DNA from: Mycobacterium noviomagense
GTDB lineage: Bacteria > Actinomycetota > Actinomycetes > Mycobacteriales > Mycobacteriaceae
Direction of reading: 5' to 3'
Length of the DNA: 64,000 bases
NCBI RefSeq assembly: GCF_010731635.1
Contig: NZ_AP022583.1
Span: 806,001-870,000, forward strand
Of this stretch, positions 1 to 64,000 are shown piece by piece (the first letter of the stretch is position 1; each line of letters starts with the position of its first letter). The notes under the pieces were generated by a model that saw only the letters and a list, made by a program, of their open reading frames with translations, was not told the DNA's origin and searched no databases. A program made the translations under genes and the position numbers.

Positions 1-5
1 CGAGA

Positions 6-54
6 AGACACAAAAGCCCCTTTTTGCCGGGGCGGGTCGGGGACTTTTGCGTCT
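6..54. repeat. Imperfect inverted repeat upstream of pabB
   Basis: Positions 6-20 and 39-54 can pair as a long stem (arms around CAAAAGCCCC and GGGGACTTTTG) with one bulge and one mismatch, over an 18-nt loop. It lies 27 bp before pabB. It could terminate the gene left of the window or form a leader structure; nothing in the sequence decides between these. Confidence 0.4.
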
Positions 55-81
55 GCTGGCGCAACACACCAAGCTAGGACG

Positions 82-1323
82 GTGCGCATCGACCGGCTTG
101 GCGACCTCGGCGCAGCCCCGCGGGTGCTGCGGGCCGTGGGCGACGCCACCAACCGGCTCGGCCTGCCGCCGCCGGCTGCGCTGACCGGCAAATGGTTCGG
201 CGCGCTCGCAGTGATCGCACCGAGTGTCGTGGCGCAAGCGGTCGATCCCGGCGATGTCTTCGCCGTCCGGCCGGGCTGCGACAGCACAGCAGTGGGCGGC
301 GGCTGGATCGGCTACCTCTCCTATCCTGACGCCGCCGTCGGTGCACCCCGGCAGGTTTCGCAAGCCGCCGGCGGCTGGACCGATTGTGTGCTGCGCTGCG
401 ACCACCGCGGCCAGTGGTTTTACGAGAGCCTCTCCGGTGCCCCCATGCCGGACTGGCTGGCGGATGCGCTCGCGACGCAGGCGCCGCCTCGCGACTGGGG
501 CATCAACTGGGCTGCAGCCGACCGTGCGGCACACCGTGCCGGGGTGCTGGCCTGCCTGGAGGCGATCGCCGCGGGCGAGGTCTATCAGGCGTGCGTGTGC
601 ACGCAGTTCACCGGAAGCCTGGTCGGGGCGCCGCTGGACTTCTTCGTCGACGCGGTTGCCGCCACCTCGCCGGCTCGAGCTGCTTATGTGGCCGGACCGT
701 GGGGGGCCGTCGCTTCGCTGTCGCCGGAGCTGTTCCTGCGGCGCCGCGGTGAGGTCGTCACGTCGAGCCCGATCAAAGGCACTTTGCCGTTGCAGGCGTC
801 TCCCTCGGCGCTGCGAGCCTCGGTCAAGGACGTCGCCGAGAACATCATGATCGTCGACCTGGTCCGTAACGACCTGGGCCGCGTGGCGATCACCGGCACG
901 GTGAGCGTGCCCGAGCTGCTGGCCGTGCGGCGCGCGCCGGGCGTGTGGCACTTGGTGTCGACGGTGTCGGCGCGGGTGCCCGTCGAGCTGCCGACTTCGG
1001 CGCTGCTCGACGCCGCCTTTCCCCCGGCATCGGTCACCGGCACTCCCAAAATACGTGCGCGGCAACTAATTTCGCAATGGGAACAGCCCAGCCGCGGAGT
1101 GTATTGCGGCACAGTTGGTTTCGCGTCACCGCTGGCGGGCTGCGAGCTCAACGTGGCTATCCGCACTGTCGAGTTCGACGCTGCGGGAAACGCGGTGTTG
1201 GGGTCAGGCGGCGGAATCACGGCCGACTCGAATCCCGATGCGGAGTGGGACGAGTGTCTGCACAAGGCCGCGCCGATCCTCGGCCTCACATCCGCGGTCA
1301 CCGCACCCGCCCGCGCCGGTTAG
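82..1323 (+). CDS. pabB: Aminodeoxychorismate synthase component I (PabB)
   Basis: Converts chorismate to 4-amino-4-deoxychorismate for p-aminobenzoate and folate synthesis, using ammonia from a glutaminase partner. The chorismate-binding domain fills the C-terminal two thirds of the 413 residues. It carries SSPIKGTLP with Lys at about residue 232; the PIKGT lysine is the PabB signature, where TrpE has Ala. ENIMIVDLVRNDLG and FPPASVTGTPK are also present. It starts at a GTG after AGGAC with short spacing, so a start outside the window is possible. It matches Rv1005c. Its stop overlaps the rsmI stop tail to tail; the membrane-protein gene Rv1004c that separates the two in M. tuberculosis is missing. 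Confidence 0.9.
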   Translation: MRIDRLGDLGAAPRVLRAVGDATNRLGLPPPAALTGKWFGALAVIAPSVVAQAVDPGDVFAVRPGCDSTAVGGGWIGYLSYPDAAVGAPRQVSQAAGGWTDCVLRCDHRGQWFYESLSGAPMPDWLADALATQAPPRDWGINWAAADRAAHRAGVLACLEAIAAGEVYQACVCTQFTGSLVGAPLDFFVDAVAATSPARAAYVAGPWGAVASLSPELFLRRRGEVVTSSPIKGTLPLQASPSALRASVKDVAENIMIVDLVRNDLGRVAITGTVSVPELLAVRRAPGVWHLVSTVSARVPVELPTSALLDAAFPPASVTGTPKIRARQLISQWEQPSRGVYCGTVGFASPLAGCELNVAIRTVEFDAAGNAVLGSGGGITADSNPDAEWDECLHKAAPILGLTSAVTAPARAG

Positions 1324-2156
1324 CTCCGCGAGCGCACGACAGCGTCGTAGAGCTCGCGTCGCGAGCGCAGTTCCGGATGCGCGGCCGCGACCTGGCTGCA
1401 TGCGTCCTTGACCCGAATGCCTTGGTGCGTCAGCTCGTTTACTTCGCCCACCAGCGCCGGGAGGTCAGCCTGCGGCGCCGCCCCGGCTAGCACGACGGTG
1501 ATCTCCCCCAGCACACCGTCGTCGGCCCACTTGGCCAGCTCCTCCAGCGATCCGCGCACGACTTCCTCGTGAACCTTGGTGAGTTCCCGGCACACCGCCG
1601 CCCGACGCGCCCCGCCGAGCTGGTCGACCGCGTCGTGCAGGCAGTTGGCCAACCGGCGCGGCGATTCGAAGAACACACAGGTGCGCCGCTCCTCGGCCAG
1701 CGACGCCAGCCATGACCTCCGCGCTGACTGCTTGCGCGGGGCGAAACCCTCGAAACAGAACTTGTCGGAAGGCAACCCGGACACCGCCAGCGCGGCGATC
1801 ACCGCCGACGGACCCGGTAGGCACGTAACGGGCACACCCGCGTCGACGCAGGCCGTCACCAGCCGATGCCCAGGGTCGCTGATGACGGGCATCCCAGCGT
1901 CGCTGACCAGCAGCACGGTCGCGCCGGCAATGATCTCGGCGACGAGCGCCGTAACCCGGGCGGGCTCGTTTTGGTCGAAGAAACTGACCACCCGGCCCGC
2001 GATGTGGACGTCGAGCGCCTTGGCCAGCGTGCGCAGCCGCCTGGTGTCCTCGGCGGCAACCACATCAGCAGAGCCCAGCGCGGCGATCAGCCTCGGTGAG
2101 GCGTCCGACGGCTGCCCCAGCGGGGTGGCGCCCAGCAACAGTCGACCACCGCTCAT
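1320..2156 (-). CDS. rsmI: 16S rRNA 2'-O-ribose C1402 methyltransferase RsmI
   Basis: SAM-dependent methyltransferase of the tetrapyrrole-methylase fold that modifies C1402 in the ribosomal P site. The 278-residue protein opens with LLLGATPLGQPSDAS and AEDTRRLRTL, and shows VLLVSDAGMPVISDPGH and LPGPSAVIAALAVSGLP, the family's cofactor-site motifs. The ATG at 2156 is chosen because the family begins just before the first beta strand; the open frame upstream of it lies antisense to pmt. It matches Rv1003. It is transcribed divergently from pmt, with 25 bp between the starts. Confidence 0.92.
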   Translation of the reverse strand: MSGGRLLLGATPLGQPSDASPRLIAALGSADVVAAEDTRRLRTLAKALDVHIAGRVVSFFDQNEPARVTALVAEIIAGATVLLVSDAGMPVISDPGHRLVTACVDAGVPVTCLPGPSAVIAALAVSGLPSDKFCFEGFAPRKQSARRSWLASLAEERRTCVFFESPRRLANCLHDAVDQLGGARRAAVCRELTKVHEEVVRGSLEELAKWADDGVLGEITVVLAGAAPQADLPALVGEVNELTHQGIRVKDACSQVAAAHPELRSRRELYDAVVRSRS

Positions 2157-2181
2157 GGGCCAAAGCCTACGATCGTGGTTG

Positions 2182-3741
2182 ATGACATCCGCCCCACCCA
2201 GCGAGAGCCCTGTCACCGTCGCCGAGCGGGCGGCACCTGTCATCAGCCCTGCGCCGCTGGTGCCGGTCCCCGACTTTGGCCCGCTCGACCGCATGCAGGG
2301 CTGGGTGATGACCGCGGTGATCACCGCATTGGCGGCAGTGACCCGGTTTGTGAACCTGGGTTCGCCGACTGACGCGGGCACGCCGGTTTTCGACGAGAAG
2401 CATTACGCGCCGCAGGCCTGGCAAATGCTGCACAACCACGGTGTAGAGGACAACCCGGGCTTCGGTCTGGTCGTTCACCCACCCGTGGGCAAGCAGCTGA
2501 TCGCGGTCGGCGAGGCGATCTTCGGCTACAACGGGGTGGGCTGGCGCTTCACCGGCGCGCTGCTCGGCGTCATCGTTGTCGCGCTGGTGGCGCGGATCGT
2601 TCGACGGATCAGCCGATCGACATTGGTCGGCGGTATCGCCGGACTGCTGATCATCGGCGACGGGGTGAGCTTCGTTTCGTCACGGACAGCGTTGCTCGAC
2701 GGCTTTCTCACCTTCTTCGTGGTGGCGGCGTTCGGCGCGCTGATCGTCGACCGCGACGAGGTCCGTGAACGCATGCACATTGTGCTTCTGGAGGGACGCA
2801 GCACCGAAACAGCCTGGGGCCCAAGGCTTGGGGTGCGCTGGTGGCGGTTCGGTGCCGGCGTGCTGCTCGGATTGGCTTGCGCGACAAAGTGGTCGGGGCT
2901 GTACTTCGTCTTGTTCTTCGGTGTGATGTCGCTGGCGTTCGATGTCGCCGCCCGCCATGCCTACCGGGTGCCTCGACCGTGGCTGGGGGTGTTACGCCGT
3001 GACCTCGGGCCGACGATCTATGCGCTGCTGCTGATCCCGTTCGGTGTGTATCTGGCCACCTATGCGCCGTGGTTCGCCTCGGAGACCGCGATCGATCGCC
3101 ACGAGGTGGGCCAGTCGATCGGCCCGCAGGCATCCTTCCCGATGCCCGACGCCCTTCGCTCGCTGTGGCATTACACCTATAATGCGTATAAATTCCATGC
3201 GGGACTGACGAATTCGGCGGGCAACTACCACCCATGGGAATCCAAGCCGTGGGCCTGGCCGATGTCGCTGCGCCCGGTGTTGTACGCGATCGACCAGCAG
3301 AACGTTCCTGGTTGCGGCGCGCAATCGTGCGTCAAAGCGGTGATGCTGGTCGGCACCCCGGCCATGTGGTGGCTTTCGGTGCCAGTCCTCGGCTATGCGG
3401 CGTGGCGGATGCTCGTGCGCCGCGACTGGCGCTACGCCGTGGTCCTGGTTGGCTACTGCGCCGGCTGGTTGCCGTGGTTCGCCGACATCGATCGGCAGAT
3501 GTACTTCTTCTATGCGGCCACTATGGCCCCGTTTTTGGTGATGGCGATCGCGCTTATTCTCGGCGACATCTTGTATCAGCCGGGGCAGAACCAGGAACGA
3601 CGCACCCTCGGGCTGATCGTGGTGTCCTGTTATCTCGCGCTGGTGCTGACCAACTTCGCGTGGTTGTTTCCGGTGCTCACCGGTCAGCCGATCTCACAGG
3701 CCACCTGGAACATGGAGATCTGGCTGCCCAGCTGGCGATAG
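2182..3741 (+). CDS. pmt: Polyprenyl-phosphate-mannose protein O-mannosyltransferase (PMT)
   Basis: GT39-family integral membrane enzyme that transfers mannose from polyprenyl-phosphate-mannose to Ser/Thr of proteins exported through Sec. The 519 residues carry about ten membrane segments. The first extracytoplasmic loop has PVFDEKHYAPQAW, with the Asp-Glu pair conserved in bacterial and eukaryotic PMTs, followed by VVHPPVGKQLIAVGE. The C-terminal half has WLPWFADIDRQMYFFYA. The ATG at 2182 fits Rv1002c homologues; the open frame continues far upstream only because it runs antisense to rsmI. Confidence 0.93.
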   Translation: MTSAPPSESPVTVAERAAPVISPAPLVPVPDFGPLDRMQGWVMTAVITALAAVTRFVNLGSPTDAGTPVFDEKHYAPQAWQMLHNHGVEDNPGFGLVVHPPVGKQLIAVGEAIFGYNGVGWRFTGALLGVIVVALVARIVRRISRSTLVGGIAGLLIIGDGVSFVSSRTALLDGFLTFFVVAAFGALIVDRDEVRERMHIVLLEGRSTETAWGPRLGVRWWRFGAGVLLGLACATKWSGLYFVLFFGVMSLAFDVAARHAYRVPRPWLGVLRRDLGPTIYALLLIPFGVYLATYAPWFASETAIDRHEVGQSIGPQASFPMPDALRSLWHYTYNAYKFHAGLTNSAGNYHPWESKPWAWPMSLRPVLYAIDQQNVPGCGAQSCVKAVMLVGTPAMWWLSVPVLGYAAWRMLVRRDWRYAVVLVGYCAGWLPWFADIDRQMYFFYAATMAPFLVMAIALILGDILYQPGQNQERRTLGLIVVSCYLALVLTNFAWLFPVLTGQPISQATWNMEIWLPSWR

Positions 3742-3757
3742 CTGTTGGCTTGCCGTC

Positions 3758-3797
3758 TTTCGCCGCCTTTCGCCGCGTTTCGCCGCGTTTCGCCGCG
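3758..3797. repeat. Four tandem copies of a 10-bp unit
   Basis: TTTCGCCGCS is repeated four times without interruption just after the pmt stop. The first copy ends in C and the other three in G. No function is evident; it directly abuts the next repeat family. Confidence 0.75.
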
Positions 3798-3852
3798 AGA
3801 TTGCACTGAGGGCTGTCGATCCACGGTTATCCACAACCCTGCACGCAATCTC
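3797..3852. repeat. Inverted repeat of the GCAATCTC motif before the DUF559 gene
   Basis: GAGATTGC at 3797-3804 is the reverse complement of GCAATCTC at 3845-3852. The right arm belongs to the 16-mer CCCTGCACGCAATCTC (3837-3852), which recurs with one mismatch at 4766-4781, just after the DUF559 gene. The gene is therefore bracketed by direct copies, with an inverted third copy on its left. Confidence 0.7.
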
Positions 3853-3887
3853 AACGCGCGGCTGAACATCCCAGTCAGTATCACGGC

Positions 3888-4748
3888 ATGTCTGATGTGG
3901 TTATCGGTTCGGAGATGCTCGCCCGCGGTGCGCTCACCCGAGGGCAGCTGCGCTGGAACTACACACCGCTGTTTCCGGACGTCTATGCGCGTAAGCGAAC
4001 TGCTCCGTCGCTGTGGCGCAGTACCGTCGGCGCGTGGCTGTGGTCAGGCCGTAACGGCGTGATCGCCGGCCGCGCTGCGGCCGCGTTACACGGCGCGCTG
4101 TGGGTTGACGCGGACACGCCCATCGAAATGATCTGGCGCAGTGGCCGCCCGCCCTCAGGAATTATTGTGCGCAACGAGCGGATCGAGGCGGACGAGATCG
4201 CCGTCGTTGACGGGATGGCGCTGACAAGTCCCGCGAGGACCGCTTTGGACCTCGCCCGGCATCTGCCGCGCGATGTCGCCGTGTGTCACCTCGACGCGTT
4301 GGCCCGCGCGACCGACGTAAACGCATGTGATGCCCTTTTATTGGCCGAACGGTATCCGAGGGCGCGCGGACTGCGACGATCGGCAGCCGCGCTGACCCTG
4401 ATGGATGCAGGTGCGCAGTCACCAAAAGAGACGTGGTTGCGACTCCTGCTCATCGACGCCGGCCTAGCGGCGCCGCGAACGCAGATACGGGTAACCGACG
4501 GAATCAATGAGGCATTCATCGACATGGGTTACGACGAGCCGATGGTCGGCCTTGACTACGACGGTCAGCACCACAGCACCGACCGGGTGCGATACGTGCA
4601 CGACATCGGACGTGCCGAACTAATAGAGCGTCAGGGCTGGATCGACATTCGGGTGGTGGCCGAACACAGCCGTCGATTCATCCTTCATCGGGTGTCGGAG
4701 GCATTCGGCCGCCGCGGCTGGCCCGTGAAATTGCGCACAGGGTCGTGA
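3888..4748 (+). CDS. DUF559 / AbiEi-like protein with predicted nuclease-fold C-terminus
   Basis: The 286-residue protein has an N-terminal winged-helix-like part (SEMLARGALTRGQLRWNY, RAAAALHG) as in AbiEi-type antitoxins and solitary mycobacterial DUF559 proteins. Its C-terminus has GLDYDGQHH, HDIGRAELIERQGW and IDIRVV, the layout of a PD-(D/E)XK or Vsr-like fold. Function is unknown: it could be a DNA-binding regulator or a nuclease. No partner toxin gene is adjacent. In M. tuberculosis pmt and arcA are neighbours, so this gene is an insertion here, and short repeats flank it. Confidence 0.7.
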   Translation: MSDVVIGSEMLARGALTRGQLRWNYTPLFPDVYARKRTAPSLWRSTVGAWLWSGRNGVIAGRAAAALHGALWVDADTPIEMIWRSGRPPSGIIVRNERIEADEIAVVDGMALTSPARTALDLARHLPRDVAVCHLDALARATDVNACDALLLAERYPRARGLRRSAAALTLMDAGAQSPKETWLRLLLIDAGLAAPRTQIRVTDGINEAFIDMGYDEPMVGLDYDGQHHSTDRVRYVHDIGRAELIERQGWIDIRVVAEHSRRFILHRVSEAFGRRGWPVKLRTGS

Positions 4749-4765
4749 AATGGCGTGACTCGCAG

Positions 4766-4781
4766 CCCTACACGCAATCTC
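4766..4781 (+). repeat. Right-hand copy of the DUF559-flanking repeat
   Basis: CCCTACACGCAATCTC matches the copy at 3837-3852 at 15 of 16 positions. It lies between the DUF559 stop and the arcA stop. Confidence 0.65.
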
Positions 4782-4786
4782 GACGA

Positions 4787-5995
4787 CTACAGCAGGTCGC
4801 GGGCGGCGGGACACGACATACACCGCGGTCCGCCGCGGCCGGTACCCAGCTCAGAGGCGGCGATGGTCAGCACTTCGATACCAGCGTCCTGCAGGCGGGC
4901 GTTGGTTCGCATATTGCGCTCATAGGCGACGACGACGCCGGGCGCCAACGCAAGTGTGTTGTTGCCGTCGTCCCACTGTTCGCGTTCGGCGATAACGGGA
5001 TCTAATCCGGTATCGATGACGCGTAACTTGTCGATGCCCATCGCATTGGCGGCGGCCTCGACGAACGGCGTCTCGTCGCTGATCTTGACGCCATCGGCGG
5101 TGCGCTGAAGTGTGAACGCCGACAAGGTATCCACCACATTCGCGTACATCACCACCGCGTCGGTGTCGACCATGGTGCACACCGTGTCGAGGTGCATCTG
5201 GGCGCGTTTCTGCTCGATCGGCACGGCGAGTACGGTGTTCGCCAGATCGTCGTCGAACAGACTGCGCGCCAAGGCTTCTGCGCCGGCAGGTGTGGTGCGC
5301 TCACCGACCCCGACTGCGACGACGCCCGGTGCCAGCAACAGCACGTCGCCGCCTTCCACGGGCGCGGTGTGCGATTCGTATGCGCGCCGCACGCCGGTGA
5401 ATCGCGGGTGATGGGCATAGATCAGGTCCGTCAACGATGCCTCGCGAACCCGGGCCGGCAGGGCCAGCGAAGGGATGATTACTCGAGGCCCGATCCAGAT
5501 CGACGAATCGCGGGTGAACACCAGATTCGGCAGCGGCTCGATGACGAAGTCGGCCGCGTGGTGCATGCGGCGCACCAGCGACACGTCGGTGCGCGTGTCC
5601 GATGGAAGCTCGGTGAACGTCATGCCGGCCATCAGCACATGCGCCAAGCTGGCCGGATCCAGGCCACGCAGATAGGCCGACAGCTCTTGTGCCAGTGGAA
5701 ATCCCAGCCGCCGGTCGTTGACGGCGGCGGCGATGCCCTGCATCCGGGCCGCCCCACTGTTCAGCGCCTCGGTCAAGAGATCGGACAGCAGCAGCACTTC
5801 CACACCGCGGGAGCGCAGCAACTCAGCGAACGCGTCGTGCTCCTCCTGAGCGCGCGCCACCCACGGCAGCCCGTCGAACAGCAGCTGGTCGTTGTTGCGA
5901 GGGGTGAGCCGCCGCAACTCCGCCCCGGGCCGATGCAGGATGGCCACCCGCAGCCGTCCCACCTCGGAATTGGTGCCCAGTTCGGCGACACTCAC
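4787..5995 (-). CDS. arcA: Arginine deiminase
   Basis: Hydrolyses L-arginine to citrulline and ammonia. The guanidino-modifying fold is complete in 402 residues: [35 protein letters not shown] with the catalytic His, EQWDDGNN, and the catalytic Cys in [10 protein letters not shown] at the C-terminus. The GTG at 5995 ([13 protein letters not shown]) gives exactly the length of Rv1001; the open frame runs on upstream but overlaps the alkB-like gene on the other strand. No arcB, arcC or arcD lies nearby, so a full deiminase pathway is not encoded here. Confidence 0.94.
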
Positions 5996-6082
5996 ATATA
6001 GCAAGGTAATGCCCGCCGCCCCCGGCCGCCGCAGACGCGCCGAGCCGACGTCTTCGAACGGGCGTGCGATAGACTGGCGGCC

Positions 6083-6679
6083 ATGGCGATCGCGGTTCAG
6101 GGCTCGCTCTTCGAGCTCGACCAACGCCGCTACCTCGGTGACGGCGCGTGGCTCGACATCCGCTCGGGCTGGCTGACCGACGCTGACGAGCTGTTCGACG
6201 CACTGCTGTCGACGGTGCCCTGGCGCGCCGAGCGCCGCCACATGTACGACCGCGTCGTCGACGTACCACGCCTGGTGAGCTTTCACGACCTGACCGTCGA
6301 GGTGCCACCGCATCCGCAGCTGGCGCTGCTACGCCGGCGACTCAACGACATCTACGCCGGGGAACTCGGCGAGCCGTTCACCACGGCGGGACTGTGCCTT
6401 TACCGCGACGGCACCGACAGCGTCGCCTGGCACGGCGACACGATCGGACGCAGCAGCAGCGAGGACACCATGGTGGCGATCGTCAGCCTGGGCGCCACCC
6501 GTACCTTCGCGTTGCGGCCGCGCGGCGGCGGTGCATCGTTGCGGCTACCGCAGGGGCATGGGGATCTGCTGGTGATGGGCGGATCGTGTCAACGCACGTG
6601 GGAACATTCGGTTCCCAAGACGTCCGCTCCCACCGGTCCGCGAGTCAGCATTCAATTTCGGCCGCGCGACGTGCGCTGA
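6083..6679 (+). CDS. AlkB-like 2-oxoglutarate/Fe(II)-dependent dioxygenase
   Basis: Likely repairs alkylated bases by oxidative demethylation. The 198-residue protein keeps the iron ligands HxD in WHGDTIG and the distal His in TWEHSVPK, and the 2-oxoglutarate-binding arginines in RVSIQFRPR. The substrate-side [11 protein letters not shown] is typical of the family. It matches Rv1000c. The ATG at 6083 begins before GSLFELD, the usual N-terminus of this subfamily. It lies head to head with arcA, with 87 bp between the two starts. Confidence 0.9.
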
Positions 6680-6680
6680 G

Positions 6681-7340
6681 TCAGCCCCGGACCGCGGCGA
6701 CAGCCTTGACGAGCAGATCGCGGGCGCGCTGCGTGTTGACGGGAACTACCGGCTTGTCTGGCATCACCAGCGGATTGGCTGTGACGATCACCTGGCAGTT
6801 GCCGAAATGAGCGGAGTAGTCATAGACCTCGCCCGTTCTGGGTTTCCCGTCGACGACCGTCTGCACAATCCGGTGCACGCCGAGGGTGCTTGTGCCCGCG
6901 ATGTGTGGGGCGTCGACCACCTCGATGACGCCACGCAGCGCGCCGCCGGCGAAACCCACCTTCTGGCAGCCCGCTCCCGGATCGTTGACCCGCACCGGCT
7001 GGGAGGTTTCGACCGCGAGGGCGATGAAGCGGTTGCCGTCGCCCTCGGCTGAAACGGCGGCCATGTTGCCCTGCAGGCCGGGCGGTACTGCCGGCGCAGC
7101 CGCGACCTTCGCGCACTCCGGCGGCTCGAACTTCAGGCCGTCCGGCAACTTCTGCCCCGCCAACAACTTCGGATCGATGCCCGTCGGCGCGATGCTGGTC
7201 ACCTGAAACTCAGGCCCAAAACTTGACTTAACATCGGCGACTTTCGCGATGTCCGCGGACGCGGAACCGGCCGATTCAGCCGGTGCGCACGCGGCGAGCC
7301 AAAACACACATACAACCGCGAGCACCGCCCTGACCACCAT
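6681..7340 (-). CDS. DUF5642-type lipoprotein (Rv0999-like)
   Basis: Putative cell-envelope lipoprotein of 219 residues. A signal peptide is followed by the lipobox LAAC (Cys 18). The mature part has SFGPEFQVTSIAPTGID, a pair of spaced cysteines (PPECAKV, GCQKVGF) and a C-terminal FGNCQVIV / RARDLLVKAVAAVRG. It shares this architecture with the next gene, so the two are probably tandem paralogues. Its function is unknown. It ends one base after the alkB-like stop on the opposite strand. Confidence 0.75.
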   Translation of the reverse strand: MVVRAVLAVVCVFWLAACAPAESAGSASADIAKVADVKSSFGPEFQVTSIAPTGIDPKLLAGQKLPDGLKFEPPECAKVAAAPAVPPGLQGNMAAVSAEGDGNRFIALAVETSQPVRVNDPGAGCQKVGFAGGALRGVIEVVDAPHIAGTSTLGVHRIVQTVVDGKPRTGEVYDYSAHFGNCQVIVTANPLVMPDKPVVPVNTQRARDLLVKAVAAVRG

Positions 7341-7365
7341 GGTGAAGCTACCAAAGGAGCGACGA

Positions 7366-8028
7366 TCAGCCGCGTAACGCGGACACCGTTTTGACCAATA
7401 AGTCGGCGACGAATTGTGGCGGCAACGGCGAATGGACCGAACCCGGATCGGTGATCAATATGGTGTACGCGTAATAGTCGCCCAGATACGCGGCGAATGT
7501 CTGGGCTTGAGAAGCGATTTGCGTGCCGCCTTCGACCGAGGTGGTTGTCTCGCTTGCCATCCCGACGGTTTGGATGCCGTCGATGTGTGGCGGCTCGACG
7601 AGGTGCACTGCGGCCGAGGCATGTTGCGTAGCCATGGTCCACTGCCGGCACTGGGTAATGACCGCGGCATCGACGTTCGCCGGCGCCGACGCGACTGCGG
7701 CGTAGACAATGCCGCCGGAACCTGAACCTGACAAGCCTTGTCCTGTTTCGTTGCGGCCGTGGACGGGGTCGGCCAGGCTAGCGCACTGAGCTGGGTGTGC
7801 CGTGAAGTCGGTTCCCAGACCCCAGACTGATGCCGGGACCGCTGCAGCGGCGAGGCCGGTCACCTCATATCCCCCGGGCAGCTCACGGGCAACCCTTTTG
7901 ATATTGGCCGGGTTGACGCGCATGATGCCGGTCGGTGAAGACCCAACCGAGGCAAGTCGGCCAGAGCCGGCCGTGTGAGCGCATGCCGCCATCAGCATGA
8001 CCACAACCGCAGCCATCGCGAGCCGCAT
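7366..8028 (-). CDS. Second DUF5642-type lipoprotein
   Basis: A 220-residue lipoprotein paralogous to its downstream neighbour. The signal peptide ends in the lipobox MAAC; conserved stretches include ELPGGYEVTGL, paired cysteines and a terminal ADLLVKTVSALRG nearly identical to the neighbour's. The ATG at 8028 is preferred because it puts MRLAMAAVVVMLMAAC right at the start; the ATG at 8043 adds five residues. Only 25 bp separate it from the neighbour, so they are likely co-transcribed. Function unknown. Confidence 0.72.
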   Translation of the reverse strand: MRLAMAAVVVMLMAACAHTAGSGRLASVGSSPTGIMRVNPANIKRVARELPGGYEVTGLAAAAVPASVWGLGTDFTAHPAQCASLADPVHGRNETGQGLSGSGSGGIVYAAVASAPANVDAAVITQCRQWTMATQHASAAVHLVEPPHIDGIQTVGMASETTTSVEGGTQIASQAQTFAAYLGDYYAYTILITDPGSVHSPLPPQFVADLLVKTVSALRG

Positions 8029-8097
8029 GTCCGTTGATACCACGGGACAGCCCGGATCAGACGCGCCGACACGCCGCCAGCCGATGCTTTCGGCGAG

Positions 8098-9159
<1,062 letters not shown>

Positions 9160-9289
9160 TCATCCTCGCCGGGTCGCAGGTTTTCGGCCGGGGTCCAACT
9201 TGCCCAAGGCTATGGCGTCGTCTGCGGCTGCGGCAAGGATGCACCGGCCCGGTGTAGGCGTCGAGGCAACGGCACGTCAGACTCCACCA

Positions 9290-10039
9290 ATGCACAGCAG
9301 CGATGATGACCCGCTTGAGCTGACTCGCGGCCTCCTCGAAAGGACCGCGTCGGTGCGGCACGGATATCTCGACGTATTGGGTGAATCAACCGAGTCGCCG
9401 GTGCCGACGTTTGCTCAGCGGGCGATGAACAGCCCCTTCGTGGCCACCGTCTATGAGCGGTTGTGGCGTCCGGCCGCGTTCTTCGTTGCCAGCGGCGTCA
9501 CGACCAGCGCCGAACAGCGGCGCGCAGCGACGGCTTTGCGCTTGTCACAAGCCAATCGATTGCTTGATGTGGCGTGCGGTCCTGGCAACTTCACCGGTCC
9601 GCTGGCGCGGCAAATACCGCCGGGAGGCCTCGCCGTCGGCTTCGATATTTCCGAGCCGATGCTGTCTCGAGCCGTGGCCGACAACAGCGGACCGGGAATC
9701 TGCTATGTGCGTGGCGACGCCAGGGAGTTGCCCTTCGCGGACGAAACGTTCGACGCCGTTTGCTGTTTCGGGGCGCTCTACTTGATGCCGGATCCGTTCG
9801 GGGTCGCCCGCGAGATGGTGCGGGTGCTGCGGCCGGGTGGACGGATCGCCATTCTCACCAGCTATGCCCGCCAACCGGCTCCGGTCCGATACGCCATGAC
9901 GGCGGGTGCCCGGATGATCGGGCTGCGGCTCTTCGACCGGCATGCCTTCGTCGAACTGTTTAGGTCGGCGGGCCTCGTCGATGTGGAGCAGCAGACCCAG
10001 CGCGCGCTGCAGTTTGTGGCCGCCGGCAAGCCGAGCTGA
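9290..10039 (+). CDS. Class I SAM-dependent methyltransferase
   Basis: The 249-residue Rossmann methyltransferase shows motif I LLDVACGPGNFTG, motif II VGFDISEPMLSRA, DARELPFADETFDAV and REMVRVLRPGGRIAIL. Its substrate is not evident; small-molecule or lipid methylation is typical for this type. The ATG at 9290 is preferred over the upstream in-frame ATG at 9200, which would run through the pat promoter region. It is the last intact gene before the degraded zone. Confidence 0.82.
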   Translation: MHSSDDDPLELTRGLLERTASVRHGYLDVLGESTESPVPTFAQRAMNSPFVATVYERLWRPAAFFVASGVTTSAEQRRAATALRLSQANRLLDVACGPGNFTGPLARQIPPGGLAVGFDISEPMLSRAVADNSGPGICYVRGDARELPFADETFDAVCCFGALYLMPDPFGVAREMVRVLRPGGRIAILTSYARQPAPVRYAMTAGARMIGLRLFDRHAFVELFRSAGLVDVEQQTQRALQFVAAGKPS

Positions 10040-10787
10040 GGGCCCCTAACGCGCGGCGCGATGTCACCCTGCGCGGTCGTCTGGGTGGCGGCGCACTGGG
10101 TTACGCGGCGAACGGGAAGCTGATCGAGGTGTACGACCCAACAATCGTGTTGCGCTTGGTACTCGGGAGGTAGCGATCGAACCGATAGGGGTGGTTACCT
10201 CCTTCAAAACCCTACTCAGGGCATCGACGGTGAGAGCCTAGTACCCCGTGTCGACCGTATGCACGGACGCGTGCTCAGCTCACACACCTCGTCGCGCCCG
10301 CGGAAGGCTTGGCTGGCGTCGTCGGTGCATTGAAGCTGGCCCGAGCGTCGCAGCCGACGAACAATAGCAGCAGCTTCTCCGGTTCGCCGGTGACCGTGAC
10401 TGCGGGTCTGCGGCTGAGGATAACCAACGTCTCGCCTTCCGGTGTATGAAGCGCCAGTCGCGCCAAGACCGGCAGGGGCCGCGTCAGCACTTGCACGGTA
10501 TCGGCACCGACCTTGCGCCGTTGCGCCACACCACCTTGCCCCAGAACCTGTCGACCAGGTCGTGCCCGCGCCCGAAGAAAATTTTGTGTTCACTCGTTGC
10601 ATGCCACCGAGACTCAAACCGATTCTCGGCTTAAACTTACTCAATGTTGTCGGAAACGGTTACGCTCGTCACTTTCGAGTCGGTTGAGGTGAACTCGTCG
10701 GAGAAACAATCCCCGCCGTGTTCGACGGCTATGAGTAACTCCGGACCTAAAAGCGAAATTACAAGCTTTTGAGGGGCTAGGAAATTG
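10040..10787. other. Degraded intergenic zone
   Basis: No intact gene is visible in these 748 bp. On the plus strand about 10050-10173 reads as a plausible gene tail (DVTLRGRLGGGALGYAANG then VYDPTIVL, stop), but it lacks a start and is unrecognised. The minus strand carries a broken gene, listed separately. Base composition drops towards AT-rich from about 10640. Confidence 0.5.
10275..10529 (-). pseudogene. Remnant of a TIGR03085-type (mycothiol maleylpyruvate isomerase superfamily) protein
   Basis: The frame reads ARLALHTPEGETLVILS and PAVTVTGEPEKLLLLFVG, which matches the C-terminal part of TIGR03085-family proteins (pattern RTPEGxTL, PAVTVTGEPGELLLFxFGR). The N-terminal metal-binding helical bundle is not found upstream in any single frame, and the conserved FGR became VGC. 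It is probably a decayed gene with frameshifts between 10530 and 10640. Confidence 0.45.
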
Positions 10788-11588
10788 ATGCACAAGCGGT
10801 ACCTGAGAATTAATGTTAACTTTTCCTGGCACTTGGTCTGGATTTTTGCTTTATTAGAAGGAGTTACGGTTCCTTTGGTGCCGTTATGTTTCGAAAGCGG
10901 GCGAAGCGTCGACTCAAGTGCTTTATCTGAGGCCGTCGGCGCGAACTTCGTAACATTTGCCGAGAATATGGCGTTTACCGGTGCGTACGGAATGTCGATC
11001 GGGTTTATCGGGACATTGACCGTTTGTCTATTGTTGAACTATATTGCGTTTCGGAGAATACATGCGCATCTTGATAGCGCAGTAATTACGCGGGTGGCTC
11101 CTCCTCTAATTATCGCGCTATGGGGAGGTTTATTGTTAGCGGTCATCTTTTGGATACAGCAGTGCATTAGTGGGGCATTGGCGCTCTCCCTGGTGCCGAA
11201 TCTAATGGCCTTCGGATTTGTCTCTGCCGCGGGTAGTATCATCGTCACTGGCTTCATTTACATGCTAGCCATAAAGGGCATGCCGGCATGCGGGATCCAA
11301 TTAATTACTACAGAGCGACGACGACTATTGTTAGCCAAGGTTCCAATTGTCTCTTTTGCTACTTTAATTGGACTCTATGAAGCGTTGGCGGCGCCAATTC
11401 TGCATATATGGGAATTAGTGCCCCAACATAAATTATTAATTGCGCTGCTTATGGGTTTACTAGGCGGTGCACTTAGTAGCTTCATAACAGTGACGATAGC
11501 TCACATACCTGCGATTAAGCAGCATCTATGGGTACAGTTCTCCGAAGTGCCCGCTAATATAGAGCGACACGTATTCCATGCGCATTGA
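10788..11588 (+). CDS. AT-rich integral membrane protein of unknown function
   Basis: A 266-residue protein with about six predicted membrane segments, such as IGFIGTLTVCLLLNYIAF and LLIALLMGLLGGALSSF. It matches no family I recognise. Its codon use stands apart from all neighbours: many TTA, ATA, AAT and AAA codons and a GC content near 47 percent by eye, against about 65 percent around it. That points to recent acquisition from a low-GC source. GAGGGG lies about 10 bp before the ATG at 10788; a TTG one codon earlier is an alternative start. Confidence 0.7.
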   Translation: MHKRYLRINVNFSWHLVWIFALLEGVTVPLVPLCFESGRSVDSSALSEAVGANFVTFAENMAFTGAYGMSIGFIGTLTVCLLLNYIAFRRIHAHLDSAVITRVAPPLIIALWGGLLLAVIFWIQQCISGALALSLVPNLMAFGFVSAAGSIIVTGFIYMLAIKGMPACGIQLITTERRRLLLAKVPIVSFATLIGLYEALAAPILHIWELVPQHKLLIALLMGLLGGALSSFITVTIAHIPAIKQHLWVQFSEVPANIERHVFHAH

Positions 11589-11927
11589 TTGTCCGCTCCG
11601 TAAACGGCCTCAAATCCTCGGCGTGACCGCGCTCGCACCAGGTTAGGACCCTTTCAGGGCGCAAGTTGCTGAGTTACCGTGCCATCGCGCGGTTGCTCGC
11701 CGCGCCGGTGTACCCACACCCCGGCCCTCGCCTTTGAACACCCGGTGGGGCCATTAATGCCGCTATGGCGGCGGATTGCCTCGCGGGAGTAGGCCCGGGT
11801 AGTGGAAAGACCACCGGATCCTTGTCTGCGAATCGAGCGCACCGCGCGGTGGCCGCGGTTTAGAAGATGGTGTGCAGCGGCGCCGCGACGCCTTACGAGC
11901 CGATTCCGAAGCTCACGGCTCCCACTA
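11589..11927. other. Intergenic, nothing recognised
   Basis: About 340 bp return to high GC. Short frames exist on both strands, but none shows a ribosome-binding site, a family motif or sensible codon bias. Confidence 0.5.
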
Positions 11928-12083
11928 CTAGTGGTGCGAGCCGATGCTGAAGCCGACCCCTCCCATTGCTGCGACTGGGCCGCCGGGGGTTGGCATCGTA
12001 CATCCCGATGTTAGCAATCCAGCGGTCAGCACCGCGGCCACTACGGCAGCCCTGAGCGTCCTCTTGCGGGTCTGTGCTTTCAT
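11928..12083 (-). CDS. Mini-lipoprotein
   Basis: A 51-residue product: MKAQTRKRTLRAAVVAAV, a hydrophobic stretch, the lipobox LTSGC, then a Gly/Pro/Met-rich tail ending FSIGSHH. The ATG at 12083 has GGAGAGAAAGG about 8 bp upstream. A longer frame starts at 12161 but would bury the signal sequence. Function unknown; small lipoproteins of this kind occur widely in mycobacteria. Confidence 0.5.
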   Translation of the reverse strand: MKAQTRKRTLRAAVVAAVLTAGLLTSGCTMPTPGGPVAAMGGVGFSIGSHH

Positions 12084-12379
12084 CACTCGTGCCTTTCTCT
12101 CCGGGGTGAATTGCCACGGGTCTTTAGCTAATACACCCATCGAAATGTTATCGCCGTTCATGCCCAGACGGACGGTTTTCTGTTAATTGCGTTCAGCAGG
12201 GGTGGGCCGGCTCGCGCGGTTCATTCATCTTCGTCAGCACCGGTCAGCTGGTTGGAATTGCTCCGGGTGGACGCGATGCCGGCGCTCGCCGCGGCTCCAG
12301 CCGTGACGGCTGCGTTCGTGGGCGTGACTTGACGACTTGAGAATCGGCGAGCAGGACACCGACCCTACGTTGCCAGGGC
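12084..12379. other. Intergenic, possible gene tail
   Basis: The minus strand at about 12220-12325 has a gene-like tail (AAVTAGAAASAGIAS, stop after GADEDE) without a recognisable beginning. Nothing else can be supported here. Confidence 0.35.
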
Positions 12380-12625
12380 CTTACATGCTCCGCCGCCGGG
12401 GAAAGCTGTCGCGTTCAGTCACTCAGTTCCCGCGGCCTCGTGCAGCAGGGCCAAAAGCGTTGATCACACCGCACGATCTTCGGCACACGGTTGCCAGTTT
12501 GGCGTTGAGCGCGGGTCCAACGTAGTTGCGGTGCAACCGGATACTCGGCCATGCGAAAGCATCCATCACGCTCGACCATGTACGCCGACTTGTTCACCGA
12601 CGACTTGGCATGGTCGCGGACCGCC
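12380..12625 (+). pseudogene. Broken tyrosine integrase, C-terminal remnant
   Basis: ITPHDLRHTVASLALSAG is integrase box II. Past a stop the DNA still encodes, across at least two frameshifts, the equivalents of NVVAVQRMLGHAKASITLD and YADLFTDDL, which contain the box III His and the Tyr nucleophile. It sits about 80 bp before a tRNA-Ala 3' fragment, the same layout as the intact integrase beside the real tRNA at 41211. It is therefore probably the leftover integrase of an older element that used the same site. Confidence 0.75.
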
Positions 12626-12703
12626 TTAATTGACGCGATCCGATGTCCTACGGGCGAGCCATAGCGTGTGTTTTACCGCCAATGCCCCCACATGCTCAAA
12701 CCC

Positions 12704-12731
12704 TGTGGAGCTAAGGGGATTCGAACCCCTG
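12704..12731. repeat. attL: copy of the tRNA-Ala 3' end
   Basis: TGTGGAGCTAAGGGGATTCG and the eight bases after it are identical to 41209-41236. This is only the T-arm and acceptor 3' half of a tRNA, so it is an attachment-site copy rather than a second tRNA gene. Confidence 0.85.
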
Positions 12732-12843
12732 CTTCTACCTGCGGAAATACTGTTCAACCTGCCGGTTCGTTACGCCTCGTCCCCTAACAGTCCGGCTTGT
12801 TACCTGCGGTTTCGGTGTCGGGCCTTGACGGCGTCAAGAGGAG

Positions 12844-13839
12844 TCACTCGGACCCAGGGTCCGCTTCGCGGGGGAGATTCTTCAGCTGTTCCCGTAGTTG
12901 CGCAGCTTCGGATTCCAGCTTTTGTAGGCGTCGCTGCAAGGTCTCGCGGCGTGGCGGCTTTGGCTTCACCGGCTTGATCGGCTTCGGCTTGGGCGCAACC
13001 CAGCCGACACGCTGGTAGGCCACCACCGAACGAAGACATGCGCAGGTATGACACCGCGTAAAGGGCACAGGCTCGGGATGGTTCTCCGCGTAGACGCGCC
13101 GCCAGTACTCCTCCTCGTCGGGGTCGCCGTGGGCGACCATCTCAAGCATCTCCTCCAGGCCCCGCCACTTCTTGGACGGCTTGTTGTGGCCGATACCGTC
13201 ATCGGGCTTCCAATCGGGTTCGGTGCGCTCCTGGTGGAAATGGCCGCAGCCCAGCACGACGTCCCAGAGCGCGTACTCCTTCGCGGGTCGGATCACCTTG
13301 CCATCGATCTCTAACGGCTTGATGGTGTGGAGGTCGTCTCGACGCCTGGCCCACTCGACGATGTCCCGCACGGGGCCCCCGTGCGAGCGATACCTTCGGC
13401 ACTCGCTGTTGTACTGGCACAACCACTGCCCGGGTGGGAGCTTGTCCTTACCACGGACGCTGGGCCGGTGGGGCCTGATCGGTGGCTTATCGCCGTCCCG
13501 TTTCGCTTTGAGATCTTCTCTGATCTCCTCGTTCATCTGCTCGGTCGCTTCAGCGATCTCCCTCTCCGAGGGCTTCTGCATGCTGAAGTGGTAGGTGTCG
13601 GATTTCGCCAGGAGGCTGGCGACGTCGTCCCCAAGCGTCACGGCATCGCGGATGCAGCCGCAGTCCAGTTCGACGCGCCACTGATACGTCTCGTCGGGCT
13701 TCGGGACAAGCAGGTCGAAGATGGCAGCCCGCCCTGGGCCGTCAAGGAGGTTCGCTCTCTTCCAGTCGTCGTAGTCGCGCACAAGCTCCTCGCGGGCGAC
13801 GGGTTGGCCGGGCAGCTTGCGTTCAACCGGAGCGGTCAT
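12844..13839 (-). CDS. Hypothetical protein with repeated Cys/His-containing motif
   Basis: A 331-residue hydrophilic protein without a family I recognise. Two segments look like divergent copies of one unit: YQWRVELDCGCIRDAV at about 45-60 and YALWDVVLGCGHFHQE at about 205-220. Further cysteines occur in QWLCQYNSECRRYRS and RCHTCACLRS, so metal binding is possible. The C-terminus is Pro/Lys-rich and then a predicted coiled coil (LQRRLQKLESEAAQLREQL). The ATG at 13839 overlaps the preceding HTH gene by 17 bp, so the two are probably translated together. Confidence 0.6.
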   Translation of the reverse strand: MTAPVERKLPGQPVAREELVRDYDDWKRANLLDGPGRAAIFDLLVPKPDETYQWRVELDCGCIRDAVTLGDDVASLLAKSDTYHFSMQKPSEREIAEATEQMNEEIREDLKAKRDGDKPPIRPHRPSVRGKDKLPPGQWLCQYNSECRRYRSHGGPVRDIVEWARRRDDLHTIKPLEIDGKVIRPAKEYALWDVVLGCGHFHQERTEPDWKPDDGIGHNKPSKKWRGLEEMLEMVAHGDPDEEEYWRRVYAENHPEPVPFTRCHTCACLRSVVAYQRVGWVAPKPKPIKPVKPKPPRRETLQRRLQKLESEAAQLREQLKNLPREADPGSE

Positions 13840-14176
13840 ATCGCTTTCTCCTGATGAAATCGTCGAGATCTTCCGCCTGGACGAACGAGCGGCTGCCGAT
13901 CTTGAGTAGCGACAGTTCGCCTTCTGGGACCAATGCGTAGAACGTGGTGCGGCTGATGCCGCCGAGTTGCTGCCGGGCCTCGGTGACCGGCATGAGGTGC
14001 CGCATGTGCTTTTTGCTGCACCAGGGGCACACTTCGAAATCTTCCTCTGGCACCCTGGGACGTTCAACCACTCGTGCAGGCGGCGGTGTCGGGCGGGTCC
14101 GGTCGACGGCTTCCTGCACCGCTTCGTTAATGAGGTCGCGGAGGGCCTGGGCAAGGCGGTCAGCGGTGTCGCTCAT
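13823..14176 (-). CDS. Excisionase-type helix-turn-helix protein with Cys pair
   Basis: A 117-residue protein. The C-terminal half is a MerR/HTH_17-type DNA-binding domain (MPVTEARQQLGGISRTTFY, LLKIGSRSFVQAEDLDDFI), as in excisionases and small prophage regulators. The middle carries CPWCSKKH, a possible zinc site. The ATG at 14176 overlaps the stop of the frameshifted excisionase remnant upstream in an ATGA, which argues that the remnant and this gene once formed an operon. Confidence 0.65.
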   Translation of the reverse strand: MSDTADRLAQALRDLINEAVQEAVDRTRPTPPPARVVERPRVPEEDFEVCPWCSKKHMRHLMPVTEARQQLGGISRTTFYALVPEGELSLLKIGSRSFVQAEDLDDFIRRKRYDRSG

Positions 14177-14381
14177 CGCCAAGGTTTCGGATCGTCGGTG
14201 CGTTGAAATGTGTTGCGCTCTAACCATTCCAAGACGTCAGACCACCGGTAAGTACGCGGCTGCCGCGCTTGATGAACCTCGGCCTAGTCCCCCGGTAACG
14301 ATCCTGCGTGAGCGAAGCGGTCGTGGTGTGGAGGTACTTGGCGACTTTGGCGGGTGTCGCCAGTGCCGGTAGTTGAATCTG
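14173..14381 (-). pseudogene. Excisionase-like HTH remnant, frameshifted
   Basis: LATPAKVAKYLHTTTASL, DRYRGTRPRFIKRGSRVL is a typical HTH_17/excisionase domain. The continuation YRWSDVLEWLERNTF ... PKPWR lies one frame away. A single-base deletion near 14250 explains this, and the shifted frame ends in a TGA that overlaps the next gene's ATG. The N-terminus is lost at 14381, where IS1380 sequence begins in the same frame. Confidence 0.7.
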
Positions 14382-14934
14382 CGGCCGGTCCAGAAACGCC
14401 AGCAGCGGATGAAGACCGAAGGTCTTCTTCCAGGTAGCCCCCGCCTTCTCCTTGTTATCGGAGTGGTCGATGACCAGGGTAGCGTCGATGTCGATGTGCA
14501 ACCAGCCACCCGGTGCCGGAGCGGCTCCGGCGGCCCAGGCTGCCGCTCGGGCCGCAGCCCGGGCGGCACGCACCCCGGGTAGGTGCGCGGCGTCGATCCG
14601 CTCATCAACCAGCCGCCACATCGTGGTCGTCGAGGCTTTCGCACCCAGGACATGCTCACGGTCGCCGCACAGTTGTCCGACTGCGTCGATGCAGTCCGCC
14701 CCGTCGGCGACCACGACAGCCAGATCAGCGAAGACATCCCCGGGCGCGTACACCCACGGGCCGCGGTAGGTGTCTGCCAACGCGGCGGTGACCTGCGCCG
14801 ACGACCCGGTCAGCTCGGCGAGCTCACGCACCATGGCCATCCCGACATGCGACACGACACCATGGCCGTCGGCGGAAACTTTCACCCGCGATGCCACCGC
14901 GATATTCTTCACCTGCGAAGTGCCTTCCCGTCAG
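14382..14934 (-). mobile_element. IS1380-family transposase, 5' fragment
   Basis: The frame from 14912 reads SADGHGVVSHVGMAMVRELA, APGDVFADLAVVVADGADCI and LHIDIDATLVIDHSDNKEKA followed by TFGLHPLLAFLDRP, the N-terminal third of an IS1380-type DDE transposase. It breaks off after FLDRP and runs directly into the HTH remnant. The left terminal repeat is probably near 14915-14932 (GCGAAGTGCCTTCCCGTC). It cannot be active. Confidence 0.8.
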
Positions 14935-15303
14935 GACCTTTGAACCGTAAAGAAGTCCAATTATCCCTTGCAGGACAGGCACTTTCGCTTATCTACACCC
15001 CGACACTCACAACAATCCACGAAAAATTCGGGCTCAAAGCAGATTCACCGTGCTTCTCCGGAGACCTCCCCGATAACCGCAGTCCGTTTCCGGTGGTCTT
15101 GAAAGCTGACTGAGGTGATCGTTTGTCCAGCAATGGAACTGAGCGATTCTGTCCTGCGTCTAACCCGGCATGGATGACATCGAACGCGAAGCGATCCGCG
15201 CCGAAGGGCTGGACTCAGACGATCAGGCCGTCGTGACGGCGATCGACTAAGTCAGGTGGGAGCTGTCGATGTTAAGTCGGTGAGCAGGCCACCCGCTTCG
15301 ACG
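14935..15303. other. Possible second IS1380-like end and intergenic DNA
   Basis: GGACAGGCACTTTCGC at 14973-14988 resembles, in inverted orientation, the presumed IS end at 14915-14932. The AT-rich stretch after it (CCACGAAAAATTCGGGCTC) looks like the terminal region of such elements. If so, two IS ends face each other across about 40 bp. No gene is visible in the remaining 250 bp. Confidence 0.35.
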
Positions 15304-16353
15304 TCAATTCCGTCTGTCGCCGATGTAGGCACCGTTGGAGTCCTGGTGGCGCAGAGCGATTTCGGCGGCTTGGACTCGCCAGTCCACATCACCCATCGAG
15401 ACACCCCTGGGGTGAAGCCATTGACAGCCGAGACAGGCAGGACGCGCAATCTCAGGGACCGCGTCGAGGACGACCCCAGGATGCTGGGTCGGCCACTGGG
15501 CATGGTCCGTGCCGTGAAGCGCCTCATACTCTCGGCGCATGTCCTCACGCTGATCCCACAGCCTTCGGGCGATGTTAAGCCCGCTGGTTTTCCGCTTGAA
15601 GTCGATGAATGCGGTTACGCGCCTGGGCGGAAACAGGGCCTGGAAGTAGGGACCCCAGGTGGTATCTCCCGGTGGCGGCTGCCACGACTCGATTAATCTC
15701 TCTGCTCTGGTCTTCCGTAGATGACTCTCGAACACATGGCGGGCGTCGGGCTCGATCTCATCCTTGGAATTAGCTTCAGGAATGATCACGATTAACGGCT
15801 GTTCTGGCGTGCCCGATTTGGGTGCCTGTTCATCCTCTGACAGAGTGTCACCACGCCACTTCAACCAGTAATTCAGGTCGCCGTTGATGGTCTTCTCCAC
15901 TTGGTGGCCGCGTGCGCGTAGCTCCTCGGCGATGTCGTCGGCGAATACGCCGGGCAAGTAAAGCTGGTCGTAATTCCCGTTAGCCCACTCGACCTCACCA
16001 CCGTATTCGTCGATCAGGTCCTGCGGGAACCACTGCCTTTCCACCAACGGCAGCCATGGGCTGATTTCGTAATCCCCGCCGTTACCCCACATCACATCGT
16101 CAGGGCTGAAAGGGGCGTCGTCCGGAGGCATGTCGTCGTCTCCATGCCAGTTCTCCCACAGCTCGACGACGTGGTCCCAGTCTTCTGCAGGCATCGCCGC
16201 ATGGAACTCGCCCCAGGTCGTGGACCCTTCTACGGCGCGCAATATTTGAGCCACGCGCTGCGCGACGTCACGCTCAGCGAAAAGCACACCGTGATTCCAC
16301 GAGAGTGCGTATACGAGATCGAGTCGCCGAGACTCGTCTGGTTGCGCCACCAA
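15304..16353 (-). CDS. Hypothetical acidic protein
   Basis: A 349-residue protein rich in Trp, Asp and Glu, with no recognised domain. Notable stretches are WDHVVELWENWHGDDDMPPD, GDYEISPWLPLVERQWF and a C-terminal CLGCQWLH. The start is uncertain: TTG at 16353 or GTG at 16350, both close behind AGGGGGTG. It lies inside the island with no co-directional close neighbour. Confidence 0.55.
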   Translation of the reverse strand: MVAQPDESRRLDLVYALSWNHGVLFAERDVAQRVAQILRAVEGSTTWGEFHAAMPAEDWDHVVELWENWHGDDDMPPDDAPFSPDDVMWGNGGDYEISPWLPLVERQWFPQDLIDEYGGEVEWANGNYDQLYLPGVFADDIAEELRARGHQVEKTINGDLNYWLKWRGDTLSEDEQAPKSGTPEQPLIVIIPEANSKDEIEPDARHVFESHLRKTRAERLIESWQPPPGDTTWGPYFQALFPPRRVTAFIDFKRKTSGLNIARRLWDQREDMRREYEALHGTDHAQWPTQHPGVVLDAVPEIARPACLGCQWLHPRGVSMGDVDWRVQAAEIALRHQDSNGAYIGDRRN

Positions 16354-16518
16354 TCACCCCCTAGGCCGTCGTCTTCATTACGTCGTAGTTGACCGTGAAT
16401 GGTTCCGCACCAGCCCCTGGAAGGTGTCGAGCAGGCTGTCAGTGGGCGCAATGACCGAATGCCGTCACACCTCCCTCGTATCCTCCAATTATGGTCCTGC
16501 ACACACTGAGTGGAGTCA

Positions 16519-17028
16519 ATGACTGATCCAGCAGAGTCGGCAGTTCCGGCCCGTCTGGAGGAGCTGAAGCCGGGCGTTCGGGTGGCCGGTCTGCTGCCGG
16601 AGCCGGTGACGGTGCTCGCGGTGGCTTCCCACGGGCCGGATGCAGTCACGGTGACATTCCAAGGCGTAGACGGGGGCTTGGGCCAGCGGTTGCTGTACCG
16701 GACCGACGAGGCCCGCCTGGCGGTGCAGCCACCAGAAAGCCGGTGGCGGTTTGACGCGGACTCGGTGGAGTTCCTGTTGGCGGCTGAGGCGCTGCGCATC
16801 CGGATGGCCGGGCTGCACGACCCGATGGTCGCGGTGTCGACAAGCGCGGTAGACCCGTTGCCGCACCAGATCCGCGCCGTTTACGAGGAACTGCTGCCGC
16901 GTACACCCTTGCGGTTCCTGCTGGCCGACGACCCGGGTGCCGGCTGGAGATGCGGCCAACATCGTCGGGGGCATCGCGGATGTCCTGGAGAACAAGTCTC
17001 ACCGGTCCTCGATCGAACATCTAGGTGA
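16519..17028 (+). pseudogene. Truncated SNF2-type helicase, N-terminal fragment
   Basis: The start is intact (GGAG before the ATG at 16519). The first 140 residues (LKPGVRVAGLLP, RLLYRTDEARL, PLPHQIRAVYEELLPR, LRFLLADDPGAG) are the N-terminal region of large SNF2/RapA-like helicases of the DUF3883 type, often found in defence islands. The frame departs from the family exactly in the Walker A loop: DDPGAG should continue KT but reads WRCGQH. A deletion fused it to unrelated sequence, so no ATPase remains. Confidence 0.75.
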
Positions 17029-17134
17029 TCTCGCGGCAGTCTGGCTCTACCGGAACGACAAGCAGATCAAGCAAATTACTTACCGCGAGAACCCGGGTGA
17101 ATGTAGTTACACGGTGACCGTTCGTGCGCTTTGA
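16943..17134 (+). pseudogene. Unrecognised gene tail fused behind the helicase fragment
   Basis: In the next frame the DNA reads DAANIVGGIADVLENKSHRS, HLGDLAAVWLYRNDKQIKQ and ends TVTVRAL, stop. The codon bias looks real, but there is no start of its own. It may be the 3' end of the gene that lay at the other side of the deletion. Confidence 0.35.
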
Positions 17135-17220
17135 GCCGGAATGGTAGCGGCGGGCCCTTCAACGTCGTCTGCACTCGAACCCGATGCACCGCTCTGCGAT
17201 CAAAAGGAGACTGCACCACC

Positions 17221-17562
17221 ATGAGCGATGATGAGGTCATCACCACGCACGGCACGACCGAACTCACGATCCATCGCCGAGGCAGTCGCATCGCGCTCAC
17301 CCTGCCTGTTGCCCCCATGAGCGACATAGATCTGGGAAAGGTCGAACCAATCGGGCGTATCACGCTCGGTGACGAGCAACCGTGGAAGATGAATTACCTA
17401 GGGATCGACCAGGATACAGGTGCGTTGGTTCGCGGCTATCTCATCAACAACAGGCACCCCGAGAGTGCTTCGCTTGACGAACTGTCCCGCAATACGTGGC
17501 TGGCTGTGCGCGAGCTACCGGTCATCACAGAGGTATTTATAGGAACAGACAAGGATCTTTGA
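17221..17562 (+). CDS. Hypothetical protein
   Basis: A 113-residue soluble protein (MSDDEVITTHGTTELTIHRR, beta-rich, ending VFIGTDKDL) with no recognised family. AAAGGAG lies about 12 bp before the ATG at 17221. The 180 bp behind it hold nothing recognisable. Confidence 0.5.
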   Translation: MSDDEVITTHGTTELTIHRRGSRIALTLPVAPMSDIDLGKVEPIGRITLGDEQPWKMNYLGIDQDTGALVRGYLINNRHPESASLDELSRNTWLAVRELPVITEVFIGTDKDL

Positions 17563-17755
17563 CACATAAAGCAGGATGGCACGCACCTCCGCCGGTGACC
17601 ATCAGCGCTCAGGGAGCACCGGCCACTGTCACGGTGGCGTCGCCCCGGTATGTCCCTGCAGTGTCGCGTCGATGTGGTCCCGCGAAGTACTGGATACTCT
17701 GCGCGACAACTGATGCGCTCGTCATCCGAGCCGCCCAAGGGGGTGGAGTAAAGGG

Positions 17756-17989
17756 TCAGACCCGATCGAACTGTTGGTCGGGGTCCACTTCAACCGTGAC
17801 CGTCTCGCCCGCCTTGTGGACGAAGATTGTCATCTCAGTCCGCTCGTCGTTGAAGCCCTGGATGGTCGAACGAAGCCCAACCGACTGGGTTCCGCTTGTT
17901 GTGATGGGAAACGAAATATCCTCAGCGACGCTGAGATCCCGCACAGCGACCGATTGAATCTTGCCGAGGAATCTAGGTTGATCCGTCAT
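17756..17989 (-). CDS. Small hypothetical protein
   Basis: A 77-residue beta-rich protein (MTDQPRFLGKIQSVAVRDLS ... VTVEVDPDQQFDRV). The opposite strand is also open here, so the strand choice rests on codon bias and the compact start at 17989. Function unknown. Confidence 0.4.
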   Translation of the reverse strand: MTDQPRFLGKIQSVAVRDLSVAEDISFPITTSGTQSVGLRSTIQGFNDERTEMTIFVHKAGETVTVEVDPDQQFDRV

Positions 17990-18982
17990 GCCAAACAGCC
18001 TAGGCAGACGGGGCGACACTTGGTGTGTAAGAGCTCAACGACGGAAATCGCAGCCTGGCTTCGGGACACTTCCGGTGTCATCACCCTGTGGGAGCATCGC
18101 CTTATGTCGATCGCAATCCCCAGCGGCCAGCCGAACTATAGATTCATGCGCTACGTTCGACCGCCGGTGGACGAGACAGAGAAACATCCGCCGCTGTTTC
18201 CGCTCCGCCCCGAGACCAGGACGCTACGGCTGGGGATCGACACCACTACGGTGCCGAGCCCACCCGAGGGACACCTGGCCAGGTTCTTCGGACGTGAAGA
18301 GATAGACGTTCAGCTCATGGTTCCGGTCGGTGAGGAGGTCCCCACCGCCTGGACAGACGTGCTGCGCGAGCCGTTGGTACGCCAGATCGGCTTCACCACG
18401 CTCGAGGACGCGGCTAAGGAACTGGACACCCGGTACTTCTGGATCAGGACAGAGACTGAGCGCGAGACGTCAAACACCCGAGCGCACTTCTTCGACGTCT
18501 ACCAGCAGCTCGATGCGCAAACCGCACCCGCTGCTAGAGATCCGATCAGAATGGAACAGCGGCACCACGCCGCCGCTTACGCGGCCGCTGCCGCTGCGCT
18601 CGGCATCGATGCGATCGTGACCAACGCGCCGACCGTTGGGAGGTCCGACGTCGCCGACAATGATGTGGTCGCCAGCGTCACTCCTGACGACGCGGTGGCG
18701 CTCATCGGTCACTAACTCCGGGTGACATCCAACCCGATCGTCGGCATTGAGGTAAGCCAAATGGTCGGCGGCGGGATTCTGACGACGACAGAGTCGACCA
18801 AAACCATCGTGAATTCCTACCTCTGGGGTGTCGCGAGCGCGATGCCCTACTTTGATGTCTCGGTGCAACACATTGGCGCTGCAGAGGGCGGTCCCAAGGT
18901 TGTGGCCTGACCCCGGTTGGTTGGTCCACGGTGTGTGAGAGTCTGGCAGCCCAGGTTTTGGGCAGGAAGGCTCGACAAGATC

Positions 18983-19264
18983 ATGGCGACAAGAAAGCGG
19001 CACACTCCCGAGCAGATTGTGCGCAAGCTGATGACGGCCGATCGGCTGTTGGCCGAGGGCAAGGACACCGCGGCGGTGTGCCGCGACCTGGGTGTCTCCG
19101 AGGCCACGTATCACCGCTGGCGCAATCAATTCGGCGGGCTCAAGGCTGAGGACGCCAAGCGGCTCAAGGACCTCGAACGCGAGAACACCACCCTCAAACG
19201 GCTGCTGGCCGACGCCGAATTGGAGAAGGCCGCACTCAAGGAGATCGCCAAGGGAAACTTCTAG
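18983..19264 (+). CDS. IS3-family transposase OrfA
   Basis: A 93-residue helix-turn-helix protein (HTPEQIVRKLMTADRLL, CRDLGVSEATYHRWRNQFGG) followed by a leucine-zipper-like segment (LKDLERENTTLKRLLADAEL), the standard OrfA layout. It binds the terminal repeats and competes with the OrfAB fusion. It ends in TAG at 19262 just after a slippery heptamer. Confidence 0.9.
   Translation: MATRKRHTPEQIVRKLMTADRLLAEGKDTAAVCRDLGVSEATYHRWRNQFGGLKAEDAKRLKDLERENTTLKRLLADAELEKAALKEIAKGNF
19252..19258 (+). promoter_or_regulatory. Programmed -1 frameshift heptamer GGGAAAC
   Basis: The orfA frame reads AAG GGA AAC TTC TAG, so G GGA AAC has the X XXY YYZ form. Slipping back one base enters the orfB frame (AAA CTT CTA GGC CCG GAA CGC), which is open into the catalytic domain. 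This is the standard IS3 strategy for making OrfAB transposase. Confidence 0.75.
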
Positions 19265-19305
19265 GCCCGGAACGCCGGCGGGCGGCCGTTGACCATCTCC
19301 AGCAC

Positions 19306-20097
19306 GTGCTGGGAGTCAGTGAGCGCTTCGCCTGCCGCGTGGCCGGGCAACACCGCTCCACCCAACGACACGAACCAGCGTCGACCACGCCGGCTGATCC
19401 GGATGCCGCGTTGCGGGCCTGGGTGCGCGCTTGGGCCAAGGAGCATCCGCGCCGGGGCTTTCGGCCCGCCTACCACGATGCGCGCGACGAAGGCTGGCCG
19501 GTCAATCACAAGAAATTCCAACGCCTGTGGCGCGAGGAGGGGCTGCGGGTGCCGCAGCGGCGACGCCGCAAACGCCACGGCACCTCAACGGCCCCGCAAG
19601 TCAGCGCAGATGCGCCCGATCAGGTGTGGGCCGCCGATTTCCAGTTCGACGTCACCACCGACGGGCGCCCAATCAAGACCGTGTCGATCATCGACGAACA
19701 CACCCGCGAATGCCTCGGCGACATGGTCGAACGCAACATCACCGGCGAAGACCTGATCTGCGAGCTCGAACGGATCGCCGCCCACCGAGGCACCTATCCG
19801 GCAGTCCTGCGCTGCGACAACGGACCCGAATTCGCCTGCGCGGCAATGGCTAACTGGGCCGCAAACCACATCGGCCTGTACTTCATCCCACCCGGCGAAC
19901 CATGGCGCAACGGCTACGTCGAATCCTTCCACTCCCGGATCCGCAACGAATGCCTCAACATCAACAGCTTCTGGTCACTGGCGCATGCCCGCGTGGTCAT
20001 CAGCGACTGGAAACACGAATACAACCACCACCGGCGCCACTCCGCCCTCGGCTACCAACCCCCGGCTCGCTACGCTGCCAGCTGTACCCACCGATGA
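19306..20097 (+). CDS. IS3-family transposase OrfB (DDE catalytic domain)
   Basis: Integrase core with the three acidic residues in place: WAADFQFD, LRCDNGPEFAC and YVESFHSRIRNECL. The N-terminal part has RRGFRPAYHDARDEGWPVNH, the HTH_21 segment. The coordinates start at the first plausible GTG/ATG-type codon, but the natural product is probably the OrfAB fusion made by frameshifting at 19252-19258; the frame is open back to that site. C-terminus YNHHRRHSALGYQPPARYA is typical. Confidence 0.92.
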   Translation: MLGVSERFACRVAGQHRSTQRHEPASTTPADPDAALRAWVRAWAKEHPRRGFRPAYHDARDEGWPVNHKKFQRLWREEGLRVPQRRRRKRHGTSTAPQVSADAPDQVWAADFQFDVTTDGRPIKTVSIIDEHTRECLGDMVERNITGEDLICELERIAAHRGTYPAVLRCDNGPEFACAAMANWAANHIGLYFIPPGEPWRNGYVESFHSRIRNECLNINSFWSLAHARVVISDWKHEYNHHRRHSALGYQPPARYAASCTHR

Positions 20098-21194
20098 ACG
20101 ACTCTCACCCAACATGGACCAATCCATGGGGTCCGGTCAGTTGCACAAGCGCTCGAGTCTGTACATGTCCGGCTAGCGCGTGGGGCCCGGGCTCTTGACC
20201 ACATGCTCGCAGCCCTGTCCAACCCTCTCGGCGAACGGAAAGCCGACGTCGTTGAAGCTGCTGCGGAGGCGTTCGACCGTGAATTACTCTATCTGTCAGC
20301 AGCATTCGACATCTACGGGCGGCTCTACCGCACGCTCCTCGACCCCACAATCGACATGGAAGATGTAAGAGACTCGCTAGACTCACGAGCATTCATTGCC
20401 AAGCATCTTCGGCCCCAGTACGACGAGTCTCTGCTCGGTGACGTGGTCCGATTACAGGTTTACGCCTGGGTCTGCAAGCAGCTTCGTAACCACATCCACA
20501 GGGGGATCCTACAAGTCATCCCCCAAGCCGGACGCCAGTACAGCAACGCGGCTACCGTTGCGCTTATGCTCGGCAGCATCGCGGAGCTGGCCCCCGGTGC
20601 TGATAACGGGATGGAACAAGACCACTACGACGAATTAGGTGTGTGGATAGCCGATCCCGTTCATCCTTTCGGTACCCCTGCTATGGCTGCCGACCTAGCT
20701 ACCGCTGGTTTCGCGCTGATGGGAGCGGCATTGGAGTACGTCGACGTGTTCACGAAGCTGATCGTCCGCAACAAACCTACCGTTACGACCGCTCTCGAAC
20801 AGGTGGCGGCGGCGGCGCACCAATCAGGCGGCGACACCGACCCGGATCAGGCTCCGCCCCCAAGCCGTCTCCTCGGATGCGTACAGGCACTTCCTGGAGA
20901 GGTCGAGCCCCCGCCCCCTGAGAGGGCCAGTTTTCACCGCGCCATCTTCGGATGGCACCCCACGCGCATGCGCTAATCAGTCTGACGGACTGACCCTTCA
21001 TCTTGACTTCGCGAACCCGGTTCCAGTTCTAAAGATCCGGGATCGGCGGCGGACTGAACACCGGGATGAAAACGGACTAGGTCGCGGAGTCCGATTTCTC
21101 AGTGTCACAGGCCGAGTCCGAGTTCTCCAAGAAACGAGACGACGGCGCATGCCGAATCGCCATAACGAATCCTCGCGCTGCACTACGCTTCCCC

Positions 21195-21503
21195 ATGGGG
21201 GTGCTCATCTCAATAATCATTTGGGGAACCGTCTTCGGCACGTTGGCCGGTCTAGTGACGAACTCGAAGGGCCGAGGATGGGGCGAAGGTATCGCGCTCG
21301 GCGCGGTACTCGGAATCATCGGCCTGATCATCACCGCATTCCTGAAGCCGGTGCCGTCGAACCCGCCGCGTCCGGTGACGTCGGGTGCGCCGCCGCCAGG
21401 CTGGTATCAAAATGGCCAACGCGGATTGCGGTGGTGGAACGGCTCGGAGTGGACCGACGCAGCCCCGCCTCCGTCCTCGCCGCCACCCTCGGCGTCTGCG
21501 TAA
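21195..21503 (+). CDS. Small membrane protein with DUF2510 motif
   Basis: A 102-residue protein. Two hydrophobic segments (MGVLISIIIWGTVFGTLAG; GIALGAVLGIIGLIITAFL) are followed by a Pro-rich linker and PPPGWYQNGQRGLRWWNGSE, the short DUF2510 motif (PPGWYxDPxGxxRyWDGxxWT) common in actinobacterial membrane proteins. ATG at 21195 starts right before the first helix. Function unknown. Confidence 0.65.
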   Translation: MGVLISIIIWGTVFGTLAGLVTNSKGRGWGEGIALGAVLGIIGLIITAFLKPVPSNPPRPVTSGAPPPGWYQNGQRGLRWWNGSEWTDAAPPPSSPPPSASA

Positions 21504-21558
21504 TCGCCACTGCCTTGCACCAATATGTCGCCTGCGCCGAACACCACCGACATCAATG

Positions 21559-22155
21559 TCAGGCCGCATCGTCTCCAGCGAGGTACCGGTAAAGCGTGGC
21601 GCGGCTGACACCGAGATACTTGGCTATGTCCCTGGTGGTATGTCCATCGGCCCTCATCCGCCTGGCTGTAGCGATGTGGTCTCTGTCCTTTACCTTCTTG
21701 GGTCTGCCGAACCGGGTGCCTTTGGCCCGGGACGCCTCCCGCTTCAGGGTCGTACGCTCTTTGGTCAGCTCCCGCTCATACTCGGCGAGCGAGCCCAGCA
21801 CGCCGATCATCATCCGACCCGCTGCCGTGCTGGAGTCGATGCCATCCGACACCGACACCAGGGTGACACCCCGGTCGGTGAGAGCCTTGACCGTCGCCAA
21901 GATGTGGAGCATGTTGCGGCCCAAGCGATCCAACTTCCACACCACCACGGTGTCGCCTTCGCGAAGGTAGACCATCAACTCGGCCAGACCCGGGCGATCA
22001 TCACGAGCGCCGGACATCACGTCCGAAAACACCTTGGTGACACCGGCGGCGGCGAGGGCTTCGTTCTGTTGGTCGAGAGTCTGGGCGACGGTGCTTACCC
22101 GGACGTACCCAATCCGCTGACCCACCGTCGGCGCCCCGGCAGCTGAGTGCGTCAT
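21559..22155 (-). CDS. Serine recombinase (resolvase/invertase family)
   Basis: A 198-residue small serine recombinase. RIGYVRVSTVAQTLDQQ holds the nucleophilic Ser; VFSDVMSGARDDRPGL and VWKLDRLGRNMLHI carry the active-site arginines. EYERELTKERT lies in the long dimer helix, and a C-terminal helix-turn-helix follows (HTTRDIAKYLGVSRATLYRYL). It resembles Tn3-type resolvases and Pin-like invertases. No transposase of a Tn3 element is nearby. A palindrome 98 bp upstream is a candidate site of action. Confidence 0.88.
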   Translation of the reverse strand: MTHSAAGAPTVGQRIGYVRVSTVAQTLDQQNEALAAAGVTKVFSDVMSGARDDRPGLAELMVYLREGDTVVVWKLDRLGRNMLHILATVKALTDRGVTLVSVSDGIDSSTAAGRMMIGVLGSLAEYERELTKERTTLKREASRAKGTRFGRPKKVKDRDHIATARRMRADGHTTRDIAKYLGVSRATLYRYLAGDDAA

Positions 22156-22252
22156 AAATGGGCTCAACGCGATATTCGAGAAAGGTATTTCTGAGACCAA
22201 CTTTCAAGACACCGCCACCTGGGCGTCAGCGTTGTAGTGACGACCCATGCCG

Positions 22253-22284
22253 GACGTCTCAAATGTGGTCTATTTTGAGACGTC
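22253..22284. promoter_or_regulatory. Perfect 11-bp inverted repeat upstream of the resolvase
   Basis: GACGTCTCAAA (22253-22263) and TTTGAGACGTC (22274-22284) are exact reverse complements over a 10-bp spacer. The total length of 32 bp and the position between resolvase and kinase genes suit a res-type subsite or an operator. GGTATTTCTGAGACC at 22183-22197 may be a weaker related half-site. Confidence 0.5.
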
Positions 22285-22393
22285 AGAGGGTTTAACTGGC
22301 CAACCGCTAACGGCGCTGCCGTGGGTCCACCGTATAGTTCACCGGGATTACTTCGGCGGATGGTGGCACCGACTGGTGTAACACGGAAAGCAG

Positions 22394-24142
22394 TCAGGCC
22401 GGTTTCGTCAGGTTTTCTTTGCCTGACCGGTAGTCGTATCGAACTACATCGGATACCACAACTGTGACGTTGTCGGTTCCACCGCCACGTAATGCCAGCT
22501 CAATTAGACGGTCGGCGCTTTCGGAAACGTCAGAAATCTGCAGCACCTCGCGGATAGTGCCCTGGTTGACCGAATCAGTCAGGCCGGGCGTGCACAGGAG
22601 GTAGCGGTCACCGGGGCGGACTTCCAGCTGCTGCAGCGTTATCGGCACCTCATCTCCAGTTAGCCGCCGCATCATCCGCTTGCGCTCCGCGGCGGTAAGT
22701 CGGCTCGTATAAACTCCCGGTCCCATCACGAACTCGTCCTGAGTCAGTCGAGTAAGGACACCGTCACGGAGCAGATAGGCGCGGGACCCGCCGATGTGCG
22801 CCAACCCAACTCTATTGCCCACGAAGAACAGTGCAGTCAGCGTGGTGCCCATTCCCTTGAGCGTGGGCTCCACATCAACTTGCGCGGCGATGGCCGAGTT
22901 GCTCCTCCGGACCGCGGCTTCGAGCTGGGCAAGCATATCGTCGCCCGGTGGTTCATCGTCCAGTGGAGCCAGGGCCGCAATCACTAGTTGCGACGCGATG
23001 CTGCCGCCGATGGACGTAGCCATCCCGTCCGCAACGGCGAGGAGCCGCGCGCCGGCATAGACAGAATCTTCGTTTTGGGCATATGCCAGACCGCGGTCGC
23101 TGCGAACGGCATATCGAAGCACAAGCATCACCGAAGGCGACAACGCCGACGACGTAACCGAACCTGCACGCCCGACCGGGTCAGTGTCCTGCGGTCGGCC
23201 GGCAAGCCGGGCCCACCGGGGTGATGGTGTAGAAACCACCGGGCGGATGTCGGCCGGCAGTAAGCGCTCTTGCAGCTCCTCTATGGCAAGGCCACGCTGG
23301 ACGCCTGCCGACTGTGTGCTCAACGCTGCGCGTGCCGCCTTCGCCAGCGCTTTCGTGGTGCCGTAGCGGCGGTTTGGATCTTTTGCCATCCCTTTTGCGA
23401 TGACTTCGTCCATCCGCTTGGAAATGGCGCGGGTTAACTCCGATGGCTTCGGCGGTGGCAAGAACAGATGTGCCGCCGCGATCTGATCAAGGCTCTCACC
23501 AGGAAAAGGCAGTTGACGGGTAAGCGACTGGTACAGCACACACGCGAGCGCATAAACATCCGCGCGGGCATCGGCTGTACCGTCCTTGAAACGCTCCGGG
23601 GCCATGTAGTCCCAAGTGCCGATCGGTACTCCAGTGCCCGTCAGGGCACTGTCTTCCGGAGCTCGTGCTATCCCGAAGTCGATGAGGTAGGCAAACACGT
23701 CGTCGTCCTCGGTAACCAAGATGTTGGACGGTTTCACATCGCGGTGGACCAATCCTTTCTGGTGGGCAGCGTGCAACGCCGAAGCGATCTGCTCAACGAT
23801 TTTGACTGCGCGCGTTGGCGGCAGCGGGCCGTCGTTGAGAAGCTCTTGCAGGTCGCGGCCGTTGATCAGGCGCATGGTCACAAACAGTCGTCCTTCGATC
23901 TCGCCGAAATCATGGATCGGGACCACATGAGGTGCGTCAAGTCCAGCTGCTGCCCTGGCCTCCCGCCGGAACCGCTCCCGGAACACCTTGTCGTCCGCGA
24001 AACTCACTGGCAGCTTCTTCAATGCCACCACCCTGTCAATCGCGGTGTCGTAGGCGCGCCAGACTTCCCCCATGCCGCCCCGGCCGAGCAACTCCACCAG
24101 CCGATAACGACCGAACGGCGTCCCGTCCACTTCGACCTCCAC
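22394..24142 (-). CDS. Ser/Thr protein kinase fused to a degenerate PP2C phosphatase domain
   Basis: A 582-residue soluble protein. The kinase (about 12-275) is complete: GRGGMGEVW loop, VALKK lysine, HRDVKPSN, DFGIA and YMAPE. After a linker, residues of about 343-571 closely resemble the mycobacterial phosphatase PstP (RSDRGLAYAQNEDSVYAGAR, SQLVIAALAPLDDE, RLIELALRGGGTDNVTVVV). Two metal-ligand aspartates of PstP are replaced: HIGDSR reads HIGGSR and LCSDGL reads LCTPGL; DGMGGH is altered to DGMATS. The phosphatase half is therefore probably inactive or a sensor. No membrane segment follows. It is divergent from an EmbR-like FHA regulator, the usual type of kinase target. Confidence 0.9.
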   Translation of the reverse strand: MEVEVDGTPFGRYRLVELLGRGGMGEVWRAYDTAIDRVVALKKLPVSFADDKVFRERFRREARAAAGLDAPHVVPIHDFGEIEGRLFVTMRLINGRDLQELLNDGPLPPTRAVKIVEQIASALHAAHQKGLVHRDVKPSNILVTEDDDVFAYLIDFGIARAPEDSALTGTGVPIGTWDYMAPERFKDGTADARADVYALACVLYQSLTRQLPFPGESLDQIAAAHLFLPPPKPSELTRAISKRMDEVIAKGMAKDPNRRYGTTKALAKAARAALSTQSAGVQRGLAIEELQERLLPADIRPVVSTPSPRWARLAGRPQDTDPVGRAGSVTSSALSPSVMLVLRYAVRSDRGLAYAQNEDSVYAGARLLAVADGMATSIGGSIASQLVIAALAPLDDEPPGDDMLAQLEAAVRRSNSAIAAQVDVEPTLKGMGTTLTALFFVGNRVGLAHIGGSRAYLLRDGVLTRLTQDEFVMGPGVYTSRLTAAERKRMMRRLTGDEVPITLQQLEVRPGDRYLLCTPGLTDSVNQGTIREVLQISDVSESADRLIELALRGGGTDNVTVVVSDVVRYDYRSGKENLTKPA

Positions 24143-24379
24143 GGCAAGTGCGGTTCAGCGACACAATAAGCCGTGTGACAGCGCCAAGTGCGACAAACCG
24201 AAACCATTGGTTGAGTTGCCAAAACTGGGCTGGCGATCGACAACGCTCATCTGTACTCGGTTGCCGCAACTAAAGACCGCGGCCCGGATCCGATCCGGCG
24301 ATCCCGTCCGAAGCGTGGCCGGTGGCGGCCATAATGGGGACCTGACGCCCCCGGATTAGCTGGAAGGCTGGTAGCGACG

Positions 24380-25513
24380 ATGGGGGGAACGCGTCTCAAG
24401 TTCGGCGTGCTGGGACCGTTGCTGATGAGAGTGGACGGCACGCCTGTGGACCTGGGCGCCCGGAAACAGCGGGCGGTGCTCGCCATGTTCGTCCTGAACC
24501 GCAACCGCCCGGTTGCAATCGAGTCATTGATTGACGCCGTGTGGGATCAACGACCAGTGCCGGCAGCGCGAGTAACCGTCCAATCCTACGTCTCGAACTT
24601 GCGCCGACTCCTCAGCAACGCTGGGTTCGACGCGCGCGAGGTGCTAGCTAAAGCACCGCCAGGGTATCGACTCAATGTCGCTGAGGCCGCCTGTGATCTT
24701 GATCGTTTCAACACCGAACAGTCCGCCGGAGTGCACGCCGCCGCTGCGGGACGATTCGAACAAGCCAGCAGCCACTTGTCGGCGGCGCTGGCCGAATGGC
24801 GCGGGCCAGTCCTCGAGGACTTGCGCGACTTTGCCTTCGTCGAACCGTGGGCCACCGCCCTGACAGGAGACAAACTGCGGGCCCATACCGCCCTCGCGGA
24901 AGCCGAAATCGCGTGTGGACGCGCCTACACCATTGTCGGCGAGCTCGAGAAGCTCGCCGCCGAAAACCCTCACGATGAACCGCTATGGGCGCAACTGATC
25001 ACGGCGTACTACGTCACTAAACGCCAATCGGATGCTCTGCGCACCTATCAGCGACTGCAAACGACCCTGGCCGAGGAACTAGGCATCGACCCCGATCCCA
25101 CCGTCAGTGCCCTATATGAAAAGATCCTGCGCCAGGTGCCCCTGGACACCAAACGAGCGGCCCAAGCCACTGCAGCGGAAACCTTAATCCACTCCAAACG
25201 TCGCATGGCGGCTCCCACCCAGTTCGTAATCGCTCGGCTGCGCGATACCGCCGGGCGCCACTATCCGCTGGAAGCCGCAGACATCCGGATCGGGCGCCTT
25301 CGTGACAACGACATCGTTTTGAGTGATGCCGACGTCAGCCGCCACCACGCCGCCATCATCGACACCGGAACCAGTTTCATGATTAGGGATCTGCGGTCGG
25401 CCAACGGTGTCGAAGTGCAGGGCCAGCGAATCGACATAAGCGCGGACCTTGTCGATGGTGACCATATTCGCATCGGCAGTCACGAGTTCATATTCGAAAT
25501 TCACTCGCGCTAA
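24380..25513 (+). CDS. EmbR-like transcriptional regulator (winged helix, BTAD, FHA)
   Basis: A 377-residue SARP-type regulator. It has an OmpR-like DNA-binding domain (about 5-100; LGARKQRAVLAMFVLNRNRP, VQSYVSNLRRLL), a bacterial transcriptional activation domain (about 100-255; AYYVTKRQSDALRTYQRL, LGIDPDPTVSALYEKIL) and a C-terminal FHA domain (about 290-375; IRIGRLRDNDIVLSDADVS, RHHAAI, RDLRSANGVEVQG). The FHA Arg, Ser and Asn residues for phosphothreonine binding are kept. This is the EmbR architecture; EmbR is phosphorylated by PknH and controls arabinosyltransferase genes. Its target genes here are unknown. Confidence 0.9.
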   Translation: MGGTRLKFGVLGPLLMRVDGTPVDLGARKQRAVLAMFVLNRNRPVAIESLIDAVWDQRPVPAARVTVQSYVSNLRRLLSNAGFDAREVLAKAPPGYRLNVAEAACDLDRFNTEQSAGVHAAAAGRFEQASSHLSAALAEWRGPVLEDLRDFAFVEPWATALTGDKLRAHTALAEAEIACGRAYTIVGELEKLAAENPHDEPLWAQLITAYYVTKRQSDALRTYQRLQTTLAEELGIDPDPTVSALYEKILRQVPLDTKRAAQATAAETLIHSKRRMAAPTQFVIARLRDTAGRHYPLEAADIRIGRLRDNDIVLSDADVSRHHAAIIDTGTSFMIRDLRSANGVEVQGQRIDISADLVDGDHIRIGSHEFIFEIHSR

Positions 25514-25896
25514 AGGAAAAGAACCACTCCGACGCGGTACTAAGTCCGGGAGGCGAATCAGGACCGGTGGGTGCTCGCAGTCGAGTACTCCAGAGCGGCC
25601 GCCGACTCCGTGCTGGTGACGAAACGTTGGTCGAAACACTTTCCGGGCAGGCTGATGGGCAGTGGGGATGGCGTGACACCAGCGTCGGGCAAGGATGGAT
25701 CACCGCAACGTTGGGGCAGCTGCGTCGACATTGACTGCGAAGGCTGCGTTGGCAAACACAAAGATTCCTCAAAGATCTGTTGAAAATTCCTAAAAACACT
25801 TGCCGGAATCTAACGGTGTCGGCCACCAAGACCGACTCCGGCCAAGGATTCAAACCCGACCGGACCACAGCAGGGATTCGTCCTGCCAGTACACGA
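25514..25896. other. Intergenic, no clear gene
   Basis: A 70-codon frame at 25571-25783 ends in a Cys-rich stretch (CVDIDCEGCVGKHKDSSKIC) but has no good ribosome-binding site and no recognised family. It is left uncalled. Confidence 0.35.
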
Positions 25897-26313
25897 ATGA
25901 GAACCACCATGAAAAAGATCATTGTCGGCGGCCTCGCCGCCGTCGCCGCCGGGATCGGCAGCGCGGCATTCCCGGCCGCGTCAGCCCACGCGGACACCCT
26001 GGACACCGACGCAGCAGCGGCGGCGGCCGTGGCCGCGAGCCAGTTCACGGCAGACGTCACTAACGCAGGGTTCTACAACCAGGGCGGCGCGGGCGCTCAA
26101 CTCGTTGTGGGGATCAACGTCTGCAACAAGCTAGACGCCGGGTCGACGCCCGCAGAGGCGAGCAACGACCTATATGTGCACAGCGGTCTGTCCGACTTCG
26201 GCTCGGGCCGGTTCGTCGGCATCGCCGTGCGCGACCTATGCCCCTGGCACTTCGGCCAGGGCTTCTACCAGAGCATGCCCCACGGCGGCTCGAGATCGGG
26301 GTCGCTCGCATGA
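25897..26313 (+). CDS. Exported DUF732-type protein
   Basis: A 138-residue precursor. A signal peptide with Ala-x-Ala cleavage (IIVGGLAAVAAGIGSAAF, ASAHA) precedes a mature part of about 105 residues. The mature part has the helical DUF732 pattern (FTADVTNAGFYNQGGAGAQL, VGINVCNKLDAGSTPAEASN, AVRDLCPWH) and two cysteines for a disulfide. Such small secreted proteins abound in mycobacteria; function unknown. Starts at ATG 25897 or 25909. It follows the EmbR-like gene in the same direction. Confidence 0.75.
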   Translation: MRTTMKKIIVGGLAAVAAGIGSAAFPAASAHADTLDTDAAAAAAVAASQFTADVTNAGFYNQGGAGAQLVVGINVCNKLDAGSTPAEASNDLYVHSGLSDFGSGRFVGIAVRDLCPWHFGQGFYQSMPHGGSRSGSLA

Positions 26314-26399
26314 TGAAGATCGCTGGCGGTCACATCCTCAGCGCCGCCATTAGCGGCGCAACCGCCGCGGCAGTGATCCGCCCGGGACGTCACCGATGA
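26310..26399 (+). CDS. Possible 29-codon hydrophobic micro-ORF
   Basis: The frame MMKIAGGHILSAAISGATAA begins at ATG 26310, overlapping the DUF732 stop, and ends in TGA at 26397. A further short frame overlaps its end. It may be translated by coupling, or be the remnant of a second exported protein's signal peptide. Confidence 0.25.
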   Translation: MMKIAGGHILSAAISGATAAAVIRPGRHR

Positions 26400-26477
26400 A
26401 TCGCCCACCAACTGCAGGCGTAGAGATTGCCGTGAAGAGTCCAATTAGTGAGTGCTTTTGGGAGAGGAGGTGACGGA

Positions 26478-26615
26478 ATGATCAAGGCTCTTACTGCGGT
26501 AGCCGCGGCCATCGGCGCGCTGGCGCTGGGCACCGGTGTGGCTCACGCCGACTGCCAGACGCAGTGCTACGACAGCGGCGACACCGGCTATCACCGCGTG
26601 ACCAGCTGCAACTGA
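26478..26615 (+). CDS. Tiny secreted Cys-containing peptide
   Basis: A 45-residue product too short for routine gene calling. It has a strong Shine-Dalgarno (GGAGAGGAGGTGACGGA then ATG at 26478) and a clear signal peptide (MIKALTAVAAAIGALALG ... AHA). The mature peptide of about 20 residues is DCQTQCYDSGDTGYHRVTSC followed by Asn. Three cysteines allow one disulfide plus a free thiol. No family is recognised. It lies between the DUF732 gene and the second kinase. Confidence 0.6.
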   Translation: MIKALTAVAAAIGALALGTGVAHADCQTQCYDSGDTGYHRVTSCN

Positions 26616-26728
26616 GAAGAGGTTGCCCTAGTCCCGCCTCCGGTGACTGGGAGTACGGCACAAAAGACAACGGGCAGGGGACCGGAACACCCTGGTCTCG
26701 TTGCCGTTGATGCAACCGGGAGGAAACA

Positions 26729-27100
26729 TGTATGGATTGATCGCTAGCCTTGTGAACGGGGCGGTTTTCGGCGGGTCGGCCGGTGCCACCCGTACCTGGG
26801 CGAACCGCATGATGCAGCCCGCACCTCTACGCCGGTGGGCACGACTCAGATCGGTGAAGTCACGCTTACCCTGCTGCGCCAAACCGTCCAGGCCCATACC
26901 TGGTACGAGCTATACGTAATCGCGCCGGGGCGCTGGCTTCCAGTGGGTTCCTACGCGATCTTCCCCCAGGCGCAGGCGCCGGTGCAGGAGTAGAAGGGCT
27001 ACCTGGACAACGGGGGCACCGTACAGGCGTGGCTGGAGCACACCGCCACCCATCCCTATCAGGCGCGGTTGCCTCGCGCTTCAACCCCGAATGGCAGGGG
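26729..27100 (+). pseudogene. Broken hypothetical gene
   Basis: An N-terminal piece (MYGLIASLVNGAVFGGSAGA, from ATG 26729 behind GGAGGAAAC) is followed one frame away by VGTTQIGEVTLTLLRQTVQA and YVIAPGRWLPVGSYAIFPQ. This is then cut by TAG at 26991, beyond which coding-like sequence continues in frame (GYLDNGGTVQAWLEHTA). One frameshift and one nonsense codon are implied. Family not recognised. Confidence 0.45.
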
Positions 27101-27325
27101 CCTAATTAAAAAAGCGCCCGATTCCGGAGCGCCGGATTCTAGCGGTGTCGCTGGGAACGCTGAGTGAGCACTTCTCCCGAGATCCACGTTTGCCGTCGCG
27201 GTGCACCCTTGTTTGGGGCATAGTCGAGCGCACTCATTGCCGCACCAGCAATGCATAAGCCCGGCAGCCATATCCGCCCGGGCAGTAGAGTTGCGCTCTT
27301 GCGCTAGGCAACAGGATTGCGCCAT

Positions 27326-28825
27326 TCAGCCCGCTGCGTACGCGAGCATTGGCTCGGAAGACGCTTGTCCAGTTGCTGGCGCGATAGTCAGACCTGTCGG
27401 ACGAATCTGGTAGCGGGTTCCGTCCGTCGGGTTCGTCACGTCGAAGCCTTGTGACGACCGCACTGCATTTGCCAGCTCGATGCTGGCGCTGTCACTTAGA
27501 CGAACCCCGCGATAGTAGAAGTTTCCGGGCTGGATCTCGCATACCACTAACACGGACTGAGTGGTGCGAGCCATGACTGCCGGCTCAGTTCCCGGATCGC
27601 AACGCGCACCAGGGTAACTGGTCCAGCCAAGGTTGTCGGTTCCCGGCAGGCTACTGGGGCGCAAATGCGCAGTTGTTGTTGCTGATTCGGTCGTCGCTGG
27701 CGCGATAGGTGCCATCGGGCTTTGCGGCCCCCTGCCATTTCGTTCGCCGTTGCGGTCGCGGACAATTACCGAAAAAACGACGACCAGCGCCGCAAGCAGC
27801 ATGATGCCGGATGCAACAGCTAGGATCAGTGGGCCGCGTCCAAACCTATTCCTTGCCGGTGGTGCTTCGGCTTGCTGAATGTGATCCCTGTACGGAATGT
27901 AATCGGATCCCTCGGGGTTCGGCCACCGTTGAGAAAATCTGCGAGTGTCCCTTGGCTGATCGGGGTGAGTAGCTTCAGCCGGCCTCTGGCGTGAAGCTGC
28001 AGCATTAGCTGCGCGCGCAAGCTCACCCGCTGACGCAAACCGCGACTCCGGCCGCTTTTCCATGCCGCGGGCAATGACGTCATCGAAATCGCGCGCCAGC
28101 TCTGGACGCGTGACGCTCGGTGGAGCGGGGCGTCTCATAGTATGCGCAGCCATCATTTGCAATACGTCCCCTGGCGGAAAAGGGGTATGGCCGGTCAGGC
28201 ATTCGTATAGCACGCATGCCAGCGAGTAGACGTCGGCCGGCGGGCCCACATGCTCGCCGGTGAACCGTTCCGGCGCCATGTACGCGCACGACCCAATCGC
28301 GGCCCCGGCGCTGGTAAGGCCTGTCTCCCCGCCCAGGTGCGCGATGCCGAAATCGACCAGGTAGGCGAAGTCGTTCCGGTTGAGAAGGACGTTTTCCGGC
28401 TTGACGTCGCGATGGACGAGTCCGCAGGCATGTGCAGCGTCCAGGGCCGCGGCCACTTGCGCGACGATTGAGGTCGCGCGGGCCGGATCCAGCGGGCCGT
28501 TCTCCGCTAGTACGGTCTTAAGGTCGTGGCCCTCCACCAAGCGCATGTCGATGTAAAGCACCCCGTTGATCTCCCCAAAGTCATGCACGGGGATGACGTG
28601 CGGCTCCTGTAATCGCGCCGCTACCCGCGATTCGCGACGGAACCTCTCCTGGTACGACGGATCGGCCGCGAACTCGCGGCGCAGCAATTTCACGGCGACC
28701 ACGCGATCCTTGACGGTGTCATAGGCCTGATACACCTCGCCCATACCGCCCGCCCCAATCAGCGAACGGAGCTCGTAGGGTCCGAACATCTCGCCGACGC
28801 GTGAGCCACCGCGGGAGCCGGTCAT
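27326..28825 (-). CDS. Membrane-anchored Ser/Thr protein kinase (PknF/PknH-like)
   Basis: A 499-residue receptor kinase. The kinase domain at about 14-275 has GAGGMGEVY, VAVKLL, HRDVKPEN, DFGIA and YMAPE. The juxtamembrane linker is charged. One membrane helix (LILAVASGIMLLAALVVVF, about 333-357) leads to an extracytoplasmic domain of about 140 residues. That domain has a cysteine pair and the motif VVCEIQPGNFYYRGVRLSD, found in other mycobacterial exported proteins. It differs from the first kinase in carrying its own sensor. About 3.2 kb separates it from the first kinase, with the EmbR-like gene between them. Confidence 0.92.
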   Translation of the reverse strand: MTGSRGGSRVGEMFGPYELRSLIGAGGMGEVYQAYDTVKDRVVAVKLLRREFAADPSYQERFRRESRVAARLQEPHVIPVHDFGEINGVLYIDMRLVEGHDLKTVLAENGPLDPARATSIVAQVAAALDAAHACGLVHRDVKPENVLLNRNDFAYLVDFGIAHLGGETGLTSAGAAIGSCAYMAPERFTGEHVGPPADVYSLACVLYECLTGHTPFPPGDVLQMMAAHTMRRPAPPSVTRPELARDFDDVIARGMEKRPESRFASAGELARAANAAASRQRPAEATHPDQPRDTRRFSQRWPNPEGSDYIPYRDHIQQAEAPPARNRFGRGPLILAVASGIMLLAALVVVFSVIVRDRNGERNGRGPQSPMAPIAPATTESATTTAHLRPSSLPGTDNLGWTSYPGARCDPGTEPAVMARTTQSVLVVCEIQPGNFYYRGVRLSDSASIELANAVRSSQGFDVTNPTDGTRYQIRPTGLTIAPATGQASSEPMLAYAAG

Positions 28826-29208
28826 TCGGCAATTTTTTCACCAGCCAGCGGCGAAGACTGCGGTTCGCGCAAGTTGCAGAGCACGAACAGCTTAAGAGCT
28901 TGACGACCCGGTGTCTTACGTCTTGGTTGCCGGCTGAGACACTTTGGGCCCGGCCGGTGATCACTCGGCTGTTCCGATCACCGGCCGGCGCTCAGTACCA
29001 TGCCAAGGCAACGTGATTTTCGATCCCAGCGTTGGCATTGCGAGCCAATCGCACACCCGCAATAACGTCTAAGCGATAGCGCCTCGCTAGGGGAGGCCGC
29101 TTCCGAAGAAACATTGCAGCAGCTATCCCCACCGCGGTTAGTACGCGGTTTTCGTCGCGGGCCTCCAATCCGGTCCGCCGATCAATTCTCGAATCACTTC
29201 CCTTCTCC
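28826..29208. other. Intergenic, one doubtful frame
   Basis: A minus-strand frame (about 28992-29225; NRVLTAVGIAAAMFLRKRP) has passable codon bias but overlaps the exported protein's end and lacks a clear start. The rest is the upstream region of the second kinase. Confidence 0.35.
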
Positions 29209-29562
29209 TCAGAACAGGACGACAACTGCGTCGTTGCCGCCGACGCAGCGCACCGCGCTCACGCGCTCACCGTCGGTGAGTAGGGCTGGAAACCCAGGCT
29301 GGCATTGCATGTCGTAGACCTCACCGGTCACCGGGCTGTACGCCACCACGATCGCAGGCTCGCCTTGGTTGAAATAGCCTCTGAGGACGTTATGCGCGAA
29401 CTCACAGCTGGTTACGGTTGTGGCGACACCCGAATGGCCATCAGGGCAGACGATGAACCCCTCGTCAGCGCTAGCAGGGGCGGCTAAGCCTAGACAGGTT
29501 GCCGTTAACCCGGTGAGCATGGCGGCGGTGATCGCTTGTGTAATCGCATTGTTGTCATTCAT
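29209..29562 (-). CDS. Small exported protein next to the kinase
   Basis: A 117-residue precursor. The signal peptide ends near ASADEG. The mature part has three cysteines and the pattern VTSCEFAHNVLRGYF, AYSPVTGEVYDMQC, VRCVGGNDAVVVLF. This pattern recurs in mycobacterial exported proteins and in the sensor regions of some Ser/Thr kinases. It may bind or be sensed by the adjacent receptor kinase; this is inference from position. It is transcribed in the same direction as that kinase. Confidence 0.65.
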   Translation of the reverse strand: MNDNNAITQAITAAMLTGLTATCLGLAAPASADEGFIVCPDGHSGVATTVTSCEFAHNVLRGYFNQGEPAIVVAYSPVTGEVYDMQCQPGFPALLTDGERVSAVRCVGGNDAVVVLF

Positions 29563-29767
29563 CTCATTTCTCTTTCATGTCTTTAATTGACATGAGCCGA
29601 ATAGCGCCCGGTCATCAACCGAAACGCGCTGATGCCCTTAGCACATAATGATCCGCATCAAGGTTTTGTTGCTCGGAATAGCGAATAAAAAGAGCGACCA
29701 GAAACCAAGTACCACCCGAAGTCAACACCCCGGTCCGCAACGTCGAACAGTTGCGTCACCGCAATAG

Positions 29768-32023
29768 CTGCTTGATCTCAAGACGCCTGCGATCGATCCG
29801 GACATCCTGGACAACAAGATCAAGGCTCACCGCCGATTGTTCATGACGGCTACCCCGCGCATCTACTCGGCTCATGTCCTGAAGACAGCGAAGGAGGCAG
29901 GTTATGAGTTCGCCTCGATGGACGACGAGGAGAAATTCGGAAAAGTATTCCACCGTCTCACCTTTCACCAGGCGATAGAGCTGAAGCTACTGACCGACTA
30001 CCAGGTCGCCATCATCGGTGTCGATAACGCCACCTACCGAGACTGGGCCGAAAAGGGTTGGTTCATTACCGTTGACGGTAAGGAAGTGAAGGACGCTCGC
30101 TCCGTGGCTGGACAGATCGGGCTAGCCAAAGCGATGCGCGAGTACGAACTGCACCGGGTCATCACTTTCCACCGGCTCGTCAAGGGGGCCAAAGAGTTTA
30201 AGGCGTCGTTTCCTGGCGTCATCGATTGGATGCCCGCACGGCAGCGACCCAAGGGCAAGCTGTGGACGGATCATGTTGACGGCACGATGTCTGCCTGGGA
30301 ACGCCAGCGTCGGCTGCAACGTCTTGGCGATGTAGGTAATGGCGAGCACGGGGTTATCTCTAATGCACGTTGCCTCACCGAAGGAATCGACGTTCCCACC
30401 CTTGACGGAGTGGCCTTCATCGACCCAAAACGATCAGACATCGACATCGCCCAGGCTGTCGGTCGTGCCATCCGGCTTGCTGACGACAAGACAATCGGCA
30501 CCATCGTCATCCCCGTTTTCATCGACACTGACGAACCGAATCCTGATGTCGTCCTTAAAGACTCAGCATTCAAGGCGGTTTGGGACGTTTTGCTGGCACT
30601 ACGATCCCACGACGAAGACTTGGCCCAACAGTTAGATGACCTGCGCCGGATGCTCGGACGGCTACCTAGTGGCAGCCGTGGTTCATTACGACTGCCGCCC
30701 AAGATTGTCGAGATTCCAGATGTCTGCGGTGCCGACTTCGCCCGCGCTTTCGAGGTGCGCCTTATTGAGCAGACCACCGCGTCGTGGGAGTTCTGGTTCG
30801 GGCTGCTGGAACGGTTCCTCGATGACAACGGTCACGCCCGCGTCCCGCAGTCCTACTCCCTGGATGGCTACTCGCTCGGCTCGTGGGTTAGCACGCAGCG
30901 CAGTCGCCACCGCAAGGCTACCCTCGCCGCGGATTTGCAACATCGGCTTGAAGACCTGCCCGGCTGGACATGGGACATTCTGGCCGACCAATGGGAGGCG
31001 GGGTTCAGCCGACTCCTGGACTACGTTGAACGCCACGGTTATGCCCGCGTCCCAGTGTCCTACATGGTCGATGGCTACAAGCTAGGCGCGTGGGTAAACG
31101 AACAATGCACTAGACATGCCAAAGGCATCCTGGAGGCCGACCGCGAACGCCGACTCCTCGAACTGGCCGGTTGGACATGGGACCGGCACGACGACACATG
31201 GGAGAAGGGTTACCGCAGACTCCTGGACTACGTCGAACGCCACGGTGATGCCCGCGTCCCGCAGTTATACACCGTCGATGGTTACCAGCTCGGTGCATGG
31301 GCCACGACGCAACGCGTCAATCGCACTAAAGGCACCCTTGACGCAGATCGCGAACGGCGACTGCAAGACCTGCCGGGGTGGACATGGGACGCTGTCACCG
31401 ACAAATGGGAGGACGGTTACCACCGGCTCATGCAATACGTTGAATCTAACGGTGATTCCCGTGTCCCATACTCCTACACCGTCGATGGCTACCAGCTCGG
31501 TGCATGGGTCAAGATCCAGCGGGGTTCCTTCGCCGACGGTCTGCTTGATGGCGACCGCCAACGCCGACTGCAGGAACTGCCTGGGTGGACATGGGACCCT
31601 CGCGCCGATATGTGGGAGGAGGGTTTCCGCCGACTCGTGGGTTATGTCGAACGCCATGGTGATGCCCGCGTCCCGAAGCCATACATTGTCGATGGCTACA
31701 AACTCGGCGACTGGGTGCACAACCAACGCAGCTTCCGCGCCAGAGGCGCACTTGACGCAGACCGCGAACGCCGACTTCAGGAACTGGCCGGATGGACATG
31801 GGACCCTCGCGCCGACAAGTGGGAGGAGGGTTATCGCCGACTCGTGGATTATGTCGAACGCCATGGTGATGCCCGTGTCCCGCAGTCTCACACCGTCGAT
31901 GGCTACCAACTCGGTGCATGGGTCACAACGCAACGCCAAAGGCAGAAGAAAGCATTACTTGATGCCGATCGCCAACGCCGACTCGAAGGGCTGCCCGGCT
32001 GGACTTGGAATGCACGCCCGTAG
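29768..32023 (+). pseudogene. 5'-truncated superfamily 2 helicase with six helicase-associated (HA) repeats
   Basis: The frame opens after a TAG at 29765 and already reads DPDILDNKIKAHRRLFMTATPRIYS, the end of a DEAD-type domain (motif III MTATPR). Walker A and the DExH box are absent upstream. The second RecA domain is present (GVISNARCLTEGIDVPTLDG, IDIAQAVGRAIR), followed by six 69-residue HA repeats. ATP hydrolysis is not expected. A shortened product could start at 29837 or 29843. Full-length relatives lie in phage-defence and restriction contexts. Confidence 0.75.
30779..32020 (+). repeat. Six tandem 207-bp repeats encoding HA domains
   Basis: The Trp-Glu anchor codons recur at 30785, 30992, 31199, 31406, 31613 and 31820, always 207 bp apart. 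Each unit encodes WExGYRRLLDYVERHGxARV, a YxVDGYxLGAWV core and ADRxRRLxELPGWTWD. Units 5 and 6 are the most alike, which suggests recent unequal crossing-over. Confidence 0.9.
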
Positions 32024-32309
32024 TGAACCGTTTGTTGAGAGTCATGGGAAGCCCTGCACTGAGACACCAGACCGCCCTGTGCGAAGGACAAGACGCAGAA
32101 AGACCAGAGCGGCTTGGTGATCAGGGTGCCCAGCCAGGAACTGGCCCGCCCCCATGTTTCGCGGGCGACGGCTGGGCACGTCTAGGCCACCGTTTTCCCG
32201 CCCAATTGACCGCTGAGCGACGTTCGGTGGCGAGTCGTGGGATTCATCCTGTCAGTGTTCGTTCGTCTGTTCTGCTGGCTGTGAGCGGGCGTATAGCCCG
32301 CGCAAATCT

Positions 32310-33185
32310 CTAGTGCCGCAAGAACGCGGCGCGTTGGTAATCGTCAAGAACGCTGCGGGTTTCCGGCGCGAAGCGCCTGGCGCGATTACGGTTTCGACGC
32401 CGGTAGAGATCCAGCAACGCCTGGGCCGGATCGGTCATGTCAAGCCCGCCGTATCGCTTGCCGCGTTCCTCATTTAGCCTGCGCCTCAGGGTAAGTTCAC
32501 GCTGCGCCGCGTCATTGCTGCGGTGTTCGACACCCGGCAACACGGTCGGCGGCGCGGATACCGCTAGGTCAGTGCGCGTGAACAACGAACGTAGCTCACC
32601 CTGCGCGGCCAGGGCGATCACGTCTTCTTCGTCCACATCAGCGAACAGTGAAAGCGACCGGTACAAGGTCTTCACGGTGGCGTCGGGATATGCCGGAATC
32701 GCCGTTGGCGCGACGTCAATCAGCCGACCACTCACCAGGTGACGTTCAGGCATCCCGCCGTCACCCAGACGCCAGTCGTCATCGTACGCCTGGAAACTGA
32801 ACGACGATCCAGGCAGGTCGCCGCGCTCGGCCAATTCCCAGACATCGCTGCGGGTTTCGGGGACCCGGACTGAGTAGTCCAGCCCGGTGTTGTCCAGCTT
32901 CAATTCCAGCGTCCGAGATGCGGTGCTACCCAGTAGCATTCGCGGGTCGTGCTCGAAACGTGCGACAACCATGGGCCAGCCGTCGCTCTTTGACTTGTTG
33001 AAGAACGACGGTTCTACAACCTCTCGGATGCCGCCCATTGGGTGTGAACGCTTCCCGAACACGGCTGCGTAGCCGCCGATTACGCGGGCTTGGCCGCCGT
33101 TGAGACTGCGCGTCTCAACTCGCAGACCATTGGAGAACACACCTGTATGTAGCCGCTCCATCGATGGATCACTGCTCATTGACAT
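32310..33185 (-). CDS. HK97-type prohead protease with C-terminal extension
   Basis: A phage capsid-maturation serine protease of 291 residues. The protease domain is about 1-175: GGYAAVFGKRSHPMGGIREV, VVARFEHDPRMLLGSTAS with the catalytic His, and GDLPGSSFSFQAYDDDW with the catalytic Ser. The phiRv1 and phiRv2 relatives are about 170-177 residues; here about 115 extra residues follow, including RRRLNEERGKRYGG. The major capsid gene expected next is absent. Confidence 0.82.
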   Translation of the reverse strand: MSMSSDPSMERLHTGVFSNGLRVETRSLNGGQARVIGGYAAVFGKRSHPMGGIREVVEPSFFNKSKSDGWPMVVARFEHDPRMLLGSTASRTLELKLDNTGLDYSVRVPETRSDVWELAERGDLPGSSFSFQAYDDDWRLGDGGMPERHLVSGRLIDVAPTAIPAYPDATVKTLYRSLSLFADVDEEDVIALAAQGELRSLFTRTDLAVSAPPTVLPGVEHRSNDAAQRELTLRRRLNEERGKRYGGLDMTDPAQALLDLYRRRNRNRARRFAPETRSVLDDYQRAAFLRH

Positions 33186-33532
33186 ACCTCCCTTTGTCGA
33201 TAACGGGTCAGGTACGCCTCGATGACTGTGTTGGTGACTTGTGCAATCTGGGAATCATCAACCAGCACAAGGAAAGCGCGCAAGTCGTCGGCCAACGTCG
33301 GCCACACGGCGCTGTCCACGATGCTGTCGCGGTCATGGAGCGCAGCAACCCAGATCAGTGGTGGGCGTATTCCGCTGCGCTCGTCCAATTGATACATCTG
33401 ACCGTAGAGCGCACCAAAGTTGCGCTTGTCAGTAACCGTGGCGCGCAGCCATTCTCGCGCCTGATCAGGAGTGTAGTCCTCGACGTCCCAGGTGAAAAAC
33501 GGCTTGGAGATAGGAGTTTCGTCGTCAAACAT
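33176..33532 (-). CDS. Phage-like hypothetical protein
   Basis: A 118-residue protein (MFDDETPISKPFFTWDVEDY; VWPTLADDLRAFLVLVDDSQ) encoded just before the prohead protease and overlapping it by 10 bp. Its own start overlaps the upstream gene's stop. Small genes of unknown function lie at this place in phiRv-type elements. Confidence 0.6.
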   Translation of the reverse strand: MFDDETPISKPFFTWDVEDYTPDQAREWLRATVTDKRNFGALYGQMYQLDERSGIRPPLIWVAALHDRDSIVDSAVWPTLADDLRAFLVLVDDSQIAQVTNTVIEAYLTRYRQREVCQ

Positions 33533-33858
33533 CAGGCCACCGACCACCCTTCGCCGCGTCCCTTAGGGAAAGCCGGGTGACGGCCAACAATCGACTCCGG
33601 TAACGGGCGTGCTTCCTCAGGTACCGGGTTCGGCGTTTGTTGAATGACCTCGTCCATCAACTTCGGGTTTTCCTCGTAGGCGCGGCCCAGTTGATCCAGG
33701 CCAACCTTGCCGTAATCGGCTAAGCCCTGCGCTACAAGACGTTTCGCGTCCAGGGGTGTTGGGACTTCAAGGGTGTCACCACGCCTGACATCATGCTTGC
33801 CGTACCACTGTCCACCCATATCCACACGGCTAGTCACCCGAATTGGCTTGTCTCCCAT
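33532..33858 (-). CDS. Phage-like hypothetical protein
   Basis: A 108-residue protein (IRVTSRVDMGGQWYGKHDVR; TPLDAKRLVAQGLADYG), beta-rich at the N-terminus. The pattern resembles the small head-region proteins of tailed phages, but the family is not certain. It overlaps its upstream neighbour's end by 25 bp. Confidence 0.55.
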   Translation of the reverse strand: MGDKPIRVTSRVDMGGQWYGKHDVRRGDTLEVPTPLDAKRLVAQGLADYGKVGLDQLGRAYEENPKLMDEVIQQTPNPVPEEARPLPESIVGRHPAFPKGRGEGWSVA

Positions 33859-34184
33859 TGCCTTGCCCCTTTCACGTTGCGAACAGGCCCTATGGGCCGG
33901 GGTATGGGCCGTACAGTCCGGGAAAACCGTGTCGCCCTTGATCTGTGCAACCAGCGTCGCGCGTGCCGGCGGTCTTCGTCCAACTTGTGGTCTTCACCGA
34001 TAAACGGTGCGCCGATTGCGGATTCGCCCGCGCTGCCGGTGGTATGCGCCGCTGCCACGGCGGCTGTGCCTGCCTCGCGGTGGATACGGGTCGCGTCGTT
34101 ACCGGCGTAAACCGCCGCAGCGTCTGCCGCCGGTGCGCGCGGCGGCTGGCTGTCGCCGCTAATCGACCCTTTAGTGAGTGCCAT
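33834..34184 (-). CDS. Phage-like hypothetical protein
   Basis: A 116-residue Ala- and Arg-rich protein (MALTKGSISGDSQPPRAP). Start ATG at 34184 behind CGGAG. The opposite strand is also open, so the call rests on the start site and the tight operon. It overlaps both neighbours. Confidence 0.45.
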   Translation of the reverse strand: MALTKGSISGDSQPPRAPAADAAAVYAGNDATRIHREAGTAAVAAAHTTGSAGESAIGAPFIGEDHKLDEDRRHARRWLHRSRATRFSRTVRPIPRPIGPVRNVKGARQWETSQFG

Positions 34185-34725
34185 TGGTGCTCCGTTTCAA
34201 ATGTGTTTCGTCGTCGTCTGTTTCGTCATCGTCATCGTCGAGGCCGTTAGCGACCTTGGCCAAATGCGCTAGTAACTCGTACTTTTCAAACAGCACGTAG
34301 TCATCTGAGTCATTTGACTCAGTGCAGTCGAGGTCGATACCGGCGTCCTCGGCGTAATCCAGCAGCCGCCACAATGTGCGGTATAACGATGTTGCGCACT
34401 CGATTCGGAAGTCTGCGGAATGGCCCTGCTGGTCGATTGCTTTAGCCGCTTCCCTGGCGATGATCACGTCGGCGGGGCATCGTGTTTTGACCTCGTCAGG
34501 CAGACGGACAATGAATTCCTCTGTGGCGCAGCTGTACTCATTCGGCCAGATTAACAACCCGCGCTCCGACCCGTCAGATACCTCGTAATTCCACTGAAGA
34601 TTCCAGGAAAGGTCTTCATATGTTCGAAACGCCATATCGCGCAACCAATCCGGGCTTTCAAATGCACTGATCACCGCCAACGCCATCGTCGCGGCGCGTT
34701 CCAGGTCTTCGCGTTCGCGTATCAC
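34171..34725 (-). CDS. Phage-like hypothetical acidic protein
   Basis: A 184-residue protein with a very acidic C-terminus (NGLDDDDDETDDDETHLKR). Starts at a GTG that overlaps the upstream gene's TGA in GTGA, so it is translationally coupled. No domain recognised. Confidence 0.55.
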   Translation of the reverse strand: MIREREDLERAATMALAVISAFESPDWLRDMAFRTYEDLSWNLQWNYEVSDGSERGLLIWPNEYSCATEEFIVRLPDEVKTRCPADVIIAREAAKAIDQQGHSADFRIECATSLYRTLWRLLDYAEDAGIDLDCTESNDSDDYVLFEKYELLAHLAKVANGLDDDDDETDDDETHLKRSTNGTH

Positions 34726-35141
34726 TGCGCCCTCCTTGCCGCTTTCCCAGCCATTGCCGAGACCGTGGCCAAACGACCGCCCGTCTTTTTGCGCGGGCCC
34801 TTCAGTTCGCCGAGCAGGTTTCGGAGTTCGTGCGCGTTTCTTGCCGTCATTGCCGCGTGCGCCGGGTCATCGAGCCGCTGAGCCACGGTGATCGCGGCTG
34901 CGACGATGGCCGGGTGTTCGGCGGCACGGGGAAGCAACTCGACCTCGGCCAGGACGGCAAGCTCGTTCGGCCCCGGCTGCTGCACCGGCTGGCCGGTGTT
35001 TGGCAGCGCTACCACGTTTGGCACCGGGTCTGGCCGGGCTGCGCGCTGGCGACGACGGGCTGCGGCCTCGGCGGCGCGGCAGACGTTGCAGCGGCATCCA
35101 CTTCGATACGCGCTGCGACCGTGCCTACCCTGCTCATTCAT
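34722..35141 (-). CDS. Phage-like protein with GCRC-CxxC motif
   Basis: A 139-residue basic protein. The N-terminus HGRSAYRSGCRCNVCRAAEA is a short Cys motif frequent in actinophage genes, possibly zinc-binding. The C-terminal half is helical and basic (LRNLLGELKGPRKKTGGRLA). A small terminase-like or packaging role is possible but unproven. It is the first gene of the five-gene phage operon that ends with the prohead protease. Confidence 0.55.
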   Translation of the reverse strand: MNEQGRHGRSAYRSGCRCNVCRAAEAAARRRQRAARPDPVPNVVALPNTGQPVQQPGPNELAVLAEVELLPRAAEHPAIVAAAITVAQRLDDPAHAAMTARNAHELRNLLGELKGPRKKTGGRLATVSAMAGKAARRAQ

Positions 35142-35371
35142 AAACGCTTATGATACGCGCGGATCGCGTTGTCTCCGAATCGAATTCCCTTTGTATCAGC
35201 AAATGGCGCGGCTGTCGATACGATAGCGGACTGGAGCGGTCGCCACCGGATTGTTTGCTGTGGTTAGCTCGTGGTTACAGATACCGAGTCGCGCGCGACG
35301 CCCAAAACCGTCCGCGAAAAGCTGGGATGCCTAGCACTCGGGGAGCGGGTGCCACCAAGAAATCGGAGACG

Positions 35372-35923
35372 CTAGGACAGGTTGACAACTACTCCGGGTG
35401 AATGCATCGACTCGCGAAGCACCACGTGAGCCGGCTTCACATCGTCGGGCACACTGAACGCCAAGACAGCCTTCAGCTTGACGCCCGGGTTGATATCGGT
35501 CTGGATTATTGCTTGTGAGTTGAACGCCGATGCCTCCTCTAGTCCGTGCAGATCTACGGAAAACTCACGGCCCTGAGCGTCGATGAGCTTCTGGTAGTCG
35601 GCGACGTAGGTCTGCGCGCTAATGCCCAGGTTCTCTATTGTCAAGATCACCGCTAGTGCGCCGCTTTTTGGTCCCTGTACTTCGGTGACTGTGAAAGCTA
35701 GGTTGCCGTCTTGCGCTTCTTGACCCATGCCAGCAGATGGGGCCCGGGTGGTGGTCTGCGGCGACAACGGGGACGGCCACGCCGACGACGGTGGCGCAGC
35801 GGTGACGGTGACCGTGACTGTCTTGGTCTCAGTCTGAAGAAGCGGGCGCACCGCACTGCAAGACGCGGCGAGCCCTGACACGAGCATCAGCGACGTGATA
35901 AGTGCGACCAGTTTCACCCCCAT
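35372..35923 (-). CDS. DUF4352-type lipoprotein
   Basis: A 183-residue lipoprotein: signal peptide, lipobox LAASC, a Thr/Pro-rich spacer (TETKTVTVTVTAAPPSS), then an immunoglobulin-like DUF4352 domain (GNLAFTVTEVQGPKSGALAV, VILTIENLGISAQTY). Encoded inside the phage-like segment but not part of its operon. Lipoproteins of this kind are often prophage cargo that alters the host surface, for example to exclude other phages; that role is inference here. The 230 bp upstream of it (35142-35371 lies downstream) hold no gene. Confidence 0.7.
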   Translation of the reverse strand: MGVKLVALITSLMLVSGLAASCSAVRPLLQTETKTVTVTVTAAPPSSAWPSPLSPQTTTRAPSAGMGQEAQDGNLAFTVTEVQGPKSGALAVILTIENLGISAQTYVADYQKLIDAQGREFSVDLHGLEEASAFNSQAIIQTDINPGVKLKAVLAFSVPDDVKPAHVVLRESMHSPGVVVNLS

Positions 35924-36065
35924 GGACCCAGCTTAGGTCGTCCTCTCGCTCCTATCCCTCGTTGATCTTCGCGTCGAACAACTGAGTGCGGGCCGAGGGC
36001 GTCCAGCAGTTCGTTCACGAACCCCCTAGGATTCGGTGGTCGGAGGTCTGATCCGGTTGACGCAA

Positions 36066-37979
36066 CTAGTCACTTGTACGACATTCGACGCACAGGCCTG
36101 TCTCAAGGGATATTGGCAGTGCCAGAGGTGCACCACAACCACATGTGTTCTTCCGCTTCAACGCTGCGACACCTGAGGAATCTGAGGAATGTAGTGATTG
36201 TGGAGAGTGTAGGGAATGTGAGGGGTCGTCTGGTTGACCTCTGCTCTCGCTGGTTGCCGCGTAGTCTTGACTTTCGCCGCTATCCCCGGATTCCTCATAT
36301 TCCTCACCCCATCTAGGGTGTTGCTCCGCGTATCTACGCGACTGGAATATGCCACGCTCCACTCGCACTATGAAACCGTTGTCGGCCAGCCGGTTGAGAA
36401 GGTTACTAGTGGCTTTGGGTGTCATCCCGAGCTTGAAGGAGATGTCCTCGACCCTCACCTGGCCGCGCCCGTTGATGATTTGCACGGCCCGTTGCCCGTT
36501 CGCCCCATGCTTTTTCATCTGCACCTGCTTGGCTGCCTCCTCACGCCGAACGTCTAACCGTTCCGACGCGCCGGTGAGGTTGTCGCCGTCGAGTTGCCAG
36601 AGGAATCCGTCCTGCACGAGCAGCGCGTACTCGTTTTCCATGATGTCGCGCCCGGTCACCGACAGCACGGCCTCAGCCTCTTTGCGCTTACGGGCGAGTG
36701 TGATGATGCAGTCCACCGATCCGGCGATACCCTGTGTGCCCGATACCAGGTCCACGAAATCGCCCGAGTCGGCCTTGCGGGTGTGGTGAATGATGAGAAT
36801 GGCTGCGCCAGGGCAGGAGTCGGCCAGTGCTTTGAATTTGCCGCCGACTTCGTAATCGACAAGGTATGCCTCTTGGCCGGACCGCCTCTGCGGCTTGGCT
36901 TTCCCGAGCGTGTCGAGGATGACCAGCGGTTTCAGATAGCCGTAGCGTTGTAGGAATTCGGCCATCACGGCGACACATTCTGCCGGCGTGGCTTTCGTAA
37001 CGAACGTGATACCGGGTGGTATCGGTTTTCCCAGTTGGATGTCGCGGTAGCGGCTCTGTAGTCGCCGGTGACCATCTTCAAGCGCGAGCACCAGAACCGG
37101 GCGCTTAGCAACGTCGATGTATCCCAACGCTTTACCACCAGATGCGACGGCTATCGCCAAGTTGCCGGTGAGGAAGCTTTTGCCGACTTTGGGCGGTCCT
37201 GCGAGCACGGTGACGCCCTCAACGATCAGACCTGGCACGATTTCTTCAAGCTCTGGAAATGTCTGCTTCTCAAGCCATTCGCTGGTTACGCCGAGCTTGT
37301 CGAGCAGCGATGGCGTGACCAGTTCATCGAGTGTCTTACCTGCCGCAATGTGGTCTGACATATCTTTACCGACCGCAGATTCCACTATCTCAACGGACTT
37401 GGCGATTGATCTAAGGTGCGCGGCGACCTTGCTCGCGTGCTCGCGGCCCTTCTCGTCTTTGTCCTGAACGATCTTGACGTGTCTGCCGGATAGTGGTGTC
37501 CAGTCGAATTTGTCGGGGTCGGTGCCAGCACCTTGCGCTGGACTGACAGCTGCCGTCTTGTAGATGTGCGTGAGGTTGAGTGCGTCCTTCTCGCCCTCGG
37601 TCACGTATACGGTCTCGGCATCACCGATGTCCTCGACCTGAAACAGACTGGTGTCTTTAGTGTTCCCACTCTGCCGGAACTGTTTATCGGACGTGCGGTG
37701 GACCTTTCGGCCACCGGGATAGAGGTAGGTAGTCCTACCCTTCGGATTGTTGTAAAGGTCTGTCAGCGTGAGGTTGAGCGCCGCGAGCACGTCCTCTATG
37801 TCGCAGCCAGCGTGACAGTAGACGAGTGCTTGATCGGGTACCTCGGTGATGGACAGTGACGGATTACGGTCATGATGGGCAGGGCATTGCGCCTGAGCGC
37901 GTTGGCCATTGGCATTGACGGTGCAGCCGTTATCGCCGAGCGCGGCGAGAATGCGCTCGTATGCTGTAGTATCTGACAT
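36066..37979 (-). CDS. Phage primase-helicase (zinc finger, Toprim, RecA-like ATPase)
   Basis: A 637-residue replication protein. N-terminal CHC2-like zinc finger (CPAHHDRNPSLSI, YCHAGC), Toprim domain (TVYVTEGEKDALNLTH, VQDKDEKG), a RepA/AAA_25 ATPase (VTVLAGPPKVGKSFLTGN; LVILDTLGKA; AILIIHHTRK), a winged helix near 510-560 and a C-terminal Cys4 ribbon (CGCGAPLALPISLETGLCVEC). It resembles the primase-type proteins of phiRv1 and phiRv2. It would start replication of the excised element. GAAAGGAAC lies before the ATG. Confidence 0.88.
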   Translation of the reverse strand: MSDTTAYERILAALGDNGCTVNANGQRAQAQCPAHHDRNPSLSITEVPDQALVYCHAGCDIEDVLAALNLTLTDLYNNPKGRTTYLYPGGRKVHRTSDKQFRQSGNTKDTSLFQVEDIGDAETVYVTEGEKDALNLTHIYKTAAVSPAQGAGTDPDKFDWTPLSGRHVKIVQDKDEKGREHASKVAAHLRSIAKSVEIVESAVGKDMSDHIAAGKTLDELVTPSLLDKLGVTSEWLEKQTFPELEEIVPGLIVEGVTVLAGPPKVGKSFLTGNLAIAVASGGKALGYIDVAKRPVLVLALEDGHRRLQSRYRDIQLGKPIPPGITFVTKATPAECVAVMAEFLQRYGYLKPLVILDTLGKAKPQRRSGQEAYLVDYEVGGKFKALADSCPGAAILIIHHTRKADSGDFVDLVSGTQGIAGSVDCIITLARKRKEAEAVLSVTGRDIMENEYALLVQDGFLWQLDGDNLTGASERLDVRREEAAKQVQMKKHGANGQRAVQIINGRGQVRVEDISFKLGMTPKATSNLLNRLADNGFIVRVERGIFQSRRYAEQHPRWGEEYEESGDSGESQDYAATSESRGQPDDPSHSLHSPQSLHSSDSSGVAALKRKNTCGCGAPLALPISLETGLCVECRTSD

Positions 37980-38077
37980 GGATCAACGGAGTTCCTTTCT
38001 CTGAGGGTTCATGGTTCAAGGGAGTTCCCTTCTCGGGTTCCTAAAGGTTTAACTGGTCACCGAAACCTGTTGCGATT

Positions 38078-38100
38078 GCCCCGGTTCCTGACGCCGGGGC
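38078..38100. terminator. GC-rich hairpin before the primase gene
   Basis: GCCCCGG (38078-38084) and CCGGGGC (38094-38100) form a perfect 7-bp stem with a 9-nt loop. It lies between the small-gene cluster and the primase, both on the minus strand. A short T-run follows on the plus strand only, so its role as terminator is uncertain. Confidence 0.4.
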
Positions 38101-38111
38101 TTTCGTGCATC

Positions 38112-38246
38112 TCAGCCTACTTCATTGTCTCCCTTGATCACTGAGTCATTTGTCCTACTGCTCTTGGGTTTCCGTCCATCGCCAAGCCGTCGCCGCATCT
38201 CGACGCGTGTCGAGAATCGTACTGATCGGTTGTGTTTGCGGCCCAT
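38112..38246 (-). CDS. Small basic phage protein
   Basis: A 44-residue basic protein (MGRKHNRSVRFSTRVEMRRR) starting at ATG 38246, with GCGAGG about 8 bp upstream. It begins 4 bp after the zinc-ribbon gene ends. Function unknown. Confidence 0.5.
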   Translation of the reverse strand: MGRKHNRSVRFSTRVEMRRRLGDGRKPKSSRTNDSVIKGDNEVG

Positions 38247-38250
38247 AAGA

Positions 38251-38415
38251 TTACCTCGCTCGGCCTCGAAAGTCGTTGGTGCCACAGACGGCGCACCGCT
38301 TATAGCCCCGAATACGTGGGCACTGAAAACAGATAGAGCACGAAGGTTGTAGTGGCTCAACCGGGGCCGGGGCAGGAACCAGCGGCTCCGGTTGGGCGTC
38401 TGTGGGTTTGGTCAT
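38251..38415 (-). CDS. Small zinc-ribbon protein
   Basis: A 54-residue protein missed by length cut-offs. A Pro-rich N-terminus (MTKPTDAQPEPLVPAPAPV) is followed by CSICFQCPRIRGYKRCAVCG; the two CxxC pairs make a compact zinc ribbon. ATG at 38415, stop TAA at 38251. It sits in a chain of tightly packed minus-strand genes between excisionase and primase. Confidence 0.6.
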   Translation of the reverse strand: MTKPTDAQPEPLVPAPAPVEPLQPSCSICFQCPRIRGYKRCAVCGTNDFRGRAR

Positions 38416-38421
38416 GATCGC

Positions 38422-38745
38422 TCACTCACCCCAACTGCTGGTATACCGTTTGTTCGTCCACTGGTCGGGCCAGCCGCGCCGTTTGAGTGGGAATGCTTCG
38501 GCGGGTAGTTCGTCAAACCCCAGAGACCGCAGGTTGATTGAGGGCGGATGCTTTGTTACGTCGTGCCCTGGCGGGAGGTCGAGCAGTGTGCGCAGGAAGT
38601 CGCCGCTACCGACAACCGTGTATCGCAATCCTCGGTCATCAAGACAGAAGAGACATCCCCAGTCATCATCACGTGGTGGCAGGCCCATGGCCTTGGCGAG
38701 CTTGTTGTCCGCAAACGCGAACTCTTTCGGATATAGCACCATCAT
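38422..38745 (-). CDS. Phage-like hypothetical protein
   Basis: A 107-residue protein (MMVLYPKEFAFADNKLAKAM; LDDRGLRYTVVGSGDFLRTL). Starts at one of two adjacent ATG codons (38745 or 38742). No recognised domain. It ends 7 bp before the zinc-ribbon gene. Confidence 0.55.
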   Translation of the reverse strand: MMVLYPKEFAFADNKLAKAMGLPPRDDDWGCLFCLDDRGLRYTVVGSGDFLRTLLDLPPGHDVTKHPPSINLRSLGFDELPAEAFPLKRRGWPDQWTNKRYTSSWGE

Positions 38746-38754
38746 CAATCACCG

Positions 38755-39069
38755 TCACGCCGGTTCAATGTCGTATTCGCGGCTAAGAACATCGGCAAGC
38801 TCGACCGCAAGTGTCGCAGTCATGTTGTGGCTCAAGTGCTTCCACAACGGAATGTCGAGTCGGGCGGCTAGCTCCACGGCGTCGTTGTGCGCGAGCCGCA
38901 ATGATCGGTGCGGCTCTAATTGTTCGCATCGCCGGTATGTCAGTACGCCATCGCGGCGGCGTGGTTGCAATTCGTAGACCGTGGCGGCGTAATAGGAATA
39001 GCTCGCGTACTTTTTGGCACTGACAACTGACACGACCCGTTGGGGTGCCTCGAACTCGGTCGCGGTCAT
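38755..39069 (-). CDS. Phage-like hypothetical protein
   Basis: A 104-residue protein (MTATEFEAPQRVVSVVSAKK; AVELAARLDIPLWKHLSHN). The ATG at 39069 overlaps the excisionase stop in ATGA, so it is translationally coupled to that gene. Unknown function. Confidence 0.6.
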   Translation of the reverse strand: MTATEFEAPQRVVSVVSAKKYASYSYYAATVYELQPRRRDGVLTYRRCEQLEPHRSLRLAHNDAVELAARLDIPLWKHLSHNMTATLAVELADVLSREYDIEPA

Positions 39070-39251
39070 GCTGTCGCCTCTTCTTGTTCTGCGAGCCAGG
39101 CCATGACGGTGGAGCGCCGCCAGACGCGGCGGCGTCCGATTTTGAAGCTGGCCGGTCCTTCTCCGGTCATTGCCCAATACCGCCAGGTAGAGGCCTTGGT
39201 GCCGGTGAGTGCTTCGAGGTCGCTGCTGCTGAGATAGTCGCTGCTGTCCAT
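39066..39251 (-). CDS. Excisionase / AlpA-like HTH protein
   Basis: A 61-residue helix-turn-helix protein (YLSSSDLEALTGTKASTWRY; FKIGRRRVWRRSTVMAWLAE), typical of recombination-directionality factors that turn the integrase towards excision. ATG 39251 is the first codon of the early operon and lies 128 bp from the divergent repressor gene. Confidence 0.75.
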   Translation of the reverse strand: MDSSDYLSSSDLEALTGTKASTWRYWAMTGEGPASFKIGRRRVWRRSTVMAWLAEQEEATA

Positions 39252-39296
39252 GTTGGTCGTCCTTTCTGTTCCGTTGCCGGGCCAGGCCGACGATTT

Positions 39297-39328
39297 GGTG
39301 TAGTACACCGTTTCGGTGTTGTCACAAC
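39297..39328. promoter_or_regulatory. Candidate repressor operators between excisionase and repressor
   Basis: Two odd-centred palindromes lie 8 bp apart in the divergent promoter region: GGTGTA-G-TACACC (39297-39309) and GTTGT-C-ACAAC (39318-39328). They share a GTGT/ACAC character and are well placed to be bound by the adjacent Xre-type repressor. Confidence 0.5.
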
Positions 39329-39379
39329 GCTAACTACGATGGTTGCAAGTAACAAGCGAAATCAGTACAGTGCACCAAT

Positions 39380-39937
39380 ATGGCAACTCACAAACGTGAA
39401 AACGACCTGTTTTCGCAACGAGTCAAATCAGAGCGTGAGTCAAGGGGTTGGACCCAGCGACAATTCGCGGAGATGCTCGGCTGGCACTGGACGACCGCCG
39501 CCAAGGTTGAGAACGGCCAGCGCAGTGTCAGGGTCGATGAGGCAGCGATGATAGCGGACCTCTTCGGGGTGTCCCTCGATGTGCTGCTCGGGCGGAAGGC
39601 GAATCTCCGCACCGACGTGGCGTACATCCTTCGCAGTATGCAACAGGATGCAAGCAAGGCGGCACACGAGATTGGTGGCCTGCTGGACGATATCCAGGAC
39701 TGGTTCATGGAACTAGAGGCCGCCCGTGGCGTCCAGGTGGTTCCGCGGAGTGACGTCACACCCGAGATGACGCGTGAACACACTATGTGGCAGCCCCTCG
39801 GCAGCGCGGTCGGAACGGTGCTGCGCGATCTTCACAGCGCACGAGACGCCCTACACGAGATCGCACGGTTCGAACCGCGGCATGACACAGGGAGACGCAG
39901 GTCCGAAAAGAGGAATCGATCGAATGACAAGTCGTAA
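39380..39937 (+). CDS. Xre-family repressor
   Basis: A 185-residue protein. The N-terminal Cro/CI-type helix-turn-helix is at about 11-68 (RESRGWTQRQFAEMLGWHWT, KVENGQRSVRVDEAAMIADL). The C-terminal half is helical, probably for dimerisation, and ends in a basic tail. It is probably the immunity repressor that keeps the element silent. It overlaps the integrase start by 14 bp, so repressor and integrase are expressed together. Confidence 0.8.
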   Translation: MATHKRENDLFSQRVKSERESRGWTQRQFAEMLGWHWTTAAKVENGQRSVRVDEAAMIADLFGVSLDVLLGRKANLRTDVAYILRSMQQDASKAAHEIGGLLDDIQDWFMELEAARGVQVVPRSDVTPEMTREHTMWQPLGSAVGTVLRDLHSARDALHEIARFEPRHDTGRRRSEKRNRSNDKS

Positions 39938-41156
39938 CCGCCGTGCCGGTGTAGAGGATCGCTGGCACAAGACAATCCGTGACGAACACGGCAACGAGAA
40001 GCGCGAGCCTAGCGCGAAGTACGGGCGGGGCCTGCGCTGGCAGGCCCGCTGGGTCGATGACGACGGCTGTGAGCAATCCAAGTCGTTCGACACCAAAGGC
40101 GCAGCCAAGCAATGGCTCGATTCCGAGATAACCGCCAAGGTCGCCACCGGCACGTATGTGCCGCCACGAGCCGGTGTGCTCACCGTCGCCGAGGTCTACA
40201 CGTCCTGGTCCGCCTCGCAAGGCCACATCAGCGCCAAGACAGCGGCGACGCGCAAAAGTGCTTGGGGCAGCCGCGTTGAACCGCAGTGGGGTGCCGTGGC
40301 GGTTGCCGACGTGAAGACCGCAGCGGTGCGGGCGTGGGTCGCCAAACTCAAGAGCGAAGGTGTCGGTGTGCCGGGCATTGAGAACGCATTCGGTCTGCTA
40401 CGTCAGGTGCTCGGCGCTGCGGTCGAGGAGGCCCGTATACCGCGTAATCCGTGCGACGGGGTGAAGCTGCCCAAACGCGAACACCCTGACCGTGGATACC
40501 TGACGCACGTTCAAGTGGTGGCGCTCGCGGCTACCGTCGAGCGGGACGGCACTGTGGTGCGGTTCCTGGCGTACACGGGTCTGCGGTGGGGTGAGATGGC
40601 CGCGCTTCGCGTGCGGGATTTCGACATGCTGCGTCGCCGGGTCAACGTATCGCGGTCGGTCACCGAGGCGGGGGGCCTGGTGTGGCGCACGCCGAAGACA
40701 TGGGAGCGTCGCTCGGTGCCCTTCCCAGCCGCGCTGGCCGACGAACTGTCAGCACTCATGGTGGGCAAGTCACGCGACACGCTCGTGTTCACCGACATGC
40801 GCGGGGGTGTGCTGCGTAACTCGAACTGGCGGGCGCGGGTGTTCGCGCCAGCGGTCGCCGCGTGCCAGAAGGCCGACGAGTCGTTTCCGACGATCACCCC
40901 GAACGACCTACGCCACACCGCAGCGTCTCTGGCGATCAGCGCCGGGGCCAACGTGAAGGCGGTGCAACGGATGCTCGGGCACGCCAAGGCGTCGATGACG
41001 CTGGACGTGTACGCGGACCTGTTCGACACCGATCTAGACGCCGTGGCGGTCGAGTTGGATACGGCCATCAAAGCTGCTGCCGCGCGAGCGGATCGAGACC
41101 CGAAATCAAAGGCTGCTGCGGGCCGGTTGCGGGCCGGAACACCCGAACCTGACTAG
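39924..41156 (+). CDS. int: Tyrosine integrase
   Basis: A 410-residue phage-type integrase. The SAM-like core-binding domain (TVAEVYTSWSASQGHISAKT) is followed by the catalytic domain with Arg in TGLRWGEMAAL (R221), DLRHTAAS (R330), LGHAKAS (box III His) and Tyr in LDVYADLF (Y363). The usual box II His (PHDLRH) is Asn here (PNDLRH, about 327). ATG 39924 follows AGAGGA. It ends beside the tRNA-Ala attachment site. Confidence 0.92.
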   Translation: MTSRNRRAGVEDRWHKTIRDEHGNEKREPSAKYGRGLRWQARWVDDDGCEQSKSFDTKGAAKQWLDSEITAKVATGTYVPPRAGVLTVAEVYTSWSASQGHISAKTAATRKSAWGSRVEPQWGAVAVADVKTAAVRAWVAKLKSEGVGVPGIENAFGLLRQVLGAAVEEARIPRNPCDGVKLPKREHPDRGYLTHVQVVALAATVERDGTVVRFLAYTGLRWGEMAALRVRDFDMLRRRVNVSRSVTEAGGLVWRTPKTWERRSVPFPAALADELSALMVGKSRDTLVFTDMRGGVLRNSNWRARVFAPAVAACQKADESFPTITPNDLRHTAASLAISAGANVKAVQRMLGHAKASMTLDVYADLFDTDLDAVAVELDTAIKAAAARADRDPKSKAAAGRLRAGTPEPD

Positions 41157-41173
41157 CCCGCTAACCAAAGAGG

Positions 41174-41199
41174 CCCTCTCTGATGCTGCTCAGAGAGGG
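41174..41199 (+). terminator. Terminator hairpin after the integrase
   Basis: CCCTCTCTGA and TCAGAGAGGG form a perfect 10-bp stem with a 6-nt loop, followed by a T-containing stretch (TTTCTGCTTTG). It ends integrase transcription before the attachment site. Confidence 0.8.
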
Positions 41200-41208
41200 T
41201 TTCTGCTT

Positions 41209-41236
41209 TGTGGAGCTAAGGGGATTCGAACCCCTG
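41209..41236. repeat. attR: attachment-site copy overlapping the tRNA-Ala 3' end
   Basis: The 28 bp are identical to 12704-12731 and cover the T-arm 3' half and acceptor 3' strand of the tRNA plus two outer bases. Confidence 0.85.
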
Positions 41237-41283
41237 ACCTACTCGATGCGAACGAGTCGCGCTACCAACTGCGCCATAGCCCC
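41211..41283 (-). tRNA. tRNA-Ala (anticodon CGC)
   Basis: A 73-nt cloverleaf on the minus strand. The acceptor stem is GGGGCTA/TAGCTCC with discriminator A. The D-arm is GCGCAGTTGGTAGCGC, the anticodon stem ACTCG/CGAGT with loop TTCGCAT (anticodon CGC), and the T-arm loop contains TTCGAAT. No encoded CCA. It is intact because the island's attachment repeat restores its 3' end. Confidence 0.95.
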
Positions 41284-41334
41284 TAGCCGCTAGCAGGCTA
41301 CCAGTCACGGCGCCGGCAGCTAAAACCCGCAGCG

Positions 41335-42309
41335 CTACTGCCCGGCCGCTCGCGGCAGGTCGTAGTGGCGCGCGAAGGCCGCATAGTCGAGGTGCTCGAA
41401 GATCGGATCTTCGTCGTCGATCTCCAGCACCACCGCGCCCGGGCGCCGCAGCCGCGCCGGTATCACGTCGAACTCCCGGTCGTAAGTGTTTTCGACGCCG
41501 AGCCTGGACCTCGCCACCCGCTGCATCCGCCGACGCTGCAGCCGCTGCTCAATCCGGGTCTGCCGACGCAGATACGCCAAATAGAGCACCGTCACACCAC
41601 CGACGCCTCCGCAGGCCCACCACGCGGTCGGCGTCACGAAGTACGCCGCCAACCCCGCGGCCAGCATGCTGACCGACATCGTCATCAGCATCCGTTTGCG
41701 GAAGCGGTATTTGCGGGCACTGACCGCGGCAAAACTTCTCGATTCGTATCGATGACGCCGCGCCGGCACCGGTGTGGCCACCGTCGACGGTTCAACCGCG
41801 ATTTCGATACCTGACGTGTCGTCCACATATTCGTATTGAGCGGTGTCCTCGTCTGCCTCGTCACCGTCAATATCGTCGACGTCGGCTTCGCCGACTGCGG
41901 CATCAGCGGTCTGCTCCTCGGCGACCGACTCGGCCTCGCCTTCGTCGGCGGCACTTTCTATGGGTTGCGCCGCCGAGCCCTCGTCATCGGAGTCAGTAGC
42001 GGCGGTGACTGCAGACGCCTGCGCGACCGCCTGCGTCGCCAGTGGCACATCCTCGTTCTCGTCTTCGAGCTCGTCGTCGAGATCCGAGCTCTCCGGTGGT
42101 TGCCAATCGGGATCGCTGCGGTGCCCCGCGGCCGGCCCAGTGCGTCGGAGCAGCCGGGCACCGGCGGCGCTGTTGAGAACCCGGGTCGCCAGTGCCACAT
42201 CGCTGGTGCGCCGTACCGCATCCCGCTTGCTGATCAGCATCGGAACCAGCACGAACAGCCACAGCACCACCAACGAAATCCACAGCAATGATTGCGGGAC
42301 GCTTGGCAT
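41335..42309 (-). CDS. Membrane protein GlpR/SepX-like (Rv0996 homologue)
   Basis: A 324-residue protein. The N-terminal membrane helix is LLWISLVVLWLFVLVPMLI (about 7-27); a long acidic, Ala-rich cytoplasmic region follows, then two more helices (about 220-260; LMTMSVSMLAAGLAAYFV) and a basic C-terminal part. Homologues are SepX in Streptomyces and GlpR in Corynebacterium, where GlpR is the membrane receptor of the gephyrin-like protein Glp at the divisome. The Glp-type gene moeA1 lies two genes away. The ATG at 42309 has GGAAAGGAG upstream. Confidence 0.8.
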   Translation of the reverse strand: MPSVPQSLLWISLVVLWLFVLVPMLISKRDAVRRTSDVALATRVLNSAAGARLLRRTGPAAGHRSDPDWQPPESSDLDDELEDENEDVPLATQAVAQASAVTAATDSDDEGSAAQPIESAADEGEAESVAEEQTADAAVGEADVDDIDGDEADEDTAQYEYVDDTSGIEIAVEPSTVATPVPARRHRYESRSFAAVSARKYRFRKRMLMTMSVSMLAAGLAAYFVTPTAWWACGGVGGVTVLYLAYLRRQTRIEQRLQRRRMQRVARSRLGVENTYDREFDVIPARLRRPGAVVLEIDDEDPIFEHLDYAAFARHYDLPRAAGQ

Positions 42310-42698
42310 GGTGACCTGCTCCTTTCCCGGCTTGAGCGCAGCCGGCCAGGACAATTACACACCTGTAATTTGCTGATTACAAGCACCGCAAACCACAAAT
42401 GTCACTTCCGTAACACGCCGAGGTACGTGGATTTGCTGCGAGAACTCCAAGGCTGTCCGCCCCGGCTCAGCGTCGCTACTTCAGGGCTAGCGCCTGGTCG
42501 ACCTTGATGTCAGATGCGCTATCAAGCGGGGCTCTAAACGCCCTCAAGTAAAGAATGCGTTGCCAGCCAAGTGAATTCGCAGCCCCACGGTTCCAAGCGG
42601 TGCTGATATCACATACGCCATCTTTTTCGAGCACCATGTCATGCCACCTTGTCGGTGCAGAAGTGGCTTGCTGTGGCCACCGGAAAACGCACACAGCT
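42310..42698. other. Intergenic, nothing recognised
   Basis: About 390 bp between the GlpR-like and acetyltransferase genes. It is relatively AT-rich near 42350-42420, which fits a promoter region. A 72-codon minus-strand frame (42476-42694) lacks a ribosome-binding site and any family resemblance. Confidence 0.5.
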
Positions 42699-43352
42699 CT
42701 AAGCCCAGCTCGCGTGCCCGTCCCGGACCAACGTCGAGGTCACCGTCCCGTACACGTCTTCGACGGTGAGTCCCATCAGCAAGTGGTCACGCCAGGCCCC
42801 GTCAACCTCGAGATAGCGCCGCAGCAGGCCTTCTTCCCTGAAACCGACTTTTGCCAGTACTGCGCGGCTGGCCACATTCTCCGGGCGCACGGTGGCCTCG
42901 ACGCGATGCAATGTCACCGGGCCGAAGCAGTGGTCGAGTCCCAACGCCAGTGCTCCGGTAGCCACTCCCCCGCCGGTCGCTGAGCTGGACACCCAGTAGC
43001 CGATCCATGCCGACCGCAACGCCCCGTGAATGACGTTGCCGATGGTCAGCTGACCGCAGAATTCCCCACCCAGCTCGATCGCGTACGGCAGCATCCGGCC
43101 TTTGCGGGCTTCAGAACGCAGACTCGAGCACACCGCCGGCCACGACGAAATCGTATGCCGGACAGTCCAATCCGCCCCGATGCTGGGCTCCCAGGGCTCT
43201 AGATGGGCGCGGTCGGCCAGCCGGATGCGACTCCACTGGGCGGCGTCACGCATCCGCACCGGCCGCAGCCGGATGACACCCGCCGGAACCCGCAGCGGTC
43301 CGACGACCATCGGCCAGCCGGGATGGCGGGAACTGCTAGGCCAGAGAGTCAC
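42699..43352 (-). CDS. GNAT-family N-acetyltransferase (RimJ/RimL-like)
   Basis: A 217-residue acetyltransferase matching Rv0995 (annotated RimJ). It shows VIRLRPVRMRDAAQWSRIRL, the acetyl-CoA loop region VSSSATGGGVATGALALGLD and HRVEATVRPENVASRAVLAK. In enteric bacteria RimJ acetylates the N-terminus of ribosomal protein S5; its mycobacterial target is not established. It lies between the Glp-like gene and its putative receptor gene in one direction. Confidence 0.85.
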   Translation of the reverse strand: MTLWPSSSRHPGWPMVVGPLRVPAGVIRLRPVRMRDAAQWSRIRLADRAHLEPWEPSIGADWTVRHTISSWPAVCSSLRSEARKGRMLPYAIELGGEFCGQLTIGNVIHGALRSAWIGYWVSSSATGGGVATGALALGLDHCFGPVTLHRVEATVRPENVASRAVLAKVGFREEGLLRRYLEVDGAWRDHLLMGLTVEDVYGTVTSTLVRDGHASWA

Positions 43353-43373
43353 GGGAGTGCGCCGTCGTGCCGC

Positions 43374-44630
43374 TCAGCCACGCTGAGCCAGGAAGGCGAC
43401 GTCAACGATCTCGCCGGTGCGGATCTGCTCGGCCTCACTGGGAACCATCACTAGACAGTTTGCCTCAGCCAGCGTCGCCAGCAAATGCGATGAGGCACCA
43501 GGGGCGCCGCCGAGGGCTTGGACCAGATATTCACCCGTGTCCTGATCGCGCATTAGCTGCCCGCGCAAATAACCCTTGCGCCCGCGCACGGACGTGATCG
43601 GGGAAAGGGTCCGGGCCTGCACCACCCGGCGCATCGGCTGCCGCTTGCCCAGCGACAGCCGAATCAGCGGTCGCACCATCACCTCGAAGACCACCAGCGC
43701 GCTCACCGGGTTGGCCGGCAACAGAAACGTCGGTACCCCCTCGCGGCCCAGCTGACCGAAGCCCTGAACGGATCCCGGGTGCATGGCGACGCGGGTGACC
43801 TCCATCTCGCCGAGATCGGAGAGCACCGAGCACACCGCCTCGGCGGCCGCGCCGCCCACCGCACCGGCGATCACCACGATCTCGGCGCGGTTGATCTGAC
43901 CCTCGACGGCATCACGAAGTTGCTTCGGATCGCTGCTGACAATGCCAATGCGGTTCACCTCGGCGCCGGCGTCGCGGCCGGCTGCCGCCAGGGCATAGGA
44001 GTTCACGTCGTAGACCTGCCCCGGGCCTGGCGTGCGCGAGATATCGACCAGTTCGCCTCCGACCGCCATCACCGACAGCCGCGGGCGCGGGTGCACCAGC
44101 ACCCGGTCGCGACCCACCGCCGCCAGCAGACCCACCTGGGCGGGGCCGATGATCGTGCCGGCTCGCACGGCGACGTCACCCGGTTGCACATCATCACCGG
44201 TTCGGCGCACATAGGCACCGGACCGCACACCGCGCAGCACCCGGACTCGAGACTGTCCGCCGTCGGTCCAATGCAATGGCAGCACCGCGTCGGCCAAAGT
44301 GGGCAGCGGCGCTCCGGTCTGCACCCGCATAGCCTGGTGGGGCTGCAGCCTTCCGGCCGTGCGGGCACCGGCTTCGATTGTGCCCATGACCGGCAGGCTC
44401 GCCTCCGCGCCCTCACCGTCAGCGTGATCGGAGTTGCCGACACCGAGCACGTCGACACTGCGTACCGCGTAGCCGTCGATCGCGGCCTGGTCGAAGCCTG
44501 GCAGTGGGCGTTCGGTCACCACTTCCTCGGCGCACATCAGGCCTTGCGCCTCCGCGATTGCGACGCGGACCGGCCTTGGGGCCACCGCTGCCGCCGACAC
44601 CCGGGCTTGCTGCTCTTCCACAGAACGCAC
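43374..44630 (-). CDS. moeA1: Gephyrin-like molybdopterin molybdenumtransferase homologue (MoeA1/Glp)
   Basis: A 418-residue MoeA fold. RSVEEQQARVSAAAVAPRPV at the start, then AIDGYAVRSVD, a MogA-like domain (LSVMAVGGELVDISRTPGPG; VIAGAVGGAAAEA) and LPANPVSALVVFEV. It matches Rv0994. The usual GGVS/T of active MoeA reads GAVGGAA here. The corynebacterial orthologue Glp works in cell division with FtsZ and the GlpR receptor, whose homologue is two genes on. GTG 44630 follows AGGAAGG; a TTG seven codons earlier is less likely. Confidence 0.88.
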   Translation of the reverse strand: MRSVEEQQARVSAAAVAPRPVRVAIAEAQGLMCAEEVVTERPLPGFDQAAIDGYAVRSVDVLGVGNSDHADGEGAEASLPVMGTIEAGARTAGRLQPHQAMRVQTGAPLPTLADAVLPLHWTDGGQSRVRVLRGVRSGAYVRRTGDDVQPGDVAVRAGTIIGPAQVGLLAAVGRDRVLVHPRPRLSVMAVGGELVDISRTPGPGQVYDVNSYALAAAGRDAGAEVNRIGIVSSDPKQLRDAVEGQINRAEIVVIAGAVGGAAAEAVCSVLSDLGEMEVTRVAMHPGSVQGFGQLGREGVPTFLLPANPVSALVVFEVMVRPLIRLSLGKRQPMRRVVQARTLSPITSVRGRKGYLRGQLMRDQDTGEYLVQALGGAPGASSHLLATLAEANCLVMVPSEAEQIRTGEIVDVAFLAQRG

Positions 44631-44749
44631 GGCGCGCCTTCCTGCCGTCAAGCTTTGAGAAGTTCACGGACCGATCCGATTGCCCGGCTTCTCCTCGCGC
44701 GCATCAGGGCCCGGTTCCGCGGCCCGCATCGTCGCCGGTGGCAGCGCCG

Positions 44750-45652
44750 CTAGCGCTCCGCCAGACCCAACCGCGCCACCAACCATTCCCGCAAGTCCGG
44801 GCCGTAGTCATCACGGTCCAGTGCAAAGTCAACCGCAGCCTTGAGGTAGCCGCCGGGATTTCCCAGGTCGTGTCGGGACCCGCGATGCACCACCACGTGC
44901 ACCGGATGGCCTTCCTTGATCAGCAGCGCGATCGCGTCGGTGAGCTGCACCTCGCCTCCCGCGCCGCGGTCGGTGTGGCGCAGCGCGTCGAAGATGGCGC
45001 GGTCGAGCACATACCGGCCGGCAGCCGCAAACCTCGAGGGAGCCTCCTCCGGCTTGGGTTTTTCCACCATCCCGTTGACTTTGAGTACGTCCTTGTCGGC
45101 GTTGGCAACGGGCTCGACGTCGAAGACCCCGTATGCGCTGGTCTCCTCCAGCGAGACCTCGATGGCGCACAACACGCTGCCGCCATGTTCGGCCCGCACC
45201 TTCGACATCGTCTCCAGCACACCGGTGGGCAACACCAGGTCGTCGGGCAGTAGCACCGCAATCGCGTCCTCGTCGGCCGACAACACCGACTCCACACAGC
45301 TGATTGCATGGCCCAAGCCGAGCGGCTCATCCTGCACCACGGACTCGACCTCGATCAGTCGCGGCGCGCGGCGAACCTTGTCCAGCATGTCTTTCTTGCC
45401 GCGGGCCTCGAGTGTGCCCTCCAGCACCAGGTCTTCGACAAAATGCGCGACCACGCTGTCTTTGCCCTGCGACGTGATGATCACCAGGCGTTCGGCACCG
45501 GCTTCGGCCGCCTCGGCGGCCACCAGTTCGATGCCGGGGGTGTCGACTACCGGCAGCAGCTCTTTGGGCACCGTTTTGGTGGTCGGCAAGAACCGGGTGC
45601 CCAAGCCGGCCGCGGGTACGACCGCCGTGCGGGGAACGTATGCGCGCGCCAT
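44750..45652 (-). CDS. galU: UTP-glucose-1-phosphate uridylyltransferase
   Basis: Makes UDP-glucose for trehalose, glycogen and cell-wall precursors. The 300-residue protein opens with VVPAAGLGTRFLPTTKTVPK, the nucleotide-binding signature, and has VIITSQGKDSVVAHF, EPLGLGHAI, LLPDDLVLP and NGMVEKPKPEEAPS. It matches Rv0993. Followed closely by the Glp-like gene in the same direction, and divergent from the cyclo-ligase gene with 74 bp between starts. Confidence 0.95.
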   Translation of the reverse strand: MARAYVPRTAVVPAAGLGTRFLPTTKTVPKELLPVVDTPGIELVAAEAAEAGAERLVIITSQGKDSVVAHFVEDLVLEGTLEARGKKDMLDKVRRAPRLIEVESVVQDEPLGLGHAISCVESVLSADEDAIAVLLPDDLVLPTGVLETMSKVRAEHGGSVLCAIEVSLEETSAYGVFDVEPVANADKDVLKVNGMVEKPKPEEAPSRFAAAGRYVLDRAIFDALRHTDRGAGGEVQLTDAIALLIKEGHPVHVVVHRGSRHDLGNPGGYLKAAVDFALDRDDYGPDLREWLVARLGLAER

Positions 45653-45726
45653 GGGTCACACGATAACCGCACTAGGCCGGCCGACCGGTGTGGCGGTACG
45701 AAAGCCGGTGCTGTCATCGTTGGGGG

Positions 45727-46335
45727 ATGGGCACCGCCGGCAAGGCAGCGTTGCGGGAACAGCTGATGGCTGCTCGCCGATCAGTCCCCGACGACGTTCG
45801 CGCCGCCGAGGCGCGCGCGCTCAGCGAGCACCTAAAGCTGCTTGTGACCAGCGGCGGCACCGTCTGCGCATATGTGCCAGTGGGCGCAGAACCCGGGTCG
45901 ATAGAGATGCTCGACGTGCTGCTGCGCCGAGTGGGCCGGGTGTTGCTGCCGGTCGTGCGTACGACGAGCGACGACACGCCGATGCCGCTGCGCTGGGGCG
46001 AGTACCGGCCCGGCCGATTGGTGGCCGGGCGGTTCGGTCTGCTCGAACCGGCCGAGCCGTGGTTGCCGGCGTCGGCGCTGGCCGACGCGAGCCTGGTGCT
46101 GGTTCCCGCACTGGCGGTCGACCGCCGCGGCGTGCGGCTGGGTCGTGGCCGCGGCTTCTACGATCGCTCGCTGGGGTGCCGGTACCCGCACGCGGATCTG
46201 GTTGCAGTGGTACGCGACGAGGAGCTGGTCGACGAGCTCCCGTGCGAACCACACGACGTGCCGATGACGCATGCCCTCACACCCGGGCGCGGGATGATCG
46301 CCCTGCACGGCGCAGGAATGACGCGGCCAATGTAG
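45727..46335 (+). CDS. 5-Formyltetrahydrofolate cyclo-ligase
   Basis: Converts 5-formyl-THF to 5,10-methenyl-THF with ATP. The 202-residue protein has KAALREQLMAARRS, the ATP-binding VPALAVDRRGVRLGRGRGFY (the GxGxGxYD signature, here GRGRGFYD) and the terminal VPMTHALTP. It matches Rv0992c. The ATG at 45727 fits the family; the longer upstream frame does not. Confidence 0.9.
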   Translation: MGTAGKAALREQLMAARRSVPDDVRAAEARALSEHLKLLVTSGGTVCAYVPVGAEPGSIEMLDVLLRRVGRVLLPVVRTTSDDTPMPLRWGEYRPGRLVAGRFGLLEPAEPWLPASALADASLVLVPALAVDRRGVRLGRGRGFYDRSLGCRYPHADLVAVVRDEELVDELPCEPHDVPMTHALTPGRGMIALHGAGMTRPM

Positions 46336-46340
46336 CGGTT

Positions 46341-46367
46341 CTAGCACTTGAGACGGTAGAGTGCTAA
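46341..46367 (+). promoter_or_regulatory. CIRCE element (HrcA operator)
   Basis: CTAGCACTT - 9 nt - GAGTGCTAA. The consensus is TTAGCACTC-N9-GAGTGCTAA: the right arm matches 9 of 9 and the left 7 of 9. It lies 27 bp before the Rv0991c-like start. HrcA control of Rv0991c and Rv0990c has been reported in M. tuberculosis. Confidence 0.88.
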
Positions 46368-46393
46368 CGAAGCTCACACACTCGGAGGTATCC

Positions 46394-46702
46394 GTGCCGA
46401 CCTACAGCTACGCGTGCACCGAATGCGACAACCGCTTCGACATTGTGCAGGCCTTCACTGACGACGCGCTGACCACCTGCCAGCGGTGCTCCGGGCGGCT
46501 GCGCAAAATCTTCAACTCCGTCGGCGTGGTGTTCAAGGGCAGCGGCTTCTACCGCACTGACAGTCGGGAGTCGGCGAAGAGCTCGTCCAACGGGTCGGGC
46601 GAGAAGAGCTCGAGCGAAAAGAGCTCAAGCGAGAAGAGCTCAGGCGAGAAGAGCACCTCAGCGGAGAAGTCGACCGCATCCTCCAGCACCGCGGCGGCCT
46701 AG
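46394..46702 (+). CDS. FmdB-type zinc-ribbon redox chaperone (Rv0991c/Ruc-like)
   Basis: A 102-residue protein. The N-terminal zinc ribbon has Cys 8, 11, 29 and 32 (CTEC, CQRC), followed by LRKIFNSVGVVFKGSGFY. From about residue 60 on it is a disordered Ser/Glu/Lys-rich tail built of EKSSS-like repeats. The M. tuberculosis homologue is a redox-regulated chaperone: oxidation of the cysteines activates it, and it works with Hsp70. GTG 46394 behind GGAGG fits the family start MPTYSYAC. Confidence 0.9.
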   Translation: MPTYSYACTECDNRFDIVQAFTDDALTTCQRCSGRLRKIFNSVGVVFKGSGFYRTDSRESAKSSSNGSGEKSSSEKSSSEKSSGEKSTSAEKSTASSSTAAA

Positions 46703-46714
46703 GCGGTTATCCAC

Positions 46715-46746
46715 AAGGAGGGGCCGCGACCGGCGGCCCCGTCCTT
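46715..46746 (+). terminator. Strong hairpin after the Rv0991c-like gene
   Basis: AAGGA-GGGGCCGC (46715-46727) pairs with GCGGCCCC-G-TCCTT (46733-46746): 13 bp with a single bulged G and a 5-nt loop. No long T-run follows, as is common in mycobacteria. It may separate or attenuate transcription into the SAF gene 22 bp on. Confidence 0.65.
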
Positions 46747-46768
46747 ATGCCGCGCCTAGCGTTGCGGC

Positions 46769-47422
46769 ATGCGGGAGCCGTTGAACCCATCGCTGCTGAC
46801 CCAGATCACGCAGGCGCTGCGTCCTGACTGGACCCGCACTGTCTTGGCTCGCCGCGTTGCCGCTGCCGCGCTCGTCGTGCTGGCCGGCATCGCGGCCGTG
46901 CGCTCGAACCCCGACGGTGACCGTAGGGACGTCGTGGTCGCCGCACGCGACCTCAGCCCAGGCGTCGCGTTGGCCGCCGATGACGTCCGGCTCGAAAAGC
47001 GGCTCACCGCAACCATTCCCGATGGATCGCAGGCCGAGTTGGGGGGTGTGGTCGGTTTGACACTGGCCGGGCCGACACGGCGTGGCGAGGTACTCACCGA
47101 TGTCCGGTTACTCGGCAGCCGGTTAGCCGAATCGGCGGCCGGTCAGGGTGCGCGGATCGTGCCGCTGCACCCGGCGGATCCCGCGCTGATCGACCTGGTC
47201 CGCCCCGGCGACGTCGTCGACATCTTGGCGGCCTCTGACAAAGACTCGAAGGACGCTCCGCGCGTCGTGGCAACCGATGCCATCGTGGTTCTCGTGTCCC
47301 CAAAACCCAAGGTGCAGAGCGGCAATGACGATCGAGTCGTCCTCGTTGCCTTACCGGCCCGCACCGCGCACGCGGTGGCCGGCGCCGCGCTGGTTCAGAC
47401 GGTGACGCTCACCCTGCACTGA
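46769..47422 (+). CDS. SAF-domain membrane-anchored protein (Rv0990c-like, CpaB/RcpC type)
   Basis: A 217-residue protein. An N-terminal membrane anchor (VAAAALVVLAGIAAV, about 30-45) is followed by a SAF domain (DVVVAARDLSPGVALAADDV, RRGEVLTDVRLLG) and a CpaB-like part (ALIDLVRPGDVVDILAA). CpaB proteins assemble Flp pili, but no pilus genes are near, so the role is unknown. Downstream of a CIRCE-controlled gene, it is probably part of the same heat-shock unit. Its stop overlaps the mscL stop by 14 bp on the opposite strand. Confidence 0.8.
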   Translation: MREPLNPSLLTQITQALRPDWTRTVLARRVAAAALVVLAGIAAVRSNPDGDRRDVVVAARDLSPGVALAADDVRLEKRLTATIPDGSQAELGGVVGLTLAGPTRRGEVLTDVRLLGSRLAESAAGQGARIVPLHPADPALIDLVRPGDVVDILAASDKDSKDAPRVVATDAIVVLVSPKPKVQSGNDDRVVLVALPARTAHAVAGAALVQTVTLTLH

Positions 47423-47858
47423 GCGTTTGGCCGCCGCTCGGCGCCGGCTGTTCGCTGGCACAGTACTTGCACTTCTTGGCGGCCTCAGGGATGTCGGACA
47501 TGCATTGCGCGCATGCCTTGGTCGCCGGCTCCTCGCCGAAGACCGTGACCCCGCGGCGTTTCTGAATGTGCCGATAGGGCACGACGATCACGAAGTACAC
47601 GACCCCCATGAAGACGAGGAAGTAGATGATCGCGGAGATGAACGCCCCCATGTCGAGGAAGGTCGCCTTGTTGCCGGCCTTGCCTAGCTGCCAGCCCAAC
47701 CCGAACGTGGCGTGCGGCTGCGCGGCTGCGACCAGCGGGTTGATCACGCTGTCGGTGAAGGCCTTGACCAGGTTCGAAAACGCCAGGGCGACCACCAGGC
47801 CGACGGCTACCGTGATCACGTCCTCGCGCATCACAAAATCCCTGAATCCCTTTAACAC
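47409..47858 (-). CDS. mscL: Large-conductance mechanosensitive channel MscL
   Basis: A 149-residue channel subunit that opens under membrane tension to release solutes. LKGFRDFVMREDVITVAVGL and VALAFSNLVKAFTDSVINPL form the N-terminal helix and first membrane helix, FISAIIYFLVFMGVVYFVIV the second. The C-terminal bundle carries CAQCMSDIPEAAKKCKYC, an extra Cys pair seen in mycobacterial forms. GTG 47858 with GGGAGGTG upstream fits. It matches Rv0985c. Confidence 0.95.
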   Translation of the reverse strand: MLKGFRDFVMREDVITVAVGLVVALAFSNLVKAFTDSVINPLVAAAQPHATFGLGWQLGKAGNKATFLDMGAFISAIIYFLVFMGVVYFVIVVPYRHIQKRRGVTVFGEEPATKACAQCMSDIPEAAKKCKYCASEQPAPSGGQTLSAG

Positions 47859-48018
47859 GCGACACCTCCCACCAGGACGAATGGCCAGGACGACGCGACG
47901 CCGCCCCGAAGAACGGTATGTCCCCACGCGCGCAATTACGCGTGTTCACCGCAATTAGTGACGCAGGCTTGACCGCGCCGTGATATCGGCGCCCGCGGAG
48001 AGGCGCTGAGAGCCGGAG

Positions 48019-48564
48019 CTAGATCTCCAAGCTCGAGAGTTCGCCGATGATCTGCGCCGCCAGCGGGTTGAGCGTGGCCATTCCGTCGCGCACCGCATAG
48101 CGCGAACCGGCAAGGTTGACCACCAGCGTGCTGCCCGATATCCCGGCCAGACCGCGGGACAACCCGGCGTCGACGATGCCGGCCGACAACGCCGATGCGC
48201 GGATAGCTTCGGCGATGCCGAGGATCTCCCGGTCGAGAATGTCGCGGGTGGCTTCCGGGGTGACGTCGCGAGGTGTGACACCGGTGCCTCCGACCGACAC
48301 CACCAGGTCAACACCGCCGATCACCGCGGTGTTCAACGCGTTGCGGATCTCCACCTCATCGGCTGCGACGGCCACTACTCCGTCGACGACGAACCCTGCC
48401 TCGTTGAGCAATTCGGTGACGAGCGGTCCGCTGTGGTCCTCGTCGCCGTGCGCGGTGCGGTCGTCGACCACCACGACCAGTGCCCTGCCGACGATGTCCG
48501 CACGCTGTTCCATAGTTGCCACCGTATATCTGGGGTCTGACGGCGAACCGGCGACTCTCATCAT
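48019..48564 (-). CDS. moaB2: MoaB/MogA-type molybdenum cofactor protein MoaB2
   Basis: A 181-residue MoCF-fold protein acting in molybdopterin adenylylation or binding. Motifs are ALVVVVDDRTAHGDEDHSGP, VDLVVSVGGTGVTPRDVTPE and SRGLAGISGSTLVVNLAGS. The stop of pepD and the ATG at 48564 overlap in TGATG, so it is translated after pepD. It matches Rv0984. A GTG one codon earlier and an ATG one codon later are alternatives. Confidence 0.9.
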   Translation of the reverse strand: MMRVAGSPSDPRYTVATMEQRADIVGRALVVVVDDRTAHGDEDHSGPLVTELLNEAGFVVDGVVAVAADEVEIRNALNTAVIGGVDLVVSVGGTGVTPRDVTPEATRDILDREILGIAEAIRASALSAGIVDAGLSRGLAGISGSTLVVNLAGSRYAVRDGMATLNPLAAQIIGELSSLEI

Positions 48565-49925
48565 CACTGTTCCGCCTTACCGAGCGTTACCTGCACGGTC
48601 CGCTTACCGCCGGGGTCCTGGTAGGTCAGGGTCACCTTGTCGCCCGGCGCCTTCGACCGAATGGCAGCGACGAGCGCATCGGCGCTGTTGATCGGACGGT
48701 CGTCGACCTTGGTGACAGTGACCCCCTTCGGTAGGCCGGCGCTGGCCGCGGCTCCGTCGGGCACCACATCGACCACCTTGGCGCCTGGCGTGTCCTTGTC
48801 GCTGGTCACCTGCACACCGAGCGAGGCATGCGTCGCGGTGCCGCTGCTGATCAGCTCATCGGCAATGCGCTTGGCCTGATCGATCGGAATGGCGAAGCCC
48901 AGCCCGATCGAGCCGCTCTGCGCGTCGGCGGAGTCAGCGCCGAGTGTCGCAATTGCCGAGTTGACGCCGATCAGATCGCCGTTCATGTTGACCAACGCGC
49001 CACCGGAGTTGCCGGGGTTGATCGCGGCGTCAGTCTGGATGGCGTCGAGCACGGTGTTCTGATTGGCCGACTCCCCGGTGGTCGACACCGGCCGGTTGAG
49101 CGCGCTGACAATGCCTGTCGTCACCGTGCCCTCTAGTCCCAGCGGCGAGCCGACCGCCACCACGGGCTGACCGACGCGCAGGTTCGCCGAGGATCCGAGC
49201 GTGATCGGTTTCAGCCCGGACATGCCCTGAACGCGAACCACGGCAATGTCACTGGTCGGGTCGCTTCCGACAACCGTGAACGGCGCGGTGCGGCCGTCAG
49301 AAAAGGTCACGGTGGTTTTCAGCGCGCCGGGCGGTGCGCCGGGCGGTCCGCCAGGCGGTGCGCCGTCGCGCGCACCCTTGGCAGCTGCGGCGACGACATG
49401 GTTGTTCGTCAGGATCGTCCCGTCGGGAGACAAAACGATGCCGGAGCCCTCCTCGGACTGCCGGCCCAGGTCCGTCTCCAGCATGACCACGCTCGGAACC
49501 ACCTTGGCGGCGACCTGCTCGACCGTGCCCGCCGGCGCGTTGGCAGCGGGCACGCTGGGAGCGGCGCCGCCCCCGATCCCGCCGGCTGCGCTGCCTGCCG
49601 GCTGCCGGCCCTGCTCGACAACCGACGCAACTCCGCCGCCGATGCCAGCCGACACCACCGCGATCGCCAGCGCACCAACCGCCAACAGCCCTGCGCGAGA
49701 ACGTTTTTGGCCCACACCACCGTACGCCGGTGGCGGCGCACCGACTGCGGGGCCTTGCCCAGCACCGCCAAACGGCCCGTACGGCTGCCGGTAGCCAGGT
49801 TGCTGCGGGTAGCGCCAGTCGTACTGCTGGCCTTGGCCGGCATAACCGGGCGCCGTCGGCTGGTTGGGCGTCGGACGGTATCCCGGCTGCTGCGGCGGTG
49901 GCGAATACCTCGGGTGATTCGTCAT
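48564..49925 (-). CDS. pepD: HtrA-like serine protease PepD
   Basis: A 453-residue envelope quality-control protease. A Pro/Tyr/Gln-rich cytoplasmic N-terminus precedes one membrane helix (LLAVGALAIAVVSAGIGGG, about 80-100). The trypsin-like domain has His in LTNNHVVAAA, Asp in DPTSDIAVVRV and Ser in INPGNSGGALVN. A C-terminal PDZ domain follows (LGVQVTSDKDTPGAKVV). An insertion of Gly-Pro-Ala repeats (APPGGPPGAPPGA) follows the His motif. In M. tuberculosis MprAB activates pepD under surface stress; the same gene order occurs here. Confidence 0.93.
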   Translation of the reverse strand: MTNHPRYSPPPQQPGYRPTPNQPTAPGYAGQGQQYDWRYPQQPGYRQPYGPFGGAGQGPAVGAPPPAYGGVGQKRSRAGLLAVGALAIAVVSAGIGGGVASVVEQGRQPAGSAAGGIGGGAAPSVPAANAPAGTVEQVAAKVVPSVVMLETDLGRQSEEGSGIVLSPDGTILTNNHVVAAAAKGARDGAPPGGPPGAPPGALKTTVTFSDGRTAPFTVVGSDPTSDIAVVRVQGMSGLKPITLGSSANLRVGQPVVAVGSPLGLEGTVTTGIVSALNRPVSTTGESANQNTVLDAIQTDAAINPGNSGGALVNMNGDLIGVNSAIATLGADSADAQSGSIGLGFAIPIDQAKRIADELISSGTATHASLGVQVTSDKDTPGAKVVDVVPDGAAASAGLPKGVTVTKVDDRPINSADALVAAIRSKAPGDKVTLTYQDPGGKRTVQVTLGKAEQ

Positions 49926-49978
49926 GTCGCTGGGTTGCTCTTTCTTGGAGGTGGCGTCGTACTCAACAGTAGCCGCAA

Positions 49979-51496
49979 CTACCTTGCCCGCGTGGACTGA
50001 GAATCCACTGAGACAACGTTCGCGGAACCTGGAGAGTTTTCCGAGTTTGCGGTGTGGGCAGCATCGGCCGCAGGTGCCGAATAGGTGGCACCGGGTATCG
50101 GACGCCCGGGAAGCAACACGAACATGGAGGTGCCCGGGGGCTGAGCGCCTGGCACGGTGTCTTCCACGCGTAGTGCGCCACCGTGTTTAAGCACCACTTG
50201 CTTGACGATTGCCAGCCCCAGACCGGAACCGGGCATCGACCGTGCCGATGCCGAGCGGAAGAACCGCTCGAACACCAGATTGCGCTCATGTGCCGGGATG
50301 CCCGGGCCGTTGTCGGACACCACGAGCTCGGCGTAGGCGGAGTCGAGCTGTCGCATCTTCACGCCGACCCGCCCACCGGGCGGACTCCATTTGGCCGCGT
50401 TATCCAACAGATTCAGCACCGCGCGCGACAAACCACCGGAATCGCCGTACACCTGCCACGGAATTACCTCGACGTCGAATTGGATGTCGTTGCGGCGCCG
50501 ACGGACTCGCTCCAGGCAGCGATCGATAACCTCGGACATGTCGACCGGCTCGTGCACGACTTCGCCCGCATCGTATCGGGTGAGGTCTACCAAATCCCCT
50601 ACCAGGGTTGATAATTCCTCGATCTGGGCCAGCACATCGGCACGCAGATCGACCATTTCCTGCTCCGGCAGCGGCGGTGCTCCGGGTTCCATCGAGGCCA
50701 TCAACAGCTCGACGTTTGTGCGCAGCGACGTCAGTGGGGTGCGCAGTTCATGCCCGGCGTCGGTGACAAGGCGCGCCTGCCGTTCTCGGGACTCGGCCAG
50801 TGCTCGCAACATCAAGTTGAATGCTTCTGTGAGCCTTGCCAATTCGTCGCTGCCGAACACCGGGATGGGCCGTAGGTCGTCGGTACGGGCCACCCGCTCG
50901 GCCGCTTCGGTCAGCCGGGCCACCGGGCGCAGCCCGGCCCGAGTGACCATCGCTCCGGCAACCGCGGCAACCGCAACACCGAGACCGCCGACGAGCAGCA
51001 GCACCCACCGCAGTTTCGTCATCACCGCGTCGGTCGGCGCCAGGCTCTTGGAGATCAGCAGCGAACTGCCGTTGGGCAGATGGATCGCCAACACCCGCTG
51101 GTCGCCAGCCGTGCGCCGCGACATGAACAAATCACCGCGGATCACCGCCTTCTCCGGCCCTCCGACAGGGAGCGTCTGGCCCTCCTGGTGCGCGGTGTAC
51201 ACCGACCGACCCGGGTTCACCAGCATCGCATTGACATCCGAATAAGCTGTGCCCTCAATGGCTTTCGCCGGATCAGCCGCAAGTGATCCACTGGCGATCA
51301 GCATCTGCGCCCGGCTTTGCAGCTGGTTGTCGATCTCCTTGTAAGCCGCCGCCGAAATCACCGCGTACACAGCGGCTGCCATCAACACGACCACCATCGC
51401 CACCATCGACATCGCCAAAAGCATCACCCGCCACCGCAACGACAACGAGGTGGTGGCTCGCAGCGGAGCTCGGCGCCGGCGGCGGAACAGGGACAT
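49979..51496 (-). CDS. mprB: Sensor histidine kinase MprB
   Basis: A 505-residue sensor. Helix 1 (RVMLLAMSMVAMVVVLMAAA), an extracytoplasmic domain of about 125 residues, helix 2 (VLLLVGGLGVAVAAVAGAM), HAMP (AERVARTDDLRPIPVFGSDE), HisKA with the phosphoacceptor in DAGHELRTPLTSLRTNVE, and HATPase motifs NLLDNAAKWSPPG, VSDNGPGIP and GSGLGLAIV. It phosphorylates MprA in response to envelope stress. Start ATG overlaps the mprA stop in TGATG. Confidence 0.95.
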   Translation of the reverse strand: MSLFRRRRRAPLRATTSLSLRWRVMLLAMSMVAMVVVLMAAAVYAVISAAAYKEIDNQLQSRAQMLIASGSLAADPAKAIEGTAYSDVNAMLVNPGRSVYTAHQEGQTLPVGGPEKAVIRGDLFMSRRTAGDQRVLAIHLPNGSSLLISKSLAPTDAVMTKLRWVLLLVGGLGVAVAAVAGAMVTRAGLRPVARLTEAAERVARTDDLRPIPVFGSDELARLTEAFNLMLRALAESRERQARLVTDAGHELRTPLTSLRTNVELLMASMEPGAPPLPEQEMVDLRADVLAQIEELSTLVGDLVDLTRYDAGEVVHEPVDMSEVIDRCLERVRRRRNDIQFDVEVIPWQVYGDSGGLSRAVLNLLDNAAKWSPPGGRVGVKMRQLDSAYAELVVSDNGPGIPAHERNLVFERFFRSASARSMPGSGLGLAIVKQVVLKHGGALRVEDTVPGAQPPGTSMFVLLPGRPIPGATYSAPAADAAHTANSENSPGSANVVSVDSQSTRAR

Positions 51497-52197
51497 CAGG
51501 GTGGCGTTTCGCGCAGCACGTAGCCCACGCCGCGCACGGTGTGGATCAGCCGCGGCTCTCCCTCGGCTTCGGTCTTGCGACGCAAATACCCGACGTAGAC
51601 TTCCAACGCGTTACCCGAGGTCGGGAAGTCGAATCCCCACACCTCCTCGAGAATGCGGCTGCGGGTCAACACTCGTCGCGGATTGGCGATCAGCATCTCC
51701 AGCAGCGCGAATTCGGTACGGGTCAAACTGATCTGACGTTGCCCGCGCGTGACTTCGCGAGTCACCGGATCCAGCGTCAGGTCAGAAAACGTCATCGCCA
51801 CCGACTCGGCTGCGTCGTCAGGCTTGGTGCGGCGCAACAAAGCCCGCATCCGGGCCAACAGTTCTTCGAGCGCGAACGGCTTGGGCAGATAGTCGTCTGC
51901 GCCGGCGTCGAGGCCGGCCACCCGCTCGGAGATCGCGTCTCGCGCGGTCAGCACCAGTATCGGCAGATCGTCGCCGGTACTACGGAGCTGGCGGCACACT
52001 TCCAAGCCATCCAGCCGCGGCATCATCACGTCCAGCACCAGTGCGTCGGGGCGGTCACTGGCGATCATGTCGAGCGCTTCGACACCGTCGGAAGCCAGCG
52101 CCACCGAGTAGCCGTTGAACGAAAGCGACCGGCGCAGCGACTCGCGCACGGCGCGATCGTCATCGACCACAAGGATTCGCACGGCCACCAGTGTCAT
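51496..52197 (-). CDS. mprA: Response regulator MprA
   Basis: A 233-residue OmpR-type regulator. Receiver domain: [10 protein letters not shown], phospho-Asp in [13 protein letters not shown], Lys in [12 protein letters not shown]. Winged-helix domain: [40 protein letters not shown]. It is almost identical to M. tuberculosis MprA, which controls sigB, sigE, pepD and its own operon. ATG 52197 gives three residues more than the GTG at 52188, which aligns better with the known N-terminus. Confidence 0.95.
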
Positions 52198-52251
52198 CCA
52201 ATCGCCTGAGAGCGACCTGAGAAGCGCGCGGCGGGTGGGACCCGCGGTGGG

Positions 52252-52425
52252 CTAGCGACGGTCGAAATCGATGAGACCGAGGCGAGCGGCCTTGAGCAGC
52301 CGGCGCGGCACCTTGTGCTGCCGGCCGGCCACGGTGACGGTGACAAGTTCGGGGCGGGCAGCCTTCCAGTTCGCGCGCCGACTGCGGGTGTTCGCGCGCG
52401 ACATCCTGCGCTTGGGCACAGCCAT
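52252..52425 (-). CDS. rpmF: 50S ribosomal protein L32
   Basis: A 57-residue basic protein: [20 protein letters not shown] ... [20 protein letters not shown]. It lacks the CxxC zinc motif of many L32 proteins, as does M. tuberculosis Rv0979A. Encoded 54 bp before mprA in the same direction. The PE_PGRS18 gene that separates the two in M. tuberculosis is absent. Confidence 0.92.
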
Positions 52426-52663
52426 GATCGGGCCTTACTCCTCAAATGCTGGGGTATCGCCATGAAAACGGCTCTTCGGCAGATGGCGATATTTGCGGTC
52501 CACGATAGTCGCTGTCCTGGTGAGCGCCAAAACTGCCCCGCCGGCGACGCCGCCTGCCCGAAAGGAGCATCCTTGACGTGGCACCCGCGGTACCCGCTAA
52601 CCTACCGGTTGGTTGGTGCGTCTGGCGGCCGGCCCGGCGGAGCGATGAGGAGGAGCGGCGCCA

Positions 52664-54361
52664 ATGAGCCCTGCGGTCCGAATCGGGAACTGTTCGGGTT
52701 TCTACGGTGACCGGCTCTCCGCGATGCGCGAGATGCTCACCGACGGCGAGCTCGACTACGTCACCGGTGACTACCTGGCTGAGCTGACCATGTTGATTCT
52801 CGGCCGGGACAAGATGAAGCACCCCGAGCGCGGCTACGCCAAGACGTTTTTGGCCCAGCTGGAGGAATGCCTCGGGCTGGCCCACGATCGCGGGGTGCGC
52901 ATTGTCGCCAACGCCGGCGGCCTGAATCCGGCCGGCCTGGCCGATGCGGCGCGCGGGCTGGCCAAGCATCTGGGTCTATCCGTGCAGGTGGCGCATGTCG
53001 AAGGCGACGACCTGCTGCCCCGCGCCGACGAGCTCGGGCTGGGCACCCCGCTGACCGCCAACGCCTACCTGGGCGCATGGGGCATTGTCGACTGCCTCAA
53101 TTCCGGCGCCGACGTCGTCGTCACCGGGCGGGTGACCGACGCCTCAGTGATCGTCGGGCCGGCGGCCGCGCACTTCGGGTGGGGCCGCACCGACTACGAC
53201 CAGCTGGCCGGCGCGGTGGTGGCCGGTCACGTCATCGAATGCGGTGTTCAGGCCAGCGGCGGCAACTATGCGTTCTTCACCGAGATCCCCGATCTGACCT
53301 ACGCCGGGTTCCCGCTGGCCGAAATCCACGCCGACGGCTCGTCGGTGATCACCAAGCATCCCGGCACGGGCGGCCAGGTCAGCGTCGACACCGTCACCGC
53401 GCAGCTGCTCTACGAGATCACCGGCGCCCGCTACGCCAACCCCGACGTCACTGCGCGGATGGACAGCATCGAGCTGTCCGCCGACGGCCCGGACCGGGTG
53501 CGGATCAGCGGCGTGGTCGGCGAGCCGCCGCCGCCGACGCTGAAGGTGTCGCTGAACAGCATCGGCGGGTTCCGCAACTCGATGACGTTCGTGCTGACCG
53601 GATTGGACATCGAAGCCAAAGCCGAGCTGGTGCGACGGCAGCTGGAATCCAGCCTGACCGTCAAACCCGCCGAACTCGAGTGGACCCTGGCCCGCACCGA
53701 CCATGTCGACGCCGACACCGAAGAGGCAGCCAGCGCGCTGCTGCACTGCGTGGTCCGTGATCCCGACCCGGCGAACGTTGGCCGCCAATTCTCTTCTGCG
53801 GCAGTCGAGCTCGCGCTGGCCAGTTACCCGGGCTTCACGGTCACCGCCCCGCCCGGCGACGGACAGGTCTACGGCGTGTTCACTGCCGGCTACGTTGACG
53901 CTGCCAAAGTAGCCCACGTCGCCGTCCATGCCGACGGGGCCGGGACTTACATCCCTTGCGCCACCGAGACTTTGGAACTGGCGCCGGCCGATGAGCCGCC
54001 GCTGCCCGAGCCGCTGCCGGCCGGGCCGAGCCGGCGGCTACCACTGGGCGTGATTGCCGGCGCCCGCAGCGGCGACAAGGGCGGGTCGGCCAACGTCGGA
54101 GTATGGGTGCGCACCGACGAGCAGTGGCGCTGGCTGGCCAACACGCTGACTGTCGAGAAGCTGTGCGAATTGCTGCCCGAGACTGCTGACCTGCCGGTCA
54201 CCCGGCATGTGTTGCCCAATCTGCGCGCGGTGAACTTCGTCATCGACGAGATCCTGGGCCAGGGCGTGGCGTATCAGGCGCGATTCGACCCACAGGCCAA
54301 GGGGTTGGGCGAATGGCTGCGAAGCCGCCACGTCGACATTCCGGAAAGGCTGCTGCCGTGA
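52664..54361 (+). CDS. AtuA-like (DUF1446) acyl-CoA catabolism protein
   Basis: A 565-residue protein of the acyclic-terpene-utilisation AtuA family: RIGNCSGFYGDRLSAMREML, DYVTGDYLAELTMLILGRDK, VANAGGLNPAGLADAARGL, VVVTGRVTDASVIVGPA, and a C-terminal AtuA-like domain (VIAGARSGDKGGSANVGVWV). In Pseudomonas atuA heads a cluster degrading citronellol. It matches Rv0976c. First gene of a six-gene operon; its TGA overlaps the next GTG in GTGA. Confidence 0.88.
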   Translation: MSPAVRIGNCSGFYGDRLSAMREMLTDGELDYVTGDYLAELTMLILGRDKMKHPERGYAKTFLAQLEECLGLAHDRGVRIVANAGGLNPAGLADAARGLAKHLGLSVQVAHVEGDDLLPRADELGLGTPLTANAYLGAWGIVDCLNSGADVVVTGRVTDASVIVGPAAAHFGWGRTDYDQLAGAVVAGHVIECGVQASGGNYAFFTEIPDLTYAGFPLAEIHADGSSVITKHPGTGGQVSVDTVTAQLLYEITGARYANPDVTARMDSIELSADGPDRVRISGVVGEPPPPTLKVSLNSIGGFRNSMTFVLTGLDIEAKAELVRRQLESSLTVKPAELEWTLARTDHVDADTEEAASALLHCVVRDPDPANVGRQFSSAAVELALASYPGFTVTAPPGDGQVYGVFTAGYVDAAKVAHVAVHADGAGTYIPCATETLELAPADEPPLPEPLPAGPSRRLPLGVIAGARSGDKGGSANVGVWVRTDEQWRWLANTLTVEKLCELLPETADLPVTRHVLPNLRAVNFVIDEILGQGVAYQARFDPQAKGLGEWLRSRHVDIPERLLP

Positions 54362-55506
54362 GCATTTGGACCACATCGGAACGCGACCAGCTGCGCAAGA
54401 CGGTCCGCTCGTTCGCCGAACGGGAGATCCTCCCGCACGTCGGGGAGTGGGAGCGCATCGGTGAGCTGCCGCGCGAGCTGCACCGGCGCGCCGGCGCTGC
54501 TGGTCTGCTCGGCGCGGGCTTCCCCGAGACGGTCGGCGGTGGAGGCGGCGACGGCGCCGACTCGGTGATCATTTGCGAGGAACTGCACGAGGCCGGCGTG
54601 CCCGGCGGGGTGTTCGCGTCGCTGTTCACCTGCGGGATCGCGGTGCCGCACATGGCGGCCTCCGGTGATCAGCGGCTCATCGAGGAGTTCGTGCGCCCGA
54701 CGCTGGCCGGCGAGAAGATCGGCGCGCTGGCCATCACCGAGCCGGGCGGCGGCTCGGACGTCGGACATCTGCGTACCACCGCCGTCCGGGATGGCGACCA
54801 CTACGTGGTCAACGGCGCGAAAACCTACATCACCTCCGGGGTGCGCGCCGACTACGTCGTCACCGCGGTGCGCACCGGTGGCCCCGGCGCCGCCGGTGTG
54901 TCGCTGTTGGTGGTCGAGAAGGGCACGCCAGGGTTCGAGGTCACCCGCAAGCTGGACAAGATGGGTTGGCGCTCCTCGGATACCGCGGAGTTGTCATACA
55001 CCGAGGCGCGAGTGCCGGCAGCGAATTTGGTCGGCGCCGAAAACAGCGGCTTTGCCCAGATCGCGCAGGCGTTCGTTGCTGAACGCATCGGGCTTGCCGC
55101 GCAAGCGTATTCGAGTGCGCAGCGCTGCCTGGACATCACAGCGCAGTGGTGCCGCGACCGGGAGACGTTCGGCCGGCCGCTGATCTCGCGGCAGGCCGTG
55201 CAGAACACGCTCGCCGAGATGGCCCGGCGAATCGACGTCGCCCGCGTCTATGCGCACAACGTCGTGGAGCGCCAACTTTCGGGCGAAACGAACCTGATCG
55301 CGCAAGTGTGTTTCGCCAAGAACACCGCGGTGGAAGCCGGCGAATGGGTTGCCCACCAAGCGGTTCAGCTATTCGGCGGCATGGGCTACATGGCCGAATC
55401 GGAAGTCGAACGCCAATATCGCGACATGCGGATCATCGGTATCGGCGGTGGCACAACGGAAATCCTGACCGCGCTGGCCGCCAAGACGCTTGGATACAGA
55501 TCATGA
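54358..55506 (+). CDS. fadE13: Acyl-CoA dehydrogenase (FadE13)
   Basis: A 382-residue flavoenzyme that oxidises an acyl-CoA to the 2-enoyl-CoA. It has AITEPGGGSDVGHLRTTAVR, FAD-binding YITSGVRADYVVTA, and AVQLFGGMGYMAESEVERQY with RDMRIIGIGGGTTEI. The YEGT-type catalytic Glu of medium-chain enzymes is Gly here, as in isovaleryl-CoA dehydrogenases (IGAGTSE), where the base lies elsewhere. That favours a branched substrate. It matches Rv0975c. GTG start at 54358, ATGA overlap with accD2. Confidence 0.9.
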   Translation: MSIWTTSERDQLRKTVRSFAEREILPHVGEWERIGELPRELHRRAGAAGLLGAGFPETVGGGGGDGADSVIICEELHEAGVPGGVFASLFTCGIAVPHMAASGDQRLIEEFVRPTLAGEKIGALAITEPGGGSDVGHLRTTAVRDGDHYVVNGAKTYITSGVRADYVVTAVRTGGPGAAGVSLLVVEKGTPGFEVTRKLDKMGWRSSDTAELSYTEARVPAANLVGAENSGFAQIAQAFVAERIGLAAQAYSSAQRCLDITAQWCRDRETFGRPLISRQAVQNTLAEMARRIDVARVYAHNVVERQLSGETNLIAQVCFAKNTAVEAGEWVAHQAVQLFGGMGYMAESEVERQYRDMRIIGIGGGTTEILTALAAKTLGYRS

Positions 55507-57098
55507 GCGTCTTGCAGTCGGTGCTTGACCCCACCTCCGCCGCGTACGCTGAGGCGGCGTCTGCGTTGACCACCAAGCTTGACGAGATCGACGGCGAGCT
55601 GGCCAAGGCGCTCGCCGGTGGCGGACCGAAGTATGTTGAGCGCCATCATGCCCGCGGCAAGCTGACTGCCCGGGAACGCATCGAGTTGCTCGTCGACGCG
55701 GACTCGCCGTTCCTCGAGTTGAGCCCGCTGGCGGCGTACGGCACCGCGTTCACGGTCGGCGCCAGCGTGGTCGCGGGCATCGGCGCGGTGTCGGGTGTGG
55801 AGTGCTTGATCGTCGCCAACGATCCAACCGTCAAGGGCGGCACCAGTAACCCGTGGACGCTGCGAAAGATCCTGCGGACCAATCAGATCGCCTTCGAAAA
55901 CCGTCTTCCGGTGATTTCCCTGGTGGAGTCCGGCGGCGCGGACTTGCCCACCCAGAAGGAAATATTCATCCCCGGCGGCCGGATGTTCCGCGACCTGACC
56001 CGCCTCTCGGCTGCCGGAATCCCCACGATTGCGTTGGTGTTCGGCAACTCCACTGCGGGCGGAGCGTACATCCCTGGCATGTCCGATCACGTGGTGATGA
56101 TCAAAGAACGCTCGAAGGTGTTTCTGGCCGGCCCGCCCCTGGTGAAGATGGCCACCGGGGAGGAATCCGACGACGAATCGTTGGGCGGCGCCGAAATGCA
56201 CGCCCGCATCTCGGGGTTGGCCGACTACTTCGCCGTCGACGAACTCGACGCGATCCGCATCGGCCGCCGCATCGTGGCGCGGCTGAACTGGAGGAAACTC
56301 GGCCCCCCACCCGGCCCGGTGGCCGAGCCGCTGTACGACGCCGAAGAGCTGATCGGCATCGTTCCCTCCGATCTGCGCATCCCCTTCGACCCTCGCGAAG
56401 TGATCGCCCGGATCGTCGACGGCTCCGAATTCGACGAGTTCAAGCCGCTGTACGGCTCGTCGCTGGTCACCGGCTGGGCACGGCTGCACGGCTATCCGCT
56501 GGGCATTTTGGCCAACGCTCGCGGGGTGTTGTTCAGCGAGGAATCGCAAAAAGCCACCCAGTTCATCCAGCTGGCCAACCGCTCCAACACGCCATTGTTG
56601 TTCTTGCACAACACGACCGGCTACATGGTCGGCAAGGAGTACGAAGAGGGCGGGATGATCAAGCACGGATCGATGATGATCAACGCCGTCTCGAATTCCA
56701 CGGTGCCGCACATTTCGCTGCTGATTGGCGCGTCCTACGGCGCAGGCCATTACGGCATGTGCGGGCGCGCCTATGACCCACGGTTCTTGTTCGCCTGGCC
56801 GTCCGCCAAGTCGGCGGTGATGGGCGGCGCCCAACTGGCAGGAGTGCTGTCTATCGTCAGCCGAGCCGCCGCTGAAGCCCGCGGGCAGCAAGTCGACGAA
56901 GAGGCCGACGCCGCGATGCGGGCGGCTGTCGAGGGCCAGATCGAAGCGGAGTCGCTTCCTTTGGTCCTGTCCGGGATGCTCTACGACGACGGCGTCATCG
57001 ACCCGCGCGACACCCGAACGGTGCTGGGAATGTGCTTGTCCGCCATCGCCAACGCCCCAATCCAGGGCACCTCGAACTTCGGCGTCTTCCGGATGTGA
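55503..57098 (+). CDS. accD2: Acyl-CoA carboxylase beta subunit (carboxyltransferase, AccD2)
   Basis: A 531-residue carboxyltransferase that moves CO2 from biotin to an acyl-CoA. Motifs are RHHARGKLTARERIELLVD, VVAGIGAVSGVECLIVANDP, the oxyanion glycines in GNSTAGGAYIPGM, and LFLHNTTGYMVGKEYEEGG. It most resembles methylcrotonyl- and geranyl-CoA carboxylase beta subunits. It matches Rv0974c. Start overlaps the fadE13 stop; the stop overlaps the accA2 start. Confidence 0.92.
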   Translation: MSVLQSVLDPTSAAYAEAASALTTKLDEIDGELAKALAGGGPKYVERHHARGKLTARERIELLVDADSPFLELSPLAAYGTAFTVGASVVAGIGAVSGVECLIVANDPTVKGGTSNPWTLRKILRTNQIAFENRLPVISLVESGGADLPTQKEIFIPGGRMFRDLTRLSAAGIPTIALVFGNSTAGGAYIPGMSDHVVMIKERSKVFLAGPPLVKMATGEESDDESLGGAEMHARISGLADYFAVDELDAIRIGRRIVARLNWRKLGPPPGPVAEPLYDAEELIGIVPSDLRIPFDPREVIARIVDGSEFDEFKPLYGSSLVTGWARLHGYPLGILANARGVLFSEESQKATQFIQLANRSNTPLLFLHNTTGYMVGKEYEEGGMIKHGSMMINAVSNSTVPHISLLIGASYGAGHYGMCGRAYDPRFLFAWPSAKSAVMGGAQLAGVLSIVSRAAAEARGQQVDEEADAAMRAAVEGQIEAESLPLVLSGMLYDDGVIDPRDTRTVLGMCLSAIANAPIQGTSNFGVFRM

Positions 57099-59098
57099 TG
57101 GCGATGGGAATCACTCGAGTTTTGGTGGCCAACCGCGGCGAGATCGCCCGCCGGGTGTTTGCGACCTGCCGGCGGCTCGGCCTGAGCACCGTCGCCGTCT
57201 ACACCGAACCAGACGCGGCGGCCCGTCACGTCGCCGAAGCCGATCTGCGCGTGCGGCTTCCGCAGGTCAGCGACTACCTCAACATCGAAGCGCTGATCAA
57301 CGCCGCCCGCGCCGCCGGCGCCGACGCCGTGCATCCTGGCTACGGATTCCTCTCCGAGAACGCCGATTTCGCGGCAGCAGTGCTCGACGCGGGCCTGACC
57401 TGGGTCGGGCCGCCGGTGGCAGCGGTGCGAGCGATGGGCTCGAAGATCGAAGCCAAGAAGCTGATGGCCGCCGCGGGAGTGCCGGTGCTGGCTGAACTCG
57501 ACCCCGCCGCCGTCACGGAGGAACAGTTGCCGGTGTTGGTCAAGGCCTCGGCGGGTGGCGGCGGCCGCGGGATGCGCGTCGTGCACGACTTGTCGGCTCT
57601 GCCACGCGAAGTGGCCGCGGCCCAGCGCGAAGCGCAATCCGCGTTCGGCGATCCGACGGTGTTCTGCGAGCGCTACCTGCCTACCGGGCACCATGTCGAG
57701 GTCCAGGTGCTCGCCGACACCCACGGCACGGTATGGGCGGTCGGAGAACGAGAATGCTCCATCCAGCGCCGGCACCAGAAGATCATCGAAGAGGCCCCGT
57801 CCCCGTTGGTCGAGCGCACCCCAGGGATGCGGGCCAAGCTGTTCGACGCCGCCCGGCTGGCCGCCGCCGCGATCGGCTACAGCGGCGCCGGGACGGTGGA
57901 GTTCCTCGCCGACGACGACGGCGAGTTCTACTTCTTGGAGATGAACACCCGCCTGCAGGTCGAACATCCCGTCACCGAGGAGACGACAGGAGTCGATCTC
58001 GTCGAACTACAGCTGGCGGTGGCGGACGGCGCCCGGCTGGATCCGGATCCCCCTGCGTCGCAAGGTTATTCGATCGAGGCACGTCTCTACGCGGAAGATC
58101 CGGGACGGGGCTGGCAGCCGCAGGCCGGTCTTGTGCACACGATCGACGTGCCCGGTGTGCGGGCGCAGTTCGACAGCCTCGGCCGGCGCATTGGGATCAG
58201 GCTGGACTCGGGCATTGTCGACGGGTCGACCGTGTCCATCCACTACGACCCGATGCTGGCCAAAGTCATCTCCTACGCCCCGACCCGCCAGCAGTCGGCG
58301 AGGGTGCTGGCCGACGCAGTGGCCCGCGCCCGCTTGCACGGGGTACGCACCAACCGCGATCTGCTGGTCAACGTGCTGCGGCATCCGGCTTTTCTCGACG
58401 GAGCCACGGACACCGCATTTTTCGACACCCACGGGCTGGCCGAGCTGGCCGCAGCGCTGTGCGACGCAGCGGCAGTGCGGTTGTCCGCGATCGCGGCGGC
58501 GCTTGCCGACGCCGCGCGCAACCGCGCGACCGCCGTCGTGTTCGGGTCGGTCCCCAGCGGCTGGCGCAACCTGGCGTCGGGCTATCAGGTCAAAAACTTC
58601 CGCGACGACAGCGGCGACGAGTATCGCATCCAATACCGCTTCACGCGAAACGGTTTGGAACTGCCCGACGACGAAGCGGTGCACCTGGTGTCCCATACCG
58701 CCGACGAGGTCGTCTTAGCCGACGGTGACGGCGTGGCCTGCCGATTCAACGTCGCCCGATACGGCGACGACATCTACGTCGACTCACCGCACGGCTCCGT
58801 ACGCCTAGTGGCACTGCCGCGCTTTCCAGAGCCGGGATCGGCGGTCGAACAAGGGTCGCTAGTAGCGCCGATGCCGGGCAACGTCATTCGGGTCGGCGCC
58901 CAAGTCGGTGACACCGTCACCGCCGGCCAACCACTGGTCTGGCTGGAAGCGATGAAGATGGAGCACACGATTACCGCACCGACCGACGGTGTGCTGGCAC
59001 AACTCGACGTCAGCCCCGGCCAACAAGTCGAGGTCGGTGCCATCTTGGCCCGCGTCGACGCCTCCCAGACCTTTGCAGAAGGAGACGGACAATCATGA
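57098..59098 (+). CDS. accA2: Acyl-CoA carboxylase alpha subunit (biotin carboxylase + BCCP, AccA2)
   Basis: A 666-residue subunit. Biotin carboxylase domain (about 5-450): VLVANRGEIARRVFATCRRL, HPGYGFLSENADFA, the ATP loop KASAGGGGRGMRV, EMNTRLQVEHPVTEE. A BT-type linker domain follows, then a C-terminal biotin carrier domain with the biotinyl Lys in WLEAMKMEH (K620). It partners with AccD2. It matches Rv0973c (667 aa). Starts at ATG 57098, sharing one base with the accD2 stop. Confidence 0.94.
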   Translation: MAMGITRVLVANRGEIARRVFATCRRLGLSTVAVYTEPDAAARHVAEADLRVRLPQVSDYLNIEALINAARAAGADAVHPGYGFLSENADFAAAVLDAGLTWVGPPVAAVRAMGSKIEAKKLMAAAGVPVLAELDPAAVTEEQLPVLVKASAGGGGRGMRVVHDLSALPREVAAAQREAQSAFGDPTVFCERYLPTGHHVEVQVLADTHGTVWAVGERECSIQRRHQKIIEEAPSPLVERTPGMRAKLFDAARLAAAAIGYSGAGTVEFLADDDGEFYFLEMNTRLQVEHPVTEETTGVDLVELQLAVADGARLDPDPPASQGYSIEARLYAEDPGRGWQPQAGLVHTIDVPGVRAQFDSLGRRIGIRLDSGIVDGSTVSIHYDPMLAKVISYAPTRQQSARVLADAVARARLHGVRTNRDLLVNVLRHPAFLDGATDTAFFDTHGLAELAAALCDAAAVRLSAIAAALADAARNRATAVVFGSVPSGWRNLASGYQVKNFRDDSGDEYRIQYRFTRNGLELPDDEAVHLVSHTADEVVLADGDGVACRFNVARYGDDIYVDSPHGSVRLVALPRFPEPGSAVEQGSLVAPMPGNVIRVGAQVGDTVTAGQPLVWLEAMKMEHTITAPTDGVLAQLDVSPGQQVEVGAILARVDASQTFAEGDGQS

Positions 59099-60261
59099 CC
59101 GATACCAGTTTCATCGAAAACGAGGAACGCCAGGCGCTGCGCAAAGCGGTCGCTGCGCTGGTGTCCAACTACGGGCCCGGCTACTACCTGGAAAAGGCGC
59201 GCGCGCATCAGCACACCGACGAATTGTGGAACGAGGCAGGCAAACTCGGTTTCCTCGGGGTGAACCTTCCCGAACGGTACGGCGGCGGCGGAGCAGGGAT
59301 GTACGAGCTGTCGCTGGTGATGGAAGAAATGTCGGCGGCCGGCTGCGGGCTGTTGATGATGGTGGTGTCACCAGCCATTAACGGCACCATCATCTCCAAG
59401 TTCGGCACCGATGAGCAGAGACAACGCTGGCTGCCCGGTATCGCCGACGGGTCGATCACCATGGCGTTCGCCATCACCGAACCCGACGCCGGCTCCAACT
59501 CGCACCGGATCACCACCACCGCCCGCCGCGACGGCAGTGACTGGATTCTTTCCGGCCAAAAGGTTTTCATCTCCGGCGTCGACCAAGCACAGGCGGTGCT
59601 GGTGGTGGGCCGCACCGAAGAGGCCAAAACCGGCCAGCTCAAGCCCGCGCTGTTCGTGGTGCCCACTGATGCTCCCGGCTTCACCTACACCCCAATAGAA
59701 ATGGAGCTGATCAGTCCCGAACGCCAGTTCCAGGTCTTCATCGACGATGTGCGGCTTCCTTCGGACGCGCTCGTCGGATCCGAAGACGCCGCGATCGCGC
59801 AACTGTTCGCCGGACTGAACCCCGAGCGGATCATGGGCGCGGCCAGCGCGGTCGGCATGGGACGATTCGCCCTCAACAAGGCCACCGACTACGTCAAGAC
59901 GCGCAAAGTGTGGGGCACCCCGATCGGTGCACACCAAGGGCTCTCGCATCCGTTGGCGCAGAATTACGTTGAGATCGAACTCGCCAAACTGATGATGCAG
60001 AAGGCGGCGACACTCTACGACTCCGGCGACGACATGGGCGCCGCCGAGGCGGCCAACATGGCGAAATACGCCGCGGGCGAGGCGTCTGCGCGTGCCGTCG
60101 ACCAAGCGGTGCAGTCGTTGGGCGGAAACGGGCTGACCAAGGAATACGGGATCGCGGCGGCGTTGACGGCGTCGCGGCTGTCGAGGATCGCGCCGGTGAG
60201 CCGCGAAATGGTGCTCAACTTCATCGCGCAGACATCGCTGGGTCTGCCGCGCTCCTACTGA
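59095..60261 (+). CDS. fadE12: Acyl-CoA dehydrogenase (FadE12)
   Basis: A 388-residue acyl-CoA dehydrogenase: AFAITEPDAGSNSHRITTTA, WILSGQKVFISGVDQA, VQSLGGNGLTKEYGIAAALT, with an atypical C-terminal RLSRIAPVSREMVLNFIA. Two dehydrogenases in one carboxylase operon could act at different steps, like AtuD in terpene degradation. It matches Rv0972c. ATGA overlap with accA2. Confidence 0.92.
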   Translation: MTDTSFIENEERQALRKAVAALVSNYGPGYYLEKARAHQHTDELWNEAGKLGFLGVNLPERYGGGGAGMYELSLVMEEMSAAGCGLLMMVVSPAINGTIISKFGTDEQRQRWLPGIADGSITMAFAITEPDAGSNSHRITTTARRDGSDWILSGQKVFISGVDQAQAVLVVGRTEEAKTGQLKPALFVVPTDAPGFTYTPIEMELISPERQFQVFIDDVRLPSDALVGSEDAAIAQLFAGLNPERIMGAASAVGMGRFALNKATDYVKTRKVWGTPIGAHQGLSHPLAQNYVEIELAKLMMQKAATLYDSGDDMGAAEAANMAKYAAGEASARAVDQAVQSLGGNGLTKEYGIAAALTASRLSRIAPVSREMVLNFIAQTSLGLPRSY

Positions 60262-61049
60262 TGGACACACTCGTTCGGTATGCCGTCGACGGACATGTTG
60301 CGCGGCTGACGCTCGACTCACCGCATAACCGCAACGCGCTTTCCAGCACACTGGTCAGCCAACTGCACCACGGGCTGCGCGACGCGGCCGCCGATCCGCG
60401 GGTGCGCGTGGTGGTGCTCGGCCACACTAGCGGCACCTTCTGCGCGGGCGCGGATCTATCGGAAGCCAGCGGGGGCGACCCGTTCGAGATGGCCGCCGAG
60501 CGCGCCCGGGAATTGGCGGCGCTGCTGCGCGCGATCGTCGACTTGCCGCTGCCGGTGATCGGCGCCATCACCGGCCACGTCCGCGCCGGGGGGTTCGGCT
60601 TGGTCGGTGCCTGCGATATCGCAGTGGCCGGCCCGCACAGCAGCTTCGCCCTGACCGAAGCACGCATCGGAGTGGCACCGGCCATCATTTCGCTCACCCT
60701 GCTGCCGAAGATGTCCGCCCGGGCGGCAGCGCGTTACTACCTGACCGGGGAGAAATTCGACGCGGACGAAGCGGCGGCTATCGGGTTGATCACCATGGCA
60801 GCTGACGACGTCGACGCCGCGGTGGCAGCGCTTGTTGCGGAAGTGGGACGCGGGTCACCGCAGGGATTGGCGGCATCGAAAGCACTGACCACCGCCGCGG
60901 TGCTGGAGGGATTTGACCGCGACGCCGAGCGGCTCAGCGTCGAGTCGGCGCGGTTGTTCGTCACCGACGAAGCTCGCGAGGGAATGATGGCCTTCCTGCA
61001 GAAACGCCCGCCGCGATGGGTCGCTCTAAGTGCTGGCGACGCAGTTTAG
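60261..61049 (+). CDS. echA7: Enoyl-CoA hydratase/isomerase (EchA7)
   Basis: A 262-residue crotonase: VARLTLDSPHNRNALSSTLV, oxyanion-hole GTFCAGADLSEA and ITGHVRAGGFGLVGACDIAV, and FALTEARIGVAPAIISLTLL with the catalytic Glu region. It likely hydrates the unsaturated dicarboxylic CoA made by the carboxylase, as methylglutaconyl- or isohexenylglutaconyl-CoA hydratases do. It matches Rv0971c. TGATG overlap with fadE12; last gene of the operon. Confidence 0.9.
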   Translation: MDTLVRYAVDGHVARLTLDSPHNRNALSSTLVSQLHHGLRDAAADPRVRVVVLGHTSGTFCAGADLSEASGGDPFEMAAERARELAALLRAIVDLPLPVIGAITGHVRAGGFGLVGACDIAVAGPHSSFALTEARIGVAPAIISLTLLPKMSARAAARYYLTGEKFDADEAAAIGLITMAADDVDAAVAALVAEVGRGSPQGLAASKALTTAAVLEGFDRDAERLSVESARLFVTDEAREGMMAFLQKRPPRWVALSAGDAV

Positions 61050-61095
61050 CTAAGTCGCCTTGCGGCCGAAGTTCTTCGACGTAGGCTCAGCAGTG

Positions 61096-61686
61096 ATGAG
61101 CAAAGAAGCCCAGCGCGACGTGCGGGACGAGTCGCGCGCTGCAGATACCGATCGCATACAGGTAGCACAGTTGCTTACCGATGCCGCGGCGCAGGGCCGG
61201 CTGCAGCTCAGCGAGTACGAGGACCGGCTTACCAAGGCCTATGCGGCGACCACGTACCAAGAACTGGATCGGCTCCGAGCGGACCTGCCCGATGCGTCCG
61301 TGGTCCCTCACCGCGGTGCTGCGTGCAAACCAGCGCCGTCCACACTGCTGCTGGCCATCATGGGCGCGTTCGAACGCCGCGGCCGATGGCCCGTGCCGAA
61401 GAAACTCACCACGTTCGCGTTGTGGGGCGGCGGTGTCATCGACCTGCGGTATGCCGACTTCACCTCCACCGAAGTCGACATCCACGCATATTCGATCATG
61501 GGCGGCCAGACCATCTTGCTGCCGCCCGAAGTCAACGTCGAGATTCGCGGCCACGGCGTGATGGGCGGCTTCGAACACGACGTCAACAGCGAAGGCACAC
61601 CGGGTGCTCCGAAAGTGACCATTCGCGGCTTCTCGCTGTGGGGCGGCGTCGGCATCAAGCGGAAGAACCGCAAAGCCCGCAGCTGA
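61096..61686 (+). CDS. DUF1707 protein with LiaF-like C-terminus (Rv0966c-like)
   Basis: A 196-residue soluble protein. The DUF1707 motif (RIQVAQLLTDAAAQGRLQLS, EYEDRLTKAYAATTYQELDR) lies at about 20-70. A C-terminal parallel-beta domain follows (ALWGGGVIDLRYADFTSTEV, IHAYSIMGGQTILLPPEVNV, IRGFSLWGGVGIKRK) as in cell-wall-stress LiaF/YvqF proteins. Probably linked to envelope stress, by analogy. ATG 61096, 46 bp after echA7. Confidence 0.82.
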   Translation: MSKEAQRDVRDESRAADTDRIQVAQLLTDAAAQGRLQLSEYEDRLTKAYAATTYQELDRLRADLPDASVVPHRGAACKPAPSTLLLAIMGAFERRGRWPVPKKLTTFALWGGGVIDLRYADFTSTEVDIHAYSIMGGQTILLPPEVNVEIRGHGVMGGFEHDVNSEGTPGAPKVTIRGFSLWGGVGIKRKNRKARS

Positions 61687-61704
61687 TCGGCCACCCCTGG
61701 GTCG

Positions 61705-62064
61705 TCAGTGCAAAACGACATCCCTGGCCACAACGAAGACAATTCCGAAGGCCACCAACCCAGCCAAGGGCCAACCGACGACAACCTTGCCGCGAAACGA
61801 CTGGACAATCATGACGACCAGTGTCGACAGCAAGACGATGGGAACCCCAAGCCATACGGTGAGCATTGCGGGCCAGACGTGGTGGCTGGCGTCGCACCCC
61901 GTGTCAGAACACGCATCTGTGGCCATGCGGAACAACGAGGAGAACTTGACCTCGTACATCCCCACTGGAGGAAGGCCCGCGTACAGGACATAGCCGATGA
62001 TGTTCCAGACCAATAGCTCAACTGTGCGCGCTGATGGTCGCCTCATCGCGCGCACATATGACAT
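61705..62064 (-). CDS. Small membrane protein (Rv0961-like by position)
   Basis: A 119-residue protein with three or four membrane segments: LLVWNIIGYVLYAGLPP, MLTVWLGVPIVLLSTLVVMI, GWPLAGLVAFGIVFVVARD. A pair of cysteines (ACSDTGC) lies in the first external loop. It lies next to the VWA gene, as Rv0961 lies near Rv0959. The ATG at 62064 is preferred; 62106 adds 14 polar residues. Confidence 0.6.
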   Translation of the reverse strand: MSYVRAMRRPSARTVELLVWNIIGYVLYAGLPPVGMYEVKFSSLFRMATDACSDTGCDASHHVWPAMLTVWLGVPIVLLSTLVVMIVQSFRGKVVVGWPLAGLVAFGIVFVVARDVVLH

Positions 62065-62126
62065 GAGAATTCTGCGGTCATCCCAGTAAGATATCCGAAT
62101 TGGCAAGTGCTAGAAGCTAAGCCAGC

Positions 62127-63995
62127 CTACCGTCGCCGCCGCCGAGACCGCAGATAGTCGCCGACCACCGCAGCGCCCAGCCCGTCGAGATCCGGCACGA
62201 CGACGCGCCCTTCCACCCGCCGCGCGACCTGGTCGATGAACCGCGCCAAACCGGGATCGCTGCCGAGCCTGAAAATCGTTACCTGCGCGCCGAGTCGCGC
62301 CATGTCGTCGAATCCCCGCACGGTATGGGCAATGGTCCGCGGATGCGGTGGGTAGTCGAAAAATACGGCCGTGCCGTCGCCGTCGAAGTCTTCCAGGTGC
62401 GCCGTTGGCTCACCGTCGGTAACCACCAATACAACCGGCTGCGCGTTAGGGTGTCGCCGCAGATGTCGGCCAGCCAGTGCCAGCGCGTGGTGCAGGTTGG
62501 TGCCCTGCTCGTAGACACCCTCCAGACCCATCAACTCGGCGGCTGTCATGGTCCGTGCGTAGCGCCCGAAAGCGATAATCTGCAAGGCATCCGAACGAAA
62601 TCGAGTACTCACCAGGTGGTTGAGCGCCAGGGCTGTCCGCTTCATCGGAATCCAGCGGTTTTCCATCACCATGGAGAACGAGGTATCCACCAACAACGCA
62701 ACCGCAGCCTGCGTGCGGGTTTCGGTCTCGGAGACTTCGACGTCGTCAACGGTGATCCGGATGGGCCATTCAGCGGTCGCCGTCCCGGCCTGTCGCAGCA
62801 CCGCGTTGGTCAGCGTGCGGGTGACGTTCCACGGCTCGGTGTCACCGAACTGCCATGGCCGCGTCGCGCCGGTCAGCTCACCGGCCGCGCCCGCACGCCG
62901 ATGGTCGCGCTCGCCCCGTCGCCCCGAAAGCTGTTGGGCCACATCGCGCAGCGCCGTCTCACCGAGCCTGCGCATCGCCTTCGGCGAGAGCCGCCACTGC
63001 CCGTCGGAACCGCGATCGAGAAAGCCTTGGTGGAGCAGCGCACGCTCGAGCTCGGCGAGCGTCTGCGCGTCGATGGCGGCCTGGTCACCGAGCTGGCGGG
63101 CCAGGGCATCGAGATCGACGTCGTCCATGGTGGCGCCCGGATAGCTTTGCGACAGTTGCTCAGCCAGTTGTTCGAGCTCGGCGATGTCGGCCAACGCCTG
63201 GGCGCCCTCGCCCATGCCCAAGGGGTTGTCGCCGGAGAACTCCGAGCTTCCGTACCAGTCCTCCCCCGGACGCGCTGCCTGCAGGTGTGCATCCAACCGC
63301 TCCAACGCCTGCATCAGCGCCGGTGATCCAAAAGCCTGCTGCGCCAACGCGTCCAGCTCGGCGCGCTGCTCAGCGCTCAGGCTGTTGCGGAACCGCTGCG
63401 CGGCGGCGGCCCGCTTGGCCAGTGAATCCAGCAGTTCTTCGACATTGCGCGGGTTCTCCGGAAAGAACTCGCCATGCTTGTTCATGAAGTTGTCGAAATC
63501 TTGCTGCGTGTCCTGGCCGCGGGCATGCTTGTCCAGCAGCTCATTGAGGTCGTCGAGCATCTCGGTGACCCGCCGACGGTCCTCGTCGGTGGCGCCTTCC
63601 AGCGCCCGTTTCATCCCGGCGAAGCGTTGGTCGAGCATTTCGCGTCCGAGCAGATCCTTGATCTGCTCGTATTTTTCGCGGGCCTCGTTGCTGCGCCAGT
63701 TATAGTCCGACAGTTCTTGGATCGCCTTGGCCGGCGACGGCGACAACGACTCCAGTTGCAGCTCGCCGAACCGGGCGTCGTCGTCGATCGCACGGGCCAG
63801 TTCCTTGCGCTCGGCCAGCACTGCCTCGTCGAGCAGCTTTTTGATCTCCTGCAGTGTGCCGTCTAAGTTGTTGCGGCGCAGCAACTCCCGTCGGCGCCGG
63901 TTTGCCTCGGCCGCCAGCCGGTCGGCTCCGGGCAAGTTCTTGGTGCCGCGCCTAAGCAATTCGGACAGGGCCCGTCGCGGCGAGGTGCCGGCCAT
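62127..63995 (-). CDS. VWA-domain protein (Rv0959-like)
   Basis: A 622-residue protein with a long, charged, helical N-terminal two thirds (coiled-coil-like; LNELLDKHARGQDTQQDFDN, ELEQLAEQLSQSYPG). A C-terminal von Willebrand A domain has the MIDAS sequence VDTSFSM, YEQGTNLHHALALAG and VVTDGEPTAHLEDFDGD. In M. tuberculosis the homologue lies next to an MoxR/Mg-chelatase-like ATPase gene (Rv0958), and such pairs act as chaperone-like machines. That partner would lie just outside the window. ATG at 63995, 6 bp from the edge; a start outside cannot be excluded. Confidence 0.85.
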   Translation of the reverse strand: MAGTSPRRALSELLRRGTKNLPGADRLAAEANRRRRELLRRNNLDGTLQEIKKLLDEAVLAERKELARAIDDDARFGELQLESLSPSPAKAIQELSDYNWRSNEAREKYEQIKDLLGREMLDQRFAGMKRALEGATDEDRRRVTEMLDDLNELLDKHARGQDTQQDFDNFMNKHGEFFPENPRNVEELLDSLAKRAAAAQRFRNSLSAEQRAELDALAQQAFGSPALMQALERLDAHLQAARPGEDWYGSSEFSGDNPLGMGEGAQALADIAELEQLAEQLSQSYPGATMDDVDLDALARQLGDQAAIDAQTLAELERALLHQGFLDRGSDGQWRLSPKAMRRLGETALRDVAQQLSGRRGERDHRRAGAAGELTGATRPWQFGDTEPWNVTRTLTNAVLRQAGTATAEWPIRITVDDVEVSETETRTQAAVALLVDTSFSMVMENRWIPMKRTALALNHLVSTRFRSDALQIIAFGRYARTMTAAELMGLEGVYEQGTNLHHALALAGRHLRRHPNAQPVVLVVTDGEPTAHLEDFDGDGTAVFFDYPPHPRTIAHTVRGFDDMARLGAQVTIFRLGSDPGLARFIDQVARRVEGRVVVPDLDGLGAAVVGDYLRSRRRRR

Positions 63996-64000
63996 GACGT

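What the first reader, a model, noticed from the sequence alone, without database searches (positions are those of the whole stretch)
22394..24142. Ser/Thr kinase fused in one chain to a PstP-like phosphatase that has lost metal ligands
The sequence shows a complete kinase followed by a domain closely resembling mycobacterial PstP. PstP's metal-ligand aspartates in GDSR and SDGL are replaced (HIGGSR, LCTPGL), and DGMGGH is altered. In core mycobacteria kinases and PstP are separate proteins. A kinase carrying a captured pseudophosphatase could use it as a scaffold, a phosphothreonine sensor, or a decoy against PstP. I know of no described mycobacterial protein of this kind.
Basis: partly seen in the sequence, partly recalled or inferred. 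Interest (0 to 1): 0.85.

Follow-up and report, generated by a model that had tools for sequence, protein, structure and literature searches.

The report
Mobile kinase fused to dead phosphatase
A mycobacterial mobile DNA element carries one gene that joins a seemingly intact protein kinase to a broken-looking copy of the cell's main protein phosphatase, next to a gene regulator of the kind such kinases control; this suggests a new way of wiring bacterial phosphate signalling, not yet tested at the bench.

Summary
Window 22394-24142 (minus strand) is one 582-residue frame: a Ser/Thr kinase with all motifs checked, a linker, and a PP2C domain 62-66% identical to PstP. Catalysis is very unlikely; this is inferred, not assayed. 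New findings: (1) the gene lies in a 28.5-kb integrated element with exact 28-bp repeats of the tRNA-Ala 3' end and an integrase; the two nearest genomes in the draw lack it at that site. (2) It is divergent from an EmbR-type regulator; 29 of 40 mycobacterial EmbR-like loci examined have a kinase nearby. (3) All 11 kinase-half relatives checked have a membrane-type segment; here the pseudophosphatase stands in its place. (4) A codon model rejects neutral drift of the PP2C half, but constraint is relaxed. (5) Among listed matches from 396 genus and 346 phylum genomes, no other spans both halves. Kinase-PP2C fusions are in print elsewhere, so this is a new variant. Best mechanism, inferred: a soluble kinase with a docking domain for phosphoproteins.

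The parts
22394..24142 (-). fused kinase-pseudophosphatase gene, 582 aa, GTG start
23342..24106 (-). Ser/Thr kinase domain (residues 13-267); G-loop GRGGMG, VALKK lysine, HRDVKPSN, DFG, APE present
23129..23302 (-). linker (residues 281-338) without a transmembrane segment (highest 19-residue hydropathy of the whole protein 1.52)
22427..23128 (-). PstP-derived PP2C domain (residues 339-572); Y354 (R20), G452 (D118), P519 (D191) in place of the catalytic residues, D372 (D38) and D557 (D229) kept
24143..24379 (.). divergent intergenic region between the fusion and the EmbR-like gene; no sigma-70-type site found
24380..25513 (+). EmbR-type regulator (winged helix, BTAD, FHA); 507 bits to M. tuberculosis EmbR 2fez; FHA motifs GR, SRHH, NG present
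27326..28825 (-). second Ser/Thr kinase, with a transmembrane segment near residue 330
21559..22200 (-). serine recombinase (resolvase domain), 193 bases downstream of the fusion
18917..20097 (+). IS3-like element, two frames; rve domain in the second (the first was not searched)
39774..41156 (+). tyrosine integrase of the element
41210..41283 (-). tRNA-Ala(cgc), integration site
12704..12731 (+). far att repeat, exact 28-bp copy of the tRNA 3' end
41209..41236 (+). att repeat within tRNA-Ala

Best explanation
A soluble Ser/Thr kinase whose usual membrane and sensor half has been replaced by a catalytically dead copy of the PstP core, carried on an integrated mobile element together with an EmbR-type regulator. 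Shown by sequence: the fusion, the loss of catalytic residues, the missing membrane segment, the element and the divergent EmbR neighbour. Inferred: the kinase is active and phosphorylates the neighbouring EmbR-like protein (and itself); the pseudophosphatase no longer removes phosphate but keeps part of PstP's ability to recognise phosphorylated kinases and substrates. It would hold the phosphoprotein near the kinase, shield it from the cell's real PstP, and so prolong the phosphorylated state. The element would thereby carry its own signalling branch, partly insulated from the host phosphatase.
For: One frame with both domains. Sites invariant in 30 of 30 PstP rows are lost at R20, D118, S160 and D191, and the flap is shortened. 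One Asp that bridges Mn1 and Mn3 in the bacterial enzymes (taken here to be D191's equivalent) is conserved even in SpoIIE (PMC3517971, passages). PPM enzymes need at least two metals (PMC12002173 section 7). Kinase motifs present. All 11 kinase-half relatives checked (10 genome loci and one plasmid) have a membrane-type segment (peak hydropathy 2.0-3.2); the fusion has none (1.52). 29 of 40 mycobacterial EmbR-like loci and 3 of 6 plasmid loci have a kinase frame within 3.5 kb; two of the three plasmid pairs are divergent as here. PstP is reported to dephosphorylate PknH, and a cited title names EmbR as a substrate of kinases and phosphatase (PMC6213207, passages). Codon model of the PP2C half: omega 1 gives lnL -4340.5; omega 0.24 and 0.14 at longer fixed lengths give -4323.8 and -4323.1. 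The fusion, EmbR-like gene and second kinase have third-position GC of 0.68-0.70 against 0.79-0.83 in pstP, galU, mprA and pepD.
Against: No binding, kinase or phosphatase data. The fusion is seen in a single genome. 59 of 184 PstP-invariant sites are changed, so substrate-binding surfaces may be lost as well. The flap, implicated in substrate handling, is cut. Constraint is relaxed about 7-11 fold against PstP (omega 0.14-0.24 against 0.021); synonymous sites are near saturation, the branch's place in the tree is poorly supported (tree), and a composition shift is ignored by the model. The kinase half is closer to kinases at ten loci without an EmbR-like gene in the 8.6-16 kb held (69-72%) than to those beside EmbR-like genes (53-61% in most). 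Orientation is divergent, whereas 27 of the 29 mycobacterial pairs are co-oriented. Two other element genes (DUF732 gene 0.80, recombinase 0.77) do not share the low third-position GC.
Confidence: 0.4

Rival explanations
1. The pseudophosphatase works in cis only: it has replaced the membrane sensor half as a dimerising or autoinhibitory module that sets kinase activity, with no hold on other phosphoproteins.
For: It stands where the related kinases checked have their membrane segment and sensor. TAB1, named as a PP2C pseudophosphatase in PMC12002173, is by its name a binding protein of the kinase TAK1.
Against: No direct evidence; the PstP origin would then be incidental.
Confidence: 0.25
2. 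The PP2C half is a decaying passenger of a chance fusion; only the kinase half, or nothing, functions.
For: Found in one genome; long branch; 59 of 184 invariant sites changed; a neutral simulation to 65% identity leaves no stop in 15% of 1500 runs, so an open frame alone is weak evidence; the region holds an IS element and a recombinase.
Against: The codon model rejects omega 1 by about 17 log units; the flap deletion keeps the frame; 14 of 20 changed hydrophobic invariant sites stay hydrophobic.
Confidence: 0.25
3. The PP2C half acts as a decoy in trans: it binds the host's PstP targets or partners and lowers PstP action to the element's benefit.
For: Mobile cargo derived from a host-type regulator; the fusion shares none of 6 changes special to this lineage's own PstP (4 in the common state, 2 in a third), which fits import from another lineage.
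Against: No binding data; the linked kinase and EmbR-like gene suggest a dedicated pathway rather than general interference.
Confidence: 0.07
4. The PP2C half is an active phosphatase with unusual metal ligands, making a bifunctional kinase-phosphatase.
For: E24, D38 and D229 remain, and D195 (alignment). Chains with both activities are suggested for other bacteria (PMC12088040, passage).
Against: D191, D118, S160 and R20 are all lost, with no acidic residue in place of D118 or D191 in the alignment. Residues of this site are reported as needed for activity (PMC13129536, passage).
Confidence: 0.03

Closest known systems
PstP, the PP2C phosphatase of mycobacteria
   Same: PP2C half 58-68% identical to 35 PstP rows; homology begins at the PstP start and runs to the end of the catalytic core
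   Different: lacks R20, D118, S160, D191 and six flap residues; lacks the rest of PstP behind the core; fused behind a kinase
PknE/PknH-type mycobacterial kinases; PknH-EmbR pair
   Same: kinase domain family (PknE 2h34, 292 bits); EmbR-type neighbour, a pairing seen at 29 of 40 EmbR-like loci examined
   Different: no membrane or sensor half; divergent orientation; pseudophosphatase instead
TAB1 and PHLPP2, eukaryotic PP2C pseudophosphatases
   Same: PP2C domain short of catalytic metal ligands, with one metal site left (PMC12002173, section 7); that E24, D38 and D229 correspond to ligands of that site is recalled
   Different: eukaryotic; not joined to a kinase in one chain (recalled); not PstP-derived
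PP2C-kinase composite proteins of Pseudomonas and Deinococcus
   Same: PP2C and Ser/Thr kinase in one chain (PMC1262709, passages)
   Different: PP2C lies N-terminal to the kinase in the Pseudomonas ones described; not reported as inactive in the passages seen
PknQ-MupFHA of plasmid pMUM001
   Same: mobile DNA with a kinase and a neighbouring FHA protein (PMC4238996, passages)
   Different: no phosphatase domain mentioned in the passages seen; the FHA partner is listed with Rv3863, not with EmbR

Membership tests
Hanks-type Ser/Thr kinase | glycine loop, catalytic lysine, HRD..K..N, DFG, APE | tested here: met
   Pfam 156.8 bits, cut-off 31.7
Hanks-type Ser/Thr kinase | kinase activity | not testable with these tools
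   needs an assay
PstP (active PP2C phosphatase) | PP2C domain by sequence | tested here: met
   PP2C_2 38.2 bits, cut-off 24; 1txo E 5.6e-84
PstP (active PP2C phosphatase) | metal ligands D38, D118, D191, D229 and phosphate Arg20 | tested here: not met
   D118, D191, R20 lost
PstP (active PP2C phosphatase) | NCBIfam Stp1_PP2C_phos equivalog cut-off | tested here: not met
   141.4 bits, cut-off 230
PP2C pseudophosphatase (TAB1/PHLPP2 kind) | PP2C domain lacking ligands needed for two metals | tested here: met
   by sequence only
PP2C pseudophosphatase (TAB1/PHLPP2 kind) | no catalytic activity, at most one metal bound | not testable with these tools
   needs protein
PP2C-kinase composite proteins | both domains in one chain | tested here: met
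PknH-EmbR pair | EmbR-type regulator beside the kinase | tested here: met
PknH-EmbR pair | membrane kinase with outer sensor | tested here: not met
   no membrane segment
tRNA-integrated mobile element | direct repeats of the tRNA 3' end, integrase at one end, empty site in relatives | tested here: met
   the stretch unmatched in relatives begins at about 10457, 2.2 kb before the far repeat

The most novel reading that the evidence does not exclude
A mobile element has domesticated the host's PstP-type phosphatase as a dead docking domain, tied to its own kinase, so that kinase and EmbR-like regulator form a branch of phosphate signalling protected from the host phosphatase: a bacterial counterpart of TAB1-TAK1 in one chain.
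Probability: 0.2. Interest if true: 0.85.

Novelty: new variant of a known kind. Interest (0 to 1): 0.57.

Why it matters
Mycobacteria run many kinases against one main phosphatase, PstP (M. tuberculosis: 11 kinases, one such phosphatase, PMC12088040, passage). A pseudophosphatase made from PstP and tied to a kinase would show how a single signalling branch can escape that shared eraser, and would be, as far as the searches named here show, the first PstP-derived pseudophosphatase described in mycobacteria. It also marks kinase-EmbR pairs as partly mobile cargo, and gives a natural tool for separating substrate recognition by PstP from catalysis.

Tried and rejected
Open frame as proof of function: a neutral simulation left no stop in 15% of 1500 runs, so it was not used as strong evidence. 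The first codon-model run ran to an unbounded branch length and had not converged; it is replaced by the profile. Viral contigs with the PP2C half: 5 stretches matched a pattern, none a relative. Plasmids and phages: no fused relative among the rows listed (10 of 885 records, 10 of 53, 12 of 189); the two-piece hits lie on separate kinase and phosphatase genes wherever features are shown. Rows whose match ran well past residue 339 (G381 to 391 and G319 to 382) and (G553, G699) were checked as possible hidden fusions: no PP2C homology in those four frames. Of the rows ending at 342-346, G276 and G124 (L101, L106) and the own-genome kinase at C1:4741278 (L111) were covered by the scans and showed none; G160 (to 344) was not fetched. 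Promoter scan: no sigma-70-type site. Placing the donor of the PP2C half within the genus failed: long branch, weak support, one usable genus-specific site; the duplicate own row L003 is the fusion itself. The species was not identified.

Limits: the genome searches score only the best few candidates per genome (3 for the full protein for the PP2C half), list about 150 matches at most, and draw from a larger group; so absence is of those drawn and listed, not of all.

Full report
What is there. The frame at 22394-24142 on the minus strand encodes 582 residues from a GTG start. Residues 13-267 are a Pkinase domain and residues 360-526 a PP2C_2 domain. The closest solved structures are PknE for the first half and PstP for the second. 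In the own genome 19 of 20 Pkinase matches are over the Pfam cut-off; apart from the fusion these are 18 genes or pieces, two of them pieces of one split gene. Two other PP2C matches are over the cut-off, one of them a normal pstP with two FHA-type and two kinase frames close by.

Is the phosphatase half dead? In an alignment with 30 mycobacterial PstP rows, the fused domain has Y at R20, G at D118, K at S160 and P at D191, ATS for GGH at 41-43, and lacks residues 153-158; E24, D25, D38, G39, D229 and N230 stay. R20, D118, S160, D191 and GGH are invariant in the 30 rows. The literature seen here says that one Asp bridging Mn1 and Mn3 is conserved even in SpoIIE (I take it to be D191's equivalent), that Asp118 and Ser160 serve Mn3 (PMC3517971, passages), and that R20, D38, D118, S160, D191 and D195 line the PstP site and that mutations there reduce or abolish function (PMC13129536, passages). 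PHLPP2 and TAB1 keep a single metal at the site called M2 there and are inactive or expected to be (PMC12002173, passages and section 7). By sequence, then, this is a pseudophosphatase; no assay exists.

Is it decaying? Compared with 15 PstP genes, pN is 0.20-0.24 and pS 0.55-0.71, whereas the 15 PstP-PstP pairs computed have pN 0.008-0.069. On a tree of 14 sequences (13 PstP and the fusion, 226 codons) a codon model with omega 1 on the fused branch reaches lnL -4340.5; with the branch length fixed at 3 or 5 it fits omega 0.24 or 0.14 with lnL -4323.8 and -4323.1, background omega about 0.02. At a fixed length of 0.5 the fit is omega 1.6 with a much worse lnL of -4346.7. Synonymous sites are near saturation, the branch's place is weakly supported, and third-position GC differs (0.67 in the PP2C half against 0.81 in pstP), which the model ignores; so the size of omega is uncertain. 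The absence of stops alone is weak evidence: 15% of neutral simulations show none. I conclude that the domain has been under constraint for at least part of its history, much weaker than PstP's.

What replaced what. The ten genome loci fetched around the best kinase-half matches are 69-72% identical to it, and an M. gordonae plasmid kinase 67%. All 11 have a strongly hydrophobic segment; the fusion has none. The PstP part begins at the PstP start and stops 11 residues after the last shared motif, YDY. So a chain without a membrane segment has been made from a kinase of a membrane-bound kind and the PstP core.

Where it lies. An exact 28-bp copy of the 3' end of tRNA-Ala (41209-41236) stands at 12704-12731; an integrase (39774-41156) lies beside the tRNA; phage-type primase and head-protease genes lie at 36066-37979 and 32310-33185. 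G185 and G319, nearest in the draw by the chromosomal stretch searched, match the window up to 9.2 kb, at 10.26-10.46 kb and again from 41.21 kb, with no blastn match between in the 19.9 kb held of each. In G185 the gap holds about 850 bases. The element is therefore most simply an insertion in this lineage; 10457-12703 is also missing from the relatives but lies outside the repeats. The PP2C search of both genomes finds their PstP only. The fusion, the EmbR-like gene, the second kinase and a 257-aa frame have third-position GC of 0.67-0.70, against 0.79-0.83 in four core genes; the DUF732 gene (0.80) and the recombinase (0.77) of the element do not. Six changes mark the PstP of this lineage (three genomes); the fusion has none of them, four common states and two others, which fits import but also a split before those changes.

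The neighbour. 24380-25513, divergent from the fusion, is an EmbR-type regulator (507 bits to 2fez) with FHA motifs present. G185 and G319 have only weak matches, all in the FHA region or near it; the own genome has a second one, 65% identical, at C1:406897. From a search of 148 genus genomes I took 40 of the first 51 non-own places listed, with flanks; 11 were passed over without a look. 29 of the 40 have a kinase frame within 3.5 kb, 27 of these co-oriented; 11 do not, one of them (L215) near a contig end. Of six plasmid loci, three (all Rhodococcus) have one, two of them divergent. EmbR-kinase pairing is thus common and partly mobile.

How unusual is it? PP2C half: 248 genus genomes, 244 with a match; in the listed rows the best non-own identity is 67%. 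Full protein: 396 genus genomes and 346 phylum genomes (343 with a match); among listed rows only the own genome matches over 1-582. Genome contigs: 41 loci, all matched in the kinase half or shortly behind it. Among 6058 frames from the 258 records held, 205 match the kinase half and 57 the PP2C half; only copies of the own locus match both. In print, PP2C-kinase chains were reported in 2005 with PP2C at the N terminus (PMC1262709, passages) and in 2025 as mainly from Pseudomonadota (PMC12088040, passages and section 3.4). Searches for a mycobacterial fusion or a PstP pseudophosphatase (listings seen) showed none; most subscription papers are not in that library.

Mechanism. Shown: architecture, loss of catalytic residues, no membrane segment, mobile cargo, EmbR neighbour. 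Inferred: an active kinase; the EmbR-like protein as substrate; phosphoprotein docking by the dead domain and protection from PstP. A cis-acting regulatory module and a passenger are the main rivals. The gene is a real and odd object whose function is open to a handful of ordinary assays.

Counts were recounted against the calls; wording on nearest genomes, kinase identities, orientation and third-position GC was mended.

Noticed in passing
L113 5741-7537 and 9045-11693 (G000:C1 about 411700-417700): A vWA-like protein (below Pfam's cut-off), a second-type PP2C and a large kinase-like protein lie close together in the own genome; the set resembles the TerY-P triad (recalled, not tested). An EmbR-like paralogue lies about 4 kb away.
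   Followed up: partly
L107 (G343:C66) 939-4570, minus: A frame with a PP2C domain and NHL repeats lies directly upstream of a kinase of the same family; PknD is a kinase with NHL repeats (recalled), so here a PP2C seems to sit on a sensor usually carried by a kinase.
   Followed up: partly
L110 7571-9606 (G000:C1 about 3187600-3189600): A kinase gene of the own genome is split over two overlapping frames (259 and 437 aa).
   Followed up: no
window 10457-12703: Stretch outside the att repeats that is also unmatched in the two nearest genomes; GC falls to 0.53 at 10.5-12 kb.
   Followed up: no
window 29837-32023: Helicase with six helicase-associated (HA) stretches inside the element.
   Followed up: no
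L087 3196-7569: M. gordonae plasmid p1 carries two adjacent Ser/Thr kinases related to the fused kinase half.
   Followed up: partly
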